Source of the DNA: Saccharothrix violaceirubra | Lineage (GTDB): Bacteria; Actinomycetota; Actinomycetes; Mycobacteriales; Pseudonocardiaceae | Length of the DNA: 64,000 nucleotides | Direction of reading: 5' to 3' | Assembly: GCF_014203755.1 (NCBI RefSeq) | Contig: NZ_JACHJS010000001.1 | Span: 2,604,001-2,668,000 of the forward strand | Shown: positions 1 to 64,000 of the stretch, piece after piece | How positions within the stretch are numbered: position 1 is the stretch's first letter | Layout of the letters: every line of letters begins with the position of its first letter | Translations under genes and position numbers: made by a program | Notes under the pieces: model-generated | The model's database searches: none | Told to the model about the DNA's origin: nothing | Seen by the model: the letters and a program-made list of their open reading frames with translations, nothing else

Positions 1-51
1 CAGACCACGGGATGACGCCCGCCTACCCGGCTCGATCCGAAGATCCACCCC

Positions 52-1416
52 GTGTGGAAAACCCTCGTCGTCACCACGGCGCTCACCCTCACCCTGACCC
101 CCGCCGCCCAGGCCGGGACCGGACTGTCCTGGCGGGCCTGCGGCGACCGCGGTGCCGAGTGCGCCGACGTCTCCGTGCCCCTGGACTGGTCGAAGCCCGG
201 CGGCGACCGGGTCACCGTCGCGATCTCCCGGATCAAGGCGACCGACCCGGCGCGGCGCCTCGGCGTCCTGTTCTTCAACCCCGGCGGTCCGGGCGGTCCG
301 GCCGTCCCGATCGTCCGCGACCTGGCCGAGGAGGTCTTCCCGGCCCGGCTGCGGGAACGCTTCGACATCATCGGCATCGACCCGCGCGGCGTCGGCGACA
401 GTCGGCCCGCCATCACCTGCGACCGCGACGCCCAGGACCCGGCCGTCGACCAGTTCCCGACCACCCAGGCCGGTTACCAGGCGCTCGTCGCGCACAACCG
501 GGCCGTCGCCGACGGCTGCCGGCGCCTGACCGGACCCCTGATCGACCACGTCGACACCATCAGTGCCGCCCGTGACCTCGACGTCGTCCGCGCCGGGCTG
601 GGCGAGCGGAAGATCTCCTGGCTGGGCGTTTCCTACGGCACGCTGCTCGGCGCCACCTACGCGGGCCTCTTCCCGAACCGGGTCCGGGCCGCCGTCCTCG
701 ACGGCGCCGTGGACCACACGATCGGCAGCCGCCGGCTCGCGGTCGACGAGGCCCGGACCGTCGAGCAGGTGTTCGCGAAGTTCGCGAAGTGGTGCCGCGA
801 GAACTGCGGGCGGGACGACGTCGCCGCCGACTACCGGGCCCTGCTCGCCCGCGCCGCCGAACACCCGGTGCCCGCCACCGGCCACCCGGAGGGCGTGAAC
901 GCGCAGCGCATCGGCTACGTGACCTACTCCCTGCTGTCCTCGCCCAAGGCGTGGCCGGTGCTGGCCGAGGCCATCGCCGCGGCGACCGCGCCGACGCCCG
1001 ACGCGCAGGCGTTCGCCGAGACCGGGGACGCCAGTGCCTACCGCGTGATCGCCTGCCACGACTTCCCCAGCGACGTCCGGGACCACGCCGGGCTGCGTGA
1101 CCGCGTCCAGGAGATCCGCCGGATCGCCCCGACGACCCGCGGCCACGTGGAAGGTTGGGACGTCCAGGCGGGCTGCACGGGCTGGCCGATCCGGTCCGCC
1201 AACCCGTGGGCCGCGACCCCCGTGCGCGGCGTGCGCAACGTCCTGGTCGTCAGCGGCGCCTTCGACCCGGCCACGCCCCACGTCTGGGGCATCGGGCTGG
1301 CCTGCCAGATCGAAGGGGCCCGGATGCTGCACTGGTCCGGGGTCGGCCACACCGCCTACTTCAACGACGACCAGACCCGTGACCGTGAGGTGGAATACCT
1401 CCTCGACGCCGTGTGA
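52..1416 (+). CDS. Secreted alpha/beta hydrolase, tripeptidyl aminopeptidase (TAP) type
   Basis: The protein (454 aa) is a peptidase family S33 / TAP-like alpha/beta hydrolase, expected to remove short N-terminal peptides or hydrolyse related substrates outside the cell. A GTG start at 52 gives a signal peptide (hydrophobic residues 4-17, likely cleavage after AQA near residue 21). The oxyanion region FFNPGGPGG is followed by the nucleophile elbow GVSYGT with Ser194; the rest of the triad fits Asp405 (SGAFDPATPH) and His433 (GVGHTAYF). The length and the C-terminal TAP-C region are usual for the family. It is monocistronic as far as visible; the left edge of the window is only 51 bases away, so its promoter is not fully seen. 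Substrate specificity cannot be read from sequence. Confidence 0.88.
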   Translation: MWKTLVVTTALTLTLTPAAQAGTGLSWRACGDRGAECADVSVPLDWSKPGGDRVTVAISRIKATDPARRLGVLFFNPGGPGGPAVPIVRDLAEEVFPARLRERFDIIGIDPRGVGDSRPAITCDRDAQDPAVDQFPTTQAGYQALVAHNRAVADGCRRLTGPLIDHVDTISAARDLDVVRAGLGERKISWLGVSYGTLLGATYAGLFPNRVRAAVLDGAVDHTIGSRRLAVDEARTVEQVFAKFAKWCRENCGRDDVAADYRALLARAAEHPVPATGHPEGVNAQRIGYVTYSLLSSPKAWPVLAEAIAAATAPTPDAQAFAETGDASAYRVIACHDFPSDVRDHAGLRDRVQEIRRIAPTTRGHVEGWDVQAGCTGWPIRSANPWAATPVRGVRNVLVVSGAFDPATPHVWGIGLACQIEGARMLHWSGVGHTAYFNDDQTRDREVEYLLDAV

Positions 1417-1554
1417 CCCACGTCATCGGAACTGATCCAGCCCACACGTCAGGGGTCACGTGCAGATTGCGAAGACGACCGTCCCGCCGGTTTTGTCGGA
1501 CCCCGTCGCTAACCTCCCGCCATCGACTTCGTGAACGACTCGCAGGAGGAAACC

Positions 1555-2409
1555 GTGAGCTGGCTCGACGCCGCGTCCGGTTACCAGGTGCGGCTCGGGG
1601 AGAACGGTCGCGTCCAGTGCCGCAACGGCAAGGGAAAGACACTCTCCTCGGTGCCCGCGTCCATCAAGGACGATCCCCAGGTGGTGCAGCTCAGACAACT
1701 CGCCGAGTGGCTGTCGCGCCACGACGAGGAGTGCCGGTCCGCAGTGGACGGCTGGATGGTCCGGTCGCTGCCGGTGCCCACGGCCGTGCTCATCGAGGTG
1801 TGGGCGGACGAGGCGTGGGCGTCCGCGCTGCGCGACCTCGTCGTCACCGCCGACGGCGAGACCGGCTTCCTGCGGGACGTCGACGCCGAACGCGGCCTGG
1901 GCGTGGTCACCCTCGACGGCGAGACCCTGCGGGTCAAGCCCGAGACGGTGGACATCCCGCACCCGGTGCTGCTGGCGGACCTGGAGGAGCTGCGCGAGTT
2001 CGGCGCCGAACTGGGCGTCGAGCAGAAGGTGCAGCAGCTCTTCCGGCAGACCTTCGTCAAGCCCGACAGCTTCCCGAAGGGCCGCACCTCGGTCGCCGAC
2101 TTCTCGAACGGCAAGTTCGAGCAGCTCAACCACGCGACGGGTCGCTGCCGCACGCTGGGCTACCCGGTGCGCGGCGGCGACGCGGTCTACGCCGCGTTCG
2201 AGGGCGGCCGGATCGTCGAGGCCCGGTTCTGGATCGGCTCGGACTACCCCGAGGGCGAGACCTGGACCGGCGACCTGAACTGGACGCTGGAGGACGGAAC
2301 CACCGTGCCCCTTGCCGACGTCGGACCGGTCGCGTGGTCGGAAGGCATGCGCATGGCGGCCTCGATCCACGCGGGCCGCGTCGTCGAGGAAGCGAAGGTC
2401 GAGTCGTGA
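1555..2409 (+). CDS. DUF4132-like protein, first gene of the MoxR/vWA/SWIM locus
   Basis: A 284-aa cytoplasmic protein without signal peptide or membrane segment. The C-terminal two thirds (a helical stretch LEELREFGAELG, then a beta-rich section ending GPVAWSEGMRMAA) resembles DUF4132; this assignment is from memory of the family and only moderately sure. The GTG at 1555 is preferred over the upstream in-frame GTG at 1531 because AGGAGG lies at 1543-1548, seven bases before it. The stop overlaps the GTG start of the next gene (GTGA at 2406-2409), so the two proteins are probably made together and may act as partners. A role within the downstream AAA+/vWA machinery is inferred from position only. 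Confidence 0.75.
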   Translation: MSWLDAASGYQVRLGENGRVQCRNGKGKTLSSVPASIKDDPQVVQLRQLAEWLSRHDEECRSAVDGWMVRSLPVPTAVLIEVWADEAWASALRDLVVTADGETGFLRDVDAERGLGVVTLDGETLRVKPETVDIPHPVLLADLEELREFGAELGVEQKVQQLFRQTFVKPDSFPKGRTSVADFSNGKFEQLNHATGRCRTLGYPVRGGDAVYAAFEGGRIVEARFWIGSDYPEGETWTGDLNWTLEDGTTVPLADVGPVAWSEGMRMAASIHAGRVVEEAKVES

Positions 2410-5400
2410 GCCGCAAGAAGGACCAGACCTCGGCGCTGCTCTCGGTCGGCGCGATCCTGCCCGGCACGCGGAGCAAGGGCGACGACCGCGACACGCTCAC
2501 CGCGCGCCGCTACACCCACCCCGGCCTCGGCGAGCGCGCCGTCGTCCGGCTGGTGCCCGCCACCCTCGGCCAGGCCGAGGACCTCACCTGCGAGTTCCTC
2601 GGCTTCGGCACGCCCGAGCGGACGCCGTCGGTGGGCACCGCGCGCCGCGTCGCCCTGGGCTTCCCGGCGTGGGCGCTGGTCAACGACCCGGCCAACGCCC
2701 ACCACGCGCTCAACCTCGTCAAGGAGGTCGAACGCCTGGCGCGCACCGCGAAATCACGCGCCGGTGCGGCCAAGGACGGGTTCACCCAGCTCGGCACCAT
2801 GCTGGGCCGGTCCGCGCCGCACTTCCTGCCCACGTTCTACGAGCAGGCCGGGCGCATCTTCATCGAGCACAACAACCACACCTACGCCGCGTCCATGTTC
2901 GGCAAGGCGCGCGAGGCCGAAGAGGTGCACGACCTCGACGTCGATCCGCAGCGACTGCGCGAGGTCTTCCTGGAGTTCGCCTTCGCGGGCGCGTTGACGG
3001 CCAAGGCGCTGTCCGCCCAGTCGAAGGGCCTGACCCGCCGGCACGACCCGGACGACGCGTACGAGCTGTTCTTCACGCTGTGCGTGGAGCGCACGCGCGG
3101 CGGCCTGCCCCCGTACACCGGCATGCCCGAGGACCTGCGCCGCCTGGCCAAGGTCGCCAAGCGCGACCTCAAGGCCGAGGACGAGCGCGTCCTGCGCGCC
3201 GTGCTCGACAGCTCCGCGATCAGCCGTGCGGGCGCCGGGTTCTGGAAGTCCTACCGGGACTCGCTGATCGGCCTGGCCAAGCGCGACGCGGGGATCCGTG
3301 CGCTGCTGCTGACCTTCGTGCCGAACTCGGCGTCGTTGACCGACCAGTGGCTGGAGATCCTGGAGTCCGGCGGTTCGACGGCCGTGCTCGTCGCGGACGA
3401 GGCCGTCGAGGGCGCGCCCGTGCCCGCCGAGTGGTTGTCGTCGCTGCTGAACGTCCGCATGGCGTCCTGGCACGGCACGCCCCGGTCCGAGGCACTGCTC
3501 GACCTCGTCGACCGGATGGCACCCAGGCTGGTCGCCGACGACGTGCCCGTGCGCGTCCTGCGCCGCTGGTGGCAGGGCGAACTGGACCTGCTCGACCTGT
3601 TCGCCCTGCGCGGCGTGCCGATCGCCGAGTCCAAGACGAAGGACGTCCGGCTCAACGTCGAGGCGTGGCTGGAGGACGAGCGGCCCGGCCGCCGCGACCT
3701 CGTCGCCCTCGCGGCGCACCCGGACCTGGGCCGGGCGCTGGGTACCGGGCTCGTCATCTACCTGCGCAACCACCAGGTCAACGGCATCGCCGACCCGGAG
3801 CGCCTGGCGCCCGCCGTGGACGTGCCCGGCCTGCGCACCGCGTTGCGCGACTGGATCACCGCGCACGTGGACGAGGCCGTGACCCTGGCGTTGCCGGGGC
3901 TGGACAAGCACATGGACGTGTGGCGTCCGTTGCGGCTGCCCGCCGCGTTCGCCGACGTGCCGGAGGCGGCGGACAAGCTCGCCGCGGTCGACGTCGGCGC
4001 CGCGCTGCACCACACGCTGCGCACCGGTCTGGTCGACGAACTCGGCTGGCCGGCGCTGGACGAGGCGGTCGAGAAGCTCGAAGCCGACAACCAGCCCGGC
4101 AAGGAACGCGTGACCGTGGTCGGCGAGGGCTGGCCGGCGCTGGTGGTCCGCCGGGGCGACACGCTCGTCGTCGCCGGTCCGGACGGCATCCTGGCCGAGC
4201 ACGTCGTCCGCATCCCGCCCGCGCGGCGGCACAGCTGGTCGTTCCTGCCCTACGGCCGGTGGTTCGACGGCACGCTGCTGGTGCGCTGGCGCAACCAGGA
4301 CGGCGAGGACGAGGCGTACTGGAGCGACGCCCCGGACACGATCTTCCACCCGTCCGACGAGACCAACTACTACGGCGGGCCGGACGTCTCGCCGTCGATC
4401 CTGCTGCCGGACGGCTCCCGGTTCAACGGCCGCCGCGCGGTGCGACCCGGCGACACCGGCGTCCGGCTCGGCCGGGCGGTGCGCGGCGACGGCACCTCGC
4501 TGTGGGCGCTGACCAGGATCGACTGGAAGACCCGCTGGGTCGAGGTCGACCCGGCGACCGGCGAGTCCGGCCGGCAGAGCCTGCCGCGCTTCGTCGAGGA
4601 GTTCGCGGCCGACGGCACCACCCTCGACCTGGACGCGAGCGATCTGCGGCCGGCCGTGGCCGCGACCGCCGCCTCGCCGCTCGGTCTCGCCGACGGCCTG
4701 CACGGCTGGCGCGTGCGCCAACAGGCGGACGAATCGTGGCTGGGCGAGGGCGTCGACGGTCGGCGGGCGACCGCCGGGCCGGGCAACGACGTCCCGGTGG
4801 GCGTGCTGACCCTGCCCGGCTCGGAGCTGGTCCTGACCCGGGAGAACGACACGTACTCGCTGCGGGACCGCGCGGGCGTGGTCCTGGGCACCGTGTCCCC
4901 GATGGACCTGCGGACCACCTACGCGGCCGGCACGCCGCTCGTGGCGCCGTTCCGCTGGTGGCACCTGCTCCGGCCGCGCGACGAGGCCGGGTCCGCGGCG
5001 CTGCGCGCCCTGTCCCGGGAGACCGTGGACGAGTTGCTGGAGGTCGCCGTCGCCGAGAACTCACGGGTGCGGACCGCCGAGGTCGACCCGGTGGCGGAGA
5101 AGGCTTTCCGGGACCGCGTCGCCGCCCTGCTGCCGGCCGTGACCGACGCGCGACTGCTCGCGGGCGTCGTCGAGGTGGTGCGGCGGGCGGGCAGCCTGCT
5201 GTGGGGCTACCGCGAGTTCGGCGTGACCGCCGAGCAGGCGCGTGCCGTCGACCTGTCCTCGATGTCGGTCGCGGCGCACGACGTGACCACGACCGACCTG
5301 AGCGACGCCGTGGGCTGGTTCAACACCACCATCGTGCGGGAGAGCCGCGGCACGACGCGCACCGCCGTGCCCGAACTGCTCGCCGCGCTCACCGAGGCGG

Positions 5401-7223
5401 TGGCGAACCCCGTGGCGGGCCCGTTGCCGGACTCGCTGACGGCGTACTGGTACCCGGCGGTGCCGGTCGTCGAGTCGCTGGCCCACCGGGCGGTGTCGCC
5501 GTTGGTGCCCGACCGCCACCGGGACGCGTTGCTGCTCCTGCTGCGGTCGCTGGCCGACAGCGCGCTGTTCGCCGGCACCGGCAAGTGGCGCACGGTCACC
5601 GTGGTCGTGCCCGAGAACACGCCGAGCCCCCGCAACCGCGTGACGCCGGTCGGGGACGGCTTCCTCGCACTGCTCAACGAGCAGTGGCTCGACGGCAGGT
5701 CCACCCAGTACCACGGTCTCCAGTACTCGGTCGCCGGCACGTTCGAGCTGCCCGCGAAGTGGACGGCGTCGACGGAGAGCCGGTTCGCCGAGCACGTCGA
5801 CCGCGCGTGGCTGACGAGGCTGCTCGACACGTACGAGGAGCGCGGTCCGGTGCCGTGGCACCCCGGTGCGGTCGAGGCACTGGCGGAACCGACCGGCATG
5901 ACCGGTCCGGAGGCCGCGATCGTGCTCGCCGGCATGCCGGGCGTCGAGCGGTGGGACGCGGTCTACATGACGACCGAGCACCGCCGCCTGATCGGCCTGT
6001 CGCAGGCCGAGGCCAAGGCCGGGCGCCAGCGGCTCAAGCCGTTGAGCGACGACCTGCGGCGTCACCTGCTGGCCGCCGCGGTCCCGTCCGACCCGGCCGA
6101 CCTGTGGACGTCGGGTCCGGACGTGGCCTCGCTGGCCGCGATGTGGAACGAGTTCATCGGGCAGCGGCTGCGCGTCCCGGACGAGATCGCCGTCGAGGCG
6201 TCCAAGGTGCTGCCGATGCGCGACTCGGCCGACTACCTCGTCGGCGTGCTCGACCCGGAGAACACGCACTGGCTGACGTCCGACCGCGACATGTTCCTGG
6301 GCGAACGGGGTCTGGAGAGCCGCAACAACGGGTTCGGCTCGGCGAACCTGCTGGCCGTGCCGCAGGTCCTGCTGTGGCTGGCCCACCGGCTGCCGGGCGG
6401 CTCGCCGCTGCGCGCGGCCCTGCCGAGGGCGCTGGAACTGGCCCGGCAGCGGGTCGCGGACCCGGGCTTCGCCCTGGAGCTGGGCCGCTGGGAGCACTGG
6501 GATTCGCTGCGCGGCGCGCTCGACGCCGAGCCGCCGGCGGACGGCACGCAGACCGCGGTGCGCGACTGGCTGATCGTCGAGCGGCGGGTCGACAACTACT
6601 GCACGGTGGTCGTGCGACCGGGCCTGGTCGGTCCGGGCGACCGGGAGCTGCTGGTGGCGGTCATGTCCGTGACGTCCTCCACCCGGTTGCTCGGGGCACT
6701 CGACCTGGTCGCCGCGCCCGGCACGGAGAGCGCCTGCGCCGCGTCGCTGCCCGAGGGCGCGGACCCGGAGTCCTACTTCCAGGACCCGACCGTGTCCGCG
6801 CCGCACCTGGTCGGCGAGGTCGCGGCGAAGACGGGCCTGTCCGAGGACGCGGCGGTGCTGTACCTGCAACTGCTGGCGATGCCCGACCCCACCGACGCCA
6901 ACGTGGCGCGGTGGACCGGGTGGAAGCCGGCCCGCCTGCGCGCGGCGCGGGAAGCGCTCGCCGCGACCGACCTGGTGCTGACGGCGAAGCGGGCGCGGGC
7001 GGGGCGCACCCTGTTCCTGCCCGGCGGCTGGGAGGCGTTGAGCACCCCGCACCTGCCGCTGGAGTCGTGGAAGTTGCCGTTCTACTCGTTGGCCCAGGAC
7101 CGCCACTGGACGGTGATCACCCCGCGCGAGCCGGCGGGGGAGCTGTTCGCCCGCGCCTGGCAGCGCGTGGTGGACGGCGACGCCCCCGCGTACGAGGAAC
7201 TGCGGACGGGCCGTCGTCGATGA
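2406..7223 (+). CDS. Giant 1605-aa protein of unknown function, MoxR/vWA locus
   Basis: I do not recognise this 1605-aa protein. It has no signal peptide, no clear membrane segment and no Walker motif. The first half is mostly helical and repeat-like with many Leu/Ala/Arg helices. Around residues 560-800 there is a beta-rich, Trp/Tyr/Gly-rich region with short repeats resembling beta-propeller blades. The C-terminal third is helical and ends with a compact, Trp-rich segment (LAQDRHWTVITPREP) followed by a basic tail. The GTG start at 2406 overlaps the previous stop. Its size and association with MoxR, DUF5682-vWA and SWIM genes make it a candidate scaffold or client-recognition subunit, comparable to the large vWA-MoxR-associated proteins of ternary systems. 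That is inference from context. Confidence 0.75.
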   Translation: MSRKKDQTSALLSVGAILPGTRSKGDDRDTLTARRYTHPGLGERAVVRLVPATLGQAEDLTCEFLGFGTPERTPSVGTARRVALGFPAWALVNDPANAHHALNLVKEVERLARTAKSRAGAAKDGFTQLGTMLGRSAPHFLPTFYEQAGRIFIEHNNHTYAASMFGKAREAEEVHDLDVDPQRLREVFLEFAFAGALTAKALSAQSKGLTRRHDPDDAYELFFTLCVERTRGGLPPYTGMPEDLRRLAKVAKRDLKAEDERVLRAVLDSSAISRAGAGFWKSYRDSLIGLAKRDAGIRALLLTFVPNSASLTDQWLEILESGGSTAVLVADEAVEGAPVPAEWLSSLLNVRMASWHGTPRSEALLDLVDRMAPRLVADDVPVRVLRRWWQGELDLLDLFALRGVPIAESKTKDVRLNVEAWLEDERPGRRDLVALAAHPDLGRALGTGLVIYLRNHQVNGIADPERLAPAVDVPGLRTALRDWITAHVDEAVTLALPGLDKHMDVWRPLRLPAAFADVPEAADKLAAVDVGAALHHTLRTGLVDELGWPALDEAVEKLEADNQPGKERVTVVGEGWPALVVRRGDTLVVAGPDGILAEHVVRIPPARRHSWSFLPYGRWFDGTLLVRWRNQDGEDEAYWSDAPDTIFHPSDETNYYGGPDVSPSILLPDGSRFNGRRAVRPGDTGVRLGRAVRGDGTSLWALTRIDWKTRWVEVDPATGESGRQSLPRFVEEFAADGTTLDLDASDLRPAVAATAASPLGLADGLHGWRVRQQADESWLGEGVDGRRATAGPGNDVPVGVLTLPGSELVLTRENDTYSLRDRAGVVLGTVSPMDLRTTYAAGTPLVAPFRWWHLLRPRDEAGSAALRALSRETVDELLEVAVAENSRVRTAEVDPVAEKAFRDRVAALLPAVTDARLLAGVVEVVRRAGSLLWGYREFGVTAEQARAVDLSSMSVAAHDVTTTDLSDAVGWFNTTIVRESRGTTRTAVPELLAALTEAVANPVAGPLPDSLTAYWYPAVPVVESLAHRAVSPLVPDRHRDALLLLLRSLADSALFAGTGKWRTVTVVVPENTPSPRNRVTPVGDGFLALLNEQWLDGRSTQYHGLQYSVAGTFELPAKWTASTESRFAEHVDRAWLTRLLDTYEERGPVPWHPGAVEALAEPTGMTGPEAAIVLAGMPGVERWDAVYMTTEHRRLIGLSQAEAKAGRQRLKPLSDDLRRHLLAAAVPSDPADLWTSGPDVASLAAMWNEFIGQRLRVPDEIAVEASKVLPMRDSADYLVGVLDPENTHWLTSDRDMFLGERGLESRNNGFGSANLLAVPQVLLWLAHRLPGGSPLRAALPRALELARQRVADPGFALELGRWEHWDSLRGALDAEPPADGTQTAVRDWLIVERRVDNYCTVVVRPGLVGPGDRELLVAVMSVTSSTRLLGALDLVAAPGTESACAASLPEGADPESYFQDPTVSAPHLVGEVAAKTGLSEDAAVLYLQLLAMPDPTDANVARWTGWKPARLRAAREALAATDLVLTAKRARAGRTLFLPGGWEALSTPHLPLESWKLPFYSLAQDRHWTVITPREPAGELFARAWQRVVDGDAPAYEELRTGRRR

Positions 7224-7235
7224 CCCGTCGTACCA

Positions 7236-7268
7236 CCCGCCCCGGCCGCACCACGCGGCCGGGGCGGG
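7236..7268 (+). terminator. Strong hairpin after the giant protein gene
   Basis: A perfect 14-bp G+C stem (7236-7249 with 7255-7268) closes a 5-base loop, 12 bases after the stop codon. There is no T tract, which is normal for actinomycete terminators. It separates the first two genes from moxR and implies either two transcription units or attenuation inside one. Confidence 0.7.
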
Positions 7269-7283
7269 CGCCCCGCGCCAGTG

Positions 7284-7294
7284 TCCACAGTGGA
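7284..7294. repeat. TCCACAGTGGA palindrome, copy 1
   Basis: Perfect 11-bp palindrome around a central base in the spacer upstream of the MoxR gene. The same motif recurs at 10934, 21235 and 47101. Function unknown. Confidence 0.5.
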
Positions 7295-7464
7295 ATGATC
7301 GGGTCGATACGCGCCGGTTCGCGCGTCCCGTCGCGGACGACCTCCGGCCGGAGCCGCACGGGGATTCCCGACCGCCGCGGGCGGGCCGCCGGGCCGACGT
7401 GCCCGAGCACGACTGCCGACCACGACACCCCTACGACGCTCTGCCCCGAAACCGGAGGACGACG

Positions 7465-8619
7465 GTGACCGTCACCGCACCCAGGCAGGTTGATCCCGCC
7501 GAGGACGCCCACAGCGAGGAGCTGGCCTTCCTCGCGGCCTACGACGACGGGCCGCGCCCGCCCGGCTGGCGGCTCACGCCCCGCGCGGTCGTGACCTTCG
7601 TCGTCGGCAGCGGCGGCGACACGCTCGCCCTGCCCAAGGGCCGCAAGGCCGCCGGCGCCCCGGCCCGCCTGGAGATCAAGGCCAAGTTCGTCGGCGAACG
7701 CGCCCTGGTCGAGCGGGCCGTCGTCACGCTCGCGGGCGAGCGCGGCCTGCTGCTGGTCGGCGAGCCCGGCACGGCCAAGTCGATGCTCTCCGAACTGCTC
7801 GCCGCCGCCGTGTCCGGCAGCAGCCAGCTCGTCGTGCAGGGCACCGCGGGCACGACCGAGGACCAGCTCCGCTACGGCTGGAACTACGCGCTGCTGCTGG
7901 CCGAAGGCCCGAGCCCGCGCGCGCTGGTGCCCTCGCCCGTGCTGACCGCGATGCGCGGCGGCGGCGTGGTGCGCGTCGAGGAGGTCACCCGCTGCCTGCC
8001 CGAGGTGCAGGACGCGCTGGTGTCGATCCTGTCCGACCGGCGCATCGCCGTCCCCGAGCTGTCCGGCACGGCCGACTCGACGGTGCACGCCGCCCCCGGC
8101 TTCACCGTGATCGCCACGGCCAACCTGCGCGACCGGGGCGTGTCGGAGATGTCGGCCGCGCTCAAGCGCCGTTTCAACTTCGAGGCCGTCGGCCCGATCG
8201 GCGACCTCGCGGCCGAGACCGAGCTGGTCCGCCGCCAGGCCACGGCCGCGCTCGCCCGCGTCGAAGCCGAGTTCTCCGTGGACGCGGTGGTGCTCGAAGC
8301 CCTGGTCACCGCGTTCCGCGACCTGCGCTCGGGCGTCTCGCAGGAGGGCTGGTCGGTCGAGCGGCCGTCGACGGTGATGAGCACCGCCGAGGCCGTGGCC
8401 GTGGCGACCTCACTGGGTCTGTCCGACGCGTACTTCCCGGGCGACCGCGACACGCTCTCGCTGCTGCCCGGCCACCTGCTCGGCGTCGTGCGCAAGGACG
8501 ACCCGGCGGACGCGGCGCGGCTGCTCGGGTACTGGGACGGTCCGGTGCGGCGCCGGGCCGAGTCGGGTGCCCGCACGTGGCGACGGCTGTGGGAACTCCG
8601 TGACGTCCTCGACGCCTGA
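7465..8619 (+). CDS. MoxR-family AAA+ ATPase
   Basis: A 384-aa AAA+ ATPase of the MoxR group, expected to act as an ATP-driven chaperone or remodelling enzyme with the vWA protein encoded next. Walker A is GEPGTAKS at residues 99-106. The Walker B region reads VVRVEEVTR with Glu172-Glu173 where DE is usual. Sensor-1 Asn220 lies in IATANLRD and the arginine-finger region is LKRRF (Arg235/236). The GTG start at 7465 is chosen because GGAGGA stands at 7454-7459; the upstream in-frame start at 7399 would add a Pro/Arg-rich tail with no RBS. The 3' end overlaps the next gene by 20 bases. Pairing of MoxR with a vWA protein is the rule for this ATPase family. Confidence 0.88.
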   Translation: MTVTAPRQVDPAEDAHSEELAFLAAYDDGPRPPGWRLTPRAVVTFVVGSGGDTLALPKGRKAAGAPARLEIKAKFVGERALVERAVVTLAGERGLLLVGEPGTAKSMLSELLAAAVSGSSQLVVQGTAGTTEDQLRYGWNYALLLAEGPSPRALVPSPVLTAMRGGGVVRVEEVTRCLPEVQDALVSILSDRRIAVPELSGTADSTVHAAPGFTVIATANLRDRGVSEMSAALKRRFNFEAVGPIGDLAAETELVRRQATAALARVEAEFSVDAVVLEALVTAFRDLRSGVSQEGWSVERPSTVMSTAEAVAVATSLGLSDAYFPGDRDTLSLLPGHLLGVVRKDDPADAARLLGYWDGPVRRRAESGARTWRRLWELRDVLDA

Positions 8620-11600
8620 CGCGGACGCGGTGGTCGACCGGCTCGCCGACCACCGCGCGCCCTACCTGATCGGTGTGCGGCACCACTCGCCCGCGCTCGC
8701 CGCGGCGGTGCCCGAGCTGCTGGCCGCCGCCGATCCCGAGGTGCTGCTGATCGAACTGCCCGAGGAACTGGGCACCTGGCTGCCGCACCTGGCCGACCCG
8801 GAACTGGTCGCACCCGTCGCGCTGTCCGGCGCGCACCGCGACGGCGGCGGGCTCGCGTTCTACCCGTTCGCGGACTTCTCGCCGGAGCTGGCGGCCGTGC
8901 GGTGGGCGTTCGCCCACGGCGTCGAGGTGCGGCCGTGCGACCTGCCGATCGCCGCACGCGGCGACGGCTACGCCGGCGGCGGACGGTCGGGCACGCCGAT
9001 GGCCGACGCGTTGCGCAAGGCCATCACCGGCCGCGACGACGAGGACCTGTGGGACCGGCTGGTCGAGGCCACCGCGCCCGGCCAGAGCGCCGAGGCCGTG
9101 CGCCGGGCGGCGCTGCTGGTCGGCTGGGCGCTGCGCCGGGACGCGGCCGGACCCGAGGGGACCGGCGTCGACCCGTACGACCTGCGCCGCGAGGCGTGGA
9201 TGCGGCGGGCGATCGCCGAGGTCGGCGACAAGCGCTGCGCGGCCGTGATCGGTTCGTTCCACGCGTCGGCGCTCACGGCGGGCGAGCGAGCCGGCGAGGT
9301 CGACCGGTCCGGTCCGGAACCGGTCACGGCCCTGGTGCCGTACGGGTTCGCGCTGCTCGACGAGCGATCCGGCTACCCGGCCGGCATCCGCGACCCCGAG
9401 TGGCAGCAGGCCGTGTTCGAGGCGGCGGGCGATCCGCACGCCGTGGAGGCCGCCGCCGCGAGCGTGATCGTGCGGATCAGCGCCCGCATCCGCGAACTGG
9501 GCCACCCGGCCGGTCCGGGCGAGGCCCGCGAGGCGTTGCGGCTCGCGGTCGACCTGGCCCGGCTGCGCGGGCTGCCCGCACCCGGTCGCGGCGAGGTCGT
9601 CGAAGCCGTGCAGACCGTGCTGACCCACGCCGAACCGCTGGGCCGGGGCCGGGTCGTCGCGCGGGCGGCCGGCGACGTGCTGATCGGCCGCCGGTCGGGC
9701 GCGCTCGCGCCCGGCACCCCGCGTTCGGGCCTCGCGCCCGGCGTGGAGGACCTGCTGGCCGCGCTGCGCCTGCCCGGACCGGGCGCCAAGGAACCGGTCC
9801 AGCTCCGACTCGACCCGTTGCGGTCGCCGCTGGACACCCGGCGCGAGGTGGCGTTGCGGCAGTTGGCCGTGCTCGGCGTCCCGTACGCGGAGGAGACGGC
9901 CACGACCGGCGTCGGCGGCGGTGAGGCGTTGAGCACGCGGTGGACCGCGACGTGGACGCCGTCGACCGCCGCGACCCTGCCCGTGGCCGGCCTGTGGGGG
10001 CCGACGCTGCCGTTGGCCGCGCACGGCCGCCTGCGGGCGCGGCGGGCGGAACGCGAACGCGCCGGCGGCACCACGGCCGCCGAGCTACTCGGCGACCTCG
10101 ACGCCGCCGCCAGGTGCGCGTTGCCGGAACTGGTCGACGACCTGCTCGGTGACGCGGCGAAGGCGCTGCCGTCCTCGGCCACGCTGCCGGAACTGCTGAC
10201 CGCGCTCGGCCTGCTCGACCGGCTGCGCGCCGGTCACGTGCCCGGCCTGTCCGGCGACGTGCTCGACGGCCATCCGCTGCTGGTCGGCGACCTGGAGACC
10301 ACCGCCGTCACCCAGCTCGAAGGGCTCACCGGGTCCGACGAGCCGGACGACGCGCGGGCGTTGGTCGAACTCGGCCAGCGGCACGACGCGAACGGCACCG
10401 GCGTGCGACTCGCGGCGACGTTGCGGCGCCTGGCCGACGAGGGCGTGCCGCTGATCGCGGGTGCCGCCGGAGCGGCCCGGGTGCTGCTGGACCTGGTGGC
10501 GCCCCAGGTGCTCGGCGAGCGCATCTCGTCCTGGGTGGACGGTGCCACGACGCCCGAGCGGCGGACCGTGCTCAAGCGCGGCCTGACGGGCGTGCTCGTG
10601 GCCGCCGGTCCGCTGCTGGAGACGCCCGAGGCGCTCGAACCGCTGCTGGAGCGAGTGGAAGTGTTGGGGGACAAGGACTTCCTCGTCCGCCTGCCCGCGT
10701 TGCGCGGGGCGTTCACCTCGATCGGTCCGGCCGCGCGGGCGCGCATGCTGGAGGTCGTGGAGCAGCGCACGGGCGACCGGGTCGACCAGGCGGACGCGCC
10801 GGACCCGGAGCTGCTCGCCGTGCTGGTGGAGGCGGAACGGGCGGCGGTCGCCTTCGCGACGGCGCACGGCCTCGTGTCGGCACCCGAGGTGCCCGCCGGT
10901 TCCGTGCCCGACGCCGAAGAGTCCGCGGAGAAGTCCACTGTGGACGCCTCTCGTGAGCTGTCGGCGATCCTGCGGTGGCGCCTGGTGCTGGGCCGCCGGG
11001 ACGACCGACCGCAGGGCGGTGCGCGGTACGCCGCCGCGCTCGACGAGCTGTACGGGCACGACCGGGGCGAGGGCGCGACGGAGGCCGAGCTGGGCGCCGG
11101 TCGCGAGACGCCGTTCCCGGACGTGCGCGAGTGGTCGGACGAACTGCGTGCCCTGTTCGGCGACCGGGTCCGGGAAGAGGTCCTGGCCGCCGCCGCCGAA
11201 GGCGGCCGGATCGAGGCCGCGCTGGAGATCGACCCGACGTCCGTGCGGCCGTCGATGGACCTGCTGCGCACCGTGCTGTCGTTGGCGGGCGGGCTGTCCG
11301 AGTCGACGCTGGCCCGGCTGCGCCCGCTGGTGGCCCGGCTCGTGCGCGAGCTGACCGAGCAGTTGGCCAACCGCGTCCGCCCGGCGCTGACCGGCATCCA
11401 GTTGCCGATCCCGACCCGGCGGCCGGGCGGCAAGCTCGACCTGCCGCGCACCCTGCGGGCCAACCTCGCCACGGCGCGGCGCACCGAGGACGGCGGCGTG
11501 CTGGTCGTCCCGGAACGCCCGATCTTCCGCACGCGTGGGCGCAGGTCCAGCGACTGGCGGCTGATCCTCGTCGTCGACGTGTCCGGCTCGATGGAGGCGT

Positions 11601-12049
11601 CGACGGTGTGGGCGGCGCTGACCGCGTCGGTGTTCGCGGGCGTGCCCGCGCTGTCGACGAACTTCCTCGCGTTCTCCACGGAGGTCGTCGACCTGACCAA
11701 CCGGATCTCCGATCCGCTGTCGCTGCTGCTGGAGGTCCGGGTCGGCGGCGGCACGCACATCGCGGGCGCGCTGCGGCACGCCCGGTCGATGGTGACCGTG
11801 CCGGAACGGACGATGGTGGTGCTGATCAGCGACTTCGAGGAGGGCGGCCCGGTGGGCGCCCTGGTCGGCCAGGTGCGCGAGCTGGTGACCTCCGGCGTGA
11901 CCGTGCTGGGCTGCGCGAGCCTGGACGACACGGGCAAGGCCCGGTACTCGGTGTCGACGGCGAGCGCGCTGGTGGCGGCGGGCATGCCGGTCGCCGCGCT
12001 CAGCCCGCAGGAACTGGCCCGCTGGGTGGGGGAGAAGGTGCGCTCATGA
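8600..12049 (+). CDS. DUF5682 and vWA domain fusion protein
   Basis: A 1149-aa protein. Its N-terminal region carries hallmarks of DUF5682, a putative hydrolase fold related to EreA/ChaN: IGVRHHSPA at residues 24-32, LLIELPEE, and GSFHA near residue 217. A long helical middle section follows. The C-terminal approximately 190 residues are a vWA domain with an intact MIDAS (DVSGSM, residues 993-998), then a GGGTHIAGAL segment and ISDFEE. DUF5682 and the vWA protein are usually separate genes as I know these operons, so this looks like a natural fusion. The GTG at 8600 is chosen; it lies inside the end of moxR, so translation is coupled. The vWA domain is the expected MoxR partner and the DUF5682 part may be the effector or client-binding portion. 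Confidence 0.85.
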   Translation: MTSSTPDADAVVDRLADHRAPYLIGVRHHSPALAAAVPELLAAADPEVLLIELPEELGTWLPHLADPELVAPVALSGAHRDGGGLAFYPFADFSPELAAVRWAFAHGVEVRPCDLPIAARGDGYAGGGRSGTPMADALRKAITGRDDEDLWDRLVEATAPGQSAEAVRRAALLVGWALRRDAAGPEGTGVDPYDLRREAWMRRAIAEVGDKRCAAVIGSFHASALTAGERAGEVDRSGPEPVTALVPYGFALLDERSGYPAGIRDPEWQQAVFEAAGDPHAVEAAAASVIVRISARIRELGHPAGPGEAREALRLAVDLARLRGLPAPGRGEVVEAVQTVLTHAEPLGRGRVVARAAGDVLIGRRSGALAPGTPRSGLAPGVEDLLAALRLPGPGAKEPVQLRLDPLRSPLDTRREVALRQLAVLGVPYAEETATTGVGGGEALSTRWTATWTPSTAATLPVAGLWGPTLPLAAHGRLRARRAERERAGGTTAAELLGDLDAAARCALPELVDDLLGDAAKALPSSATLPELLTALGLLDRLRAGHVPGLSGDVLDGHPLLVGDLETTAVTQLEGLTGSDEPDDARALVELGQRHDANGTGVRLAATLRRLADEGVPLIAGAAGAARVLLDLVAPQVLGERISSWVDGATTPERRTVLKRGLTGVLVAAGPLLETPEALEPLLERVEVLGDKDFLVRLPALRGAFTSIGPAARARMLEVVEQRTGDRVDQADAPDPELLAVLVEAERAAVAFATAHGLVSAPEVPAGSVPDAEESAEKSTVDASRELSAILRWRLVLGRRDDRPQGGARYAAALDELYGHDRGEGATEAELGAGRETPFPDVREWSDELRALFGDRVREEVLAAAAEGGRIEAALEIDPTSVRPSMDLLRTVLSLAGGLSESTLARLRPLVARLVRELTEQLANRVRPALTGIQLPIPTRRPGGKLDLPRTLRANLATARRTEDGGVLVVPERPIFRTRGRRSSDWRLILVVDVSGSMEASTVWAALTASVFAGVPALSTNFLAFSTEVVDLTNRISDPLSLLLEVRVGGGTHIAGALRHARSMVTVPERTMVVLISDFEEGGPVGALVGQVRELVTSGVTVLGCASLDDTGKARYSVSTASALVAAGMPVAALSPQELARWVGEKVRS
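10934..10944. repeat. TCCACTGTGGA palindrome, copy 2
   Basis: Same 11-bp palindrome (W = T) as at 7284, here inside the DUF5682-vWA gene, encoding Ser-Thr-Val-Asp in frame. Confidence 0.5.
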
Positions 12050-13773
12050 CAGTGCCTCCCGTGGCACCGGCGGTGGTGGCCGACGTCCTCGACGCCCTGC
12101 CACCCCGCCTGCGCAAACGCGTGGACGCGTCGCTGGACAAGGTCGCCTCGTGGACCGTGGCGACCGAGTCCGGCGCGGCCCGTGCGGAACTCGACGCGGA
12201 CACCGTGCTGACGTGGACGTTGCACGACGGCGTCCTCACGTCGGCGGACGACCTGGTCTGCGGCTGCCTGCTCGCGCCCAAGTGCCTGCACCGGGGCATC
12301 GCGGTCGCCGCGGCGGACGTGTCGGACGCCGTGGTCACGGCGGACGAACCGGTCGAGGCGGTCGTAGCGGAACCCGAGGTCCGCGTGGAGGTCCGCGAGG
12401 ACGAACGCGCGGCGGCCGGGGAACTGTGGGACGCGTGCTCGACCGTGCTGCGCTCCGGCGCGAGCGGCAGCGGCGTGGTGGTGCGGGCGGAGTTGCTCCG
12501 TGCTGTGCACGTCGCACGGGTCGCCGGACTGCACCGGGCCGCCGCGACGGGCCTGCGGGTGGCGTCCGCGTTGAACGCCGCGCGGACCGGTGCGTCCACG
12601 TTCGACCGCCGGGTGCTGACGGCCGACCTGGTCGACCTGATGCTGTTGTGCCACGACCTGCGCACGGGTACCGGGGACACGGCCGTGCTGCGCGGAACGG
12701 CCCGTCGCGAGTACACGCCGATCGGGTCGCTGCGGCTGTACGGGCTGTGCACCGAGGCGGTGGTGGCGTCGTCCGGCTACGCGGGCGTGGTCACGCACCT
12801 GGTGGACGACAGCGGCGTGCTGTGGACCGTGCCGTCGATCATGCCGGGTGGCCCGGAGCTGGTGGTGGCGGCGGCGAGCGGGCCGGTGGCCGTCGGTGAG
12901 TCCGGGCTGTCCCAACGGGCACTGGGCCGCGGTGGTCTGCTGCTGTCGGGTGGCACCGGTTCGCCGGATCGCCGGCTCGGCGCGGGCAAGGCCGTCCGGG
13001 CGGTGTCGGCGTCCGGGGCGGACTGGACCTCGCCTCCGCTCGCGGGTCTGTGGGAGACCCCGTTGGCGGACCAGGTGGCGCGGGCGTTCGCCGCCGCCGG
13101 GCAGCCGGAAAGTCACCGTCCGTCGGGAGATTCGCTGCTGTTCCTGGAGGGGACGGTGCTCGGCGCGGCCGGGCCCGCGGTGCGGTTGGCCGTGGGCGAG
13201 GGGCAGTTGGACCTGGTGGGCGCGGGGGAGCGGACGAGGGCCAACCTCAAGGTGCTGGCCGGGGCGACCGGCCGGGTCCTGCGGTTCGTGGCGCGGATCC
13301 TGCCGGAGCGGCCGGGCACGGCGGTGGCGTTGGCCGTCGCCGGGGACCTCGTGCTGCCCGCCGACCTGCGGCACCACGTCGACCTGGGGCTGGACGTGCT
13401 CCAACGGTCCCACGCGCCGGGTGACGGCGACGTGGAGTTGCCCGAGCCGGTGGCGGTGGGCGAACGGGTGCCCGCCGCGTTGCGGCCGTTGGACAACGTC
13501 CTGCACCGCGTGACGTTGGGCGGCCGGGCGGTGGCGGCGGTGGCGTCCACGGGTCGTGACGTCGCGGTGCTGGCCGGGCACGGGTTGACCGGCACGGCCG
13601 CCGTGCTGGCGGACCTGACCACGACGTCGCGGGATCGGCAGCGCGACGCGTTCGGCCGGGTGGTCCGGGACGCGGGCGACTCGTTCCCGATGGCCTGGCT
13701 GCGCGCGGGCGTGCACGTGCGCGAGTTCGGGCAGGCCGTCGCGCAACGGGCCTGGTTGGCCGCCGCGCAGTGA
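12046..13773 (+). CDS. SWIM zinc-finger protein
   Basis: A 575-aa protein with a SWIM zinc-chelating motif CxCx5CxH (Cys72, Cys74, Cys80, His82) near the N terminus. SWIM domains bind DNA or protein; bacterial SWIM proteins are known to neighbour MoxR-vWA genes. The rest of the chain is a long alpha/beta region I cannot assign, with a beta-rich C-terminal half containing repeated GLPA/LDL-like strands. The ATG at 12046 overlaps the previous stop (ATGA) and is preceded by GGGGGAGAAGG. A stable hairpin follows two bases after the stop, so this is the last gene of the locus. Confidence 0.87.
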   Translation: MTVPPVAPAVVADVLDALPPRLRKRVDASLDKVASWTVATESGAARAELDADTVLTWTLHDGVLTSADDLVCGCLLAPKCLHRGIAVAAADVSDAVVTADEPVEAVVAEPEVRVEVREDERAAAGELWDACSTVLRSGASGSGVVVRAELLRAVHVARVAGLHRAAATGLRVASALNAARTGASTFDRRVLTADLVDLMLLCHDLRTGTGDTAVLRGTARREYTPIGSLRLYGLCTEAVVASSGYAGVVTHLVDDSGVLWTVPSIMPGGPELVVAAASGPVAVGESGLSQRALGRGGLLLSGGTGSPDRRLGAGKAVRAVSASGADWTSPPLAGLWETPLADQVARAFAAAGQPESHRPSGDSLLFLEGTVLGAAGPAVRLAVGEGQLDLVGAGERTRANLKVLAGATGRVLRFVARILPERPGTAVALAVAGDLVLPADLRHHVDLGLDVLQRSHAPGDGDVELPEPVAVGERVPAALRPLDNVLHRVTLGGRAVAAVASTGRDVAVLAGHGLTGTAAVLADLTTTSRDRQRDAFGRVVRDAGDSFPMAWLRAGVHVREFGQAVAQRAWLAAAQ

Positions 13774-13774
13774 G

Positions 13775-13807
13775 CGGGGACGCCCCGGCTCCGGCCGGGG
13801 CGCCCCG
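13775..13807 (+). terminator. Terminator of the MoxR/vWA/SWIM locus
   Basis: A 9-bp perfect stem (13781-13789 with 13794-13802) with loop TCCG is extended by a second 5-bp stem (13775-13779 with 13803-13807) around one bulged A. It starts two bases after the SWIM stop codon. Confidence 0.75.
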
Positions 13808-13849
13808 TTCCCGGTTGGCGTCCGCCGCCATCCCGTGCACTGTGGGGCC

Positions 13850-14761
13850 ATGGGGTTCGTGGTTCCGCGAGCGGTGGTGGCGCGGTGTCGTGACGCCGCC
13901 GAGGCGGCTTGGGTCGAGGCGTTGCCGGTGCTCGCCGAAGAGCTGTTCGGCCGGTGGCGGGTGGCGGTGGACGGGCCGGCCCGGTACGGCATGGCGGGGG
14001 TGGTCGTGCCCGTCGTCGGTGCCGACGGGGTGCCGGCCGCCGTGAAGTTCCAGCGACCCTCTCCCGAGAGCGCGGACGTCGTGGCCGGTCTGCGTGCCTG
14101 GCGTGGGGAGGGGATCGTGCGGTTGCTCGATCACGACCCCGACAGCGGGACGCTGCTCCTGGAACGCCTGGACGCCGACCGTCCGCTGTCGGTGGTGTCC
14201 GAGGACGAATCGCTCGAAGTCCTCGTCGGGCTCTCGCGGCGCCTGTGGGCGGTCCGCGCGCCCGAAGGCGTCCGGCGACTGGAGGACATCGCCCGGGACA
14301 TGATCGCCCAAGTGCCCGGGGCGGTGCCGGGGTTGCGCGATCCGCTCGAACGGCGGCTCGTCGAATACTGCGCGGCCAGGGTCGCCGAGTTGGTCGACGA
14401 CGCGGGCGACCGGCTGCTGCACTGGGATCTGCACTGCGACAACGTGCTCGCCGCCGAGCGCGAGCCGTGGGCGGCGATCGACCCGGAACCGCTGGCGGGC
14501 GATCCCGGGTTCGACCTGATGCCGATGCTGGACGGGCGGTGGGACGAGGTCGTGGCCGGCGGTGCCGCGGTCGCGGTCGTGCGTCGGCGGTTCGACGTGC
14601 TCACCGAGGGGCTCGACCGGGAGCGGGCGGCGGGGTGGACCTGTGGCCGGCTGCTCCAGAACGCCCTGTGGGAGGTCGAGGACGGTCGAGGCGCCCTCGC
14701 CCCCGAACAGCGCGTGGTCGCCGACGCGTTGATCAGCGCTGCGGCCACATCGAGTAGATGA
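13850..14761 (+). CDS. Aminoglycoside/hydroxyurea phosphotransferase-like kinase (APH(6) type)
   Basis: A 303-aa protein of the streptomycin 6-kinase / hydroxyurea phosphotransferase family (APH_6_hur). The catalytic Brenner-type motif LLHWDLHCDNVLA (HWDxHxxN) and the downstream metal-binding AIDPEPLAGDPGFDL are intact, so it should be an active ATP-dependent kinase for a small hydroxyl-bearing substrate, possibly an antibiotic. The ATG at 13850 is preferred to the GTG at 13835, although neither has a convincing Shine-Dalgarno sequence. Its 3' end overlaps the convergent lipoprotein gene by 29 bases. There is no biosynthetic cluster beside it, so a house-keeping or intrinsic-resistance role is equally possible. 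Confidence 0.82.
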   Translation: MGFVVPRAVVARCRDAAEAAWVEALPVLAEELFGRWRVAVDGPARYGMAGVVVPVVGADGVPAAVKFQRPSPESADVVAGLRAWRGEGIVRLLDHDPDSGTLLLERLDADRPLSVVSEDESLEVLVGLSRRLWAVRAPEGVRRLEDIARDMIAQVPGAVPGLRDPLERRLVEYCAARVAELVDDAGDRLLHWDLHCDNVLAAEREPWAAIDPEPLAGDPGFDLMPMLDGRWDEVVAGGAAVAVVRRRFDVLTEGLDRERAAGWTCGRLLQNALWEVEDGRGALAPEQRVVADALISAAATSSR

Positions 14762-15212
14762 GGTTGTCCTCGTCGGAGCAGACCACCTGCGCGAGTTGGC
14801 CCTCGGACGCCTGGTTGCACGCCAGCGGGCCCAGGGCCAGCGGCGGGCGGCCGAACAGCGGGTCGGGCCGCAGCGTGTAGTAGTCGAACAGGATCGCCTC
14901 GGCCTGGTCGCAGGTCAGCCGGCCCGCCGGGGTCTCCACGACCACCGCGGACATGTCCCGGCCCAGGGCGCCTTTGAAGGTCCGTTCGCAGTACTGGGCC
15001 GGTGCGCCCTCGTCCACCAGGGCGGGCGGGTCGAACGTCGCGGTGGTCTCGGTGGTCTTGGCTTCGGTCGTCGGTGCGACGTCCTCGGTGGTGGCGGTCT
15101 TGGCGGATGTCGGCGCGGCGGTGGTTGTCGTCGTGCCGCCGCCACCGGTGACCGTGACGGTACAGCCGGTGACCAGGGCGGACAGCAGCACGAGCAGGGC
15201 GACGGGTCTCAT
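14733..15212 (-). CDS. Small lipoprotein, Thr-rich
   Basis: A 159-aa predicted lipoprotein: residues 1-16 form a type II signal ending in LVTGC (lipidated Cys17). A low-complexity Thr/Ala-rich linker (residues 22-60) leads to a compact domain with three Cys residues (QYCERTF, LTCDQAEAI, ACNQAS) that could form disulfides outside the cell. The ATG at 15212 is chosen because it places the signal peptide at the N terminus. The family is common in actinomycetes as uncharacterised lipoproteins; I cannot name a function. Its 3' end overlaps the kinase gene on the other strand. Confidence 0.75.
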   Translation of the reverse strand: MRPVALLVLLSALVTGCTVTVTGGGGTTTTTAAPTSAKTATTEDVAPTTEAKTTETTATFDPPALVDEGAPAQYCERTFKGALGRDMSAVVVETPAGRLTCDQAEAILFDYYTLRPDPLFGRPPLALGPLACNQASEGQLAQVVCSDEDNLIYSMWPQR

Positions 15213-15280
15213 GGCGAGATTCTCACCCGACGCCTCCCACGTCCGGTCCACCACTCCGGCGGCCGTCCGGGCGAGTCCTT

Positions 15281-15301
15281 CACAGTCCTCTGTGGACTGT
15301 G
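15281..15301. promoter_or_regulatory. Inverted repeat in a divergent intergenic region
   Basis: CACAGTCC (15281-15288) and GGACTGTG (15294-15301) form a perfect 8-bp inverted repeat with a 5-base centre, midway between the divergent lipoprotein and membrane-protein genes. It has the form of a dimeric regulator site; no regulator is encoded next to it. Confidence 0.4.
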
Positions 15302-15349
15302 ATAACGCGCCGCCGAGCGCCGTCGATGCGCGGGTCGAGGAGGTGCGCC

Positions 15350-16177
15350 GTGGTCACGAAGCTCCGTGCTCGGCTCCACCCGTTCGACCTGCTGCCGCTC
15401 GTCGTCCCGCTGCTGTACGCCGTGCTGCTCGGCGGCCTCGTCGGCGTGGCACCGGGCCTGACCGACCAGACCATCCACAAGATCTACACGTCGGCCTTCG
15501 AGATCGACCAGGTCGACATCGACTGCGTCTCCGCGGGCACCCTGCGCGTGTGCGACACCGAGGTCGCCGGCCGGACCCTGCACATCGAGGTCGACACGGA
15601 GATCGTCCTCGTCGGCCCCTGCCACGCGAGTTACGCCGGTGAGCAGCTCGCGTGCGCGAAGCAGTCGCAGTACGGGCAGTCCTCGCCCACGGTGATCGTG
15701 ACGGGCCTGCTCGGGTTCCTGTCCGAGGACGACATCGCCGCCATGCGCGACCGCGTCCCGTGGTGGCACCCGCTCGTCGAGGACTGGGAGTCCGCGCTCC
15801 TGCCCGTGCCGCTCGCCCTGGCGGCGCTGGTCTTCCTGATCGCCCTGTTCGAGCCGTCCCACGGTGGCCGACGGCTCCTGCCGCCGGCGGGACTCGTCGC
15901 CGTGGTGGCGATCGGGGTGTGGTTCGTGACGGCCGCGATCGCCGTGTTCGCGGTCCCCGCCGATCGGCCGAACCCCGTTGCCTGGGTGCCGATGCTGGCG
16001 GTCCACGTGGGCAGCATCGTCGCCGCCACCTACCTGGCCTGGGCGTTCGCCGAGTTCGGCCCGCGCCCCGGCGTGCTCAACCGGATCTGGTACGTCGCGG
16101 TGATCACCCTGACCACGGGGTTCCTCGCTTCGGCGGGGCTGCTGTACGTCGCGGTGTTCAGCGGGTTCCCGGACTGA
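15350..16177 (+). CDS. Hypothetical multi-pass membrane protein
   Basis: A 275-aa membrane protein I cannot assign. One transmembrane helix near residues 14-33 is followed by an external loop of about 110 residues with several Cys (DCVSAG, RVCDTE, GPCHAS, LACAKQ), then four helices between residues about 145 and 270. The GTG at 15350 is chosen because GAGGAGG lies at 15337-15343. The Cys-containing loop suggests a disulfide-bonded extracytoplasmic domain. It is a single gene; transcription may depend on the inverted repeat just upstream. Confidence 0.7.
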   Translation: MVTKLRARLHPFDLLPLVVPLLYAVLLGGLVGVAPGLTDQTIHKIYTSAFEIDQVDIDCVSAGTLRVCDTEVAGRTLHIEVDTEIVLVGPCHASYAGEQLACAKQSQYGQSSPTVIVTGLLGFLSEDDIAAMRDRVPWWHPLVEDWESALLPVPLALAALVFLIALFEPSHGGRRLLPPAGLVAVVAIGVWFVTAAIAVFAVPADRPNPVAWVPMLAVHVGSIVAATYLAWAFAEFGPRPGVLNRIWYVAVITLTTGFLASAGLLYVAVFSGFPD

Positions 16178-16224
16178 TCCGGGACGGCTCATGCGTTGCG
16201 CTGCGACACCGGCCCTGTCGTCGG

Positions 16225-16230
16225 TAGGCT
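16225..16230 (+). promoter_or_regulatory. Putative -10 box (TAGGCT) of the STAND gene
   Basis: TAGGCT fits the actinobacterial TANNNT -10 box and ends seven bases before the GTG at 16238, the arrangement typical of leaderless transcripts. No convincing -35 element is visible. Confidence 0.4.
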
Positions 16231-16237
16231 GCGCGCG

Positions 16238-18238
16238 GTGAACGGTTCAGGGGGCGAGGCAGTGCGCAACGAGATGCCCGGCGTGGCGCACAACGTGGTT
16301 CAGGCCGGTGTGGTCCACGGCGACTTCCACCTGCACGGCCCGAGCCGGCCCCAACCGCGCCAGCTCCCCAACCCCGTCGACGAGTTGATCAACCAGGTGC
16401 GCGTGCTGGCCGAACTCGGCCGGGGCGCGGACGACCGGCCGGCCCTGGACGAACCGCTGGTGAAGGTCGTCGTCGGGCCGCGCGGCAGTGGCAAGACCGC
16501 GGTGGCCACGCACTGGATGCGCAGCCGCGACGCCGATTTCGTCGACGGCACCCTCTACGCGAACCTCGGCGCGTGGACCGACCACCAGGTGGCCCCACGC
16601 GAGGTCCTCGGCGAGTTCCTGGTGGCGCTCGGCGTCGCCCGCGCCGACCTGCCCGGCGACCTGGAGGGCCGGGCCGCGGAGTTCCGGTCGCGCACGCACG
16701 GCCGTGCGGTCGGCGTGCTGCTCGACGACGTGGTCTCGGCGGCGCAGGTGCGGGCCCTGCTGCCCGGTGCCGGACGCTCGGTCGTCGTCGCGACCGGTCA
16801 CGGTGCGTTCGGAACGCTGGCGCGTGGACGCACCACGTTGATCGACGTCGACCCGCTCGAGGACGACATGGCGCCGACGCTGCTGCGCCGGTTCGCGGGC
16901 GACCGCGTCGATGCCGACCCGGCCGCCACCGCACGGCTGCTGGCGCTGTGCGAGGGACTGCCGGTGGCGCTGTGCCTGGTCGGCGGGATGCTCGCCGAGC
17001 GGCCGGACCTGACCGTGGCCGAGCTGCTGACCGAACTGGCGGACAGCCCGCTCACCTCGGTCGCCGTCGGCGACGACCCGACGCTGGCCGCCCTGTTCGA
17101 CCTGACCTGGGCACGCCTGTCCCCGGTGGCCCGTGAGGTGTACCGGGCGCTGGGCGCGCACCCCACCGGTGACGTGCCCGTCGCCGCGCTGCGCGGCGTG
17201 CTGCCCGAAGCCGGTCTCGCCGCCGCGATCCGTGAACTCGGCACCCTGCGCGTGGTCGACAAGCCCGTGCCCGACCGCCTCCAGGTGCACGCCCTCATCC
17301 GTGAGCACGCGGCGAGTCGTGGTGGGCACGTGAGGTTCGTCGACTGGTACCTGACCGGGGTGGTCACCGCCGACGACGCCCTGATGCCCCGCCGGCCGTG
17401 GCGCCGTCGGCTGTTCCCGGACCTGTGTCCCGATCCCGCCCACCCGGCGGCCGGTACCGGTGCGCGGCGGTGGCTGGAGGCGGAACGCGTCAACCTGCGT
17501 GCGGCCGTCGCCGACGCCCACCGGCGGGGACTGCACGCCCAGACCGCCGCGTTCTGCCTGGTGCTGTGGTCGCTGCACGAGCCCGGCAAGTTCTACGACG
17601 ACCTGCTCGCCATCGCACCCCTGGGCCTGGAATCGGCCCGGCAGCTCGCGGACCCCGTCGTCGAGTCGGTGCTCCTGACCCAGACCGGGTTCGCGCACCT
17701 GCACCTCGGCGCACCGGACGCCGCCGCCGACGCGTGCCGCCGTGCGGTGGCCGTCGCCGCCGGGGAACCGGAGGCCGAGGCCACCGCGCTGGAAGGGTGG
17801 GGACTGGCCGAACTGGACCTCGGGAACGTCGAGGCCGCGCGTGACGCGCTGCGCCGCAACCTCGCCCTGGCGGAACGCATCGCCGACCCCAGGCGCCACG
17901 CGCTGGCCCGCTTCCACCTCGCCAAGGCCGAACCGCCCGAGGTCGCGCTGGGGCTGCTCGCCGAGGCGCTGACGACGTTCCGGGACTCGGCCGACGCGCG
18001 CAACGTCGCCAAGGCGACCCTGTGGCAGGGCCGCAAGACCGCCGAGCTGGGACGCGCCGACGAGGCCGCCGTGCTGCTGCGCGAAGCCGAGACCCTGGCC
18101 GCCGACTGGCCTTTCGACCGCGCCCAGGCGGTCGAGGCGCGGGGCGTCCTGGACCCGGCCGAGTACGCGCGGGCGCACGCGCTTTACGTCGAGCACGGCT
18201 TCGTCCGGCACGCGGCGGCTGTGGGGCGTTTGCTCTAG
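16238..18238 (+). CDS. STAND (NB-ARC-like) NTPase with TPR repeats and RHIM-like N terminus
   Basis: A 666-aa signal-transduction NTPase. The short N terminus contains NVVQAGVVHGDF (residues 19-30), close to the VQxG core of RHIM-like bacterial amyloid signalling motifs found on actinobacterial NLR-like proteins. The P-loop is GPRGSGKT (residues 80-87) and Walker B is GVLLDDVV. A winged-helix part follows (LFDLTWARLSPVAREVYRAL), then TPR-like helical repeats from about residue 420 to the end. Such proteins oligomerise on a trigger and recruit an effector through the N-terminal motif. The start is uncertain: GTG 16238 fits a leaderless promoter, while GTG 16262 has a GA-rich upstream stretch. 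No effector gene is adjacent. Confidence 0.82.
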   Translation: MNGSGGEAVRNEMPGVAHNVVQAGVVHGDFHLHGPSRPQPRQLPNPVDELINQVRVLAELGRGADDRPALDEPLVKVVVGPRGSGKTAVATHWMRSRDADFVDGTLYANLGAWTDHQVAPREVLGEFLVALGVARADLPGDLEGRAAEFRSRTHGRAVGVLLDDVVSAAQVRALLPGAGRSVVVATGHGAFGTLARGRTTLIDVDPLEDDMAPTLLRRFAGDRVDADPAATARLLALCEGLPVALCLVGGMLAERPDLTVAELLTELADSPLTSVAVGDDPTLAALFDLTWARLSPVAREVYRALGAHPTGDVPVAALRGVLPEAGLAAAIRELGTLRVVDKPVPDRLQVHALIREHAASRGGHVRFVDWYLTGVVTADDALMPRRPWRRRLFPDLCPDPAHPAAGTGARRWLEAERVNLRAAVADAHRRGLHAQTAAFCLVLWSLHEPGKFYDDLLAIAPLGLESARQLADPVVESVLLTQTGFAHLHLGAPDAAADACRRAVAVAAGEPEAEATALEGWGLAELDLGNVEAARDALRRNLALAERIADPRRHALARFHLAKAEPPEVALGLLAEALTTFRDSADARNVAKATLWQGRKTAELGRADEAAVLLREAETLAADWPFDRAQAVEARGVLDPAEYARAHALYVEHGFVRHAAAVGRLL

Positions 18239-18303
18239 GTGGTGCCTCTTCGGCGTCGTGCGCGTTCGGCAGCACGCGGCCTGGAATGGAGCCTTCGCCA
18301 CGA

Positions 18304-18317
18304 GTATCCCGGGATAC
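18304..18317. repeat. 14-bp palindrome between convergent genes
   Basis: GTATCCCGGGATAC is a perfect 14-bp palindrome between the 3' ends of the STAND gene and the gene on the other strand. It may be a weak bidirectional terminator or a protein site; it has no loop. Confidence 0.3.
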
Positions 18318-18320
18318 CGC

Positions 18321-19946
18321 CTAGCCCCGGGCGAACGCTGTGACCTCCGCGTCCGCGTGTTCGGCGCCGAGCCGGGCGGTGATCCGGGACGGTGGGGGGA
18401 GTTCACGGGTCCAGTGGTCCAGCAGGATCGACGCCCAGACCGGTCCGAAGCGGTCCGGTCCGGTGCAGACGAGCGGCTCGTCGCCCCGGATCGCCACCAG
18501 CCAACGGCCGGGTTCCAGGGGCATGGTCGCGACCAGGGCGCCGGGTAAGGCGTCGAACGTCTCCGCGGTCCAGACGTGTGCGTCGCCGGGCTCGGCGTTC
18601 ACCACGACGTCGGCCGCCTCCAGCAGGTCCGCACGCGGGGTGTCCGTGCCCACGACCAGGTGGCAGCCGGCGGGTGTCGCCCGCGACGGGTCGGCGGGGA
18701 ACCGGGTGACCCGGTCGTCCGCCACCCGGACCCAGTGCTGGACGACCGGGACCTCGGCCACGCGCGGCGTGGGAACCGTGCGCACCTCGGCCCGACCCGG
18801 CGGTTCGGGAAGATCGAGCAGTCGGTACAGCTCCGCCCGCAGGAGCGCGGCGGAACCACCCGGCGCGGACGTCACCAGACCGGCCGCCGCACGGGTCTCC
18901 GGCGTCGTCGCGGCCCGGTCGATCTGCGGCCCGACCGGGCGCGTCGGGTCGAGGTGCGGTGCCACGGCCAGGAACCTGCCCACCGCCGAGGCCGGGTCGA
19001 CCGCGTCCACCGCGCGTGTGGCCAGCAGGACCGGGATGCCCAGCGCGGCACCGTAGTAGGTCACCGAGCCGTGGTCGCCCACCAGCACGTCGGCCGCCAC
19101 CAGCGCGGCCCGCCAGCCTTCCTCCGGCGGCAGCACGACGACGCCCGCGCGCGTGCACTCGTCGAGCCACGTCCGCACCTGCCACGACGAGTGGCCGAAC
19201 CACGTGTTGGGGTGCAACGCGAGCACCACCCGGTACTCGTCGACGGGCAGGTCGAACCGCAGCCGCCGCACCACGTCGGCCGCGTGGTCGAACAGGCTGT
19301 CGCGTCCCCACGTCGACGACACGACCACGAGCTTCTGCCCACGCCGGACACCGAGGGCCGAGCGGTAGGTCGCACGCAACGGCCGGGACACGAGCATGCG
19401 GTCGAAGCACGGATCACCCGCGACCACGGCCCGCGCGACGGCCGGCGGACACCCCACCGCCAACCGGTCGAGCTGTTCGGTGTGGGACAGGACCAACGAG
19501 GTCGGGATGACTCGGCCGTCGTGCACGAGCCACTCGGGGGACAGGCCGAAGACGGGCAGGCGATCGCCCTCGCCGCGGGCGAGGTACTTGTTGTACCCGA
19601 TGCCATGGGGCAACACGACCAGCGGCACGTCGAGGCTTTCCAACGCCCCGTGGCTGGCCGACACGGCAAGGTCGAACCTGGTCCGGACGGCCTGGTCCCA
19701 GGGAACCGTGAGCGCGCCCAGGCCGGTCAGGTGCTCCACCGTGCCCGGCGTGAACGGCGACGAGCCGGTGCAGCTGAACACCACCTGGACCCGGGGATCG
19801 GCCGCCAGGAGCGGAAGGACGTCGAACAACCGCGTCGCGGACGTCACGTTGTGCACGACACCCAGCACCGACCGGGCCGCGCGCCGGGTGGCCCAAGGCG
19901 TGGCAACGGGCCGCGCGGGTACCTCGGCCCAGCGCTCGTCGAACAC
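18321..19946 (-). CDS. CDP-glycerol glycerophosphotransferase-like protein
   Basis: A 541-aa GT-B-like protein resembling actinobacterial relatives of the CDP-glycerol/poly(glycerophosphate) transferase family. Signature-like segments are VLPHGIGYNKYL in the N-terminal half and VLVGDHGSVTYYGAALGIPVLL in the C-terminal half, matching the nucleotide-binding GDxSS/T region of that family in weakened form. It has no membrane segment. The GTG at 19946 is preferred to one at 19997 because TAAGAT stands seven bases upstream, a leaderless layout. Catalysis of a glycerophosphate transfer is not certain; many such homologues are uncharacterised. It converges with the STAND gene and shares no operon. 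Confidence 0.65.
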   Translation of the reverse strand: MFDERWAEVPARPVATPWATRRAARSVLGVVHNVTSATRLFDVLPLLAADPRVQVVFSCTGSSPFTPGTVEHLTGLGALTVPWDQAVRTRFDLAVSASHGALESLDVPLVVLPHGIGYNKYLARGEGDRLPVFGLSPEWLVHDGRVIPTSLVLSHTEQLDRLAVGCPPAVARAVVAGDPCFDRMLVSRPLRATYRSALGVRRGQKLVVVSSTWGRDSLFDHAADVVRRLRFDLPVDEYRVVLALHPNTWFGHSSWQVRTWLDECTRAGVVVLPPEEGWRAALVAADVLVGDHGSVTYYGAALGIPVLLATRAVDAVDPASAVGRFLAVAPHLDPTRPVGPQIDRAATTPETRAAAGLVTSAPGGSAALLRAELYRLLDLPEPPGRAEVRTVPTPRVAEVPVVQHWVRVADDRVTRFPADPSRATPAGCHLVVGTDTPRADLLEAADVVVNAEPGDAHVWTAETFDALPGALVATMPLEPGRWLVAIRGDEPLVCTGPDRFGPVWASILLDHWTRELPPPSRITARLGAEHADAEVTAFARG

Positions 19947-19953
19947 GCAAACG

Positions 19954-19959
19954 ATCTTA
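19954..19959 (-). promoter_or_regulatory. Putative -10 box (TAAGAT) for a leaderless transcript
   Basis: On the minus strand TAAGAT precedes the GTG at 19946 by seven bases, the spacing seen in leaderless actinobacterial genes. This is why the shorter protein was chosen. Confidence 0.45.
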
Positions 19960-20039
19960 ACGGCGCGGCCGGCGCCCACGGTCCCGTAGGCACACACCGG
20001 TGGGGCAAGGACATTCGGGAGTCCGAGCCCGCAGCGCGT

Positions 20040-20264
20040 TCACCACTTCCACGGGGGAGCCGGGATGTCCCCGCCTTGCGCGCGATAACGTTCGGTGGAC
20101 TCGTCGAGCACCTTGGTGCCTTCGGCGTAGCGCACGGTCCCACAGTTCATCACGAACAGCACCGTCCGCGTGGTCGGGGCCTGAGCGTCGGGAAACCGCC
20201 CGCGTCCTGGGCTTCGGGGTGCCTGCGGCGAGCGATCGCTCCGAAGCGCTTCCGTCGACTCCAC
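20040..20264 (-). pseudogene. Possible gene remnant in the 19947-20282 spacer
   Basis: The 336-base spacer has no intact gene. It holds a 74-codon minus-strand frame whose last 40 or so residues (beginning TRTVLFVMNCGTVRYAEG) have a natural, folded-protein composition, while the first 30 are Pro/Arg/Ser-rich and look like noise. It may be the 3' stump of a deleted gene or a small real protein. I cannot identify a parent family. Confidence 0.3.
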
Positions 20265-20282
20265 CCACCCAGGCGCCGACGC

Positions 20283-21920
20283 CTACGGCGTCACCCCCAC
20301 GTTGGTCAACCCCGTCACCGCCCGCTCCACCGTGTTGGACGCGTGCACCACGTTGGCCCGCTCCGCGCACTTCGACACCGAAGTGATCTTGATCGCGTAC
20401 CGCCCCACCCCGCCGAGATCGGACCGGTTGCCCCGCCACACGATCCCGCACCCGTTGGGAAAGGCGGGCACCGTGACCGGGTTGTGGGTCTCGTACCCGT
20501 TGGCGAACGTCCCCGGCGAGGCGAACGAACCGGTGTTCTCCTCCACCAGGTAGTCGTACCCCTTCACGTCCACCCACGAATCGGCCGAGTTCTGCCCGGA
20601 GATCCCCGTCCCGTCGAACACGTTCCCCCTGATCACGCCGCCCGACGTCCCCTCCTTCACGTCCACCGCCTCGGCCGCCACGCGAGGCCCGACGCGATTG
20701 CCCAGCACGCGGACCCGGTCGCTGCGGTCGACCCCGTCGACGGTCCCGTGGCACCCCCAGTTCGACGCGGCCGACCCGACGTACACGCCCTCGCCGTAGC
20801 CGGGCTGCCCGAGTCCCGTGTCGGTGATCGTCGACGAGCGCAGCACCCCGTCCGCCGAGGAACCGCGGAAGTGCACCCCCTCCTCGGCGATGTGGTGCAC
20901 GGACAGACCGTCCAGGACGGTGTGCGGGGACCGGTCCACGACAACGCCCTTCTTCGCGTCGCGGACCGTGAAGCCGGACAGGTTCCACCAAGGCGCCTCG
21001 TACACCCACACGCCGTACCCCGCGTCACGGTCGGGAGAAGGGCAATCCCCCTGGGCGGCCTCGACCGCGCCGACCAGGACGGCGGTCGGCGGCCCGGACA
21101 GCGTGATCGGCGCCTCCGCACGCCCCGGCCGCGTGATCGCGAACGGTCCCCGGTACACCCCGGGGGCCAGGCGGATGGCGGTGCCGGGCTCGGCTCCGGC
21201 CAGGGCCGCCCGCAACCCGTCCGCCGTTCGTACGTCCACTGTGGACAATGCGGGTGCGGTGGCGACGGCGAGCACCCCGGGCTCCGACGTGTGCCCGGCC
21301 GCGTCACGCGCCCGCACCGAGATCCGGTACCCGGTCCCGGGCGACAGCCCGTCCACCACCACGCCGGTCGTCGAGGTGGTCGTCACCTCGACATCGCCGA
21401 CGGACACCCGGTAGTCGACCACCCCGACGTCGTCGGTCGCGGGGTTCCACGACAGGGACACCGACCCGATCGAGGCCCCGGTCACCACCAGGCCGGCGGG
21501 CGCCTCGGGCGGCCGGGTGTCGGGCAGCGGGGCGGACGAGTCGCACGCGACCCCGTCGACGCGGCAGTTCAGCGGCAGACCCAGTCCCTGGGAGGTGAAG
21601 CCGAACGTCGTCGACGTCCCCGCCCGGACGGTGTCGTTGTACCCGGTGCCGGTGAAGCGGTAGTGCCGCCCGTCGGTGGTGAACGTCGAACTCCACGCGC
21701 GCAGCACGGTGGTGCCCGGCGGGAGGTCGAACTCGACCACCCAGTCCGCCAGGTCCGTGTCGCCGGAGTTGACCAGCGTGTACTGGCCGCCGTACCCGGT
21801 GCTCCACACCGATTTGCGCTCGAACTCCGCGGTGGGTGCCGCCGGGGTGGACGCCCCGGACGTGGTGACCGCCGCGACGCAGATACCGGCGGTCGCGAGC
21901 ACCGCCAGCCGTTTCCTCAT
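20283..21920 (-). CDS. Secreted CBM2-FN3-beta-helix protein (polysaccharide-active)
   Basis: A 545-aa exported protein. After a signal peptide (residues 1 to about 28) comes a family 2 carbohydrate-binding module (about 30-127) with the surface aromatics expected for cellulose or chitin binding (Trp39, Trp60, Trp76). A fibronectin type III domain follows (about 137-225), then a right-handed parallel beta-helix (about 230-545) of the pectate-lyase/chondroitinase-B type, opening with LRAALAGAEPGTAIRLAPGVYRG. It should bind plant or fungal polysaccharide and may cleave a uronic-acid polymer. No clear catalytic Arg/Lys constellation can be assigned by eye, so activity is inferred. The ATG at 21920 has GGAG just upstream. 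Confidence 0.85.
   Translation of the reverse strand: MRKRLAVLATAGICVAAVTTSGASTPAAPTAEFERKSVWSTGYGGQYTLVNSGDTDLADWVVEFDLPPGTTVLRAWSSTFTTDGRHYRFTGTGYNDTVRAGTSTTFGFTSQGLGLPLNCRVDGVACDSSAPLPDTRPPEAPAGLVVTGASIGSVSLSWNPATDDVGVVDYRVSVGDVEVTTTSTTGVVVDGLSPGTGYRISVRARDAAGHTSEPGVLAVATAPALSTVDVRTADGLRAALAGAEPGTAIRLAPGVYRGPFAITRPGRAEAPITLSGPPTAVLVGAVEAAQGDCPSPDRDAGYGVWVYEAPWWNLSGFTVRDAKKGVVVDRSPHTVLDGLSVHHIAEEGVHFRGSSADGVLRSSTITDTGLGQPGYGEGVYVGSAASNWGCHGTVDGVDRSDRVRVLGNRVGPRVAAEAVDVKEGTSGGVIRGNVFDGTGISGQNSADSWVDVKGYDYLVEENTGSFASPGTFANGYETHNPVTVPAFPNGCGIVWRGNRSDLGGVGRYAIKITSVSKCAERANVVHASNTVERAVTGLTNVGVTP
21235..21245. repeat. TCCACTGTGGA palindrome, copy 3
   Basis: Same 11-bp palindrome as at 7284 and 10934, here within the CBM2 protein gene near the FN3/beta-helix junction. 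Confidence 0.5.
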
Positions 21921-22030
21921 GACACTCCGACCCGGGTAGGGGGGAGGGGCGGCGGCGGAGCACCCTTTCGACTCCGAGTGTTATAGGCCCCACCCGGCGG
22001 ATCGGTCAACGCACCGGAAGTCGGGAACGG

Positions 22031-22070
22031 CCGCGGCCCGCCTCCTTTCGCGAAAGGAGGCGGGCCGCGG
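22031..22070 (-). terminator. Perfect 20-bp hairpin terminator
   Basis: A perfect 40-base palindrome (22031-22050 with 22051-22070), nine bases beyond the glsB-like stop codon. It would terminate the minus-strand glsB-like transcript very efficiently and insulates the CBM2 gene. Confidence 0.85.
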
Positions 22071-22079
22071 CAACGCGGG

Positions 22080-22352
22080 TCAGCCGTGCGCGCGGTGACC
22101 CCGGCTCCTCACGAGGTGGTAGATCGCCAGCACGATCACCGAACCGACGATCGCCAGCAGCCACGTGCTCAGGCTGAAGAACCCGCCCAGCCCGACGCCG
22201 AGCAGCGCGCTGCCGAGGAAACCGCCGAGCACCGCGCCGACGATGCCGAGCAGCATCGTGACGAGGATGCCGCCGGGGTCGCGGCCCGGCGTGATCGCCT
22301 TCGCGATGGCGCCGGCGATGAGGCCGAGGATGATCCAACCCAGAATGCCCAT
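22080..22352 (-). CDS. GlsB/YeaQ/YmgE family stress membrane protein
   Basis: A 90-aa integral membrane protein with three hydrophobic helices rich in Gly and Ala (for example GWIILGLIAGAIAKAITPGRDPGG at the start, interrupted by a charged turn). Sequence and length match the transglycosylase-associated GlsB/YeaQ/YmgE family, which is induced by envelope or osmotic stress; its biochemical role is unknown. The ATG at 22352 is preceded by GGAG. It is divergent from the stressosome operon, so both may respond to general stress, but no shared promoter motif was found. Confidence 0.88.
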   Translation of the reverse strand: MGILGWIILGLIAGAIAKAITPGRDPGGILVTMLLGIVGAVLGGFLGSALLGVGLGGFFSLSTWLLAIVGSVIVLAIYHLVRSRGHRAHG

Positions 22353-22569
22353 GGTCGCTCCTTCCCTGGTCGCCGCGATCTCGGTGTCGTGTGCGGCGTG
22401 ATCGAATCGACGGGGGAGTGCCCCGCGCGGCGCCGTTCCACACCTGTCCGGAGTGGACGCGTGGCGACCGTCACGTCCGACACCGGGTCGGCGCGGGCAC
22501 GGTCGTATGGTGAGCGGTGATCGGGGCGCCGCTAGTGTCCCGATCGCAGCGGTCCACGAGGAGGCGTGA

Positions 22570-23418
22570 GTGGTATCCGATAACCGTCTGACCGGGTTGT
22601 TGACCGGGCACCGGGACGTGATCGTCCAGCGGTGGGTCGAAGCGGTCGCCGTGACGACGCGCGGCCGGGCGACCAGTGCGGAACTCGACCGGGACTTCCG
22701 GGAGTTCTACGGCGCGCTGCTGGGCGCGTTGGAGGCCGGTGGCCGTGACGTGGCCGGCGAGGGCTACGGCGAACTCCGGTCGCTGCTGGCCGAGATGTCC
22801 CGGGCCCGGGCCCGGGCCGGCTACACGCCGTCGGAAACCGCTTCCAGCGTGTTCGCGCTGAAGAAGGTCGTCTTCGAGATCACCGGGCACGACGAGGACC
22901 CGGAGCTGTTCCGGCAGCTGATGGTGTTCTCCGAACTGCTCGACTCGCTGGGCCTGGTCACGTTCGAGACCTGGGCCAAGGCCCGCGAGGAGATCATCCA
23001 GGAGCAGTCCGAGCAGTTGCTGGAGCTGACCACGCCGGTGGTCAAGCTCTGGGAGGGCGTCCTGGCCGTGCCGCTGGTCGGCACGCTCGACTCGGCGCGC
23101 ACCCAGGTCGTGATGGAGAAGCTGCTGGAGGCGCTGGTCGAGACCGGCTCCGAGCACGCCATCATCGACATCACCGGCGTGCTCGCCGTCGACACCCAGG
23201 TCGCCCAGCACCTGCTCAAGACCGTGGTGGCGGCCCGGCTGATGGGCGCGGAGTGCACGATCTCGGGCATCCGGCCGCAGATCGCGCAGACCATCGTGGA
23301 GCTGGGCATCGAGTTCGGCGACATCGCCACGAAGGCGTCGCTGGCCGACGCGTTGCGCCACGCCCTGCGCCGGGCGGGCACCGAGTTCGTGCGGTCGGCC
23401 GATCGGCGGAACGGCTGA
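22570..23418 (+). CDS. rsbR: RsbR-type stressosome protein
   Basis: A 282-aa stressosome core/sensor protein. Residues 1 to about 150 form an all-helical N-terminal domain of the RsbRD type (start LTGLLTGHRDVIVQRW). The C-terminal STAS domain contains IIDITGVLAVDTQVA and SGIRPQIAQTIVELG, the two segments holding the RsbT-phosphorylated Thr residues in Bacillus RsbRA; the second site here is Ser rather than Thr. It should assemble with RsbS and sequester RsbT until stress. The GTG at 22570 has AGGAGG at 22559-22564. It is the first of six overlapping genes. Confidence 0.9.
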   Translation: MVSDNRLTGLLTGHRDVIVQRWVEAVAVTTRGRATSAELDRDFREFYGALLGALEAGGRDVAGEGYGELRSLLAEMSRARARAGYTPSETASSVFALKKVVFEITGHDEDPELFRQLMVFSELLDSLGLVTFETWAKAREEIIQEQSEQLLELTTPVVKLWEGVLAVPLVGTLDSARTQVVMEKLLEALVETGSEHAIIDITGVLAVDTQVAQHLLKTVVAARLMGAECTISGIRPQIAQTIVELGIEFGDIATKASLADALRHALRRAGTEFVRSADRRNG

Positions 23419-23792
23419 TGGAGCGGGTGCCGATCCTGGAGATCGGGGGCGTGCTCCTGGTGTCCATCCAGATCGACCTCCAGGACCAGAGCGTGCTCGC
23501 CCTCCAGGAGGACCTCGCCGAGCGGATCTGCGCGACCGGCGCGCACGGCGTGGTGATCGACATCTCCGCGGTGGAGATCGTCGACTCGTTCATCGGCCGG
23601 ATGTTCGCCACGATCGCGTCCCTGTCCCGGCTGTTCGACGCCGACACCGTGGTGGTCGGCATGCGCCCGGCCGTGGCGATCACGCTCGTCGAGCTGGGGC
23701 TCACCCTCGGCGAGGTGCGGACCGCGCTCGACCTGGAGCGGGGCATGAAGATCCTCAGGGTGCTCGGCGAACGGCGAAGAGGAGCGCTGTGA
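23418..23792 (+). CDS. rsbS: RsbS stressosome scaffold (STAS) protein
   Basis: A 124-aa single STAS-domain protein, the usual RsbS length. The phosphorylation-loop region GVVIDISAVEIVDSF holds Ser50 and Ser57, candidates for RsbT-dependent phosphorylation. It builds the stressosome core with RsbR. The ATG at 23418 overlaps the rsbR stop (TGATG) and the 3' end overlaps the next GTG (GTGA), so translation is tightly coupled. Confidence 0.92.
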   Translation: MERVPILEIGGVLLVSIQIDLQDQSVLALQEDLAERICATGAHGVVIDISAVEIVDSFIGRMFATIASLSRLFDADTVVVGMRPAVAITLVELGLTLGEVRTALDLERGMKILRVLGERRRGAL

Positions 23793-24202
23793 CCGCGGCC
23801 GGCGGTGCGGCGGAGGTGCTGCCCATCGCCGGGGACGACGACGTGGTGCGCGTGCGACAGCTCGTCCGTGCGTACGCGCAACGCGTCAAGCTGTCGCTGG
23901 TCGACCAGACCAAGCTGGTCACGGCCGCCAGCGAACTGGCCCGCAACACGCTGATCTACGGCGGCGGGGGATCGGCGTCGGTCGAGGTGGTCTCGGACGG
24001 GCGTCGGGAGGGCGTGCGGGCCTCCTTCGCCGACGAGGGCCCGGGGATCCCGGACACCACGCTGGCGTTCGCCGACGGGTGGAGCAGCGGCAGCGGCCTG
24101 GGCCTGGGCCTGAGCGGCGCGCGGCGGCTCGTCGACGAGTTCGACCTGGACACCGGTGTCGGCCGCGGCACGACCGTGACGGTGGTCAAGTGGAAGCGGT
24201 GA
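23789..24202 (+). CDS. rsbT: RsbT serine/threonine kinase (switch protein)
   Basis: A 137-aa GHKL kinase. The N box is ASELARNTLIYG, the G1 box DEGPGIPD and the G2 box GSGLGLGLSGARRL; all are intact. RsbT phosphorylates RsbR and RsbS when stress is sensed, then leaves the stressosome to activate an RsbU-type phosphatase. The candidate target is the receiver-GAF-SpoIIE protein encoded at 26906. Confidence 0.93.
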   Translation: MTAAGGAAEVLPIAGDDDVVRVRQLVRAYAQRVKLSLVDQTKLVTAASELARNTLIYGGGGSASVEVVSDGRREGVRASFADEGPGIPDTTLAFADGWSSGSGLGLGLSGARRLVDEFDLDTGVGRGTTVTVVKWKR

Positions 24203-25206
24203 ACTGCTGCCTCCCGGTGACCGAGGACGTGGTGTGGGTCCGTGTCGAGGAGGCCGCCGAGTCCGGCCGGGTGCGCCGGCTCGCCACGAACCTGGCCGAG
24301 CGGTTGGCCTTCCCGCCGACGCGCGCGGCCGAGGTCGGCCTGGCGGTGACCGAGATCGGCACGAACCTGCACCGGCACGCGGTCGAGGGACAGGTCGTGC
24401 TGCGCTCGGTGCGCGGCGCCGACCGGGCCGTGATCGAGGTGCTCGCGCTGGACCGGGGGCCGGGCATCGTCGACCTGGACCTGGCGTTGGCGGACGGCCA
24501 GTCCACGACCGGCACGCTCGGCGTCGGCCTGGGCGCGGTGCGCCGGCTCGCCGACGACTTCGCGATCACGTCCCGCCGCGACCGGGGCACGATCCTGTCC
24601 GCGCGGTTCCGACCCGAACGCCGCGATGCCGACGACGACGTGTCCGCGTCCGGCCTGACCCGGCCCCTCGGCGGCGAGGAGGTGTGCGGCGACGCGTACG
24701 CCGTGCGGACGGCACCGGACCGGCTGACGCTGATGATGTGCGACGGCTCGGGCCACGGCCCGCTGGCCGCGACCGCCGCGCGGGAGGCCGTGCGGGTGTT
24801 CTGCGCGGAACCGGCGTCCGCGCCCGAGGAGATGGTGGCCCGGCTGCACGCGGCGTTGCGCGGCACGCGTGGCGGCGCGGTCGCGGTGGCCGATCTCGAC
24901 CTGGTCCGGCGCACCGTGCGGTTCGCGGGCCTGGGCAACATCGCCGCGTCCGTGCTCGCCGACGGCCGCAAGCGCGGAATGGTGTCGGTGCCCGGCGTCG
25001 CGGGCTACCAGGCCCGCACGATCCGCGCGTTCGACCACGAGCTGCCGCCGGGCGCGCGGGTCGTCCTGCACTCCGACGGCCTGACCGAGCGGTGGACGTT
25101 CGACCCCGAGCTGGTCACGCTGCCGCCGCTGCTCGCCGCGGCGTCGCTGCTGCGGGACGCGGGCGTGCGGCGCGACGACGCGTCCGTCCTGGTCGCGTCG
25201 TCATGA
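24199..25206 (+). CDS. HATPase-PP2C fusion, RsbX-like SpoIIE phosphatase
   Basis: A 335-aa protein combining an RsbT-like GHKL domain (residues 1 to about 135; N box TEIGTNLHRHA, G1 LDRGPGI, G2 LGVGLGAVRRL) with a short PP2C/SpoIIE-type phosphatase domain (about 140-335; GEEVCGDAYAV, MMCDGSGHGP, LHSDGLTERW, DDASVLV). In Bacillus RsbX, a PP2C without the GHKL part, resets the stressosome by dephosphorylating RsbR and RsbS. The position directly after rsbT suggests the same job here. The GTG at 24199 overlaps the rsbT stop. Confidence 0.85.
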   Translation: MNCCLPVTEDVVWVRVEEAAESGRVRRLATNLAERLAFPPTRAAEVGLAVTEIGTNLHRHAVEGQVVLRSVRGADRAVIEVLALDRGPGIVDLDLALADGQSTTGTLGVGLGAVRRLADDFAITSRRDRGTILSARFRPERRDADDDVSASGLTRPLGGEEVCGDAYAVRTAPDRLTLMMCDGSGHGPLAATAAREAVRVFCAEPASAPEEMVARLHAALRGTRGGAVAVADLDLVRRTVRFAGLGNIAASVLADGRKRGMVSVPGVAGYQARTIRAFDHELPPGARVVLHSDGLTERWTFDPELVTLPPLLAAASLLRDAGVRRDDASVLVASS

Positions 25207-26909
25207 GCACCGAGTTGCTGCGGCTGGTCGCGCGTCGGGAACCCGACGTGTTCCTGCTGCGCAAGAGCGGGCGTGAGGTGGCCGCGGCGGTCGGGCTCGA
25301 CGGCCAGGACCAGGTGCGCGTGGCCACGGCGTTGAGCGACCTCGGCCGCGAGGTGGTGCGCCTGCCGGAGCCGGTCGTGCTGCGGTTCGGGCTCGTGTCG
25401 ACGCCCGGACCCGCGCTGGTGATCGTCGTGGAGACCGGGCAGGCGGACGGGCCGGGCTGGGACACCGCGCGCCGGCTCATGGACCGGGTCGAGGTCGCCG
25501 TGGACACCGTGACGCTGGTGAAGACGCTGCCTGCCGGCCACGACGAGCCGGACGCGGCACGCCTGACCCGGCTGCGACGCGAGCTGGCCACGTCCGACGG
25601 CGCCGACGCGCTGGACGAGCTGCGCGCCCAGAACCAGGAGCTGCTGGAGACCCTGGAGTCGTTGGAGGCCAAGCGGGTCGAGCTGGAACGCCTCAACGAC
25701 GAGTTGGAGAGAACCAACCAGGGTGTGCTGGCGCTGCACAAGGAGCTGTCGGACGAACTGGAGCAGACCAACCAGGGCGTGGTGGCGCTGTACGCCGAGC
25801 TGGAGGAGAAGTCCACCCAGCTGCGCGAGGCCGCCGAGGCGCGGACCAGGTTCTGGTCCAACATCAGCCACGAGCTGCGGTCGCCGGTCAACTCCGTGGT
25901 GGGCCTGGCCCGGCTGCTGGGCGCACCCGGCGGCGACCCGCTGACCGACGAGCAGCGCCGCCAGGTCGACCTGATCAACAACGCCGGTCTGACCCTGCTG
26001 GCCCTGGTCAACGAACTGCTCGACACGGCCAAGGCCGAGTCGGGCAACCTCGAACCCCGGTACACCCCGGTCGACCTGGTGCCCACGTTGACCCAGCTCC
26101 GGGACGCCATGCGCCCCGTGGTGCGGCCCGGCGTCGACCTGGTCGTCGACCCGGTGCCGTCGGTGCCGTTGGTGACCGACGAGGTCATGCTCGTGCGCAT
26201 CCTGCGCAACCTGCTGTCCAACGCCGCGAAGTTCACCGAGACCGGCAGCGTGCGCCTGGGGGTGTACCCGGACGACGGTGCGGGAACACTGCGCCTCGTG
26301 GTCACCGACACCGGGATCGGCATCCCGTCGCGGGAACTGGGCCGGATCTTCGAGGAGTTCTACCAGGTGCCCGGCCGCCTCCAGGTGGGCGCGGGCGGCA
26401 CGGGCCTGGGCCTGCCCTACGCGCGCCGACTGGCCCGGATCCTGGGCGGCGACCTGACCGTGACCAGCGAACCCGGCACCGGCACGACCGCGACCCTGCG
26501 CCTGCCCGTGAGCGTGCCGGACGACCTGGCCGTGGAGACCGTGCTGTTGGTCGGACCGGACGACGAGGTGCGCGCCCGCCTGCGCGCGGCGCTCGGCGGG
26601 GTCGCCCGGACCGTGGTCGAGGTGGCCGACGGCCGGGCGGCGCTGGAAGCCCGTGCGGACCGTCCCGACCTGGTCGTGTCGGCGGTGGACGTGCCGCTGG
26701 TCGGCGGCATGGAGATCCTCTCGGTGCTGCGCGGCGACCCCGCGTGCCGGTCGGTGCCGGTGGTGCTGGTCGGCCGGGACCTGGACAGCGCGGTCGAGCG
26801 CACGGCGTCCACGCTCGGTGCGGCCGTCCTGGCGGCGGACCTGGTGGCCCCGGAGTCGTTGCGCCAGGCCGTCCGCGTGGCCCGCAACGTCCTGCGCGGT
26901 GAGCGGTGA
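25203..26909 (+). CDS. Histidine kinase with coiled coil and degenerate receiver
   Basis: A 568-aa hybrid kinase. Residues 1 to about 115 look like a worn-down RsbT-type GHKL domain. A coiled coil (about 135-215, with the repeats ERTNQGVLAL and EQTNQGVVAL) leads to a HisKA domain with His223 in NISHELRSP. An intact HATPase_c domain follows (NLLSNAAKF, DTGIGIP, GGTGLGL). The C-terminal receiver-like domain (about 440-568) lacks the phospho-acceptor: Ala494 lies where Asp is expected (LVVSAVDVP), and the conserved Lys is also missing. It probably autophosphorylates and passes phosphate to the receiver of the next gene. ATG 25203 overlaps the previous stop. Confidence 0.85.
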   Translation: MSTELLRLVARREPDVFLLRKSGREVAAAVGLDGQDQVRVATALSDLGREVVRLPEPVVLRFGLVSTPGPALVIVVETGQADGPGWDTARRLMDRVEVAVDTVTLVKTLPAGHDEPDAARLTRLRRELATSDGADALDELRAQNQELLETLESLEAKRVELERLNDELERTNQGVLALHKELSDELEQTNQGVVALYAELEEKSTQLREAAEARTRFWSNISHELRSPVNSVVGLARLLGAPGGDPLTDEQRRQVDLINNAGLTLLALVNELLDTAKAESGNLEPRYTPVDLVPTLTQLRDAMRPVVRPGVDLVVDPVPSVPLVTDEVMLVRILRNLLSNAAKFTETGSVRLGVYPDDGAGTLRLVVTDTGIGIPSRELGRIFEEFYQVPGRLQVGAGGTGLGLPYARRLARILGGDLTVTSEPGTGTTATLRLPVSVPDDLAVETVLLVGPDDEVRARLRAALGGVARTVVEVADGRAALEARADRPDLVVSAVDVPLVGGMEILSVLRGDPACRSVPVVLVGRDLDSAVERTASTLGAAVLAADLVAPESLRQAVRVARNVLRGER

Positions 26910-28435
26910 CCGCGGCGGACGCGGCACGCATCCTCGTCGTCGACGACACCGAGGCGAGCCGGTACATCCGGGCGAGCTGGCTGCGCCGCGGCGGGCACGC
27001 GGTGACCGAGGCGGTGACCGGTGGCGAGGCGTTGGCGCTGCTCGCCGAACGCGAGTTCGACCTGGTCGTGCTGGACGTCGACCTGCCCGACATGAGCGGG
27101 TTCGACGTGGCCGAGCGGATCAAGAGCGAGCCGCGCACGGCAGCCGTGCCGGTGGTGCACGTGTCGGCCGCGTTCCGCCAGGCCGAGGACCGGATCACCG
27201 GGCTCAACCGGGGAGCCGACGCGTACCTCACCGAGCCGGTCGAGCCGGGGGAGCTGCTCGCGACCGTCGAGGCGGCGTTGCGCTACTACCGGGCGCGGGC
27301 GCTGGCCGAGCGGCTCGCGGACCGGTTGGCGAAGCTGACCACGGCGACGTTGCGGATCAACGCGGCGACCACGTTCGACGACCTGGTGTCGGCCGCCGCG
27401 GCCGGTACCGCGACCGTGCTCGACACCGAGGCGACGGTGCTGGTGACGACGCCGACCGGCACGTCGCGGCTGGGCACCGTGACGGGTGCGGGTGCGACGC
27501 CCACCGTGCGGCGCGGCGACCCGGCCCTGCTGGACGCGTTGCCGCCGGACGGGACCACCGTGCTCGACCCGCCGTGGCGGCCGGGCGTGCCGGTGGTCGT
27601 GGCCGGCGGCAGTCCCCGGCGGACGCCGATCGGCATCGCCGTCGACCCGGCGGCGGTGGTCACCGACGAGGACCGCAACCTGCTGCTCCAGTTGGCGCAG
27701 GCCACGGCGTTGGCCGCCGAGGGGCTGCGGGCGTACGCGGAGGAGCACACGCTGGCGTTGACGTTGCAACGCAGCCTGCTGCCGCGGCGGCTGCCCGCGA
27801 TCCCGTCGCTGCCGATGACGGCCCGGTACGCGCCGGCGTCCGCGCACGCCGAGATCGGCGGCGACTTCTACGAGGTCACCGCCCTGGGTGACCGGTTGCT
27901 GATCGCGATCGGCGACGTGTGCGGCCACTCCCTGGCCGCCGCGACCATCATGGGCGAGGTGCGGCACGCGTTGCGCGCGTACGCGGTCGAGGAGCACGAC
28001 CCGGCGACGATCCTGCGCAAGCTGGACGCGATGCTGCAACGCTTCCACTCGACCAAGGGCCTGACCACGATGTGCCTGCTGCTGGTCGACCCGGCCGACG
28101 GCACCGCGCTCGTGGCCAACGCCGGCCACGTGCCGCCGCTGGTCGTGGACGACGAGGGCGCCCGCTACCTGGCGGTCCGCGGCCCGATCCTGGGCATCGG
28201 CCTGCCCCGCCCACCGGCGACCCCGGTCACGTTGGCGCCCGGTGCGCTGGTGCTGCTGACGACGGACGGTCTGGTCGAGCACTCGGGTGCCGATCTCGAC
28301 GACGGGATGGACCTGCTGCTGGCGGCGGTGTCCCGGGACGAGGACATGGACCTGTTGTGCGATCGGCTGTTGGAGACGTTCGGCCGTGACAAGAAGGACG
28401 ACATCGCGCTGTTGGTCTTCCGCCGGACCTCCTGA
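26906..28435 (+). CDS. Receiver-GAF-SpoIIE phosphatase, RsbU-like output
   Basis: A 509-aa PP2C-type phosphatase. The N-terminal receiver is complete (ILVVDD; LVVLDVDLPDMSG with the acceptor Asp; final motif YLTEPVEP, with Glu in place of the usual Lys). A GAF-like domain lies at about 155-265. The SpoIIE domain (about 285-509) has all metal-binding Asp positions (EIGGDFYEV, IGDVCGHS, TTDGLVEHS, DDIALLV). It should dephosphorylate an anti-sigma-factor antagonist and so release a stress sigma factor. The kinase encoded just upstream and RsbT are its likely activators. No sigma or anti-sigma gene is in the cluster. GTG 26906 overlaps the previous stop. Confidence 0.88.
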   Translation: MTAADAARILVVDDTEASRYIRASWLRRGGHAVTEAVTGGEALALLAEREFDLVVLDVDLPDMSGFDVAERIKSEPRTAAVPVVHVSAAFRQAEDRITGLNRGADAYLTEPVEPGELLATVEAALRYYRARALAERLADRLAKLTTATLRINAATTFDDLVSAAAAGTATVLDTEATVLVTTPTGTSRLGTVTGAGATPTVRRGDPALLDALPPDGTTVLDPPWRPGVPVVVAGGSPRRTPIGIAVDPAAVVTDEDRNLLLQLAQATALAAEGLRAYAEEHTLALTLQRSLLPRRLPAIPSLPMTARYAPASAHAEIGGDFYEVTALGDRLLIAIGDVCGHSLAAATIMGEVRHALRAYAVEEHDPATILRKLDAMLQRFHSTKGLTTMCLLLVDPADGTALVANAGHVPPLVVDDEGARYLAVRGPILGIGLPRPPATPVTLAPGALVLLTTDGLVEHSGADLDDGMDLLLAAVSRDEDMDLLCDRLLETFGRDKKDDIALLVFRRTS

Positions 28436-28448
28436 CCGGTGTCCGGTC
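28434..28448 (+). terminator. Weak hairpin at the end of the stressosome operon
   Basis: GACCGG-TGT-CCGGTC, a 6-bp stem overlapping the stop codon. Short, so only a tentative terminator. Confidence 0.3.
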
Positions 28449-28559
28449 GTCCGTCCGGGGTGGCGGGACGTGGTAGCCGATCGGGAGGACCTCATCGGCC
28501 CCTGGTGGGAGGGACACGACCACGACGGACCGCCACCACTCCGGCCCGCGCGGCTTCCG

Positions 28560-28690
28560 GCACGCCGTGCTCGGCGACGCCATCCGGGTACCGGCGTTTC
28601 CGCGCGCTGCCGGTGTTGGTCGCCGCCGTGGTCCTGGTGGTCACGGGACGCGTGGAGGTGGCCGAACCCGGTGCCCTGCTCACCTGACCC
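28560..28690 (+). pseudogene. Decayed fragment related to the gene at 29129
   Basis: The 28436-28752 stretch has no intact gene. Around 28588-28615 it encodes RFRALPV followed by a hydrophobic run; the same RFRALPV occurs in the middle of the 29129 protein, and about 20 of 23 bases match there. A 17-base match (GTCCACGAACGGCGGCG, 28693-28709 and 29048-29064) also links the flanks. It reads as debris of an older tandem copy. Confidence 0.35.
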
Positions 28691-28738
28691 GCGTCCACGA
28701 ACGGCGGCGATCGGTCGCGCGTCACGCTCGTCATGCGG

Positions 28739-28872
28739 GCGAGGATGTCCAGGTGATCGGTTCCGGCGGGATGGGGCGGCGTGGTGCCGGGCGTCCGCCG
28801 ACGATCGACCGGCGGGCGTTGACCGACCGCTGCGGCCCGGCCGGGTACGACCTGGTCTTCCTGCTGCTGTGG
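28739..28872 (+). repeat. 134-bp direct repeat, left copy
   Basis: Identical over all 134 bases to 29115-29248, offset 376 bp. It covers the RBS, the GTG start and the first 40 codons of the gene at 29129. The lack of any mismatch points to recent duplication or ongoing gene conversion. Confidence 0.95.
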
Positions 28873-28980
28873 GCGGTGGACCGCGACTGCGAGGAGGTCC
28901 GCGCGACGGCCGTCCGCCTCGCGGTGCCGGACACCGCTTCGGGGGACCCGCCTCCTGGTCCACAGGCATCCTTGGGCATG
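28753..28980 (+). pseudogene. Truncated duplicate of the 29129 membrane-protein gene
   Basis: This copy has the same RBS (GAGGA) and GTG start as the intact gene. It encodes the identical first 40 residues through FLLLW, then jumps to AVDRDCEEVRATAVRL, which corresponds to AADRDTEEVDAVADRL about 75 residues further on in the intact protein. The join is at a shared LLW/RLW position, consistent with an internal deletion. Homology stops near 28950. The frame then runs on into unrelated codons and the second repeat, so a functional product is unlikely. Confidence 0.6.
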
Positions 28981-29114
28981 GACCCGAGCGCGATCCGCGT
29001 ACGTCGCGGTGGCGATCCTCGTGCCGACTCGGCCGACCTCCGGACGGGTCCACGAACGGCGGCGGCCGGGCGGGGGACGGTGGCGCGTCGCATCACGGGT
29101 CCGCCCGGCGCGGC

Positions 29115-29248
29115 GCGAGGATGTCCAGGTGATCGGTTCCGGCGGGATGGGGCGGCGTGGTGCCGGGCGTCCGCCGACGATCGACCGGCGGGCGTTGACC
29201 GACCGCTGCGGCCCGGCCGGGTACGACCTGGTCTTCCTGCTGCTGTGG
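29115..29248 (+). repeat. 134-bp direct repeat, right copy
   Basis: Second copy of the perfect repeat, forming the 5' end of the intact gene at 29129. Confidence 0.95.
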
Positions 29249-30409
29249 AAACTCGCGCCGCAGGGTGGGTTCACGATGCTCGACGCCGCTCGGGACTGGG
29301 CCGCTCGCGAACCGGAGGCGGCTTTGGCGCACCGGATCCTGGTGGTGCGCGCGGCGGGTGGTCGGGACATCTCCCGTCGTCGGTTGTCCTGGACCTTGAG
29401 GCTGGACAACGGGCCGCCGCCGGCCGGGCTGGTCCGAGCGTTCCTGCGACTGTGGGCTGCGGACCGCGACACCGAAGAGGTCGATGCGGTGGCCGACCGG
29501 CTCGACACGCTGTGCCGCGAGGTGGCCGCTGCCCACGACCGTGCCACCACACCGGACCGGGCCTGCCCGTCGCGGGTGCGGGGCGAGTCGCCGCCGACTC
29601 GGGGGCACGAGGTCCGCTTCCGGGCGCTGCCCGTGTTCCTGGGTACGGCGCTGACCCGGCTGCGCGGCCAGGTCCCGGAAGAGCTACCCGCGTCACCGGG
29701 TGCGACCGACGATGTCGTCCTCGGCCAGGTGGAGGAGGAACCGCGTGAGGGCGACCTCCGTTTCACCCGCGACCACCTCGCCGACGACACCGATGCGCCG
29801 ACGCGTGGCCCCGAGCGGCGACGCCTTGTCCGGCCGCCTCGCATCGCGGTGTCGCTGGTCGTGCTCCTGCTGATCATGGTGGGGACCCTCTCGACGGACT
29901 CCATCCCGAATTTCCCGATCGGGAGGCAGACCTCCTCGGCGTCCATGCCGACGGCACCGAGTACGACGACCGCGGGCATCACGGCCTGGGCTCCCAGCCC
30001 CACGTACTGGGAAAAGAAGGTCATCGGCAACGCGGTCCTCCGCGTGCCGTTCAAGACCCAATTCCGCAGTGTCAACGTGGGTACTCGTTACCTTTACCGG
30101 ATGGCTCAAGCACTTGTGTGGGAGTTCGCCGGCGCCGTGGACATCGACCTGAGCTTGGTCCCCGAACGGGGGAATGCGCGTGACGACGTCACCGTCGGCG
30201 GAATGATGACTCTCGAAGGTGCCTGTGCCCCGGCGCGAGTCATGGCCCTGCTGCCCGGCCGCGCCGAACCGACCTCCGCCGTCCTTCTTCCCGCCGCTGG
30301 ATCGTCGGTGCGATTCGATCTCCACTTCCCGCGCTCCACCGTCATGGCGGTGTTGCGGATCATCCCGGAAAACGGGTGCGCCGGCGAGATTTCCTGGCTG
30401 CTGGAATGA
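29129..30409 (+). CDS. Single-pass membrane protein of unknown function
   Basis: A 426-aa protein I cannot assign. Residues 1 to about 135 are cytoplasmic, start with a basic GRRGAGRPP segment and look helical, possibly a DNA- or protein-binding module. A linker of about 100 residues leads to one transmembrane helix (near 240-262, VSLVVLLLIMVGTL). The C-terminal 160 residues would be outside the cell and have a beta-sandwich-like composition. The GTG at 29129 has GAGGA at 29117-29121; ATG 29147 is a possible alternative. The topology (cytoplasmic module, one helix, external sensor) is that of a transmembrane signalling protein. A truncated duplicate lies immediately upstream. Confidence 0.65.
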   Translation: MIGSGGMGRRGAGRPPTIDRRALTDRCGPAGYDLVFLLLWKLAPQGGFTMLDAARDWAAREPEAALAHRILVVRAAGGRDISRRRLSWTLRLDNGPPPAGLVRAFLRLWAADRDTEEVDAVADRLDTLCREVAAAHDRATTPDRACPSRVRGESPPTRGHEVRFRALPVFLGTALTRLRGQVPEELPASPGATDDVVLGQVEEEPREGDLRFTRDHLADDTDAPTRGPERRRLVRPPRIAVSLVVLLLIMVGTLSTDSIPNFPIGRQTSSASMPTAPSTTTAGITAWAPSPTYWEKKVIGNAVLRVPFKTQFRSVNVGTRYLYRMAQALVWEFAGAVDIDLSLVPERGNARDDVTVGGMMTLEGACAPARVMALLPGRAEPTSAVLLPAAGSSVRFDLHFPRSTVMAVLRIIPENGCAGEISWLLE

Positions 30410-30597
30410 GGAACGGCGCGGCGCATTCGGCGACCCGTTCCACCCTCGACCACGTGGATTTCCGACGTGATCGGTAACCGGATGGGATCAGGTCCCCGCT
30501 GCAGATCCCGAAAATTCGTGCGATCCGGTGGTCGACCTGGCTGGGGCCCGACTGTCCTGGTCCACAGGGGTCTGTCACCCGGCCGGGCGAATCGGTG

Positions 30598-31218
30598 TCA
30601 TTTGTCCGGATCGGTGGTGGACAATCCTTTGAGCAGCGGAAGGTAGATGTCGTCCACTATCTCCTCGATGACCGATTCGCCCGCCTCGCCAAAGCAGTTG
30701 CCCGGTTGGGGATACTCGGATCGGATGAGGACCAACGGCAATCGGGCGGTGCGATGCGGGAGTTCGATCGGCGGGAGTTCGCCCCGTTCGACGGCGCGTC
30801 CCACGATCTTCTCGACCGCCTCGGTCATCGGCGACGGTTCGTTCAGGCGCAGTTTCAGCAGTCGGCCGATCTCGGGGTGCCGGAACGCCTCGCTCATCAC
30901 GCCCGCGGCCATCTCGGTGAGCATCTCGTTCGCCCGCCGCGCGATGGATCCGAACAGCAGGATCAGGTCCTCGCGCAGGGTCCCGGTGTCCTGGACGACG
31001 GGGATCTTGCTCGGCGACCGCGCGTTCCACGCGGCCAGCACCAGGTGCGGGCGGCCCGGCCACCGCCGGTAGATCACCGGCTTGCTCGTACCCGCCCGCG
31101 CGGCGACGCCCTCGATGGTCAGCCGTCCGTAGCCGACCTCGCGCAACTCCTCCCATGCCGCGTCCAGGATCGCGGCCTCCAGTTCCGCGCCCCGGCGGCG
31201 TGACTTGGGCTGTGTCAC
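30598..31218 (-). CDS. TetR-family repressor of the adjacent ABC exporter
   Basis: A 206-aa TetR-family regulator. The N-terminal helix-turn-helix is clear (AILDAAWEELREVGYGRLTIEGVAARAGTS, then KPVIYRRWPGRPHL). The C-terminal domain resembles TetR_C subfamilies with a helical ligand pocket. The GTG at 31218 has AAGGAG upstream. It is divergent from an ABC exporter, and two copies of a GATACT-N3-CGTTTC element lie between them, one next to each gene. Repression of both itself and the exporter, relieved by an exported substrate, is the simplest reading. The 188-base spacer 30410-30597 between it and the convergent upstream gene shows no further feature. Confidence 0.88.
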   Translation of the reverse strand: MTQPKSRRRGAELEAAILDAAWEELREVGYGRLTIEGVAARAGTSKPVIYRRWPGRPHLVLAAWNARSPSKIPVVQDTGTLREDLILLFGSIARRANEMLTEMAAGVMSEAFRHPEIGRLLKLRLNEPSPMTEAVEKIVGRAVERGELPPIELPHRTARLPLVLIRSEYPQPGNCFGEAGESVIEEIVDDIYLPLLKGLSTTDPDK

Positions 31219-31230
31219 CGTGCTCCTTTA

Positions 31231-31298
31231 GATACTTTGCGTTTCTTAGTCGACGGGGCTACCGTGGCGTCGACAACTTGGATACTAGCCGTTTCTTA
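31231..31298. promoter_or_regulatory. Duplicated TetR operator between repressor and exporter
   Basis: An 18-base element GATACTnnnCGTTTCTTA occurs at 31231-31248 and 31281-31298, exactly 50 bp apart and in the same orientation. Its core GATACT-N3-CGTTTC is an imperfect inverted repeat. The right copy ends on the first base of the exporter start codon and could overlap its -10 region; the left copy is just upstream of the repressor RBS. Confidence 0.6.
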
Positions 31299-33046
31299 TG
31301 GGGGAGTTCCTCTTGCTGAGCCGCCTGCTCCGCACACACTTGCGTCCGTACCGGCGCGACGTGGCACTGGTGCTGCTGCTCCAACTCTTCGGCGTGGTCG
31401 CCTCGCTGTACCTGCCGAGCCTCAACGCCGACATCATCGACTTCGGTATCGCCCACGGCGACACCGGCTACATCCTGAGCACCGGCGGGTGGATGCTCGG
31501 GGTCTCGCTCGTCCAGATCCTGTGTTCGGTCGGCGCCGTCTACCTGGGCGCGCGCACGGCCATGTCCGTCGGCCGCGACCTGCGCGCGGCCGTGTTCCAC
31601 CGGGTCGGCGGGTACTCCGCGCGCGAGCTGTCCGCGTTCGGCCCGTCGTCGCTGATCACGCGCTCGACCAACGACGTGCTCCAGATCCAGACCCTGGTCG
31701 TCATGACGTTCTCGATGCTCGTCGCCGCGCCGATCATGTGCGTCGCGGGCGTCGTGATGGCGTTGCGCGAGGACGCCGGGCTGTCCTGGCTGCTCGCGGT
31801 CGCCGCACCCGGCCTTGCGCTGGCCATCGGCCTGATCATGATCCGGATGGTGCCGAACTTCCGGCACCTCCAGGTCCGCATCGACGCGGTCAACCGGGTG
31901 CTGAGGGAGCAGCTCTCCGGCATCCGCGTCGTGCGCGCCTTCGTCCGCGAACCCGTCGAGACCCGGCGGTTCGGCGACGCCAACGCCCAGCTCACCGACA
32001 TCGCGCTGCGCATCGGCCGCCTCCAGGCGATGATCTTCCCGATCGTGGGCCTGGCGTTCAACGCCTCCAGCGTCGCCGTGCTGTGGTTCGGCGCCTACCG
32101 GATCGACGCCGGCGCCATGCAGATCGGCGCCATGACCGCGTTCCTCAGCTACCTGATGCAGATCCTCATGGCCGTCATGATGGCGACCTTCGTGTCCACG
32201 ATGGTCCCGCGCGCGGCGGTCTGCGCGGAGCGCATCGGCGAGGTGCTGGACACCGAGTCGTCCGTCCTGCCGCCCGACGTGCCCGTGACCGAACTGCCCG
32301 CGAAGCTCTCCCTGGAGTTCAGCCAGGCCGGGTTCCGCTACCCCGGCGCGGCCGACCCCGTCGTGACCGACGTGTCGTTCCGGGCCGAACCCGGCCGCAC
32401 CACCGCGATCATCGGCAGCACGGGCGCGGGCAAGACGACGCTGCTCTCGCTGGTGCCCCGGCTGGTCGACGTCACGGCGGGCGCGGTGCTGGTCAACGGC
32501 ATCGACGTGCGCGAGATCGACGAGGACACCCTGTGCGCCCGCATCGGCCTCGTGCCGCAGCGGCCGTACCTGTTCACCGGCACGGTCGCGAGCAACCTGC
32601 GCTACGGCAACCCCGACGCGACCGACGAGGAACTCTGGGCGGCACTGGAGGTCGCGCAGGCGCGCGACTTCGTCGAGGCCATGCCCGACGGGCTGGCGGC
32701 ACCGATCTCCCAGGGCGGCACGAACGTGTCCGGCGGCCAGCGGCAACGCCTCTCGATCGCCCGCGCGCTCGTGCGCAGACCCGACATCTTCGTGTTCGAC
32801 GACTCGTTCTCCGCGCTGGACCTGGAGACCGACGCCCGGCTGCGCGCCGCGCTGCGCCCGCACACCGCGAACGCGATCGTGCTCGTCGTCGCCCAACGCG
32901 TGTCCACGATCCTCGACGCCGACCGGATCGTCGTGCTCGACGAAGGCCGGGTCGTCGGCATCGGCTCCCACCACGAACTGCTCGACACCTGCCCGACCTA
33001 CGTCGAGATCGTCCAGTCCCAGCTCACCACGGAGCAGGCGGCATGA
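31298..33046 (+). CDS. ABC exporter half-transporter A (degenerate site)
   Basis: A 582-aa type IV ABC exporter half: six transmembrane helices (residues about 20-300) and an NBD with Walker A GSTGAGKT, signature VSGGQ and H-loop-like QRVST (Gln rather than His). The catalytic Glu after Walker B is replaced by Asp502 (FVFDDSFSALD). Loss of the Glu and the H-loop His is the usual sign of the degenerate partner in heterodimeric exporters such as TM287/288 or BmrCD. The ATG at 31298 coincides with the end of the operator. Substrate unknown; drug or lipid export is likely. Confidence 0.9.
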   Translation: MGEFLLLSRLLRTHLRPYRRDVALVLLLQLFGVVASLYLPSLNADIIDFGIAHGDTGYILSTGGWMLGVSLVQILCSVGAVYLGARTAMSVGRDLRAAVFHRVGGYSARELSAFGPSSLITRSTNDVLQIQTLVVMTFSMLVAAPIMCVAGVVMALREDAGLSWLLAVAAPGLALAIGLIMIRMVPNFRHLQVRIDAVNRVLREQLSGIRVVRAFVREPVETRRFGDANAQLTDIALRIGRLQAMIFPIVGLAFNASSVAVLWFGAYRIDAGAMQIGAMTAFLSYLMQILMAVMMATFVSTMVPRAAVCAERIGEVLDTESSVLPPDVPVTELPAKLSLEFSQAGFRYPGAADPVVTDVSFRAEPGRTTAIIGSTGAGKTTLLSLVPRLVDVTAGAVLVNGIDVREIDEDTLCARIGLVPQRPYLFTGTVASNLRYGNPDATDEELWAALEVAQARDFVEAMPDGLAAPISQGGTNVSGGQRQRLSIARALVRRPDIFVFDDSFSALDLETDARLRAALRPHTANAIVLVVAQRVSTILDADRIVVLDEGRVVGIGSHHELLDTCPTYVEIVQSQLTTEQAA

Positions 33047-34881
33047 GCACCAACACGGCCACGAGCCGGCCCACCCAGGCCCCCATCGGCCGGGGCATCA
33101 TGGGCATGGGCATGCCCATGGGCAAGGCCGAGAACTTCAAACCGTCGGCCAAACGCCTGTTCGGCCGGCTGCGCCCGGAGCGCACGTCGCTGATCGCGGT
33201 CGTCGTCCTGGCGTTGATCAGCGTGAGCCTGGGCGTCGTCGGCCCCAAGATCCTCGGCCACGCCACCGACATCATCGTCACCGGCATGCGTTCGGCCACC
33301 GGCATCGACTTCACCGCGCTCGGCCGGATGCTCGGGCTGGCCCTGGGCCTGTTCGCCCTGTCCGGCCTCTTCGGCTGGGTCCAGGGCCGCATCCTCAACG
33401 CGTCCGTGCAACGCGTGGTGTCGACGCTGCGCACCGACGTGGAGGCCAAGCTGCACCGGCTCCCGTTGCGCTACTTCGACAAGCAGCCGCGCGGCGAGCT
33501 GCTGTCGCGCGTCACCAACGACATCGACAACATCGCCCAGACCCTCCAGCAGACGCTCAGCCAGCTCCTGCTGTCGTTCCTCACGGTCGTCGGCGTCCTG
33601 GCGATGATGCTCACCATCTCGCCGCTGCTGTCGCTGATCGCCCTGCTGCTGATCCCGGTGTCCGCGATCATCACGGGCCGGATCGGCAAGCGCGCGCAGG
33701 GCCTGTTCGCCGCGCAGTGGAAGCACACCGGAGCGCTCAACGCGCACATCGAGGAGTCGTTCACCGGCCACCAGCTCGTCCGCGTGTTCGGCCGCCGCCG
33801 CGAGGCCGAGGCCGAGTTCCGCACGCGCAACGAGGCCCTGGTCGAGTCCGCGCTCGGCGCGCAGTTCGTCACCGGCCTGATCATGCCGTCGATGGTGTTC
33901 CTGTCGAACCTCAGCTACGTGGTCATCGCCGTGGTCGGCGGCCTGCGCGTCACGTCCGGCGCCATGACGCTGGGCGAGGTGCAGGCGTTCGTCCAGTACT
34001 CGCGCCAGTTCACCCAGCCGCTGACCCAGGTCGCGTCGATGGCCAACGTGCTCCAGTCCGGCGTCGCCTCGGCCGAGCGGGTGTTCGAGGTGCTCGACGA
34101 GGCGGAGCAGAGCGCCGACCCGGCCGATGCCGAGTCGCCGACGCTGCGGCACGGCCGCGTGGAGTTCCACGACGTCGCGTTCGCCTACGACCCGGACCGG
34201 CCGCTGATCGAGAACCTGTCGCTGGTCGCGGACCCCGGCCACACGGTCGCCATCGTCGGACCGACCGGCGCGGGCAAGACCACACTGGTCAACCTCGTGC
34301 TGCGGTTCTACGAGGCCGACTCGGGCCGCATCACGCTCGACGGCGTGGACATCACGCGGATGCGGCGCGACGACCTGCGGTCGCGCATCGGCATGGTCCT
34401 CCAGGACACGTGGCTGTTCGGCGGCACGATCCGCGACAACATCGCCTACGGCGACCCGGACGCGACCGACGAGCAGATCGTCGCCGCGGCCAAGGCCACC
34501 TACGTCGACCGGTTCGTGCGCACGCTGCCCGACGGCTACGACACCGTGATCGACGAGGAGGGCTCGAACGTCAGCGCGGGCGAGAAGCAGCTCATCACGA
34601 TCGCGCGGGCGTTCCTGGCCAACCCGTCGCTGCTGATCCTCGACGAGGCGACCAGTTCGGTGGACACCCGGACGGAATCGCTGGTGCAGCACGCGATGGC
34701 CGCGTTGCGCTCGTCGCGCACCAGCTTCGTGATCGCCCACCGGCTGTCCACGATCCGCGACGCCGACCTGATCCTGGTCATGGAGTCGGGCCGGATCGTG
34801 GAGCAGGGCACGCACGACGAACTGATCGAGTCGCACGGCGCCTACCACCGGCTCTACTCGGCGCAGTTCGCCACGACGTGA
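33043..34881 (+). CDS. ABC exporter half-transporter B (catalytic)
   Basis: A 612-aa partner of the upstream half-transporter. A Met/Gly-rich cytoplasmic N terminus (GRGIMGMGMPMGKAE) precedes six transmembrane helices. The NBD has Walker A GPTGAGKTT, signature NVSAGEKQ, Walker B LLILDEATSS with catalytic Glu535, and the H-loop AHRLST. It therefore provides the consensus catalytic residues missing in the partner. The ATG at 33043 overlaps the upstream stop (ATGA), supporting 1:1 synthesis. A strong bidirectional hairpin ends the operon. Confidence 0.92.
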   Translation: MSTNTATSRPTQAPIGRGIMGMGMPMGKAENFKPSAKRLFGRLRPERTSLIAVVVLALISVSLGVVGPKILGHATDIIVTGMRSATGIDFTALGRMLGLALGLFALSGLFGWVQGRILNASVQRVVSTLRTDVEAKLHRLPLRYFDKQPRGELLSRVTNDIDNIAQTLQQTLSQLLLSFLTVVGVLAMMLTISPLLSLIALLLIPVSAIITGRIGKRAQGLFAAQWKHTGALNAHIEESFTGHQLVRVFGRRREAEAEFRTRNEALVESALGAQFVTGLIMPSMVFLSNLSYVVIAVVGGLRVTSGAMTLGEVQAFVQYSRQFTQPLTQVASMANVLQSGVASAERVFEVLDEAEQSADPADAESPTLRHGRVEFHDVAFAYDPDRPLIENLSLVADPGHTVAIVGPTGAGKTTLVNLVLRFYEADSGRITLDGVDITRMRRDDLRSRIGMVLQDTWLFGGTIRDNIAYGDPDATDEQIVAAAKATYVDRFVRTLPDGYDTVIDEEGSNVSAGEKQLITIARAFLANPSLLILDEATSSVDTRTESLVQHAMAALRSSRTSFVIAHRLSTIRDADLILVMESGRIVEQGTHDELIESHGAYHRLYSAQFATT

Positions 34882-34888
34882 GGCCCGC

Positions 34889-34921
34889 CCGTGAGGACCC
34901 CGGATCCCGGGGTCCTCACGG
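34889..34921. terminator. Bidirectional terminator
   Basis: A perfect 15-bp stem (34889-34903 with 34907-34921) with a 3-base loop separates the exporter operon from the convergent gene, whose stop codon lies inside the right arm. Confidence 0.85.
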
Positions 34922-35932
34922 CGTCCACCGGTAGAGGGGCGGTCCGTTCAACGCCGCCACGTACAGCTCGCCGCGCGGCCCGACGGCGAGTTGGTGGGGG
35001 TCGGCGTTTTGGTCCGCCAGACGCCATCTGTCCTTCACGGAACCGTTGTCGTCCATGGACACCACGTAGCCCCGGTGTCCGCCGCCGTCCTCGTCGAGCG
35101 CGTCGCCGCCGTCGAGGACGTACAGCGCGTCGTCCGGGCCGACGGCCACGTCGTAGGGACGGCCGATCGCGGCGGACGCGTAGGTCGCCCTGTGCCGGCC
35201 GTCCGGTGCGAAGACCTGCACGCGGGCGTTGCGGCGGTCGGCGACCACGACGTCCCCGTTCTTCCGCAACGCGATGCCGTGCGGGAGGTGGAACTCGCCC
35301 GGCCTGTCGCCCAGTCCGCCCCACTCCAGGGCGAAGCGGTCGTCGTCGAACACGGCCACGCGGGAGTTGCGGTAGCCGTCGGCCACGAACGCGTGGCGGT
35401 CGGAGGAGACGGCGACGTCGGTCGGCCGCGCGAAGATCTCCGGATCGCCGGTGCAGGGCAGGTTCGTCAGTTCGTTGCGGATCGACAGGCATGTGTCCAG
35501 GCCCGGCCCGTAGTCGTGGCCGAGCGTGGGACCGTTGAACGCCGTGACCCGGTTGGTCATCACGTCGGTGACCCAGATACGGCCCTCGGCGTCGACCGAC
35601 ACGCCGTGCGGGGACTTGAACTTCCCGGCGCCGAGCCTCGTCCGCACCACGCCGTCCGGGGTCAGGACGAGCAGCGGATCGGTGTCGATCACCGTGTCGG
35701 ACGCGAAATCGCCGCCCGCGCGGTGCAGGAACACCACGTCGCCCGACCCGGTCACGGCCACGCCGGAACCCGGCCGGGCGTCGGCCGGCAGTTCGCCCCA
35801 CGGGCGCAGGACCCGCTCGGTCGTCCGGTCGGCCGGTCCGACGGACGGCACCGAAGGCGGTGCGCCGCGCACCACCAGACCGGCCACGACCAGCCCCGCG
35901 ACGATGCCCGCCACCACGACCCCGCGTCTCAT
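34916..35932 (-). CDS. NHL-repeat protein, peptidylamidoglycolate-lyase-like
   Basis: A 338-aa exported or membrane-anchored beta-propeller. A hydrophobic N terminus (residues 5-22) is followed by NHL-type repeats with the motifs SPHGVSVDAEGRIWVTDV, RPTDVAVSSDRHAFVADGY and LPHGIALRKNGDVVVADR. The spacing and the conserved PHG / ADGY / PHGIA segments resemble the lyase domain of peptidylglycine alpha-amidating enzyme (PAL). Bacterial homologues are uncharacterised, so a lyase reaction is not assured; a binding role is possible. The ATG at 35932 has a poor RBS. Confidence 0.75.
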   Translation of the reverse strand: MRRGVVVAGIVAGLVVAGLVVRGAPPSVPSVGPADRTTERVLRPWGELPADARPGSGVAVTGSGDVVFLHRAGGDFASDTVIDTDPLLVLTPDGVVRTRLGAGKFKSPHGVSVDAEGRIWVTDVMTNRVTAFNGPTLGHDYGPGLDTCLSIRNELTNLPCTGDPEIFARPTDVAVSSDRHAFVADGYRNSRVAVFDDDRFALEWGGLGDRPGEFHLPHGIALRKNGDVVVADRRNARVQVFAPDGRHRATYASAAIGRPYDVAVGPDDALYVLDGGDALDEDGGGHRGYVVSMDDNGSVKDRWRLADQNADPHQLAVGPRGELYVAALNGPPLYRWTP

Positions 35933-35982
35933 CGCGCCAGTGTCGGTGATCGTCTTCGGTCGGACATCGGGGTTCGCCCCGA

Positions 35983-36837
35983 TCAGGCGTCAGGGCCGCC
36001 CCGGGCCGTGAGCAGGAACGCGGGCGACCACCAGTAGTCGTGCAGCCGGGTGGTGGTCACGTCGGCGAACCCGGCCTTCGCGACCTGCCGCGCCCACGAG
36101 TCCGCGGGCTGCTCCCACGTGGCGCGCACGGCTCCGGGCAGGAGTTGGCCGGTGAGCACGGGCATCAGGAAGCCCTGCGCGACAAGGTCGCCCTCGTGCT
36201 CGTGCTCGTACTCGGCGAGGCCGCGTTCGTAGGCGTCGGCCAGGAACTCCAGGTGTCCGGGCGTGCCGTGGGCGAGGTCGGGCACGTCGAACTCGACCAC
36301 GGCGAGCACGTCGGTGCGCGGCCGGAGGGCGGCGAGCACGGTGTCGCGTTCGTCGTGGGGCAGGGCGTGCAGGGCGAAGGTCGACTGGACGAGGTCGAAC
36401 CGGTCCCGGGTGGCCGTGAGGAAGTCCTGGACCGTGGTGTTGTAGCTGACGACCGGTCCGATCAGCGCGCGTTCGGCGGCGGCGAGCAGGGCGGCGGACG
36501 GCTCGACCAGGGAGATGTGGTCGGGGCGGTGCCCCCGGTGCAGTGCGGGGACGAGCGCGCGACCGTCGCCGCAGCCGACGTCGAGCAGCGAGTCGGGTAG
36601 TCGGGTGGCGTAGGTGGCGGCGAGGACGTCGACGACCGCCGCGTAGAGGCCGACGTTGCCGCCGCCGGCGATGAACGCGCCGAACGCGGCGGGCTGGTCG
36701 TAGACGTGACCGGCCGCGGGTCCTGAGAGGTGTCGGGCGAGCGCCCGCGCCAGGAGGCCGTCGGCGTGGGTAGCCGCGGTGCGGGCTTCTTCGCGGTCGC
36801 CCCGGGTGAGGGCGGCCAGTGCGGTGGTGATCCCCAT
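35983..36837 (-). CDS. SAM-dependent class I methyltransferase
   Basis: A 284-aa Rossmann-fold methyltransferase. Motif I is LLDVGCGDGRALVP, followed by a motif II-like acidic position in ISLVEPSAA and LVQSTFALHALPHDER as the post-II region. The C-terminal DYWWSPAFLLTARG is typical of small-molecule methyltransferases. It starts at ATG 36837 and lies 20 bases downstream of a MarR-family gene in the same direction, so the two are probably one operon. The acceptor is unknown; MarR control suggests induction by a toxic or phenolic compound. Confidence 0.82.
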   Translation of the reverse strand: MGITTALAALTRGDREEARTAATHADGLLARALARHLSGPAAGHVYDQPAAFGAFIAGGGNVGLYAAVVDVLAATYATRLPDSLLDVGCGDGRALVPALHRGHRPDHISLVEPSAALLAAAERALIGPVVSYNTTVQDFLTATRDRFDLVQSTFALHALPHDERDTVLAALRPRTDVLAVVEFDVPDLAHGTPGHLEFLADAYERGLAEYEHEHEGDLVAQGFLMPVLTGQLLPGAVRATWEQPADSWARQVAKAGFADVTTTRLHDYWWSPAFLLTARGGPDA

Positions 36838-36857
36838 CCGCCCATCCTGCCGGAGGA

Positions 36858-37316
36858 TCACGGTCGCAGGCGGCGGGCCAGGAGGTCGGGCAGGGCGTCG
36901 GTGTGGTCGCTGAGCCGGCGCAGCGCGGTGATCAGCTTGTCGCCCTCGGGACCGAGCGTGGCGAGCAGTTCGCCGGTGACGTCGGCCCGTGCCCGGCGCG
37001 AGATCCGGACCGCCTCGTGGCCGCGACGGGTGAGCGAGACGAGGCGGACCCGGCTGTCGTGCGGGTCGGGGGAGCGGGACGCGTAGCCCGCGCGTTCCAT
37101 GTCGGCCACGACCTTGGACGCGCCCTGCGCCGTCATGCCCAGCAGGTCGGCCAGGTCGGTGATCCGGATCGGCCCGTCGAGCAGGTGCCGGAACACGTAG
37201 CCGTGGATGGTGCGGACCTCGTGGTGCCCGGCGGCGGCCATGCGGCGTCGGACGTCCACGTCGCACGCGGCCGACAGGGCGGTGAACAGCAGGGTGAGGT
37301 CGTCACTGGAGTCCAC
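36858..37316 (-). CDS. MarR-family regulator
   Basis: A 152-aa winged-helix regulator: RITDLADLLGMTAQGASKVVADMERAGY is the recognition HTH and SPDPHDSRVRLVSLTRRG the wing. The GTG at 37316 gives the usual MarR length; the longer frame to 37385 would cross a promoter-like, palindrome-containing segment. A CAACT/AGTTG operator lies 21 bases upstream. It probably autoregulates itself and the methyltransferase. Confidence 0.85.
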   Translation of the reverse strand: MDSSDDLTLLFTALSAACDVDVRRRMAAAGHHEVRTIHGYVFRHLLDGPIRITDLADLLGMTAQGASKVVADMERAGYASRSPDPHDSRVRLVSLTRRGHEAVRISRRARADVTGELLATLGPEGDKLITALRRLSDHTDALPDLLARRLRP

Positions 37317-37336
37317 GCGGCGGATGCTGGCATGAT

Positions 37337-37354
37337 CAACTGGAGTTGTACAAC
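37337..37354. promoter_or_regulatory. MarR-type operator
   Basis: Overlapping inverted repeats: CAACT-GG-AGTTG (37337-37348) and GTTGTACAAC (37345-37354). Three half-sites in 18 bases upstream of the marR start are typical of MarR-family binding sites. Confidence 0.55.
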
Positions 37355-37446
37355 GCCGGTTTAAGGCGTGGGAAGCGGCGGTCACCGAGGTTTTCCTCCG
37401 GCCGGGTGAGGGAACACCGAACCCGACGACGGGAAGAGGTGTGATC

Positions 37447-38295
37447 GTGTCGGTGTCTGTCGACGACCACCTGGTGGCCGGACGCTACCGCCTGGACGAG
37501 GCGGATCGCGGTAGGGAGATCCGCCGGGCGTGGGACACGCTCCTCCGCCGACCCGTCGCCCTCAGATTCGTGGACTCCTCGCCGGGAGTGGAGAACGGGA
37601 TACGCACGCTGGCGGCGTTGCAGCACCCGGCGCTGCCCCAGGTTTACGACGCCGGTGCCGGTTATGTGGTGACCCACTACGCGGGGCCGCGCACGTTGGC
37701 GGGCACGCCCCCGTTGCCGTTGCCCGAGGTGCGGCGGATCGGGGTGCGGTTGGCGGATGCGTTGGCGCACCTGCATTCGTACGGACTGGTGCACCGTGAT
37801 CTTCAGCCCGCGACGGTCCGGATCGACGCCTCGGACGAGCCCTGTCTGGCGGATTTCTCACCTTGGTCGGGGGTGCAGGGTGTCGGGTACCTGTCGCCGG
37901 AACAGGTGCGGGGGCAACGGATCGGGCCTGCTTCCGACGTCTACGCGTTGGGACTGGTCCTGTTGGAATGCCTTACGGGGCACCAGGAGTACGGGACTCC
38001 CGAGGAGCGGTTGCGTCGGCCACCCGTGGTGCCGCGGACGTTGCCGCCCGGGGTGGTCCGGGAGTTGTCGTTGATGACGGCGTTGTCGCCGCGGCGACGG
38101 CCGGCGGCGGGTGAGTGCGCTCGGCGGCTTCGTGAGGTCGATCTGACCAGGGTGGGGGGACGGGTCGGGCGGCGGCTCGCGGCGGCTTCGGTGACGGCGG
38201 TGTTGGGGTTGGGTGGTGCGCTTTGGGCGTCCCATTCGGCCAGTCCGACGATCTCGGCGCCGGCGCCTGATTCGTCTGTGGCCCATGGGTATTGA
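37447..38295 (+). CDS. Membrane-anchored protein pseudokinase
   Basis: A 282-aa protein with a Hanks-type kinase fold that looks inactive. The glycine loop is gone, the VAIK lysine is Arg40 (PVALRF), and DFG reads DFS (CLADFSPW). The catalytic-loop HRDLQPATV is kept but its Asn is replaced by Thr. Activation-segment and APE-like parts are shortened (GVGYLSPEQVRG). One transmembrane helix near residues 238-258 would place about 25 residues outside. MviN/FhaA-type pseudokinases act as phospho-dependent scaffolds in actinobacteria; a similar regulatory role is possible. GTG 37447 is preferred over 37441 because of better spacing from GGAAGAGG. Confidence 0.78.
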   Translation: MSVSVDDHLVAGRYRLDEADRGREIRRAWDTLLRRPVALRFVDSSPGVENGIRTLAALQHPALPQVYDAGAGYVVTHYAGPRTLAGTPPLPLPEVRRIGVRLADALAHLHSYGLVHRDLQPATVRIDASDEPCLADFSPWSGVQGVGYLSPEQVRGQRIGPASDVYALGLVLLECLTGHQEYGTPEERLRRPPVVPRTLPPGVVRELSLMTALSPRRRPAAGECARRLREVDLTRVGGRVGRRLAAASVTAVLGLGGALWASHSASPTISAPAPDSSVAHGY

Positions 38296-38333
38296 GGGTC
38301 GTTGGTGGTGTGTGGGGTGGTGCGGATTCGGCG

Positions 38334-41300
38334 TCAGGGGGTTCGTCTGCGGCCTAGGCTGCGGGGTGGTGGGGGTTCGGTTTCGTCTTCTTCTTTGTTG
38401 TTGGTGGCGTGGTAGTCGCTCAGCCAGCCGGTGGCGCGGTAGTCGCCGCGTCTGGTGAACACGGCTATGCCGGTGTCGGGGTCGGTGCCTTCCGGGTAGG
38501 GCACGGTGGTCGTGTGGCTTTTGCCGTGGACGGGTGTGGTGAAGGTGTCGCCGCGCCAGGCCACGATCGAGGCGCCGGGCAGGCCGGTGGCGGTGCCCGT
38601 GTCCGGGTTCGTGGTCAGGGACGCGGTGGTGGCCCGTTCGCGGAGCAACGCCGTGTAGCCGGCGTGGTCCAGTTGTGAGCCGGCGGGTGAGCGGCCAGGT
38701 GGCCAGTCGGGGGACGTGACCCCGCGTGCGGTCGCGGAACGCCAGAGGTCGGGGACGCGGTCGGTGGCCCTGGTCGCCAGTTGTTCGCACATCCACAGCA
38801 GGCGGCCCGAGCCGCGTCGTGCGCCCAACGTCCGCCACCGCACTCTTTGGTCCAGGTCGGCGGCCACGATGGCGATCCACGGGTGCACGGTGCCGAGCAC
38901 GCCCTGGGCCGCGAGCCACGCCAGGAAGCGGGGTGCCTGGTCGTAGACCGGGTACAGCGTCGACAGCGGGATGCCGCCGGCCACCCGCCTGCGGGACGTG
39001 AACACGTGCGGCGACCGTGCGGCCAGCAGCAGGCCGGCCCACGCCAGGTCGCCCGGCGCGGTCGTGGCCTGCGAACCCAGGCCCTTGACCGACGTCGTGC
39101 CGGTGATCCGGGACGTCCGCCCGCCGGCCTTGATCACGGTCGCCACGGCCGGTCGCACGTGCTCGGGGACCGGCAGGCCCGCGAGGTCGCGCACGGCGAC
39201 GGACAGGACCAGGCACAACGCGTCCTCGGCCGAGTCCGGGTCGGTCGGTACCGGCAGCAGGCCCAGCGTGCGGCGCAGGCGGTGGCCGATCGCGGTCGAG
39301 ACCATCATCCGGGCGGTCAGGCGGCCCGGTTCGGTGATCGCCAGGCGGTCGCCGTCGGCCGTCAGGTGGCCCTCGTCGACCAGGAAGTCCACGGCTTCGC
39401 GCACCGGTTCCGCGTCGTCGTCGCCCTGGGCGTGGGCCAGCGTCTCGACCCACCACGCCGCCGCGTCGTCGACGGTCGTGATCCGGCCCTGGAGGACCTC
39501 GGCCAGCACGTGGTCGGGCAGCGACTCCCGGATGCGCGAGTACACCGCGTAGCCGCTGACCAGCCTGGTCTGCCACGCCGCCCGCTCGGTCTCGTCGACG
39601 AGCAGGTACGACCAGCCCTCGGTCTCGCCCGCACCGACCCGGCCGGCCCGGCCGAACATCTGGAGCACGGTGGACGTGTCCAGCGGTTCGCCGCCGATCG
39701 TCGTGTCGCGCACGATCACCGCCCGCGCGGGCAGGTTCACCCCGGCCGCGACGGTCGACGTCGCCACCAGCACGTCCGCCTCCCGCGACCGGAACGCCCG
39801 CTCGGCCGCGTGCCGGTGCTCGTACCCGGCGTAGTGCAGGCGCACGCCGACCTCCGCGCACACCCGGGCCAGGCCGTCCGCGTCGTCGGCCGCCACGGTG
39901 TGCACGGCCGCGCCGCGTTCGGCGGCCACGGCCATGGCGGTCGACCGCACGTTGCGCTTGGACCCGCAGAACACGAGCACGCTGCCGCGTTCGGCCGTGT
40001 GCCGGTGCACGAGGTCGACCACGGCCTGCTCGCGCAGCCGTCCCGACGCCCCGAACGCGGACGACGCCGGGAGCGTGGGCAACTGCCACGTCACGCGCGA
40101 GGGTCGCCACGTGGTCGTGACCAGGTCGGCCTCCAGCCACTCGGCCAGCTCGGCGGCGTTGGACACGGTCGCGGACAGGCCCACGATCCGCACCGGCGAG
40201 TCCGCGCCGCGCACGCGGGCCAGCAGCGCTTCCAGCAGCGCGCCGCGACCGGGCGAACCGAGCAGGTGGATCTCGTCGACGACCAGGCACCCGACCTCGC
40301 CGATGGCGGCCTGGAGCGAGGACGCCCGGCAGATCGCCTCGAACTTCTCCGTGGTGGCCACCCACAGGTCGGCGGCCTTGACCGCCTCGACGTCGACCGC
40401 GTACTCGCCGGACAGCCGCTCCACGCGCAGACCCTGGTCGCGCCAGGTCTCCAGTTCGCGGTCCAGTTCGTCGGTCAGCGACCGCTGCGGGACCAGCCAG
40501 GCTGCCTTGCGCCCCTCGTCGAGGACTGCCCGCAACACCGCGAGCATGCCCATGGTCGTCTTGCCCGCACCGGTCGGCGCGGTGACGACGACGTGCGAGT
40601 CCCCGTCGAGCAGGTGCGGCGCGGCCTGCGCCTGGGCCGGGTTGAGCAGCGGGAACGGCAGGTACCGCGCCCAGCGCGCGGGCACCGGGACGGGGTCGGG
40701 GACCGAGGCGGCCACCGGGTCGTGCAGGTTCCACGCGGTCTCGAACGCCAACCGCGCCGCGACCGCACCGTCACCCCCGACAGGCTCGCAGTCGTCCGCG
40801 ACCACCCCGCCGAGCTGCGACAACGCCGCCTGGGCCCGGCCCGCGACCACCGTTTCGTGCTCGACCCAGTGCCGCACGGACCGGTGCGGGACACCGCGCG
40901 CGTCGAGCCGTGCCCGGAGGCCGTCGAACGCGGGCAGGTCGGGCAGCAGGACCCGCGCGTCGACGTCGGCGCCGAGGTCGGGTACCGCCAGGTCGGGATC
41001 GGCGGACTTGCACCACCACACCGGTCGCGGGTCGACCGAGGCCGCGACGCCGGGCGGCAACTCGGGCGCGGCGGCCTTGGCCGCCGCCGGTTCCGACCCG
41101 CCGAGGACGGACCGGATGCGGGCCGCCATGGCGATCGTGGACAGCCGTCGGCCGGGTGGGCGTGCGCCCGATCCGCCCGGCCCCGAGTCGCGGGGTGAGG
41201 TGGGGGTGCGGTCGGTGTCCCCGGCGGCAGCGGCAATGGTGGCCGTGTCGGGCGTGGTGTGGCGGCGGTCGTGCGGGGACGGTGCGGGGTGACCGGTGTC

Positions 41301-42116
41301 GGGAGCGGTCGGGGTGGGCCTTCGGGACGCCGGCCGCCCGGCTTGGGGGTCGGTGGCGTCGGGTGGTCCGGGGTCGTGCGGGGTCGTGGTGCGGTGGTCG
41401 GGCCGTCGGGATGTCGACGGCCGGGCTCGGGAATCGGTCGAGGTCGGTCGACCCGAGTCGCGCGGGGGTGGGGTGGCGGCTGTGCCCGGCACGGTCGAGG
41501 TGGGCCGGTCGGCCGTGGCGTCGGAATCCGCCACCGGGTCGGGCCCGGTCCGGTCGGGAACGGGGCGGTGGTGGGCAGGCCGGTCGAGGGCGGGGCGGTC
41601 AGGGGTGGACCGCCCGGGTACCGGCCGGTCGGGGCGGCGGGAATGGGTCCGTCCGGTGCCGGTGCGGTCCTGGTGGTCGGGTTCGTGCTGGTCAGGCGTG
41701 GTGGAGTGGGTGCGGCCGGGCGTGTTTCGGATCGGGTCCGTGCCAGTCGACGGGGTGGTTGCGGGGGAGTCGCGGCGGCGGTCGGCGGCCAGTTCGGCCA
41801 GCAGGGCGTCCTCGGCCAGGCGGCGGGAGACGGCGGCCGGGCGCAGGTCGCCGAGCACCGACTTCTGCGCGAGCTTCAGCTCCCGCAGCGTGAACGACGC
41901 CGGGCACGTCGGGCACACGACCGCGGCCTGGAGCTGTTGGCGACCGCGGTCCGGGTGCGCGCGGTACAGGCCGTGCAGTTCGCCCGAGCACGTGGGGCAA
42001 CTCCGGTCCAGCGGCACGGGCGAGAGCTGCCAGCCCGGTTCCGCGTAGCGGGCGATCGCGGGTTCCGGGCGGACGCCCCAACGCGCCTCGACCACGCCCG
42101 CCACCGACGTGTCCAC
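38334..42116 (-). CDS. Ski2-like DEAD/DEAH helicase with N-terminal zinc ribbon
   Basis: A 1260-aa superfamily 2 helicase. An N-terminal zinc ribbon (Cys40-x2-Cys43 and Cys68-x2-Cys71) is followed by an Asp/Pro/Ser/Thr/Arg-rich low-complexity region (about residues 110-345). The helicase core has motif I APTGAGKTT (about residue 510), motif II VDEIH (about 613), motif III GLSATVS, motif V-like ATSTVAAGVNLPA and motif VI QMFGRAGR. A Ski2/Hel308-like C-terminal helical region follows. It should unwind nucleic acid in an ATP-dependent way; repair or RNA turnover is likely. The GTG at 42116 has GGTGAG upstream. It converges with the pseudokinase gene 38 bases away. Confidence 0.87.
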   Translation of the reverse strand: MDTSVAGVVEARWGVRPEPAIARYAEPGWQLSPVPLDRSCPTCSGELHGLYRAHPDRGRQQLQAAVVCPTCPASFTLRELKLAQKSVLGDLRPAAVSRRLAEDALLAELAADRRRDSPATTPSTGTDPIRNTPGRTHSTTPDQHEPDHQDRTGTGRTHSRRPDRPVPGRSTPDRPALDRPAHHRPVPDRTGPDPVADSDATADRPTSTVPGTAATPPPRDSGRPTSTDSRARPSTSRRPDHRTTTPHDPGPPDATDPQAGRPASRRPTPTAPDTGHPAPSPHDRRHTTPDTATIAAAAGDTDRTPTSPRDSGPGGSGARPPGRRLSTIAMAARIRSVLGGSEPAAAKAAAPELPPGVAASVDPRPVWWCKSADPDLAVPDLGADVDARVLLPDLPAFDGLRARLDARGVPHRSVRHWVEHETVVAGRAQAALSQLGGVVADDCEPVGGDGAVAARLAFETAWNLHDPVAASVPDPVPVPARWARYLPFPLLNPAQAQAAPHLLDGDSHVVVTAPTGAGKTTMGMLAVLRAVLDEGRKAAWLVPQRSLTDELDRELETWRDQGLRVERLSGEYAVDVEAVKAADLWVATTEKFEAICRASSLQAAIGEVGCLVVDEIHLLGSPGRGALLEALLARVRGADSPVRIVGLSATVSNAAELAEWLEADLVTTTWRPSRVTWQLPTLPASSAFGASGRLREQAVVDLVHRHTAERGSVLVFCGSKRNVRSTAMAVAAERGAAVHTVAADDADGLARVCAEVGVRLHYAGYEHRHAAERAFRSREADVLVATSTVAAGVNLPARAVIVRDTTIGGEPLDTSTVLQMFGRAGRVGAGETEGWSYLLVDETERAAWQTRLVSGYAVYSRIRESLPDHVLAEVLQGRITTVDDAAAWWVETLAHAQGDDDAEPVREAVDFLVDEGHLTADGDRLAITEPGRLTARMMVSTAIGHRLRRTLGLLPVPTDPDSAEDALCLVLSVAVRDLAGLPVPEHVRPAVATVIKAGGRTSRITGTTSVKGLGSQATTAPGDLAWAGLLLAARSPHVFTSRRRVAGGIPLSTLYPVYDQAPRFLAWLAAQGVLGTVHPWIAIVAADLDQRVRWRTLGARRGSGRLLWMCEQLATRATDRVPDLWRSATARGVTSPDWPPGRSPAGSQLDHAGYTALLRERATTASLTTNPDTGTATGLPGASIVAWRGDTFTTPVHGKSHTTTVPYPEGTDPDTGIAVFTRRGDYRATGWLSDYHATNNKEEDETEPPPPRSLGRRRTP

Positions 42117-42288
42117 CCGCTCACCACCCCTCCGTCACCTCTCTGGCACGCGTCCGCACCGCGACTTTAGGCGGTGGCACCGACAGCGAAGACCGCACCC
42201 GAAACGCACCAGGAGCAGAACCGGACCACGACCCGACGGCCGAGAACCTGGTGACACAACGAAATCCACCGGATACAGGGAGTCGGAA

Positions 42289-42777
42289 ATGAACATCATC
42301 GCCCGCCGCATCGCCACCGCCGCCATCGCCACCGGCATCGCCGTCACCGCGTTCCTCAGCGCGAACGCCGCCGCGAACGCCGCCACCACGCCCCCCAGCT
42401 TCGAGGCCCAGGTGCTGACCCTGACCAACAAGGAGCGCGCCACCGCCGGCTGCCCGGCCCTCGCCGCGAACGCCCAGCTCAACGCCTCGGCCAAGGCCCA
42501 CAACGACGAGATGGCCAAGACCGGCAAGATGACCCACACCGGACTGGACGGCAGCACCCCGTCGCAGCGCATCGACAACGCCGGCTACTACTGGAAGATG
42601 GCGGGCGAGAACGTCGCCGTCGGCCAGAAGACCCCGGAGCAGGTCGTCAAGGACTGGATGAAGAGCCCGGCCCACCGCGCCAACATGCTCAACTGCGGCT
42701 TCAAGGACCTGGGTGTCGCCTACACCGTCGACGCCAAGAAGAAGGCGTACTGGACCCAGAACTTCGGCACCCGCTGA
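42289..42777 (+). CDS. Secreted CAP (SCP/PR-1) domain protein
   Basis: A 162-aa secreted protein: signal peptide (residues 1 to about 31, cleavage near ANAAANA), then one CAP domain with the characteristic HNDEMAKTGKMTHTG and GENVAVGQ segments, the HRANMLN box and a C-terminal YWTQNFG. Two Cys (ATAGCPAL and MLNCGF) fit the conserved disulfide. CAP proteins act extracellularly, often binding lipid or cell-wall material; the exact function is unknown. The ATG at 42289 lies after an AGGGAG sequence. Three bases separate its stop from the convergent response-regulator gene. Confidence 0.9.
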   Translation: MNIIARRIATAAIATGIAVTAFLSANAAANAATTPPSFEAQVLTLTNKERATAGCPALAANAQLNASAKAHNDEMAKTGKMTHTGLDGSTPSQRIDNAGYYWKMAGENVAVGQKTPEQVVKDWMKSPAHRANMLNCGFKDLGVAYTVDAKKKAYWTQNFGTR

Positions 42778-42780
42778 CCG

Positions 42781-43464
42781 CTAGCGCGAGTCGTAGCGGT
42801 ACCCCATCCCGCGTGCGGCCCGGATCGGCGAATCATCGGCCGACCAGCCCAGCTTGCGCCGCAACCGCATCACCGCGAACTTCACCTTCTCCGCTCCGAT
42901 CCCCGTAGGGTCGTTCCAGACCTTGTCCATCAACTGCACGGGTGAGAGCACAGCCCCCCGATGCTGGACGAAGACCGCGAGCAGCTTGTACTCGGTGGCG
43001 TTGACCTCCACTTCCGCCCCGTTGACGAACACCCGACGTGCCCGGTGGTCCAACCGCACCACGCCGTCGTCGTAGACGTCCCCCTTGTCACCACCACCGG
43101 CCGACTCGGCCCGCCGCAGGATCGCGTCGATCCTGGCGAGCAGTTCCTTCGCCGAGAACGGCTTGGTGAGGTAGTCGTCCGCCCCACCCCGCAGGCCCCG
43201 CACCTTGTCGGCCTCCATGCCGTGGGCGGTGAGCAGCAGAACGGGAACATCGCTCACATCCCGGATGCGCTCCAGCACCATCCAGCCGTCCATCACCGGC
43301 AGGCCGATGTCCAGCAGCACCAGCGCCGGTTTGGCATCGTGGAGTCTGCGCAGCCCGGTCTTGCCGTCCTCGGCCACGAGCACCTCGTGGCCCTCGGCTT
43401 CGAGATTGAGCCGCAACGCCAACGCGATGTCCGGTTCGTCCTCCACCACGAGCACGGTGCTCAT
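42781..43464 (-). CDS. OmpR/PhoB-family response regulator
   Basis: A 227-aa two-component regulator. The receiver has the acidic pair ED at residues 8-9, acceptor Asp52 (LVLLDIGLP) and LTKPFSAKEL with the conserved Lys. The C-terminal winged helix (about 130-227) ends RAARGMGYRYDSR. ATG 43464 has GGGGAGGG upstream. The gene is divergent from a sensor kinase (start 43664), its probable partner. Targets are unknown. Confidence 0.92.
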   Translation of the reverse strand: MSTVLVVEDEPDIALALRLNLEAEGHEVLVAEDGKTGLRRLHDAKPALVLLDIGLPVMDGWMVLERIRDVSDVPVLLLTAHGMEADKVRGLRGGADDYLTKPFSAKELLARIDAILRRAESAGGGDKGDVYDDGVVRLDHRARRVFVNGAEVEVNATEYKLLAVFVQHRGAVLSPVQLMDKVWNDPTGIGAEKVKFAVMRLRRKLGWSADDSPIRAARGMGYRYDSR

Positions 43465-43663
43465 CGACTGGCCCTCCCCACCACGGAAAGTGTCACCTTA
43501 CGAAGCGGGAGACCGGTCCGATCCGTAATGGGCTTGGTACGACGTTTTTTCACCGGTTCGAGTGGAGCCTGCCGATCCACCCGGTGCGGCTCGACCGGAG
43601 ATGCGGTCGTTTCACGATGAGGTGGTGTGCCGCCGCCCCACTTGCCCGCCCGGGAGACCGACC

Positions 43664-45397
43664 ATGCGCGATCACCAGTCCGACCCGTTCGACGTCGCCG
43701 CCGCCGTGCGCGTCGTCACCCGGGCCGGTCGCACCGCGCGCACAGCCGCCGTCGAGGTGCTGATGTCGGTGCCGGGGGTGCGGTCCGCACGGGTGGCCGG
43801 CGAGAAGCCGTGGCTCGGCGACGTCGTGGTGCCGCTCGAACTCGGCGGCGCGCTCGTCGTGACGTCCGACGAGGTGGACGGCCGGCTCGAGACCCTGGTC
43901 GACGCGGTGGCCGCCGCGTTGGACGCGGTCCGCTTCCCCAGCGACGGCGAGACGTTGCGCGACGCGGTCATCGCGGAGATGCCGGCGATGGTCTGCCTGT
44001 TCGACCCCGAGGGCCTGCTGTCCTGGTCGAACCTCGTCCGGTGGCCCGACGGCACCCCGTTGCACTACGGCGAGTCACGGCTGGACGCGATCGCGACCCA
44101 GGTTCATCCCGACGACCAGGCGGACGTCACCCGGTTGATGGGCGAACTCGCGCCAGGTGACACGGCGCGCTTCTCCGCCCGGGTGCGGAAGGACAACGGC
44201 GGGTGGCAGGTCCTCGACATCACGCTGCTGGAGCGCACCAACGACCCGGTGATCCACGGCATGGTCGCGTTCGCCAACGACGTGACCGCGCTGCACGAGG
44301 CCGAAGACCGGGTGCGCGCGACCGTGACCCGGCTGTCTTCACTGGTCGAAGCCCTGGACGTGGGCGTACTCGTGCAGGACGCCGAGGGGCGGCTGCTGGT
44401 GTCGAACACCGCGCTGGGCGCGATCGCCGGTCTGTCCGGCGCACCCGAGGACATGGTGGGCATGGCCCGGGACGAGCTGCGCACGCTGCGGACCCGGCCC
44501 GAGGCCGACTACGCGCGGCTGGACCAGTTGTCGCAGCGGTGCATGCAGGACCGCATCCCGGTGCACGGCGTGGTCGTGCCGTTGGGCGACGACCGGGCGC
44601 TGGAGCTGGACTTCCTGCCGATCGGCCTCGACGACCGGGGCCTCGGGCAGATGTGGGTGCTGCGGGACATCACCGAGCAGGTCGGGCTGCGACAGGCGCT
44701 GGAGCGGCGCAACGCGGAGCTGTCGCGGCTGTCGTCGTTGAAGACCGAGTTCCTGTCGGTGGTGTCGCACGAACTGCGCACGCCGCTGACCGCGTTGACC
44801 TCGCTGACGCCGGTGCTCGTCGCGGACCAGCCGGACGGGATACGGGTGGTGGCCGAGGCGGTCGAGCGCAACGTGACGCGGATGGCCACGCTGGTCGAGA
44901 CGCTGCTGTTCCTGGCCGGGGTCGAGTCGCACAGCCTGGAGATGGCGACCATCGACGCGGACGCGGACGTGCTCGTGCGCATGGAGGTGGACGCGTTGCG
45001 CGCACTGGCCGCGACGTCGTCGGTCACGCTGGAGCTGGAACCGGCACCGGAGCGCACCCTCGTGCACGCCGACCCGGCGCTGTTCAGCCGCATGGTGCAC
45101 CACGTCGTCGCCGCCGGGATCGGGTCGTCGCCGGCCGGCGGGCGCGTGAAGGTGCGCACGAGCGCGCGGCGGCCGGGTGTCTGGGCGGTCGAGGTGACCG
45201 ACCAGGTGCCGCTGACCGTGCAGGCCGGTCGCCTGTTCACGACCGTGCCCCGGGGCAACCGCAGTCCGGATCCGCTGATCGGCTCGGGGCTCGGGCTTGC
45301 CCTGGCCAGGGCGATCGCCGAACGGCACGGCGGCGCGATCTACCTCGAACCGTCGCCCGAGGGCGGTACGACGGTCCGGGTCGAACTCCCGGCCTGA
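43664..45397 (+). CDS. PAS-containing sensor kinase with degenerate ATP-binding domain
   Basis: A 577-aa cytoplasmic sensor with no transmembrane helix. Two PAS domains (about 95-225 and 225-340) precede HisKA with His369 in VVSHELRTP. The C-terminal domain keeps a G2-like box (GSGLGLALARAIAERHGG). However, the N box is lost (HHVVAAGIGSS instead of NLLxNAxKx) and the G1 DxGxG reads VTDQVPLT. It may be unable to bind ATP normally and could act as a phosphatase, scaffold or partner of another kinase. ATG 43664 follows CGGGAGA. It is divergent from the OmpR-type regulator. Confidence 0.82.
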   Translation: MRDHQSDPFDVAAAVRVVTRAGRTARTAAVEVLMSVPGVRSARVAGEKPWLGDVVVPLELGGALVVTSDEVDGRLETLVDAVAAALDAVRFPSDGETLRDAVIAEMPAMVCLFDPEGLLSWSNLVRWPDGTPLHYGESRLDAIATQVHPDDQADVTRLMGELAPGDTARFSARVRKDNGGWQVLDITLLERTNDPVIHGMVAFANDVTALHEAEDRVRATVTRLSSLVEALDVGVLVQDAEGRLLVSNTALGAIAGLSGAPEDMVGMARDELRTLRTRPEADYARLDQLSQRCMQDRIPVHGVVVPLGDDRALELDFLPIGLDDRGLGQMWVLRDITEQVGLRQALERRNAELSRLSSLKTEFLSVVSHELRTPLTALTSLTPVLVADQPDGIRVVAEAVERNVTRMATLVETLLFLAGVESHSLEMATIDADADVLVRMEVDALRALAATSSVTLELEPAPERTLVHADPALFSRMVHHVVAAGIGSSPAGGRVKVRTSARRPGVWAVEVTDQVPLTVQAGRLFTTVPRGNRSPDPLIGSGLGLALARAIAERHGGAIYLEPSPEGGTTVRVELPA

Positions 45398-45579
45398 GTG
45401 GCGTAGATCACGGCAACCTTCGTCTGAGTGAACGATCGGTTACCGTTGGTCCAACGGCCGGTGTCGTGGCCGTACTTGGGGGATCGACCGCATTCGCACG
45501 CCCGGCACGCTCCGGGCGCAGCCGGTGTGCGTTCGTGGCGCGATCACAACTGAAGACAGGAATCGGGGGATTCTTGACC

Positions 45580-46908
45580 ATGGCGAAACTCATCATCGCC
45601 AACAGCCGCACAGAAGAGATGGTCGGCGACCTTTCGCTGCTCACGCCGGACGAGCGCGTCGCCGGCGGGTGGGGTGCGCAGCGCCTGTTCTGGTTCGCGT
45701 CCGACGGCGACGTGCTCGTGCTGCCGTGGGTCGCCCAGGACCGGTACGTGGACTACGTGCTCGGCCTGACCGGCACCGACCGGGCGAGCCTGACGCTGGT
45801 CGTGCCGCCCACCGGGTACCTGGGCGAGGAACTGCTCACGCCCGACCGCCTGGCGGACGAGGGGTTCCGCGCGCGGCTGCGGGAAGCGTTGGCGGGCAAG
45901 GGGATCGACCGGATCGTGACGGCCTACGACGACGCGTACGTCGTGGACCTCGCCAAGCACCTGGGCATCGAGCACGCGCTGCCCGGCTTCGCCTTCAGCG
46001 AGCAGGGCGGCGACGCGCTGGTCAACAGCAAGGCCGCGTTCCGCGCGGTGGCGGCGGGCGTGGGCGTGGCGATCGCGCCCGGCACGATCGCGGGCCGCCC
46101 GGAACTCGCCGAGAGCACGATCGGCGCGATCCTCGGCCGCGGCGACAGCGTGATCGTGAAGAAGGAGTTCGCCGGCGGCGGGTTCGGCAACGAGATCCTG
46201 GCGACCGACGCGACCGTACGGCCCGCCGGCGCGCGCAACGTCGTGCTGCTGGCCGACGCGGACGCGATCAAGGCGTACGTCGCCGAGAAGTGGTCGTGGC
46301 TCACCGGCGGGCGGGACGACCGGCTCGTGATCGAGCAGTACTTCACCGGCTCGGCGACCGTGTACGCGGAGTTCGTCGTGGCCGACGACGCGAGCCACCT
46401 GCTGGGCACGGGGGAGATCCTCATGGAACCCGTGGCGATCGGCGAGATCGTGCCGCCGCGGTCGATCACGCCCGAGCAGCACGTCGAGCTGGTGGACGCC
46501 GGACGCCGGTTGTGCGACGCCTTCCGGGGACTGGGCTACCGGGGCAACATCAGCGCCGACGCGATCCGGACCGGGGACGGGCGGATCGTGTTCAGCGAGA
46601 CCAACGGGCGGCTGACCGGGTCGACCCACCTGCACGCCGTGCTGCGGGACCGCATGCTGCGCCCGGATTTCCGGGGCGAGCGGGTCATGGTGGAACGGGC
46701 GGTGTGGAGCGTGCCGTCGTTCGAGGGCGCGGTGGACGCGCTCGTCGCGGCCGGGCTCGCGTTCGACCCGGAGACCGGGACCGGCGTCGTGCTGACCGGG
46801 AACTACGTGCCGGTCAACGGCAAGGTCATGTACTGCGTGGTGGGCAAGGACTTCGAGTCCGCCGAGGCGGTCGCGGCGTCCCTGGCGGGCTTGGCGGTCG
46901 CCCGATGA
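45580..46908 (+). CDS. preATP-grasp/ATP-grasp peptide ligase (PGM1-like)
   Basis: A 442-aa ATP-grasp enzyme. Residues 1 to about 130 form a preATP-grasp domain (LIIANSRTEEMVGDLS at the start). The ATP-grasp fold follows (about 145-370) with VIVKKEFAGGGFGNE as the nucleotide-binding loop and FSETNGRLTGSTHL as the Mg-binding Glu/Asn segment. The layout matches the peptide ligase PGM1 of pheganomycin biosynthesis, which joins an N-capping non-proteinogenic amino acid to a peptide by acyl-phosphate chemistry. It is followed by an overlapping amidinotransferase and an MFS exporter, so it probably makes a guanidino-capped dipeptide or peptide. ATG 45580 is chosen; GGGGGA lies nine bases upstream. 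Confidence 0.87.
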   Translation: MAKLIIANSRTEEMVGDLSLLTPDERVAGGWGAQRLFWFASDGDVLVLPWVAQDRYVDYVLGLTGTDRASLTLVVPPTGYLGEELLTPDRLADEGFRARLREALAGKGIDRIVTAYDDAYVVDLAKHLGIEHALPGFAFSEQGGDALVNSKAAFRAVAAGVGVAIAPGTIAGRPELAESTIGAILGRGDSVIVKKEFAGGGFGNEILATDATVRPAGARNVVLLADADAIKAYVAEKWSWLTGGRDDRLVIEQYFTGSATVYAEFVVADDASHLLGTGEILMEPVAIGEIVPPRSITPEQHVELVDAGRRLCDAFRGLGYRGNISADAIRTGDGRIVFSETNGRLTGSTHLHAVLRDRMLRPDFRGERVMVERAVWSVPSFEGAVDALVAAGLAFDPETGTGVVLTGNYVPVNGKVMYCVVGKDFESAEAVAASLAGLAVAR

Positions 46909-48011
46909 CGGTCGGGCAACTGGTCACCGGCCACGACGGGGCGGCGACGCGTCCGGCCGTGCACTCGTGGGACGAGTTCACCGCGTTGCACGAGGTGGTC
47001 GTGGGCGACGCGACCGGCGCGCACCTGCCGGACCTGGTGCGGGACCGGTCGGCGTGGCTCAACTACTACCCGGACCTGGACGCGTCGTCGCTCCGTGAGG
47101 TCCACAGTGGACTGATGCCGCGGTGGATCGTCGACGAGACGAACGAGGACCTCGCCGGGTTGGTGGAGGTGCTGGAGCAGTTCGGCGTGACCGTGCGCAG
47201 GCCCGCGGTCGTGGACCACGCGGCGGGGTTCGGCACGCCGGAGTGGTCCACGACGGGGTTCAGCTGCTACTGCCCGCGTGACCTCACGCTGGTCGTCGGG
47301 TCGACGCTGATCGAGACGCCCAGTCCGGCGCGGTCGCGGTACTTCGAGCAGTTCGGGTTGCGCCCGCTGTTCCAGGACTACCTGCGGCAGGGCGCGACGT
47401 GGCTGGCCGCGCCGCGCCCGCGACTGGCCGACGAGCTGTTCCCGCTCGACGCGGACGGCCTGCCGTACCTGGGCGAGGCCGAGGCCGCGTTCGAGGCGGC
47501 CAACGTGCTGCGGCTCGGCCGGGACGTGCTCTACCAGGTGTCGCGCAGCGGCAACGAGGCCGGCCTGCGCTGGCTGGAGTCGACGCTGCGGCTGCTCGGC
47601 GACGTGCGCGTGCACCCGTTGCGTGACGTCTACGGGTACACGCACATCGACAGCACGATCGCGTTCCTGCGGCCGGGACTGGTCCTGCTCAACCCGTCGC
47701 GGATCACGCCGGCGGAGATCCCGGCGCCGCTGGCGGGCTGGGACGTCGTGTGGTGCCCGCCCGTCGAGGACCGGCCGATGGCGGCGGCGCACGGCCTGAG
47801 CGGGCCGTGGATCAGCATGAACCTGCTGATGCTCGACGAGCGGCACGCGGTCGTGGACGCCGACCAGCCCGCGCTGCTGCGCGCGTTGGAGCGGCACGGC
47901 ATCACGGTCGTGCCGCACCGGCTGCGGCACCAGCGGGTGCTCGGCGGCGGGTTCCACTGCGTCACCCTCGACGTGGTGCGCGCCGGTGGTCCGGAGAACT
48001 ACCTCGACTGA
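46905..48011 (+). CDS. Glycine/arginine amidinotransferase-family enzyme
   Basis: A 368-aa protein of the arginine:glycine amidinotransferase family, which moves the amidino group of arginine to an amine through a covalent Cys intermediate. The catalytic Cys352 is in GGGFHCVTLD; His247 (YGYTHIDST) fits the conserved His, and the propeller repeats are preserved (for example VVVGDATGAHLPD and NVLRLGRDVLYQ). The acceptor is presumably the amine of the amino acid or peptide handled by the upstream ligase. ATG 46905 overlaps the ligase stop (ATGA), so the enzymes are co-translated. The same enzyme pairing is known from pheganomycin, resorcinomycin and ketomemicin pathways. Confidence 0.9.
   Translation: MTVGQLVTGHDGAATRPAVHSWDEFTALHEVVVGDATGAHLPDLVRDRSAWLNYYPDLDASSLREVHSGLMPRWIVDETNEDLAGLVEVLEQFGVTVRRPAVVDHAAGFGTPEWSTTGFSCYCPRDLTLVVGSTLIETPSPARSRYFEQFGLRPLFQDYLRQGATWLAAPRPRLADELFPLDADGLPYLGEAEAAFEAANVLRLGRDVLYQVSRSGNEAGLRWLESTLRLLGDVRVHPLRDVYGYTHIDSTIAFLRPGLVLLNPSRITPAEIPAPLAGWDVVWCPPVEDRPMAAAHGLSGPWISMNLLMLDERHAVVDADQPALLRALERHGITVVPHRLRHQRVLGGGFHCVTLDVVRAGGPENYLD
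47101..47111. repeat. TCCACAGTGGA palindrome, copy 4
   Basis: Fourth exact copy of the 11-bp palindrome, inside the amidinotransferase gene. A near copy (last base changed) is at 48960-48970 in the exporter gene. Confidence 0.5.
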
Positions 48012-48023
48012 AGGCGGACGACG

Positions 48024-49268
48024 TTGTTCCACGCGGTGAAGCGCACCCCGTACTGGCCGGTGCTGACGCACCCGGTGTTGCGCAAGGTGTTGCCGGGCAT
48101 CGGGGTGTCCAGCATCGGCGACGGCATGAGCACGATCGCGATCGCGTGGCTGGCGCTGCTCCTGGCACCCGCAGACCAGAAGGGGCTGTGGGTCGCGCTG
48201 GCCGCGGCGGCGTACGTGCTGCCCGGCGCGATCGGCGCGGTGGCGTTCGAACGGTGGCTGCGCGGCCGGTCCGGCGCGCAGCTCGCCGGGTGGGACGCCG
48301 TGCTGCGGGCGGTGGTGCTGGGCGCGATCGCCGTCGTGCACTTCGTCGGCCTGCTCACGCCGATGGTGTTCGTGGTGCTGCTGGCGGTGTCGTCGCTGCT
48401 GGCCGCGTGGGGCAAAGCCGGGCGGTACACGCTGCTGGCCGAGCTGCTGCCCGAGGAGCACGTGCTGGCGGGCAACGCCGTGGTCAACGTGCTGCTGGAG
48501 TTCTCGACGGTCGGCGGGCCGCCGCTGGCGGCGTTGCTGATCGCGTGGGCGGGCCCGGCGGCGGTGATCGCGCTCGACGCGGCCACCTTCGCCGTGCTCG
48601 CCCTGACCTACCGCGCGGCCGTGCCGCCGTCGGCGCGGGAGACCCGGATCAAGGCGCCGGCGTCCCGGTCGACCGGGCTGCGGACCATCCTGTCGAACCC
48701 GGAACTGGTCGGGTTGATGGTGCTGTCGTTCGGGTTCTTCCTGTTCTTCGGGCCGGTGACGGTGGCCCTGCCGGTGCACGTGTCGGAGGACCTGCACGGG
48801 ACGGCGGTGCAATTGGCCGGGTACTACACGGCGTTCGGCATCGGTGCGGTGCTGGGCGCGATCGTGGCCGGGTACCTGAAGAACTGGCCGATGCGCGTGA
48901 CGACGGTCGGCATCGTGCTGGGCTTCGGGCTGGCACTGCTGCCGTTGGGGTTGAGTCCGTCCACTGTGGTCGGATGGATCGCGTTCGGTCTGTGCGGCCT
49001 GATCTGGGGGCCGTTCCCGTCGACCACGACGGTGCTGTTCCAGCGGGCCGTGCCGGCGGACGGGCTGGCTCCCGTGCTGGCCGCGCGCGGAGCCGTGATG
49101 TCGTTGGCGGGTCCGGCGGGCGCGCTCGTGGGCGCTCCGGCCGTGGTGTTGTTGACGGCGCAGGGCACTCTCGCCGCGGCGGCCGTGGGCATGATCGTGC
49201 TGGCGGGCCTGACCGCGGCGTTCTTCCTGGCGTCGCATCGGAAGCGGGTCGTGGACGTGGTCGGCTGA
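48024..49268 (+). CDS. MFS exporter of the ligase/amidinotransferase locus
   Basis: A 414-aa major facilitator superfamily protein with about 12 hydrophobic helices and a central charged loop (RAAVPPSARETRIK). The N-terminal segment GIGVSSIGDGMSTIAIAWLALL is typical of the drug-exporter group. The TTG at 48024 has AAGGCGG upstream; the GTG at 48036 is the other possible start. It begins 12 bases after the amidinotransferase gene, so it probably exports the product and gives self-resistance. Confidence 0.85.
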   Translation: MFHAVKRTPYWPVLTHPVLRKVLPGIGVSSIGDGMSTIAIAWLALLLAPADQKGLWVALAAAAYVLPGAIGAVAFERWLRGRSGAQLAGWDAVLRAVVLGAIAVVHFVGLLTPMVFVVLLAVSSLLAAWGKAGRYTLLAELLPEEHVLAGNAVVNVLLEFSTVGGPPLAALLIAWAGPAAVIALDAATFAVLALTYRAAVPPSARETRIKAPASRSTGLRTILSNPELVGLMVLSFGFFLFFGPVTVALPVHVSEDLHGTAVQLAGYYTAFGIGAVLGAIVAGYLKNWPMRVTTVGIVLGFGLALLPLGLSPSTVVGWIAFGLCGLIWGPFPSTTTVLFQRAVPADGLAPVLAARGAVMSLAGPAGALVGAPAVVLLTAQGTLAAAAVGMIVLAGLTAAFFLASHRKRVVDVVG

Positions 49269-49308
49269 GCGGCGGTCGCCTGACTTTTTCCTCTCGCGAG
49301 GAATCGTC

Positions 49309-49404
49309 ATGTTGATCCGATCGGGCCTATGCGGCACTTGTCGGTGCCCATGGGTTCGACCCCGTGCACGCCTTGGGGAAGGCGAATCGCACAGGGGGAA
49401 TTGA
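49309..49404 (+). CDS. Possible 31-codon leader peptide before the nuclease gene
   Basis: A short ORF starting at ATG 49309 with GAGGA at 49298-49302, six bases before the start. Its stop (49402-49404) lies two bases before the nuclease ATG. The predicted peptide starts MLIRSGLCGTCRCPW and contains a CxxCxC cluster. The overlapping hairpin TTCCTC-TCGC-GAGGAA (49288-49303) could hide its RBS. It may be a regulatory leader coupling translation to the nuclease gene, or a chance ORF. Confidence 0.35.
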   Translation: MLIRSGLCGTCRCPWVRPRARLGEGESHRGN

Positions 49405-49406
49405 AT

Positions 49407-50831
49407 ATGTGGAACAGCCGAATACGCCGTGCTTCGACGGCGGTGATCAGTGCTGCGCTGATCGTCCTGGGAGGACTTCCGGTCGCGGCCCATGCCTCGC
49501 CGGCGGACGAGACCGAGTCGGCCGAGGTCTATGTGATCGAGGACGGCGAAACCGCCAGGGCCGTCGCTTCGGCGGCCGATCCCGGTGCTGCGGCCAAGGC
49601 GGCGGGTATCGCGCCGTTACCGCAGGTGGGGGATGAGGCAGTCAGGTCGGAAGTGGCAGTTTCCGCGGCGGAGGAATCCTACGTCGTCGACAGCGAACGG
49701 TTCGACCGCGGTGCCAAGCCGGAAGATCCGTACCAGTACGCGGATCGCGACCAGTGCCGGTCGAACGAGAAGTCCGACCGTTACCAGGGGTGGATCAAGA
49801 ATCGCTATTCCTACTGCAAGGTCGAACTGGTCTACGTACCCGTCGTCAGTTGCAGCATCTTTCCGCCCCGATGCGCTGTCCGGGACGAGTACCTGGCATG
49901 GCACACGGTCGTCGGAGAGGGGAAGATCGGTTCGTACCGGGCTGATTCGTTCGACCGCTGGGCACGTTTCACCATCCACGTCTCGCCGGTGACGATCATC
50001 GGTCGGTTCGGCACGTCGGGTGCGCGGTTGGCCGTCGGCATGGAGTGCGAGGGCCGCTATCGCGACCCGGTACCCAGGACGCCGAGGGCCGCGTGCCGCA
50101 CAGGCGAGGAGAACGGTCGCGACGACACGGTTCCGGGGTGGCGGGCCAACGGCGAGGCGACGATCGAGTTGGTGTCCGAGGCGGACAAACCGGCGGCCGA
50201 GCGCACCGCCCAGATCGCGATCGGCATCTTCAAGCCCAGGATCAACCTGAGTTGGCAACCCCTGGGCAGGCGCAACTGGCGGATGCCGGAAGGCGGGATG
50301 CGGTTCGACAGTGCCTGGTACGCCTCCCAGGCGACGGCAGAGCAGCTTGGTTCGGTATTCGACCGGGCGCGATCCGGAATGAGCTACCGGCTCGGCGACC
50401 CGAAGGTCGCCGGACTGGCCGCACACATCGACGACGCCCGGCGCAATCCCGACGGCACCCTTCCACCGGCGTCCGGGAAGCGGTTGCCGGGAGCGACGGC
50501 GGACGACCCGATTCGTCGGCTCGCCCGCCGTGCCGGGCAGGCGCAGGCCGATCGGTACCAGGACAACATCGACCTGACCCGGAACGGCTACTGCCGGACC
50601 GGTATGCCCCCGAAACCGCCCACGGGTTCGTTCGACTGCGACGAGTATCCGTTCGCCTCCACTTGTGAAGGGGCAGGCCGGGCCAAGCACGAAGGTGCGC
50701 AGTACAAGGACGCCTGGTCGGTACGCTGGGTCGACAGCGGTCAGAATCAGGAAGGCGGTCGTCGTCTTGGACGCTGGTACGCGAACGATCGTCTTCTCGA
50801 CACGGATCCGTTCTTCGTGACGACACCCTAG
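49407..50831 (+). CDS. Secreted protein with C-terminal NucA/NucB-type nuclease domain
   Basis: A 474-aa exported protein. The signal peptide spans residues 1 to about 31 (cleavage after AHA). The middle part (about 80-390) is unassigned, with Cys-containing beta segments. The last 80 residues match the NucA/NucB DNase domain: FDCDEYPFASTCEG (Cys411, then Asp-Glu), then NQEGGRRLGRWYANDRLLDTDPFFV. Members degrade DNA outside the cell or during lysis. The long extension could be a delivery or toxin-type region. ATG 49407 has GGGGGA upstream. G+C looks slightly lower than in neighbouring genes. A strong hairpin follows the stop. Confidence 0.8.
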   Translation: MWNSRIRRASTAVISAALIVLGGLPVAAHASPADETESAEVYVIEDGETARAVASAADPGAAAKAAGIAPLPQVGDEAVRSEVAVSAAEESYVVDSERFDRGAKPEDPYQYADRDQCRSNEKSDRYQGWIKNRYSYCKVELVYVPVVSCSIFPPRCAVRDEYLAWHTVVGEGKIGSYRADSFDRWARFTIHVSPVTIIGRFGTSGARLAVGMECEGRYRDPVPRTPRAACRTGEENGRDDTVPGWRANGEATIELVSEADKPAAERTAQIAIGIFKPRINLSWQPLGRRNWRMPEGGMRFDSAWYASQATAEQLGSVFDRARSGMSYRLGDPKVAGLAAHIDDARRNPDGTLPPASGKRLPGATADDPIRRLARRAGQAQADRYQDNIDLTRNGYCRTGMPPKPPTGSFDCDEYPFASTCEGAGRAKHEGAQYKDAWSVRWVDSGQNQEGGRRLGRWYANDRLLDTDPFFVTTP

Positions 50832-50840
50832 GTTTGTTCG

Positions 50841-50872
50841 TGCCGTCCGGACGCCAAGGCGTCCGGACGGCA
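50841..50872. terminator. Bidirectional terminator after the nuclease gene
   Basis: Perfect 15-bp inverted repeat (50841-50855 with 50858-50872) between convergent genes, ten bases after the nuclease stop. Confidence 0.8.
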
Positions 50873-50891
50873 TCGGCGTCGACCTGCTGGC

Positions 50892-51314
50892 TCAAGCGGG
50901 CCAGAAGCTGACTAATGCGTACGCCTCGGGTTCGGTTGTCGACGGGGGTGCGGGTCGCCAACCCAGGCGGGCGCGGTAACGGCCTGCGGGGACCGTGAAC
51001 ACGGGTCCGGTCACGCCCGCGACTCCTTCGTCCACGGTGAAGACGCCGCTCGGCAGGTGCAGGTCGATCTCGGTGGAGTGAGGCCATTGTGCGCTGTCGA
51101 GCGGTGGCCGGTCGGTGTGCCACTCCAGGTGGAGCCGAGCCCGGACGATGTCCTCCTCGCTCTGGAACATGACGAGCGAATCGCCCGCCGCGAACCACGC
51201 GCCGGGATCGGGGATCGGGGTGTCCTCCGTCGAGTCCGGATCACCCACTCCGAACCAGTGGTGTTCCACCAGGACGTCGATCTCGGTCGACGCTTCCAAC
51301 TCGGCCACGGTCAT
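50892..51314 (-). CDS. Hypothetical 140-aa protein
   Basis: A 140-aa acidic, cytoplasmic, beta-rich protein that I do not recognise (WFAAGDSLVMFQSEEDIVRAR is a distinctive segment). No signal peptide or membrane helix. ATG 51314 has GAGAGGCGGG upstream. It converges with the secreted nuclease gene, and an acidic small protein next to a nuclease invites the idea of an immunity protein. However, opposite orientation and a terminator between them argue against an effector-immunity operon. Confidence 0.6.
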   Translation of the reverse strand: MTVAELEASTEIDVLVEHHWFGVGDPDSTEDTPIPDPGAWFAAGDSLVMFQSEEDIVRARLHLEWHTDRPPLDSAQWPHSTEIDLHLPSGVFTVDEGVAGVTGPVFTVPAGRYRARLGWRPAPPSTTEPEAYALVSFWPA

Positions 51315-51420
51315 CCCGCCTCTCGTGGATCGGATGGGTCATCGTGGCGCATCCGCACGGAGGTCCGGGGAGGAATCGGGAGGACTGGTCCAGCGCGAGG
51401 CCGGACCAGTCCCCGGTCCG

Positions 51421-53808
51421 TCAGGGTGTCCAGACCACGTCCACCCAGTAGTTGCTGCCGCCCACGCTCCGGTCCGGGAAGCCGGCGCCGATCTGGAACA
51501 CGCCGTTGCCGCCCTCGGCTCCGTGTTGGGGTGCCGTGAGCGGTTCCTGTTGGCGTGGGGCGTGCGAGAAGTACTCCACGTCCGCCGAGAAGTGGCCCGT
51601 CGGCGTCAGGTACGACACGATGTACGTCGTGTTCGCCTGTACGTTCACGGGCGTGCCGAACGTCAGCGTCTGCCAACCCGACGAGGTCTCGCCGGTGAAC
51701 GTGCCGGTCGCCAGCAGTTGACCCGACGTGGTCCACAGCGAGCCCGTGTGCACGCCGGAGTTGTTGGGCCCCTTGAAGAACCGCACGCCGCGTACCTGAC
51801 CCGCCGTGGACGCCTTCCACTTCACGCCCAGTTCCAGGGCGATGCCGTCACTGAGGTCCAAAGCACGCGGTGTGTCGGAATCGGTGAACAGGCCGCACGG
51901 GCACGGTTTGGGCACGACCACGTGGGTCGTCGCCACCGGCACCGAGAGGTTCAGGGAATCGTCCACGGCCCGCACGCGCAACTGTGCCGTCCCCGAAGCC
52001 AACGGCGTGTACGTGTAGCTCCACGTCCCCTGCCCGGCCTGCCAGGACGCGGGGTGCCAGCGACTCCCGCCGTCCGTCGACACCTCGACCCCGGCCACCT
52101 GTCCGGCGTCCGACACCGTGCCCGAGAACGTGTAAGGCACGCCGACCGCCGCGCCGACCGGCACGGACGTGTAGGCGACGGAAGGTGCCGTCGAGTCCGT
52201 GGTGGGCGCCGTCTGCACCAGACCCGGGCGCAAGGTCCCGCCCTGCACTCCCATGTCCGCCAGGAAGTTCACGGTCGCCTGCTGGAGGCGGACGTCCGAC
52301 GTCGGCGTCAACGTCTTGTAGGCGTGCTCGTCGTCGAGCCCCCACGCCCACTGCACCGTGCCCGCGCCGAACACCAAAGACCCGCTCGGGTGCTTGTAGT
52401 ACGTGATCGCGTGCGTGGCGGTGCCGCTGCCGTACACGTCGCCGTGGTTCTCCAGGATGTACTGGCCCTGCATGGTCACGCTCGTGCGCGAGAACTGCCC
52501 GACCCCGGCGGGCTGGAAGCCGTTGTCCGGCACGGTGTTCCACTCGTAGCCCAACGTGCCCGGCTGGAACGTCACCGTGTCGCCGGCCGCCAGGTTCGGC
52601 AACGTGGTCTCCCGCCACAGCCGCAGCTTGCCGTACGCGGCGGGCACCTGAAGCGAGTCCGTACGCCGTCCGTTGACCGTGAAGATGTTGCCCAGCAACG
52701 CGTTCTCCGGCCGTCCGCCGTCCTGCGGCGGGCTGTACCGGGGATCGCGCCACGTGCCGGTCCAGTCGGGGAGTCCGTCGTTCTGGCTGCCCTTGGTCTC
52801 CTTGAAGGAGGCGATCGTGCGCCAGTCGGTCTGGGACGAGTCGGTGCTCTTCTCCCACCGGGTCTTCCAGAAGATCTCGTTGCCGGTGAGGAACGCCAGG
52901 TGCACGCCCGCGTCCCGGGCCGCCTCGACGTTGGCGCGCTGCTCGTTCGACCAGTACTCGTCGTGGCCCACGGCCATGAACACCCGGTGGTTGGTGATCA
53001 GGTGGCCGCGCCGGGCGGTGTCCGCGTCCGTGGTGTAGCTCAGGTCGTACCCGTTGGACTCCAGGAACCGCAGCATCGGGTACTCGGCGTTGAAGATCGT
53101 GTTGTCGTCGCCGTCGCCCCCGGTGTTCGGCCGGTTGTAGGAGACCTTGAACGCCTGCCCGCCCGAACCCGGCCCGTCGCCGAAGTACAGGCTGTTGCCG
53201 CCGTACCGGTTGTACGCCTGCCACGTCGAGTCCGACGTCTGGAACAGGATCTTCGAGTGGCTGGTGTCGTCGCGCACGACGAACGCGATCTCGTTGCGCC
53301 CGCCGTTGTCCGACCGGGTCAGCCGCGCGTAGTAGAGGCCGGACACGGCGTCGGCGGGCACGTCCCAGCCGACGGAGACCGCCCAGTTGCCGCAGTCGAT
53401 CAACGCCGTGGGCCCGTCGCGCAGGCAGTCCGGCTGGGTCTGCGGCGTGGTACGGGCGACCGTGCCGATCAGCCGGGCGCCGCGCCCGCCGTACCAGCCG
53501 AGCCGGAACACGTCGACCGTGTAGCCGGGCGCGTCGGTCTTGACCTTGAAGTCGACCCGGCCGCCCGGCGTCGCGCTGATGTCGGTGGTGAAGCCGACGA
53601 CGGTCGGGTCGCGGTAGGCGACCTGCCAGTCCTGGGCTCCGGTCTTCGTGTTCTCGCAGGCCACCGCGTTGACCACGGGCTCGTCGCAGGGCGCGACGGG
53701 CGCCGACTCGGCGGCCGGGACGACGACGAGGGCGGCGGCGACGGCCGCCACGAGCGGCCGGGTCACCGCCGCCCGCACTCTCCGGCGCCGACGGGGAGAC
53801 CACACCAT
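51421..53808 (-). CDS. Secreted dimethylformamidase-beta-like protein with DUF4082
   Basis: A 795-aa exported protein. A long signal sequence with an Arg run (residues 5-10) and a hydrophobic core precedes a large N,N-dimethylformamidase beta-subunit-like region (about 80-510; segments VFRLGWYGGRGARL, FMAVGHDEYWSNEQR). An Ig/FN3-like domain (about 535-635) and a DUF4082 beta-sandwich (about 645-795, VKWKASTAGQVRGVRFFK) complete it. Such multidomain proteins are common in actinomycetes, but their substrate is unknown; glycan or amide hydrolysis is a guess. GGAGGAG lies directly before ATG 53808. The 128-base spacer 53809-53936 downstream of the regulator gene shows no further feature. Confidence 0.82.
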   Translation of the reverse strand: MVWSPRRRRRVRAAVTRPLVAAVAAALVVVPAAESAPVAPCDEPVVNAVACENTKTGAQDWQVAYRDPTVVGFTTDISATPGGRVDFKVKTDAPGYTVDVFRLGWYGGRGARLIGTVARTTPQTQPDCLRDGPTALIDCGNWAVSVGWDVPADAVSGLYYARLTRSDNGGRNEIAFVVRDDTSHSKILFQTSDSTWQAYNRYGGNSLYFGDGPGSGGQAFKVSYNRPNTGGDGDDNTIFNAEYPMLRFLESNGYDLSYTTDADTARRGHLITNHRVFMAVGHDEYWSNEQRANVEAARDAGVHLAFLTGNEIFWKTRWEKSTDSSQTDWRTIASFKETKGSQNDGLPDWTGTWRDPRYSPPQDGGRPENALLGNIFTVNGRRTDSLQVPAAYGKLRLWRETTLPNLAAGDTVTFQPGTLGYEWNTVPDNGFQPAGVGQFSRTSVTMQGQYILENHGDVYGSGTATHAITYYKHPSGSLVFGAGTVQWAWGLDDEHAYKTLTPTSDVRLQQATVNFLADMGVQGGTLRPGLVQTAPTTDSTAPSVAYTSVPVGAAVGVPYTFSGTVSDAGQVAGVEVSTDGGSRWHPASWQAGQGTWSYTYTPLASGTAQLRVRAVDDSLNLSVPVATTHVVVPKPCPCGLFTDSDTPRALDLSDGIALELGVKWKASTAGQVRGVRFFKGPNNSGVHTGSLWTTSGQLLATGTFTGETSSGWQTLTFGTPVNVQANTTYIVSYLTPTGHFSADVEYFSHAPRQQEPLTAPQHGAEGGNGVFQIGAGFPDRSVGGSNYWVDVVWTP

Positions 53809-53936
53809 GACTCCTCCAGCCTGGGCCGGGCGGGGACGCTCGGCACCAAGCGTGGAGTCGGAGGCTCACCATGGGTCGTTAGCCGATTACGGACAGGATG
53901 CGACATCCGTGTCCGAAGCATGGTCCGGATGCCGCA

Positions 53937-54692
53937 TCAGCGCGCGAGGTCCGCCGAGATCAGACCCGCGCAGTCCAGCAGCGGTGGCACGAGTTCGGCA
54001 CGGGCGCGCTCGAGCGTCGTGCGGGCCGCGTGCGTGGACACGTTCACGGCCGCGACCACGCGACCGGCCCGGTCGCGCACCGGGGCGGCCACGGACCGCA
54101 GGCCCTCCTCCAACTCCTGGTCGGCCAACGCCCACCCGCGCGTCCGCACCGTCGCCAGTTCGGCGCGCAGCGCCTCGGCCGAGGTGACGGTGTGCCCGGT
54201 GAACGAGGTGAAGTCGGTCGACGCCAACCGGTCGGCCTGGTCGTCGGGGTCCAGCCCGGCCAGCAGCACGTGGCCCATGGACGTGGCGTGCGCCGGGAAC
54301 CGCGTGCCCACGGTGATCGACACGGTCATGATCCGCGACACCGCGCACCGCGCCACGTACACGACGTCCACCCCGTCGAGCACGGACACCGAGCACGACT
54401 CGCCGACCCGTGCGGACAGCCGTTCCAGGTGCGGCTGGGCCACGTCCGGCAGCGCCATGCCGGACAGGTACGCGTAGCCCAGGTCGAGCACGCGTGCGGT
54501 CAGCGAGAAGTGGCGCCCGTCCGCCCGCACGTAGCCCAGTTCGCACAGCGTCAGCAGGAACCGCCGGGCCGCCGCCCTGGTCAGCCCGGTGCGCCCGGCC
54601 ACCTCGGTGAGCGTCAGCGCGGGCGCGTCCGCGCCGAACGCCTTGATCACCGCGAGGCCGCGTTCCAACGACCGCACGTGCTCCACGCTCAC
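53937..54692 (-). CDS. IclR-family regulator of the ketoadipate operon (PcaR/PcaU-like)
   Basis: A 251-aa IclR-family regulator with the winged HTH LTEVAGRTGLTRAAARRFLLTLCELGYV and an effector domain (about 75-245) containing GTRFPAHATSMGHVLLA, typical of the PcaR/PcaU/PobR branch. It is the last gene of the operon: GTG 54692 overlaps the thiolase stop (GTGA). Two tandem GTTC-N7-GAAC sites upstream of the first gene are the likely operator. Induction by beta-ketoadipate or protocatechuate is inferred from the family. Confidence 0.88.
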   Translation of the reverse strand: MSVEHVRSLERGLAVIKAFGADAPALTLTEVAGRTGLTRAAARRFLLTLCELGYVRADGRHFSLTARVLDLGYAYLSGMALPDVAQPHLERLSARVGESCSVSVLDGVDVVYVARCAVSRIMTVSITVGTRFPAHATSMGHVLLAGLDPDDQADRLASTDFTSFTGHTVTSAEALRAELATVRTRGWALADQELEEGLRSVAAPVRDRAGRVVAAVNVSTHAARTTLERARAELVPPLLDCAGLISADLAR

Positions 54693-55867
54693 GCCTCCAG
54701 CACCACGGCCAAGCCCTGGCCGACGCCGATGCACAGCGCGGCCAGCCCCCAGCCGCCGCCGCGCCGCCGCAGCTCGTGGGCCAACTGCGTCAGCACGCGC
54801 CCGCCGGACGCGCCGAGCGGGTGGCCCAGCGCGATCGCGCCGCCGTTGACGTTGACGAGCGCGGGGTCCAGTTCCGGCCAGGAGTCCAGGCACGCCAACG
54901 ACTGCGCGGCGAACGCCTCGTTCAGCTCCACCGCCGCCAGGTCCGACCAGCCGATGCCGGCCCGGCGCAGCGCGACGTTCGCGGCCTCGACCGGTCCGAT
55001 GCCGAACACGTGCGGGTCGACGCCCGCCGCGCCGCGTCCGGCGACGCGGGCCAGGGGCACGGTGCCCCAGCGCCCGGCGGCCGTGTCGGTGCCCAGCAGC
55101 ACGGCGGACGCGCCGTCGTTGAGCGAGGACGAGTTGCCCGCCGTGACCGTCCCCTGTGGACGGAAAGCGGGCTTGAGCGAGCCGAGCTTCGCCAGGCTCG
55201 TGTCGGCGCGGACGGTCTCGTCGCGGTCCAGGTCCGTGTCGGGCACGGGTGCGACGTGGCTCGCGTAGAAGCCGTCGTCCCACGCGCGGGCCGCGAGTGT
55301 GTGGCTGCGCAACGCGAATTCGTCCTGCCGCGTCCGGTCGATGCCGTGGCGTTCGGCCAGCAGTTCGGTGCTCTCGCCCAGCGACACGGTCCACTCGGCG
55401 GGCATCGCCGGGTTGGTCATCCGCCAGCCCAGCGTGGTCGAGTGCAGCGTGGCGTCGCCGGCCGGGAAGCCCTTCGCGGGCTTGGGCAGGACCCACGGCG
55501 CCCGGCTCATCGACTCGACACCGCCCGCGACCACGAGGTCCGCGTCGCCCACCGCGATGGTCCGCGACGCCTGCATGACCGCGTCCAGGCTCGACCCGCA
55601 CAGCCGGTTCACGGTCGTGCCGGGCACGGCCGTCGGCCACCCGGCCAGCAGCGCGGCCAGCCGGCCGACGTTGCGGTTGTCCTCGCCCGCCTGGTTGGCC
55701 GCGCCGAACACGACCTCGTCGACCGCGGCCGGGTCGATCCCGGTGCGGTCCACGAGCGCGCGCAGCACGTGCGCGGCCAGGTCGTCGGGCCGGACGTGCG
55801 CCAACGCACCGCCGAACCTGCCGAACGGGGTGCGCACGCCGTCGAGCACGTACACGTCGGTGGTCAC
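54689..55867 (-). CDS. pcaF: Beta-ketoadipyl-CoA thiolase / acetyl-CoA acyltransferase
   Basis: A 392-aa thiolase II. The acyl-accepting Cys is in VNRLCGSSLDAVM; the later active-site segments are NVNGGAIALGHPLGASGG (His) and ALCIGVGQG (Cys). It cleaves beta-ketoadipyl-CoA to succinyl-CoA and acetyl-CoA if the CoA-transferase next to it acts on beta-ketoadipate. GTG 55867 overlaps the upstream stop. The pca assignment rests on gene order with CoA-transferase and IclR; other aromatic pathway genes are not in this window. Confidence 0.87.
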   Translation of the reverse strand: MTTDVYVLDGVRTPFGRFGGALAHVRPDDLAAHVLRALVDRTGIDPAAVDEVVFGAANQAGEDNRNVGRLAALLAGWPTAVPGTTVNRLCGSSLDAVMQASRTIAVGDADLVVAGGVESMSRAPWVLPKPAKGFPAGDATLHSTTLGWRMTNPAMPAEWTVSLGESTELLAERHGIDRTRQDEFALRSHTLAARAWDDGFYASHVAPVPDTDLDRDETVRADTSLAKLGSLKPAFRPQGTVTAGNSSSLNDGASAVLLGTDTAAGRWGTVPLARVAGRGAAGVDPHVFGIGPVEAANVALRRAGIGWSDLAAVELNEAFAAQSLACLDSWPELDPALVNVNGGAIALGHPLGASGGRVLTQLAHELRRRGGGWGLAALCIGVGQGLAVVLEA

Positions 55868-56610
55868 GCCGAAGCCTCCTTCAGGGCGCGCAGGGCGGCG
55901 AGTTCGTCGTCGGTCGGCGGGGGAGTACGGCCGGGTTCGGGCACGACCCGCAGGTCCCAGCCGGTGGCCGCGCGCACGTCGTCGACGGACACGCCGGGGT
56001 GCAGGTCGGTCAGGACGAGTTCGGCGGTCGCCGGGTCGGGTCGGAACACGCCCAGGTCGGTGATGACCCGGGTGGGCCCGGCACCACGCAGGCCCAGGCG
56101 TGCCCGTTCGCCTGGACCGCGACCGTGGCCGAACGACGTCACGAAGTCGACCCGGTCGACGAAGCTGCGCCGACTCTGCCGCACGACCACGAACACCTCG
56201 CCGCACGACGCCGCGATCTCGGGTGCGCCGCCCGCGCCGGGCAGGCGGACCTTGGGGGCGTGGTAGTCGCCGATGACCGTGGTGTTGATGTTGCCGAAGC
56301 GGTCGAGCTGGGCCGCGCCGAGGAAGCCGACGTCGATGCGGCCGGGCTGGAGCCAGTAGTTGAACACCTCGGGCACGCCGATCACCGCGTCGGCGGTCTC
56401 GGCGAGGATGCCGTCGCCGATCGAGGCGGGCAGGCGGTCGGGCTTGGAGCCGAGCGTGCCCGACTCGTAGATCAGCACGAGGTCCGGCGCGTGCGTGCGG
56501 CGGGCCAGGTTCGCGGCGGTGGAGGGCAGGCCGATGCCGACGAACACGCGTTGGCCGCCGGTCAGCGCGCGGGCGGCGGCGACGGTCATCATCTCGTCGG
56601 GGTCGGTCAT
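55864..56610 (-). CDS. pcaJ: 3-oxoadipate CoA-transferase subunit B-like
   Basis: A 248-aa family I CoA-transferase beta subunit. FVGIGLPSTAAN is the N-terminal signature and YESGTLG carries the catalytic Glu that forms the CoA thioester. It works with the A subunit encoded just upstream to transfer CoA from succinyl-CoA to beta-ketoadipate. ATG 56610 overlaps the A-subunit stop (ATGA); its own stop overlaps the thiolase GTG. Confidence 0.87.
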   Translation of the reverse strand: MTDPDEMMTVAAARALTGGQRVFVGIGLPSTAANLARRTHAPDLVLIYESGTLGSKPDRLPASIGDGILAETADAVIGVPEVFNYWLQPGRIDVGFLGAAQLDRFGNINTTVIGDYHAPKVRLPGAGGAPEIAASCGEVFVVVRQSRRSFVDRVDFVTSFGHGRGPGERARLGLRGAGPTRVITDLGVFRPDPATAELVLTDLHPGVSVDDVRAATGWDLRVVPEPGRTPPPTDDELAALRALKEASA

Positions 56611-57404
56611 CGGCCCTCCTTGAGCGCGGTGAGCCATTCGGTGAACGTGTCGCGGTCGCGGCTGATCGGGTCCCACGCGGCGTAGTAGGCGTTGTCGCGT
56701 TCCGAATAGCCCTGGGCGTAGGAGGGGTGCGCGCCGCCCGGCACCGCCACGACGCGCGTGACCGCCCAGGACGGGAGCACGATCGCGCCGGGCACGGGTG
56801 TGAGTTCGTCGACGATCTCCTCGACCGTGACCAGGCTGCGCTTCGCGGCCAGCACCGCTTCCTTCTGCACGCCGACCAGGCCCCAGAGCTGGACGTTGCC
56901 CGCCCGGTCGGCGCGTTGGGCGTGGATGATCGCGACGTCCGGGTTGAGCGCGGGGACGGCCGCGAGCTGTTCGCCGGTGAACGGGCACGTGATGAACTTG
57001 ATCGTCGAGGTGACGTTCGGCAGGTCCGTGCCGACGTAGCCGCGCAGCACCGCGAAGGGCAGGCCCGACGCGCCCGCGACGTAGCGGTTGGCCATGCCCG
57101 CGTGGCTGTGCTCCTCGACTTCGAGGGGTCGCGGCCAGCCGTGTTCGAGGGCGTCGCGGAACCGGTGCAACGAGCCGACGCCGGGGTTGCCGCCCCACGA
57201 GAACACCAGTTTCGTCGCGCACCCGGCACCGATGAGCTGGTCGTAGACGATGTCGGGGGTCATCCGGACGAGGGTCAACCCCCGTCGACCCTGCCGGATG
57301 ACCTCCTGCCCGGCGGCGACCGGGATCAGGTGCGTGAACCCTTCCAACGCCACCACGTCGCCGTCGTGCACGAGGTCGGCGACGGCCTCCGCGAGCGATC
57401 CCAA
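56607..57404 (-). CDS. pcaI: 3-oxoadipate CoA-transferase subunit A-like
   Basis: A 265-aa family I CoA-transferase alpha subunit, with VHDGDVVALEGF near the N terminus and the Gly-rich FSWGGNPGVGSLHRF region. TTG 57404 is the chosen start because AAGGAG lies six bases upstream and no ATG/GTG upstream fits. It is the first gene of the four-gene operon and follows tandem operator sites by about 12 bases. Substrate is inferred from context. Confidence 0.85.
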   Translation of the reverse strand: MGSLAEAVADLVHDGDVVALEGFTHLIPVAAGQEVIRQGRRGLTLVRMTPDIVYDQLIGAGCATKLVFSWGGNPGVGSLHRFRDALEHGWPRPLEVEEHSHAGMANRYVAGASGLPFAVLRGYVGTDLPNVTSTIKFITCPFTGEQLAAVPALNPDVAIIHAQRADRAGNVQLWGLVGVQKEAVLAAKRSLVTVEEIVDELTPVPGAIVLPSWAVTRVVAVPGGAHPSYAQGYSERDNAYYAAWDPISRDRDTFTEWLTALKEGR

Positions 57405-57415
57405 TCCCCGCTCCT

Positions 57416-57450
57416 TGTTCGTATAGCGAACACAAGTTCTTTATACGAAC
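57416..57450 (-). promoter_or_regulatory. Tandem IclR-type operators of the ketoadipate operon
   Basis: Two GTTC-N7-GAAC palindromes at 57417-57431 (in the longer repeat TGTTCG-TATAG-CGAACA, 57416-57432) and 57436-57450, 19 bp apart, about two helical turns. They lie immediately upstream of the first gene. This A+T-richer stretch also fits a promoter. Confidence 0.6.
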
Positions 57451-57451
57451 A

Positions 57452-58309
57452 CTACGCCGGTCGGCTCAGCGGGGCCAGCCTCCGGTAGTCGGGCAGCGGG
57501 CTGTCGGGCGTGAGCACCTGGAGGCAGACCTGGTCGGCACCGGCCGCCAGGTGCTCGTCGATCCGCCGGGCGACGGCCTCCTCGCCGATCGCGACGAGCC
57601 GCTCGACCCGGTTCCGCTCGGTGAGACCGAGTCGGGCCCAGTTGGCGAGGTAGGGGCCGATGCCCGAGTAGAGGGCCACGTGCTCGTCGGCGCGGTCGGC
57701 GTGCGCCGGGTCGACCACCACGGCCTGCTCGACCACGAGGGTCCGGTCCGGGCCGAGGACCTCCCGGGCCTGCGCGGTGTGCTCGGGCGGGACGAGGTAG
57801 GTGATCGCGCCGTCCGCGTGGGTCCTCGACAGGGCGAGCGCCTTGGGGCCCAGGGCGGCGAGCACCCGGGGTGCCCTGGGCTCGGTGTCGGCGGTGCCGA
57901 ACACGCGCTTGAGCGGGTCGATGGCGTCCATCTCCTCCAGGTGATCGCGTAGTGCCGCCAGCGGGCGCTTGTACTCCAGGCCCAGCACGCCCTCGACGAC
58001 CAGCGGGTGGGAGATGCCCAGGCCCAGGACGAAGCGGTCGGGGAAGACGTCGGTGAGCGCGCGGGCGGCGACCTTGGTGCGCATGGGGTGGCGTCCCCAG
58101 ATCACCGTGACGCCGGTGCCCACGACCAGCCGTTCGGAGGCGCCGAGCAGCAGGGCGGACTGCACGAACGGGTCGCGCATGAGTCCCTCGCTCAGCCACA
58201 GGGTCGAAAATCCCAGCTCGTCGACCTCCTGGGCCAGTTCGGTTGTCTCGGCTGCGGGACGGAAGTCCAGTCCGGCCAGCCACAGTCCAACTCGTCCGAG
58301 CGTCGGCAT
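57452..58309 (-). CDS. LLM-class (likely F420-dependent) oxidoreductase
   Basis: A 285-aa luciferase-like TIM-barrel oxidoreductase. Segments GVGLWLAGLDFRPAAETTELAQEVDELGF-like (split here), VVGTGVTVIWGRHP and FVLGLGISHPLVVEG match the F420-dependent LLM subfamily common in actinomycetes. It should carry out hydride transfer on an unknown small molecule. ATG 58309 has GAGAGGA upstream. The gene is divergent from a TetR regulator, with paired operator palindromes between them. Confidence 0.85.
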   Translation of the reverse strand: MPTLGRVGLWLAGLDFRPAAETTELAQEVDELGFSTLWLSEGLMRDPFVQSALLLGASERLVVGTGVTVIWGRHPMRTKVAARALTDVFPDRFVLGLGISHPLVVEGVLGLEYKRPLAALRDHLEEMDAIDPLKRVFGTADTEPRAPRVLAALGPKALALSRTHADGAITYLVPPEHTAQAREVLGPDRTLVVEQAVVVDPAHADRADEHVALYSGIGPYLANWARLGLTERNRVERLVAIGEEAVARRIDEHLAAGADQVCLQVLTPDSPLPDYRRLAPLSRPA

Positions 58310-58327
58310 GGTGTCCTCTCTACAATC

Positions 58328-58364
58328 CGGAGTGTCGCTCCGATAATACGGAGTGGCACTCCGT
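58328..58364. promoter_or_regulatory. Paired TetR operators over a divergent promoter
   Basis: CGGAG-N5-CTCCG occurs at 58328-58342 and 58349-58363, 21 bp apart (two helical turns). The second is part of the perfect palindrome ACGGAGTG-G-CACTCCGT (58348-58364). GATAAT at 58342-58347, between them, is a good plus-strand -10 candidate, so binding would block the TetR gene promoter and probably also the LLM promoter. Confidence 0.7.
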
Positions 58365-58384
58365 TTCGTCGACGGGAGGGTTCC

Positions 58385-58921
58385 GTGCCACCGACCGGAC
58401 GCGCCGACGCGCGCCGCAACCGCGAACTGCTGCTGGAGGCCGCGCACTCGCTGTTCACCGAGGTGGGCGTGACCGACGCGGCGATGAACGACGTGGCGCG
58501 GCGCGCGGGCGTGGGGCCGGGGACCCTGTGGCGCCACTTCCCGAACAAGGACGCCCTGCTGGCCGAGGTGATCGGCGCCGACCTCGACCGGCTGGCCGAC
58601 CTCGCCGACGCGACGTCCGGCGATCGGCTGCGCGACTGGGTGGGCGCGCTGGTCGCGCACATCGCGCGGTACCGCGGCGTGGCCGAGGCGCTGGCGCGCG
58701 CCGTGGTGGACGGGCCGTTGGCCGGTCGCTGCCACGGGTTGGAACGGGCCGCCGCCGGGTTGGTCGACCGTGCCCGGTCGGCCGGTGTCGTGCGCGACGA
58801 CCTCACGTGGGTCGAGGTGGTGGACCTGGCGAAGGCCGTGGCCTGGGTCGGCGAGTCGACGCCGGCCGCGGCGCGCTACGTGGACCTGGTCTTCGAGGGG
58901 CTGGTCACGCGGGTCCGCTGA
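58385..58921 (+). CDS. TetR-family regulator
   Basis: A 178-aa TetR-family protein with HTH MNDVARRAGVGPGTLWRHFPNKDALL and a short ligand domain. GTG 58385 follows GGGAGGG (58374-58380). It is divergent from the LLM oxidoreductase and probably controls it and itself through the paired palindromes. Its 3' end abuts the convergent ArsR gene with no gap. Confidence 0.88.
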   Translation: MPPTGRADARRNRELLLEAAHSLFTEVGVTDAAMNDVARRAGVGPGTLWRHFPNKDALLAEVIGADLDRLADLADATSGDRLRDWVGALVAHIARYRGVAEALARAVVDGPLAGRCHGLERAAAGLVDRARSAGVVRDDLTWVEVVDLAKAVAWVGESTPAAARYVDLVFEGLVTRVR

Positions 58922-59260
58922 TCACGCGCCGATCCGGGCGTCCTGGTCCAGGTGGTCGGCGTGGTAGAGCGCCTGGGCGAGCAGGTCCTTCACGTGGTGG
59001 GTCGCGGCCGAGTAGTAGACGAACGTGCCCTCGCGCCGACCCTGGACCAGGCCCGCGAGCCGCAACTTGGCCAGGTGCTGGCTCACCGACGTCGGCGTCG
59101 CCTGCGCCAGTTCCGCGAGGCAGGCCACCGACGACTCGCCCTGCAGCAGCGCCCACAGCACGCGGATCCGCGTCGGGTCGGCCAGCATGCGGAACGTCTC
59201 GGCCGCCAGGTGGACCTGCTCGTCGTTCGGCATGTCGAAGTCCGGCAGCTCGCGGTGCAT
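58922..59260 (-). CDS. ArsR/SmtB-family metal-responsive repressor
   Basis: A 112-aa winged-helix repressor with HTH CLAELAQATPTSVSQHLAKLRLAGLV and a wing with REGTFVYYS. A C-terminal His-rich helix (ATHHVKDLLAQALYHADHLDQD) supplies candidate alpha-5 Zn/Co/Ni ligands as in SmtB/CzrA/NmtR. ATG 59260 is the chosen start. It is divergent from a CDF exporter, with duplicated operator-like sequences between them; metal-induced derepression is the likely logic. Confidence 0.9.
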   Translation of the reverse strand: MHRELPDFDMPNDEQVHLAAETFRMLADPTRIRVLWALLQGESSVACLAELAQATPTSVSQHLAKLRLAGLVQGRREGTFVYYSAATHHVKDLLAQALYHADHLDQDARIGA

Positions 59261-59277
59261 GTCCCGGAGTCTACAAC

Positions 59278-59318
59278 TTGCGCATGTGCGTATCTTCGCA
59301 GTTGCGCAGGTATGTATC
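59278..59318. promoter_or_regulatory. Duplicated ArsR operator between repressor and CDF exporter
   Basis: The 17-base element TTGCGCAnGTnnGTATC occurs at 59278-59294 and 59302-59318, 24 bp apart. The first copy includes the palindrome TGCGCATGTGCG-like core. Both lie just upstream of the CDF RBS (AAGGAGG, 59320-59326). Confidence 0.6.
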
Positions 59319-59330
59319 GAAGGAGGACGC

Positions 59331-60302
59331 ATGGGCCGCGGAGACGGGCACGGACATGGGCACCGGAAGGGCCTGCGGTGGAAGCCGCACCGCCACACGA
59401 CCGCCGACCGCGTCGACCCCGCGTTGGAAGGCAGCCGCAAGGGGGTCCGCGCGTTGGTGCTCTCGTTCGCCGCGCTCGCGGTCACGGCCGTGGTCCAGGC
59501 GGTGCTCGTCGTGGTGACGGACTCGGTGGCCCTGCTCGGCGACACGATCCACAACTTCGCCGACGCGCTGACCGCCGTGCCGCTGGGCATCGCGTTCGTC
59601 CTGGGCCGTCGCGCCGCCACCCGCCGGTTCACCTACGGGCTCGGCCGGGCCGAGGACCTGGCCGGGCTGGTGATCGTGCTGCTGATCGCCGGGTCCGCCG
59701 CGCTCGTCGGCTACGAGTCGGTGCTGCGCCTGGTCGACCCCAGACCGGTGGCGGAGGTGGTGATCGTCGCGGCGGCGGGCCTGGTCGGCTTCGCGGGCAA
59801 CGAACTCGTCGCCCGCTACCGCATCCGGGTGGGCCGCGGGATCGGGTCGGCGGCACTGGTCGCCGACGGCCTGCACGCCCGCACGGACGGGTTCGCCTCG
59901 CTGGCCGTCGTCCTGGGCGCGGTCGGGGTCGCGGCCGGTTTCCCGCTCGCCGACCCGATCGTGGGCCTGGGCATGACGGCGGCCATCCTGCTCGTGCTGC
60001 GCGACTCGGCGCGCGAGGTGTTCGGCCGCCTGCTCGACGCCGTCGACCCGGCGACGGTCGACCTCGCCGAACGGCACGCGCGCGACGTGCCCGGTGTGGT
60101 GCGGGCGGAACGCCTGCGGATGCGCTGGATCGGCCACAGCCTGCGCGCCGAACTCGCGGTCCTGGTCGACCCGGTGCTCGACGTGGCCGCCGCGCACCGC
60201 ATCGCGCACGACGTCGAGGCCCGGCTCAAGGCCGAGGTCCCGCACCTGGGCGCCGTGACCGTGCACACCGAACCGGCCGAGCGGTCGGTGATCGGGGCCT
60301 GA
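59331..60302 (+). CDS. Cation diffusion facilitator (metal exporter)
   Basis: A 323-aa CDF transporter with a His-rich N terminus (GDGHGHGHRKG), six transmembrane helices and the metal-site pairs HNFAD (helix II) and HARTD (helix V), plus a C-terminal cytoplasmic CTD (about residue 230 on). His/Asp in both sites fits Zn, Co or Ni efflux by proton antiport. ATG 59331 has a perfect AAGGAGG. It is controlled by the divergent ArsR-type repressor. The 141-base spacer 60303-60443 shows no further gene. Confidence 0.92.
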   Translation: MGRGDGHGHGHRKGLRWKPHRHTTADRVDPALEGSRKGVRALVLSFAALAVTAVVQAVLVVVTDSVALLGDTIHNFADALTAVPLGIAFVLGRRAATRRFTYGLGRAEDLAGLVIVLLIAGSAALVGYESVLRLVDPRPVAEVVIVAAAGLVGFAGNELVARYRIRVGRGIGSAALVADGLHARTDGFASLAVVLGAVGVAAGFPLADPIVGLGMTAAILLVLRDSAREVFGRLLDAVDPATVDLAERHARDVPGVVRAERLRMRWIGHSLRAELAVLVDPVLDVAAAHRIAHDVEARLKAEVPHLGAVTVHTEPAERSVIGA

Positions 60303-60443
60303 TCGTCACGGCCGGCGGACCGGACGGGCGCCACGACCCAGCCCGGCGGTCCACCAAGCGTTCACCCGGCGTTCTTCTCCGCATGGTCACTTCGCGCGTC
60401 AAAAGTGTCGCGAGGACTGGAAGATCGCGGCGGAGCGTGAGGG

Positions 60444-61520
60444 GTGAACGTGGTCAAGCGCCGGTTGTCCATCGGTCTGGCGGTGGTCCTGCTGCTGGCC
60501 GTCGTCGCCGTCGTGGTGTGGGGGCGGCCCGGCGGCGGGGAGTCCGACGCCACGGCCACGACGACCGTGCGCGGTGTCGTCGGGTCCGAGAAGCTCGCCT
60601 TCTTCGCGGACCGGCGGGTGGTCGAGGTCTTCGCCCGCAACGGTCTGAAGGTGGAGGTCGACCCGGCCGGGTCGCGGCAGATCGCGACGACGGTCGACCT
60701 CGGCCGGTACGAGTTCGCGTTCCCCTCGTCGTCGCCCGCGGCGCAGAAGATCCAGCGGGATCGGAACGTGACCGCCGTGTACACCCCGTTCCAGTCGCCG
60801 ATGGCGGTCGCGACGTTCGAACCGATCGCCGCACTGCTGGAGTCGGCCGGCGTGGTGCGCAAGGGCGCCGGGGACTACCGCGTGGTCGATGTGGCCAAGT
60901 ACCTGGAGATCACGGGCACGCGCTGGGACCAGCTGCCGGGCAACACCGCCTTCCCCGCGCGCAAGAACGTCCTGCTGACCACCACCGACCCGGCCGAGTC
61001 CAACTCGGCCGCGATGTACCTGGCGATCGCCTCGTTCGTGGCCAACGGCAACGCCGTCGTCGGCACGCCCGACCAGGAGGAGAAGGTCGCGCCCGTCGTC
61101 GGGAAGCTGTTCCAGGACCAGGGTTACAAGCAGAACAGCACCGAGGGCCCGTTCGAGGACTACCTCGCGGCCGGGATGGGCAAGGCGCCCCTGGTGCTGG
61201 TCTACGAGTCGCAGTACGTCGACCGGCTCGTGCGCGGCGACGGGTCGATCCGGCCGGACATGCGCCTGCTCTACCCCGCGCCGACCGTGTACTCGAAGCA
61301 CACGCTGGTCCCGTTGTCCGGCAACGGGGACCGGGTCGGCAAGCTGCTCGCGACCGACCCGGAACTCGGCCGCCTGGCCGCCACGTTCGGGTTCCGCACC
61401 GCGGACCCCCGGCACTTCGCCGAGGTCGTCGGCGACAAGGTGCCCGCCGACCTGGTCGACGTCGTCGAACCGCCCTCGTTCGACACCCTGGAACGCCTGC
61501 TCGACCGGATCGCCCGGTAA
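60444..61520 (+). CDS. Membrane-anchored solute-binding-like protein (TelA operon)
   Basis: A 358-aa protein with one N-terminal transmembrane anchor (residues 8-26) and an external region similar in plan to type 2 periplasmic solute-binding proteins (VVGSEKLAFFADRRVVEVFARNG, YEFAFPSSSPAAQKI). It has no ABC transporter genes beside it. It is translationally coupled to telA (TAATG). It could bind an anion or act as a sensor or adaptor for the TelA/vWA pair. GTG 60444 or 60450 may be the start. Confidence 0.75.
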   Translation: MNVVKRRLSIGLAVVLLLAVVAVVVWGRPGGGESDATATTTVRGVVGSEKLAFFADRRVVEVFARNGLKVEVDPAGSRQIATTVDLGRYEFAFPSSSPAAQKIQRDRNVTAVYTPFQSPMAVATFEPIAALLESAGVVRKGAGDYRVVDVAKYLEITGTRWDQLPGNTAFPARKNVLLTTTDPAESNSAAMYLAIASFVANGNAVVGTPDQEEKVAPVVGKLFQDQGYKQNSTEGPFEDYLAAGMGKAPLVLVYESQYVDRLVRGDGSIRPDMRLLYPAPTVYSKHTLVPLSGNGDRVGKLLATDPELGRLAATFGFRTADPRHFAEVVGDKVPADLVDVVEPPSFDTLERLLDRIAR

Positions 61521-62650
61521 TGGACGACTTCGCCCTCGCGCCGCCGGAGCCGGTGGCGGCGGTCCCGGTCGACCGCGCGGCCGGACTGGTCGCGATCGCC
61601 GACGAGGCCGCCACCACCCGTCGTGCCGAGGAGTTCGCCGAGCGGCTCGGCGCGCTCGACGTGCGCTCGCCGGAATTCGGTGCCGCCGTCGACGAGCTGC
61701 TCACGGTCGGGGAGGCCGACATGCGCGCGGCGGCGGGCGTCGCGGCGGTCATGCTGGACCGGGTGGTCGAGACCGGCACCGCGCCGCACGCACCGGTCAC
61801 CACCAGTCTGGCCGACCTGCGCCGCACGGTCGCCGAACTCGACCCGGACCGGCTCCCGCTCACCGGGCGCAAGCTGCTCGGCATGTTCCCGGCGGCCAAC
61901 GCCGCGAAGAAGGCCCTGGACCGCTACCGGGCCGCCGGCGCACCGGTGGACGCGCTCGTGCTCGACCTGCGTGCCCGCCAGGACCGCCTCCGGCGCGACA
62001 ACGCCGTGATCAAGGGCGAACGCGTCCGACTCTGGCGCACGCTCACCGGCCTGTCCGAGGCGGTCGCGTTCGCGGCGGCCGTGGACGCGGCGGTCGACCG
62101 GCAGGCGGAGATCTTCGACCTGGCCGATCCCGACCGTGCCCGCGCGTTGCGCGCCGACGCCCAGTACCCGATCCGGCAGCGCCGGCAGGACCTGCTGACC
62201 CAGCTCGCGGTCACGGCCCAGGGCTACCTCGCCCTGGACCTGGTGCGGCGCACCAACGACGAGCTGATCCGGGGCGTGGACCGCGCCGTGACCACGACCG
62301 TGGCCGCGTTGCGGATCGCCCTGCTGGTCGGCGGTGCGCTCGCGAACCAGCGCGACGTGCTCGACGAGGTCGCCGCGCTCCAGGCCACGACCGACGGGCT
62401 CATCCGGGCCAACACCGACCTGCTGGGCCTCCAGGCGGCCGAGGTCCGCGCGGCGAGCCGGGACCCGGCGGTCGCGGTCGACACCCTGCGCACGTCGTTC
62501 GACCGGATCTACGCGGCCATCGACGCGGTCGACGGGTTCCGCGCCGAGGCCGTGCGCTCCATGGGGGTCACCGTCGACGCGTTGTCCGACGAGGTCCGCC
62601 GGGCGCAGGACCACCTGCGCCGCTCGCACCGCACCGAGGGGGATGGATGA
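61520..62650 (+). CDS. telA: TelA-family toxic-anion resistance protein
   Basis: A 376-aa, mostly helical TelA/YceH-type protein. The conserved segments PLTGRKLLGMFPAANAAKKALDRY and QDRLRRDNAVIKGERVRLW are recognisable, along with GYLALDLVRRTNDELIRGVDRA. TelA proteins are linked to tellurite and other stress resistance with unknown mechanism and often co-occur with vWA proteins. ATG 61520 overlaps the previous stop and its own stop overlaps the next ATG (ATGA at 62647-62650). Confidence 0.9.
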   Translation: MDDFALAPPEPVAAVPVDRAAGLVAIADEAATTRRAEEFAERLGALDVRSPEFGAAVDELLTVGEADMRAAAGVAAVMLDRVVETGTAPHAPVTTSLADLRRTVAELDPDRLPLTGRKLLGMFPAANAAKKALDRYRAAGAPVDALVLDLRARQDRLRRDNAVIKGERVRLWRTLTGLSEAVAFAAAVDAAVDRQAEIFDLADPDRARALRADAQYPIRQRRQDLLTQLAVTAQGYLALDLVRRTNDELIRGVDRAVTTTVAALRIALLVGGALANQRDVLDEVAALQATTDGLIRANTDLLGLQAAEVRAASRDPAVAVDTLRTSFDRIYAAIDAVDGFRAEAVRSMGVTVDALSDEVRRAQDHLRRSHRTEGDG

Positions 62651-64000
62651 GGAAGGCACTCGCCGCGGCACTGGTCGTGCTGCTGGCGGCCACGGGGTGC
62701 GCCGACGGGCCCGAGGCGGACCCGATCGGACCCGCCCGGCCCGGCGTCCTGCGCGTGCTGGCGAGCAGCGAGCTGGCCGACCTCCAGCCCGTGCTCGACG
62801 AGGCCGCGAAGGCGACCGGCGTGGAGGTGCGGTTCGCGTTCACCGGCACGCTCGAAGGCGCCGAGGCGTTGGCCAAGGGCGAGGTCGACGGGAAGTACGA
62901 CGCCGTGTGGTTCTCGTCCAACCGCTATCTGTCCGGCGTGCCCGAGGCCGCGAAGCGTTTGGGGACCGCGACCGGCATCGCCGGGTCCCCGGTCGTACTG
63001 GGCCTGGCCGAGTCGACCGCGAAGCGGCTCGGCTGGACCGACCGGCGGCCCGGCTGGAAGGAGATCGCCGAGACCGCCGGCCGGGGCGGGTTCCGCTACG
63101 GCATGACCGACCCGTCCGCGTCGAACTCCGGGTTCTCCGCGCTGGTGGCCGTCGCGTCCGCGCTGGTCGGCACGGGCACGGTCGTGGACGCGGCGGGGAT
63201 CGAAGCCGCGACGCCGGGACTCAAGGCGTTCTTCGGCGCGCAGGCCCTGTCCGCCGGGTCGTCGGGCTGGCTGTCCGAGGCGTACGCGCGCCGGTCGGCC
63301 GAGGGCGAGGCCAAGGTCGACGGCCTGGTCAACTACGAGTCCGTGCTGTTGTCGCTCAACGATTCCGGCACCCTGCCCGAGCCGCTGCGGGTGATCTACC
63401 CGAGCGACGGCGTGGTGTCCGCCGACTACCCGCTCACGCTGCTCACGTCCGCCGGCGACGACGCCCGCGAGTCGCACCGCAGGCTCGGCGAGTACCTGCG
63501 GACGCCGGCGGCGCAGAAGCGGATCGTCGAGACCACGGCCAGGCGCCCGGCCGTGCCCGGTGTCGACCTGGACGGCCGGTTCGCCGTGCGCGACCTGGTC
63601 GAGCTGCCGTTCCCGACGGCCGCCGAGTCCGTGGACGCCCTGCTGACGGCGTACTTCGACGAGCTGCGCCGCCCGTCGCGCACCCTGTACGTGCTGGACA
63701 CGTCCGGGTCGATGGCCGGCGACCGGATCGCCGGGCTCAGGTCGGCACTGGTCGGCCTGACCGGTGCGGACGGGTCGATCACCGGCCGGTTCCGGCGGTT
63801 CCGCAACCGGGAGGAGGTGACGTTGCTGCCCTTCAACACCGGACCGGGGTCGCCGAGCACCTTCACGGTGCCGGACAAGGACCCCGGTCCGGAGCTGGCT
63901 CGGATCAAGTCGTTCGCCGAGGGGCTGGGCGAGGGCGGGGGCACGGCCATCTACGACAGCCTGGCCGCCGCCTACCGGGTGCTCGGGCCGCAACTGGCCA
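62647..64000 (+). CDS. Lipoprotein with solute-binding region and vWA domain (partial)
   Basis: The frame is open to the right edge (451 codons seen). A lipoprotein signal (lipidated Cys18, in LAATGC) leads to an approximately 300-residue region resembling a type 2 solute-binding protein (VLRVLASSELADLQPVLDEA at the start). A vWA domain follows with an intact MIDAS (DTSGSMAG, Asp351). Its C terminus is outside the window. With the anchored solute-binding-like protein and TelA it forms an operon of three overlapping genes. The vWA could bind a metal-dependent partner at the membrane outer face. ATG 62647 overlaps the TelA stop. Confidence 0.85.
   Translation, partial: MRKALAAALVVLLAATGCADGPEADPIGPARPGVLRVLASSELADLQPVLDEAAKATGVEVRFAFTGTLEGAEALAKGEVDGKYDAVWFSSNRYLSGVPEAAKRLGTATGIAGSPVVLGLAESTAKRLGWTDRRPGWKEIAETAGRGGFRYGMTDPSASNSGFSALVAVASALVGTGTVVDAAGIEAATPGLKAFFGAQALSAGSSGWLSEAYARRSAEGEAKVDGLVNYESVLLSLNDSGTLPEPLRVIYPSDGVVSADYPLTLLTSAGDDARESHRRLGEYLRTPAAQKRIVETTARRPAVPGVDLDGRFAVRDLVELPFPTAAESVDALLTAYFDELRRPSRTLYVLDTSGSMAGDRIAGLRSALVGLTGADGSITGRFRRFRNREEVTLLPFNTGPGSPSTFTVPDKDPGPELARIKSFAEGLGEGGGTAIYDSLAAAYRVLGPQLA

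Follow-up and report, generated by a model that had tools for sequence, protein, structure and literature searches.

Three adjoining genes for an ATP-grasp ligase, an amidinotransferase and an MFS transporter lie together in the 64,000-nucleotide stretch of Saccharothrix violaceirubra DNA that we analysed (the window), and on balance we favour the view that they form an export cassette, complete in itself, for a peptide amidinated at its N terminus. The same trio is found alone in several unrelated actinomycetes, and it is therefore probably a small natural-product pathway.

The three genes and their protein families

The presence, reading frames and orientation of the trio were confirmed (Table 1). 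The initial annotation had described three genes, two of them overlapping, and this was borne out at the exact coordinates: all three are open and run in the same direction, and the ligase and amidinotransferase genes overlap by 4 bp. The gap between the amidinotransferase and MFS genes is 12 bp, and the MFS gene begins with TTG, although its start might lie 4 codons later, given that the protein database entry for this transporter is 410 aa long. Comparison of the window with two relatives gave dN/dS values of 0.22-0.31 for the ligase, amidinotransferase and MFS genes, and in all three genomes of this comparison the full-length genes are under purifying selection. Together with the adjacency of the three genes in nine loci described below, these values rule out a chance grouping.

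Table 1. Positions of the trio and of the dyad codon within the window.
Feature	Position	Strand	Basis
PGM1/KtmD-type ATP-grasp peptide ligase, 442 aa	45580..46908	+	PreAtp-grasp and PGM1_C domains; PGM1 structure match
StrB1/AGAT-family amidinotransferase, 368 aa	46905..48011	+	StrB1 match, E 3.1e-91
Amidinotransferase Glu197 codon, aligned to AGAT Asp254	47493..47495	+	Position computed from the gene start
MFS (DHA3-like) efflux transporter, 414 aa, probable product exporter	48024..49268	+	MFS_1 and MFS_3 above cut-off

The protein families named at the outset (ATP-grasp ligase, amidinotransferase, MFS) were likewise upheld by Pfam and structure homology. The ligase exceeded the Pfam cut-offs for both PreAtp-grasp (88.7 bits) and PGM1_C (54.6 bits), its best solved structure was PGM1 (3wvq, E 3.9e-100), and K151, K194, E252, D327, E340 and N342 do not vary across an alignment with PGM1 among its members; judged by homology, it is a PGM1-type ATP-grasp peptide ligase. 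A second PGM1_C protein in the genome (L003) was set aside, as it belongs to an IQCH-like ATP-grasp family and lies in a different neighbourhood. The amidinotransferase gave no match in a Pfam search at E 0.01; besides StrB1 it matched AGAT with an E of about 1e-58, and it is the genome's only match of its kind at E 1e-5. Its His247, Asp249 and Cys352 are kept in all 159 aligned rows, and its sequence identifies it as a homologue of the AGAT/StrB1 amidinotransferases with the catalytic Cys and His present. The transporter scored 73.2 bits against MFS_1.

Recurrence of the trio and its ketomemicin-type relatives

Genome mining for the same trio, as the initial annotation had suggested, covered 59 loci searched for the trio and for ktm genes with a ktm match threshold of 80 bits. 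The trio recurred as a stand-alone unit in nine of them, with all three genes present and ktmA, B, C and F giving no match above that threshold. A further 22 distinct loci were of the ktm type, with ktmA, B, C and F present and the cassette-type MFS absent, no MFS match above 80 bits being found in the part of their flanks that was covered. The nine cassette loci come from several families and have mostly unrelated flanks, while their cassette genes mostly overlap or are closely spaced, in the order ligase-amidinotransferase-MFS (three loci) or MFS-ligase-amidinotransferase (six loci); an MFS homologue adjoins the two enzyme genes in 9/9. At one of them, L009, the amidinotransferase is split across two frames.

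Among enzymes of known context, those most closely related to the cassette pair are the ligase of the ketomemicin pathway and one of its amidinotransferase classes. The ketomemicin cluster of Micromonospora sp. ATCC 39149 has a ktmD-type ligase and a ktmE-type amidinotransferase that are 55% and 69% identical, respectively, to those of the window, which differs from it in lacking ktmA, B, C and F (no match above 80 bits in the entire window), in having an MFS gene, and in having Glu in place of Asp as the dyad acid. The genome holds no orthologues of ktmA or ktmB, whose best matches reach 35% and 30%, and lacks a type III PKS (0 matches to PF00195), so that the claimed absence of phenylglycine- or ketone-forming genes holds in the window for ktmA, B, C and F and in the genome for ktmA, ktmB and type III PKS.

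Of the three pathways first proposed as relatives, ketomemicin stands, its ligase and amidinotransferase being the closest of known context, whereas pheganomycin and resorcinomycin are not the nearest. The resorcinomycin cluster contains a PGM1-type ligase plus an amidinotransferase. Pheganomycin also involves a ligase of the PGM1 type, and its cluster is reported to include an amidinotransferase (PMC8939145); in contrast to both systems, the genome analysed here has no type III PKS and no shared small ORF lies near the trio.

When the ligase tree was rooted, the ligases of the nine cassettes grouped with nine from metagenomes (those paired with Glu-type amidinotransferases) in a single clade (98/95) inside the ketomemicin-type ligases. 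Placing the remaining 34 ligases (20 from ktm loci and 14 paired with Asp-type enzymes) in one clade was rejected (AU p 0.026), in a test made after the first ligase tree had already pointed to the same result. Since the cassette ligases are nested in this way, the cassette resembles the ketomemicin pathway minus its ketomethylene module. No ligase position strictly separated cassette from ktm enzymes at the first threshold, and relaxed candidates for specificity positions (such as 31, 409, 295, 315 and 198) were discarded as graded between the two groups.

The dyad acid of the amidinotransferase and the MFS linkage

The position of AGAT Asp254, the acid of the catalytic dyad, is occupied by Glu in 9/9 cassette loci and by Asp in all 19 ktm loci that have an amidinotransferase gene, as well as in StrB1 and AGAT. 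The change had escaped the initial annotation. The window enzyme is otherwise ~63-80% identical to others of its class (full-length matches), and its GYT loop before the catalytic His is the same as in 10/10 aligned StrB1-like ktm enzymes; this loop is not found in the six cassettes that begin with the MFS gene.

Glu is not exclusive to the cassette. Among the matches listed (119 of 1443) it occurs in 51 of the 119 amidinotransferase homologues, and exclusivity is ruled out by a Streptomyces locus (L164) that has a Glu-type enzyme and no ligase or MFS match, the gene adjoining those for a carbamoyltransferase, an aminotransferase and TauD. A single Glu clade was rejected in a broader, 86-row amidinotransferase tree (AU p 3.5e-8), but not in a tree of the 43 rows with a known ligase partner (p 0.308), in which the starred branches force one change, one pair is independent, and the bootstrap is not settled. 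Because the 43-row tree does not reject one Glu clade, we do not claim convergent origins of Glu197 within the cassette despite the 86-row result, and the Asp-to-Glu change in the cassette enzymes may have been one event. With Glu as the dyad acid, the amidinotransferase may catalyse an altered reaction, which weighs against the favoured view.

An MFS gene was inferred on the same contig for 8/12 Glu pairs versus 0/15 Asp pairs among the matches listed (120 of 595 for the MFS homologues); this pairing is an inference from contigs of equal size, and chance matches occur, since one contig, of 1666 bases, is too short for both genes. That contig and others of 19785, 5222 and 4657 bases pair an MFS homologue with an Asp-type amidinotransferase, with the ligase not among the matches listed. 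The MFS family as such is not specific to the cassette, many listed homologues being from Micromonospora and Dactylosporangium and having no known linkage. A possible exception to the MFS-Glu link is the Micromonospora polyrhachis ligase P0132, which falls outside the resolved cassette clade of the first tree and whose contig is the same size as that of the MFS homologue P0252. In that tree the ligases of M. polyrhachis and M. sonneratiae branch close to the clade's base, which makes them possible intermediates; the enzyme pair of M. sonneratiae is of the Asp type.

Proposed pathway and alternatives

By analogy with their homologues, the amidinotransferase would transfer the amidino group of Arg to an amino acid at its alpha-amine, yielding an N-amidino amino acid that might be hydrophobic, like those of the ketomemicins. 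The ligase would then convert the carboxylate of this acid to an acyl phosphate and couple it to the amine of either a single amino acid or a short peptide, and the product would be exported by the MFS protein. Given that the ketomethylene genes are absent at the locus and orthologues of ktmA and ktmB are absent from the genome, an ordinary amino acid, or a dipeptide, is the probable acceptor in the ligation. In ketomemicins C, a ketomethylene pseudodipeptide is reported to bear Val, Leu or Ile in N-amidino form (PMC11943689). However, the amidinated residue of ketomemicin is not transferable to the cassette, since the Salinispora clusters behind these structures use an AGAT-like amidinotransferase class other than that of the window, and the MFS-first cassettes lack GYT.

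A published precedent for the trio, absent from the initial annotation, is found in Streptomyces varsoviensis and relatives, where varL, varP and varS of the thiovarsolin cluster encode the same three protein types (PMC6511847), a likeness drawn by annotation only; these genes adjoin varA, Y, T and O, whereas the window trio stands alone. Deletion of the three left thiovarsolin production unaffected and revealed no further metabolite related to thiovarsolins, a result that weighs against the export-cassette view; the authors suggested that thiovarsolins are possibly not final products (PMC6511847). This suggestion, and the location of varL, varP and varS with a RiPP cluster, would be consistent with a tailoring module in which the trio caps a peptide made elsewhere, such as a ribosomal precursor or a thioamide RiPP, with an N-amidino residue. 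PGM1 is indeed described as coupling a nonproteinogenic amino acid to ribosomal peptides, and 47 biarylitide clusters are reported to include Pgm1 homologues (PMC13417212). We nevertheless consider such a module unlikely: a comparison at E 1e-3, which bears on linked and conserved precursors only, showed no small ORF outside the trio to be common to the window flanks (42000-53000) and the other eight cassette loci, and the 30 near neighbours scanned at those eight included neither YcaO or TfuA nor any other RiPP enzyme family.

The Asp-to-Glu change raises the question of whether the amidinotransferase has turned into a hydrolase or deiminase-like enzyme, in a pathway with no amidino product. 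The hydrolases ADI and DDAH, which belong to this superfamily, are reported to support the catalytic His with Glu (PMC11659421), a likeness drawn at the level of residue role, while AGAT and AoaA are reported to use Asp (PMC3684758), and Glu is uniform across the cassette enzymes. The identity to its class and the invariance of His247, Asp249 and Cys352 argue against this, and we judge it improbable. Moreover, ornithine, citrulline and urea are primary metabolites already.

Another possibility is an amine of non-peptide nature as the partner of the amidino acid: in pseudouridimycin, guanidinoacetate is joined to glutaminyl-aminopseudouridine, and PumN (amidinotransferase), PumM (ATP-grasp carboxylate-amine ligase) and PumL (transporter) are described as a similar functional set for a guanidino-acyl amide, the PumL homologue SapE being described as MFS (PMC6586884). 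The scanned window neighbours include no nucleoside genes and the ktm enzymes are the nearest relatives of known context, so that this reading, in which the likeness to the Pum set is one of function, seems very improbable. Finally, an origin of the trio by decay from a ketomemicin cluster, to which the nested ligase and the partial ktm clusters without product reported in Salinispora (PMC11943689) might point, is disfavoured as highly improbable by the identical composition, including the added MFS, in nine loci of several families and by the full-length genes under purifying selection, though the L009 amidinotransferase is split.

Returning to the export cassette, we advance only tentatively a broader reading, in which the trio would be an autonomous pathway to a new and widespread class of N-amidino peptides, derived from ketomemicin biosynthesis by loss of the ketomethylene module, gain of an exporter and Asp-to-Glu re-tuning, with varL, varP and varS being the same cassette. 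If so, these three genes would act on a product of their own and not on thiovarsolins, which offers a testable reason for their being conserved but dispensable. A three-gene, 3.7-kb system should be easily expressed, and its product type is predictable, while the natural Asp/Glu contrast in the dyads of close amidinotransferases could reveal the basis of acceptor choice or of transferase versus hydrolase behaviour.

A recurrent ligase, amidinotransferase and transporter cassette

The initial annotation had described a locus of three genes, for a PGM1-type ATP-grasp ligase, an amidinotransferase and an MFS exporter. This was borne out: in the window (C1:2604001-2668000) the three are co-directional and occupy the stated positions (table), the amidinotransferase being of the StrB1/AGAT family. 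In the 7.35 Mb host genome, a single contig with one amidinotransferase, the best matches to ktmA and ktmB of the ketomemicin cluster (ktmA-F) reach 35% and 30%, and no type III PKS was found.

Coordinates of the cassette genes and of other features of interest
Feature	Location	Strand	Domains or nearest solved relative
ATP-grasp ligase	45580-46908	+	PreAtp-grasp and PGM1_C; PGM1 (3wvq, E 3.9e-100)
Amidinotransferase	46905-48011	+	StrB1 (1bwd, E 3.1e-91)
MFS transporter	48024-49268	+	MFS_1
Protein directly after the trio	49329-50831		C-terminal NucA/NucB nuclease domain
Thiolase and two CoA-transferase subunits	54689-57404	reverse
Second PGM1_C protein of the host genome	L003:9538-11025		IQCH-like ATP-grasp domain
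STAND-type NTPase	L010:15512-17203		nSTAND1
Streptomyces Glu-type amidinotransferase locus	L164:8404-16020

At E <= 1e-30, the ligase was found in 12 of 394 class genomes and 27 of 390 family genomes; at E <= 1e-90, a second family yielded it in 9 of 298 genomes and the Micromonospora group in 13 of 160. A first scan of genome contigs gave 25 loci; neighbourhoods were read, with the window's genome excluded, in 7 of 11 class-set and 12 of 26 family-set genomes, and in all 9 second-family and all 13 Micromonospora-group genomes, with some overlap with those 25. Four duplicate copies of loci already counted (L071-L074) were excluded, and the 59 loci that remained were typed by tblastn searches that used the three proteins of the window and the ktm proteins of Micromonospora sp. 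ATCC 39149 as queries.

The cassette is real and recurrent. Mining for the same trio, as had been proposed, recovered it in 9 of the 59 loci, the others being 22 distinct ktm-type loci, four repeats (L124, L127, L129, L130) and 24 other ligase loci, one of which (L075) has ktmA and cut ktmB matches at its edge. The nine comprise the window, Streptomyces sp. ODS25 (L004), Streptomonospora nanhaiensis (L006), Planobispora takensis (L009, its amidinotransferase split over two frames), Oerskovia douganii (L018), Marinactinospora thermotolerans (L020) and, with putative organism names, Kutzneria chonburiensis (L070), Nocardiopsis mwathae (L114) and Micromonospora profundi (L122). None has a ktmA, B, C or F match above 80 bits, a 28% ktmF match in L020 falling under that threshold; all 22 ktm-type loci carry these four genes, and none has the trio-type MFS in the stretches examined. 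Between the window and the Kutzneria and Streptomyces loci, dN/dS of the three genes is 0.22-0.31.

Ligase descent and the dyad residue

Metagenome ligases and amidinotransferases were paired by contigs of equal size, giving 12 pairs with Glu and 15 with Asp at the position of AGAT Asp254; 9 and 14, respectively, entered the ligase tree, which was rooted with ten outgroup rows, the remainder being loci already included. The nine cassette ligases and all nine from the Glu pairs form one clade (support 98/95) that holds no Asp-paired ligase. The 34 remaining ligases, 14 of them from the Asp pairs and the others from 20 of the 22 ktm loci, are not united in a single clade; a constraint that keeps them together is rejected at AU p 0.026, a modest value given that an earlier tree had already pointed to this grouping. 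On these placements, descent of the cassette from a ketomemicin-type pathway is most likely.

The catalytic residues of AGAT are Asp254, His303 and Cys407 (PMC3684758). Glu197 of the window enzyme aligns with Asp254, and this position is Glu in all nine cassette loci and Asp in all 19 ktm loci holding the gene (L008, L012 and L013 have no amidinotransferase within the stretch examined), in the other aligned loci, and in StrB1 and AGAT. The nine cassette enzymes separate fully from the ten StrB1-like ktm enzymes only at columns 195 and 197, of which 195 is variable in the wider amidinotransferase set; the nine metagenome pairs, chosen by their Glu, are no independent test of the residue. The Asp/Glu split may be a single event, and Glu also occurs in an amidinotransferase without a ligase. 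We infer that the change re-tuned the acceptor or the rate. Related hydrolases place Glu beside His (PMC11659421), and a loss of transferase activity is the weaker explanation.

Local setting

Upstream of the trio lie a response regulator and a histidine kinase, both kept in three same-genus genomes (G458, G449, G460; 86% and 53-54% identity, respectively) that lack the trio despite this conserved pair. In the genus set (25 genomes), identity above 44% is reached only by the ligase of the window's own genome, and the Kutzneria cassette has different flanks. This distribution is consistent with patchy inheritance or with transfer. Of the small ORFs flanking the trio in the window, none is common to the other eight cassette loci, and no RiPP or ketomethylene enzymes were found among 30 near neighbours of those loci. 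The NucA/NucB-domain protein, whose N-terminus resembles a signal peptide, has no match near other cassettes.

Likely product and related loci

Most likely the cassette, as a variant within the ketomemicin/PGM1 kind, makes an N-amidino peptide that is then exported. Related systems are described in PMC11943689 (ketomemicin), PMC6586884 (pseudouridimycin), and PMC8939145 and PMC13417212 (pheganomycin context). Thiovarsolin clusters encode an ATP-grasp protein (varL), an MFS protein (varP) and an amidinotransferase (varS), which PMC6511847 describes as conserved across related clusters, yet dispensable, its authors suggesting that thiovarsolins are perhaps not final products. A stand-alone trio was not recognised in the literature searched, a partial coverage with few subscription papers.

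Ketomemicin-type clusters contain two very different amidinotransferases, StrB1-like in Micromonospora (L007, L005, L021; 69% identity to the window enzyme) and AGAT-like in Salinispora (L011, L025, also L017, L019, L022, L024, L028; 36-37%). In the ligase tree, the two sets of clusters are nonetheless grouped. It looks as if one enzyme class was replaced by another. In 11 of the 25 first-scan loci (L010 and ten further ktm-type loci), a STAND-type NTPase adjoins ktm genes, its nSTAND1 assignment coming from the L010 member, the sole one domain-scanned.

The amidinotransferase query matched 75 of 392 Streptomyces genomes at E 1e-60, and neighbourhoods were read in six (L004, L164-L168). Three of the 75 matches have at least 61% identity: L004, L164 (Glu-type) and L165 (Asp-type), the latter two without a ligase. 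In L164, which also gave no MFS match, the gene lies beside those for a TauD dioxygenase, a class III aminotransferase, a glycosyltransferase and a carbamoyltransferase, perhaps for another guanidino product.

Paired PGM1-type ligases occur as a close divergent pair in L087 (G553) and about 32 kb apart in L075/L076 (G643), one of the latter near ktmA- and ktmB-like genes. Genes for a halogenase-like flavoprotein and for an AMP-binding enzyme share a stretch with that of the second PGM1_C protein of the window's genome. Within the window, the thiolase and CoA-transferase genes form a tight run, as in 3-oxoadipate degradation.
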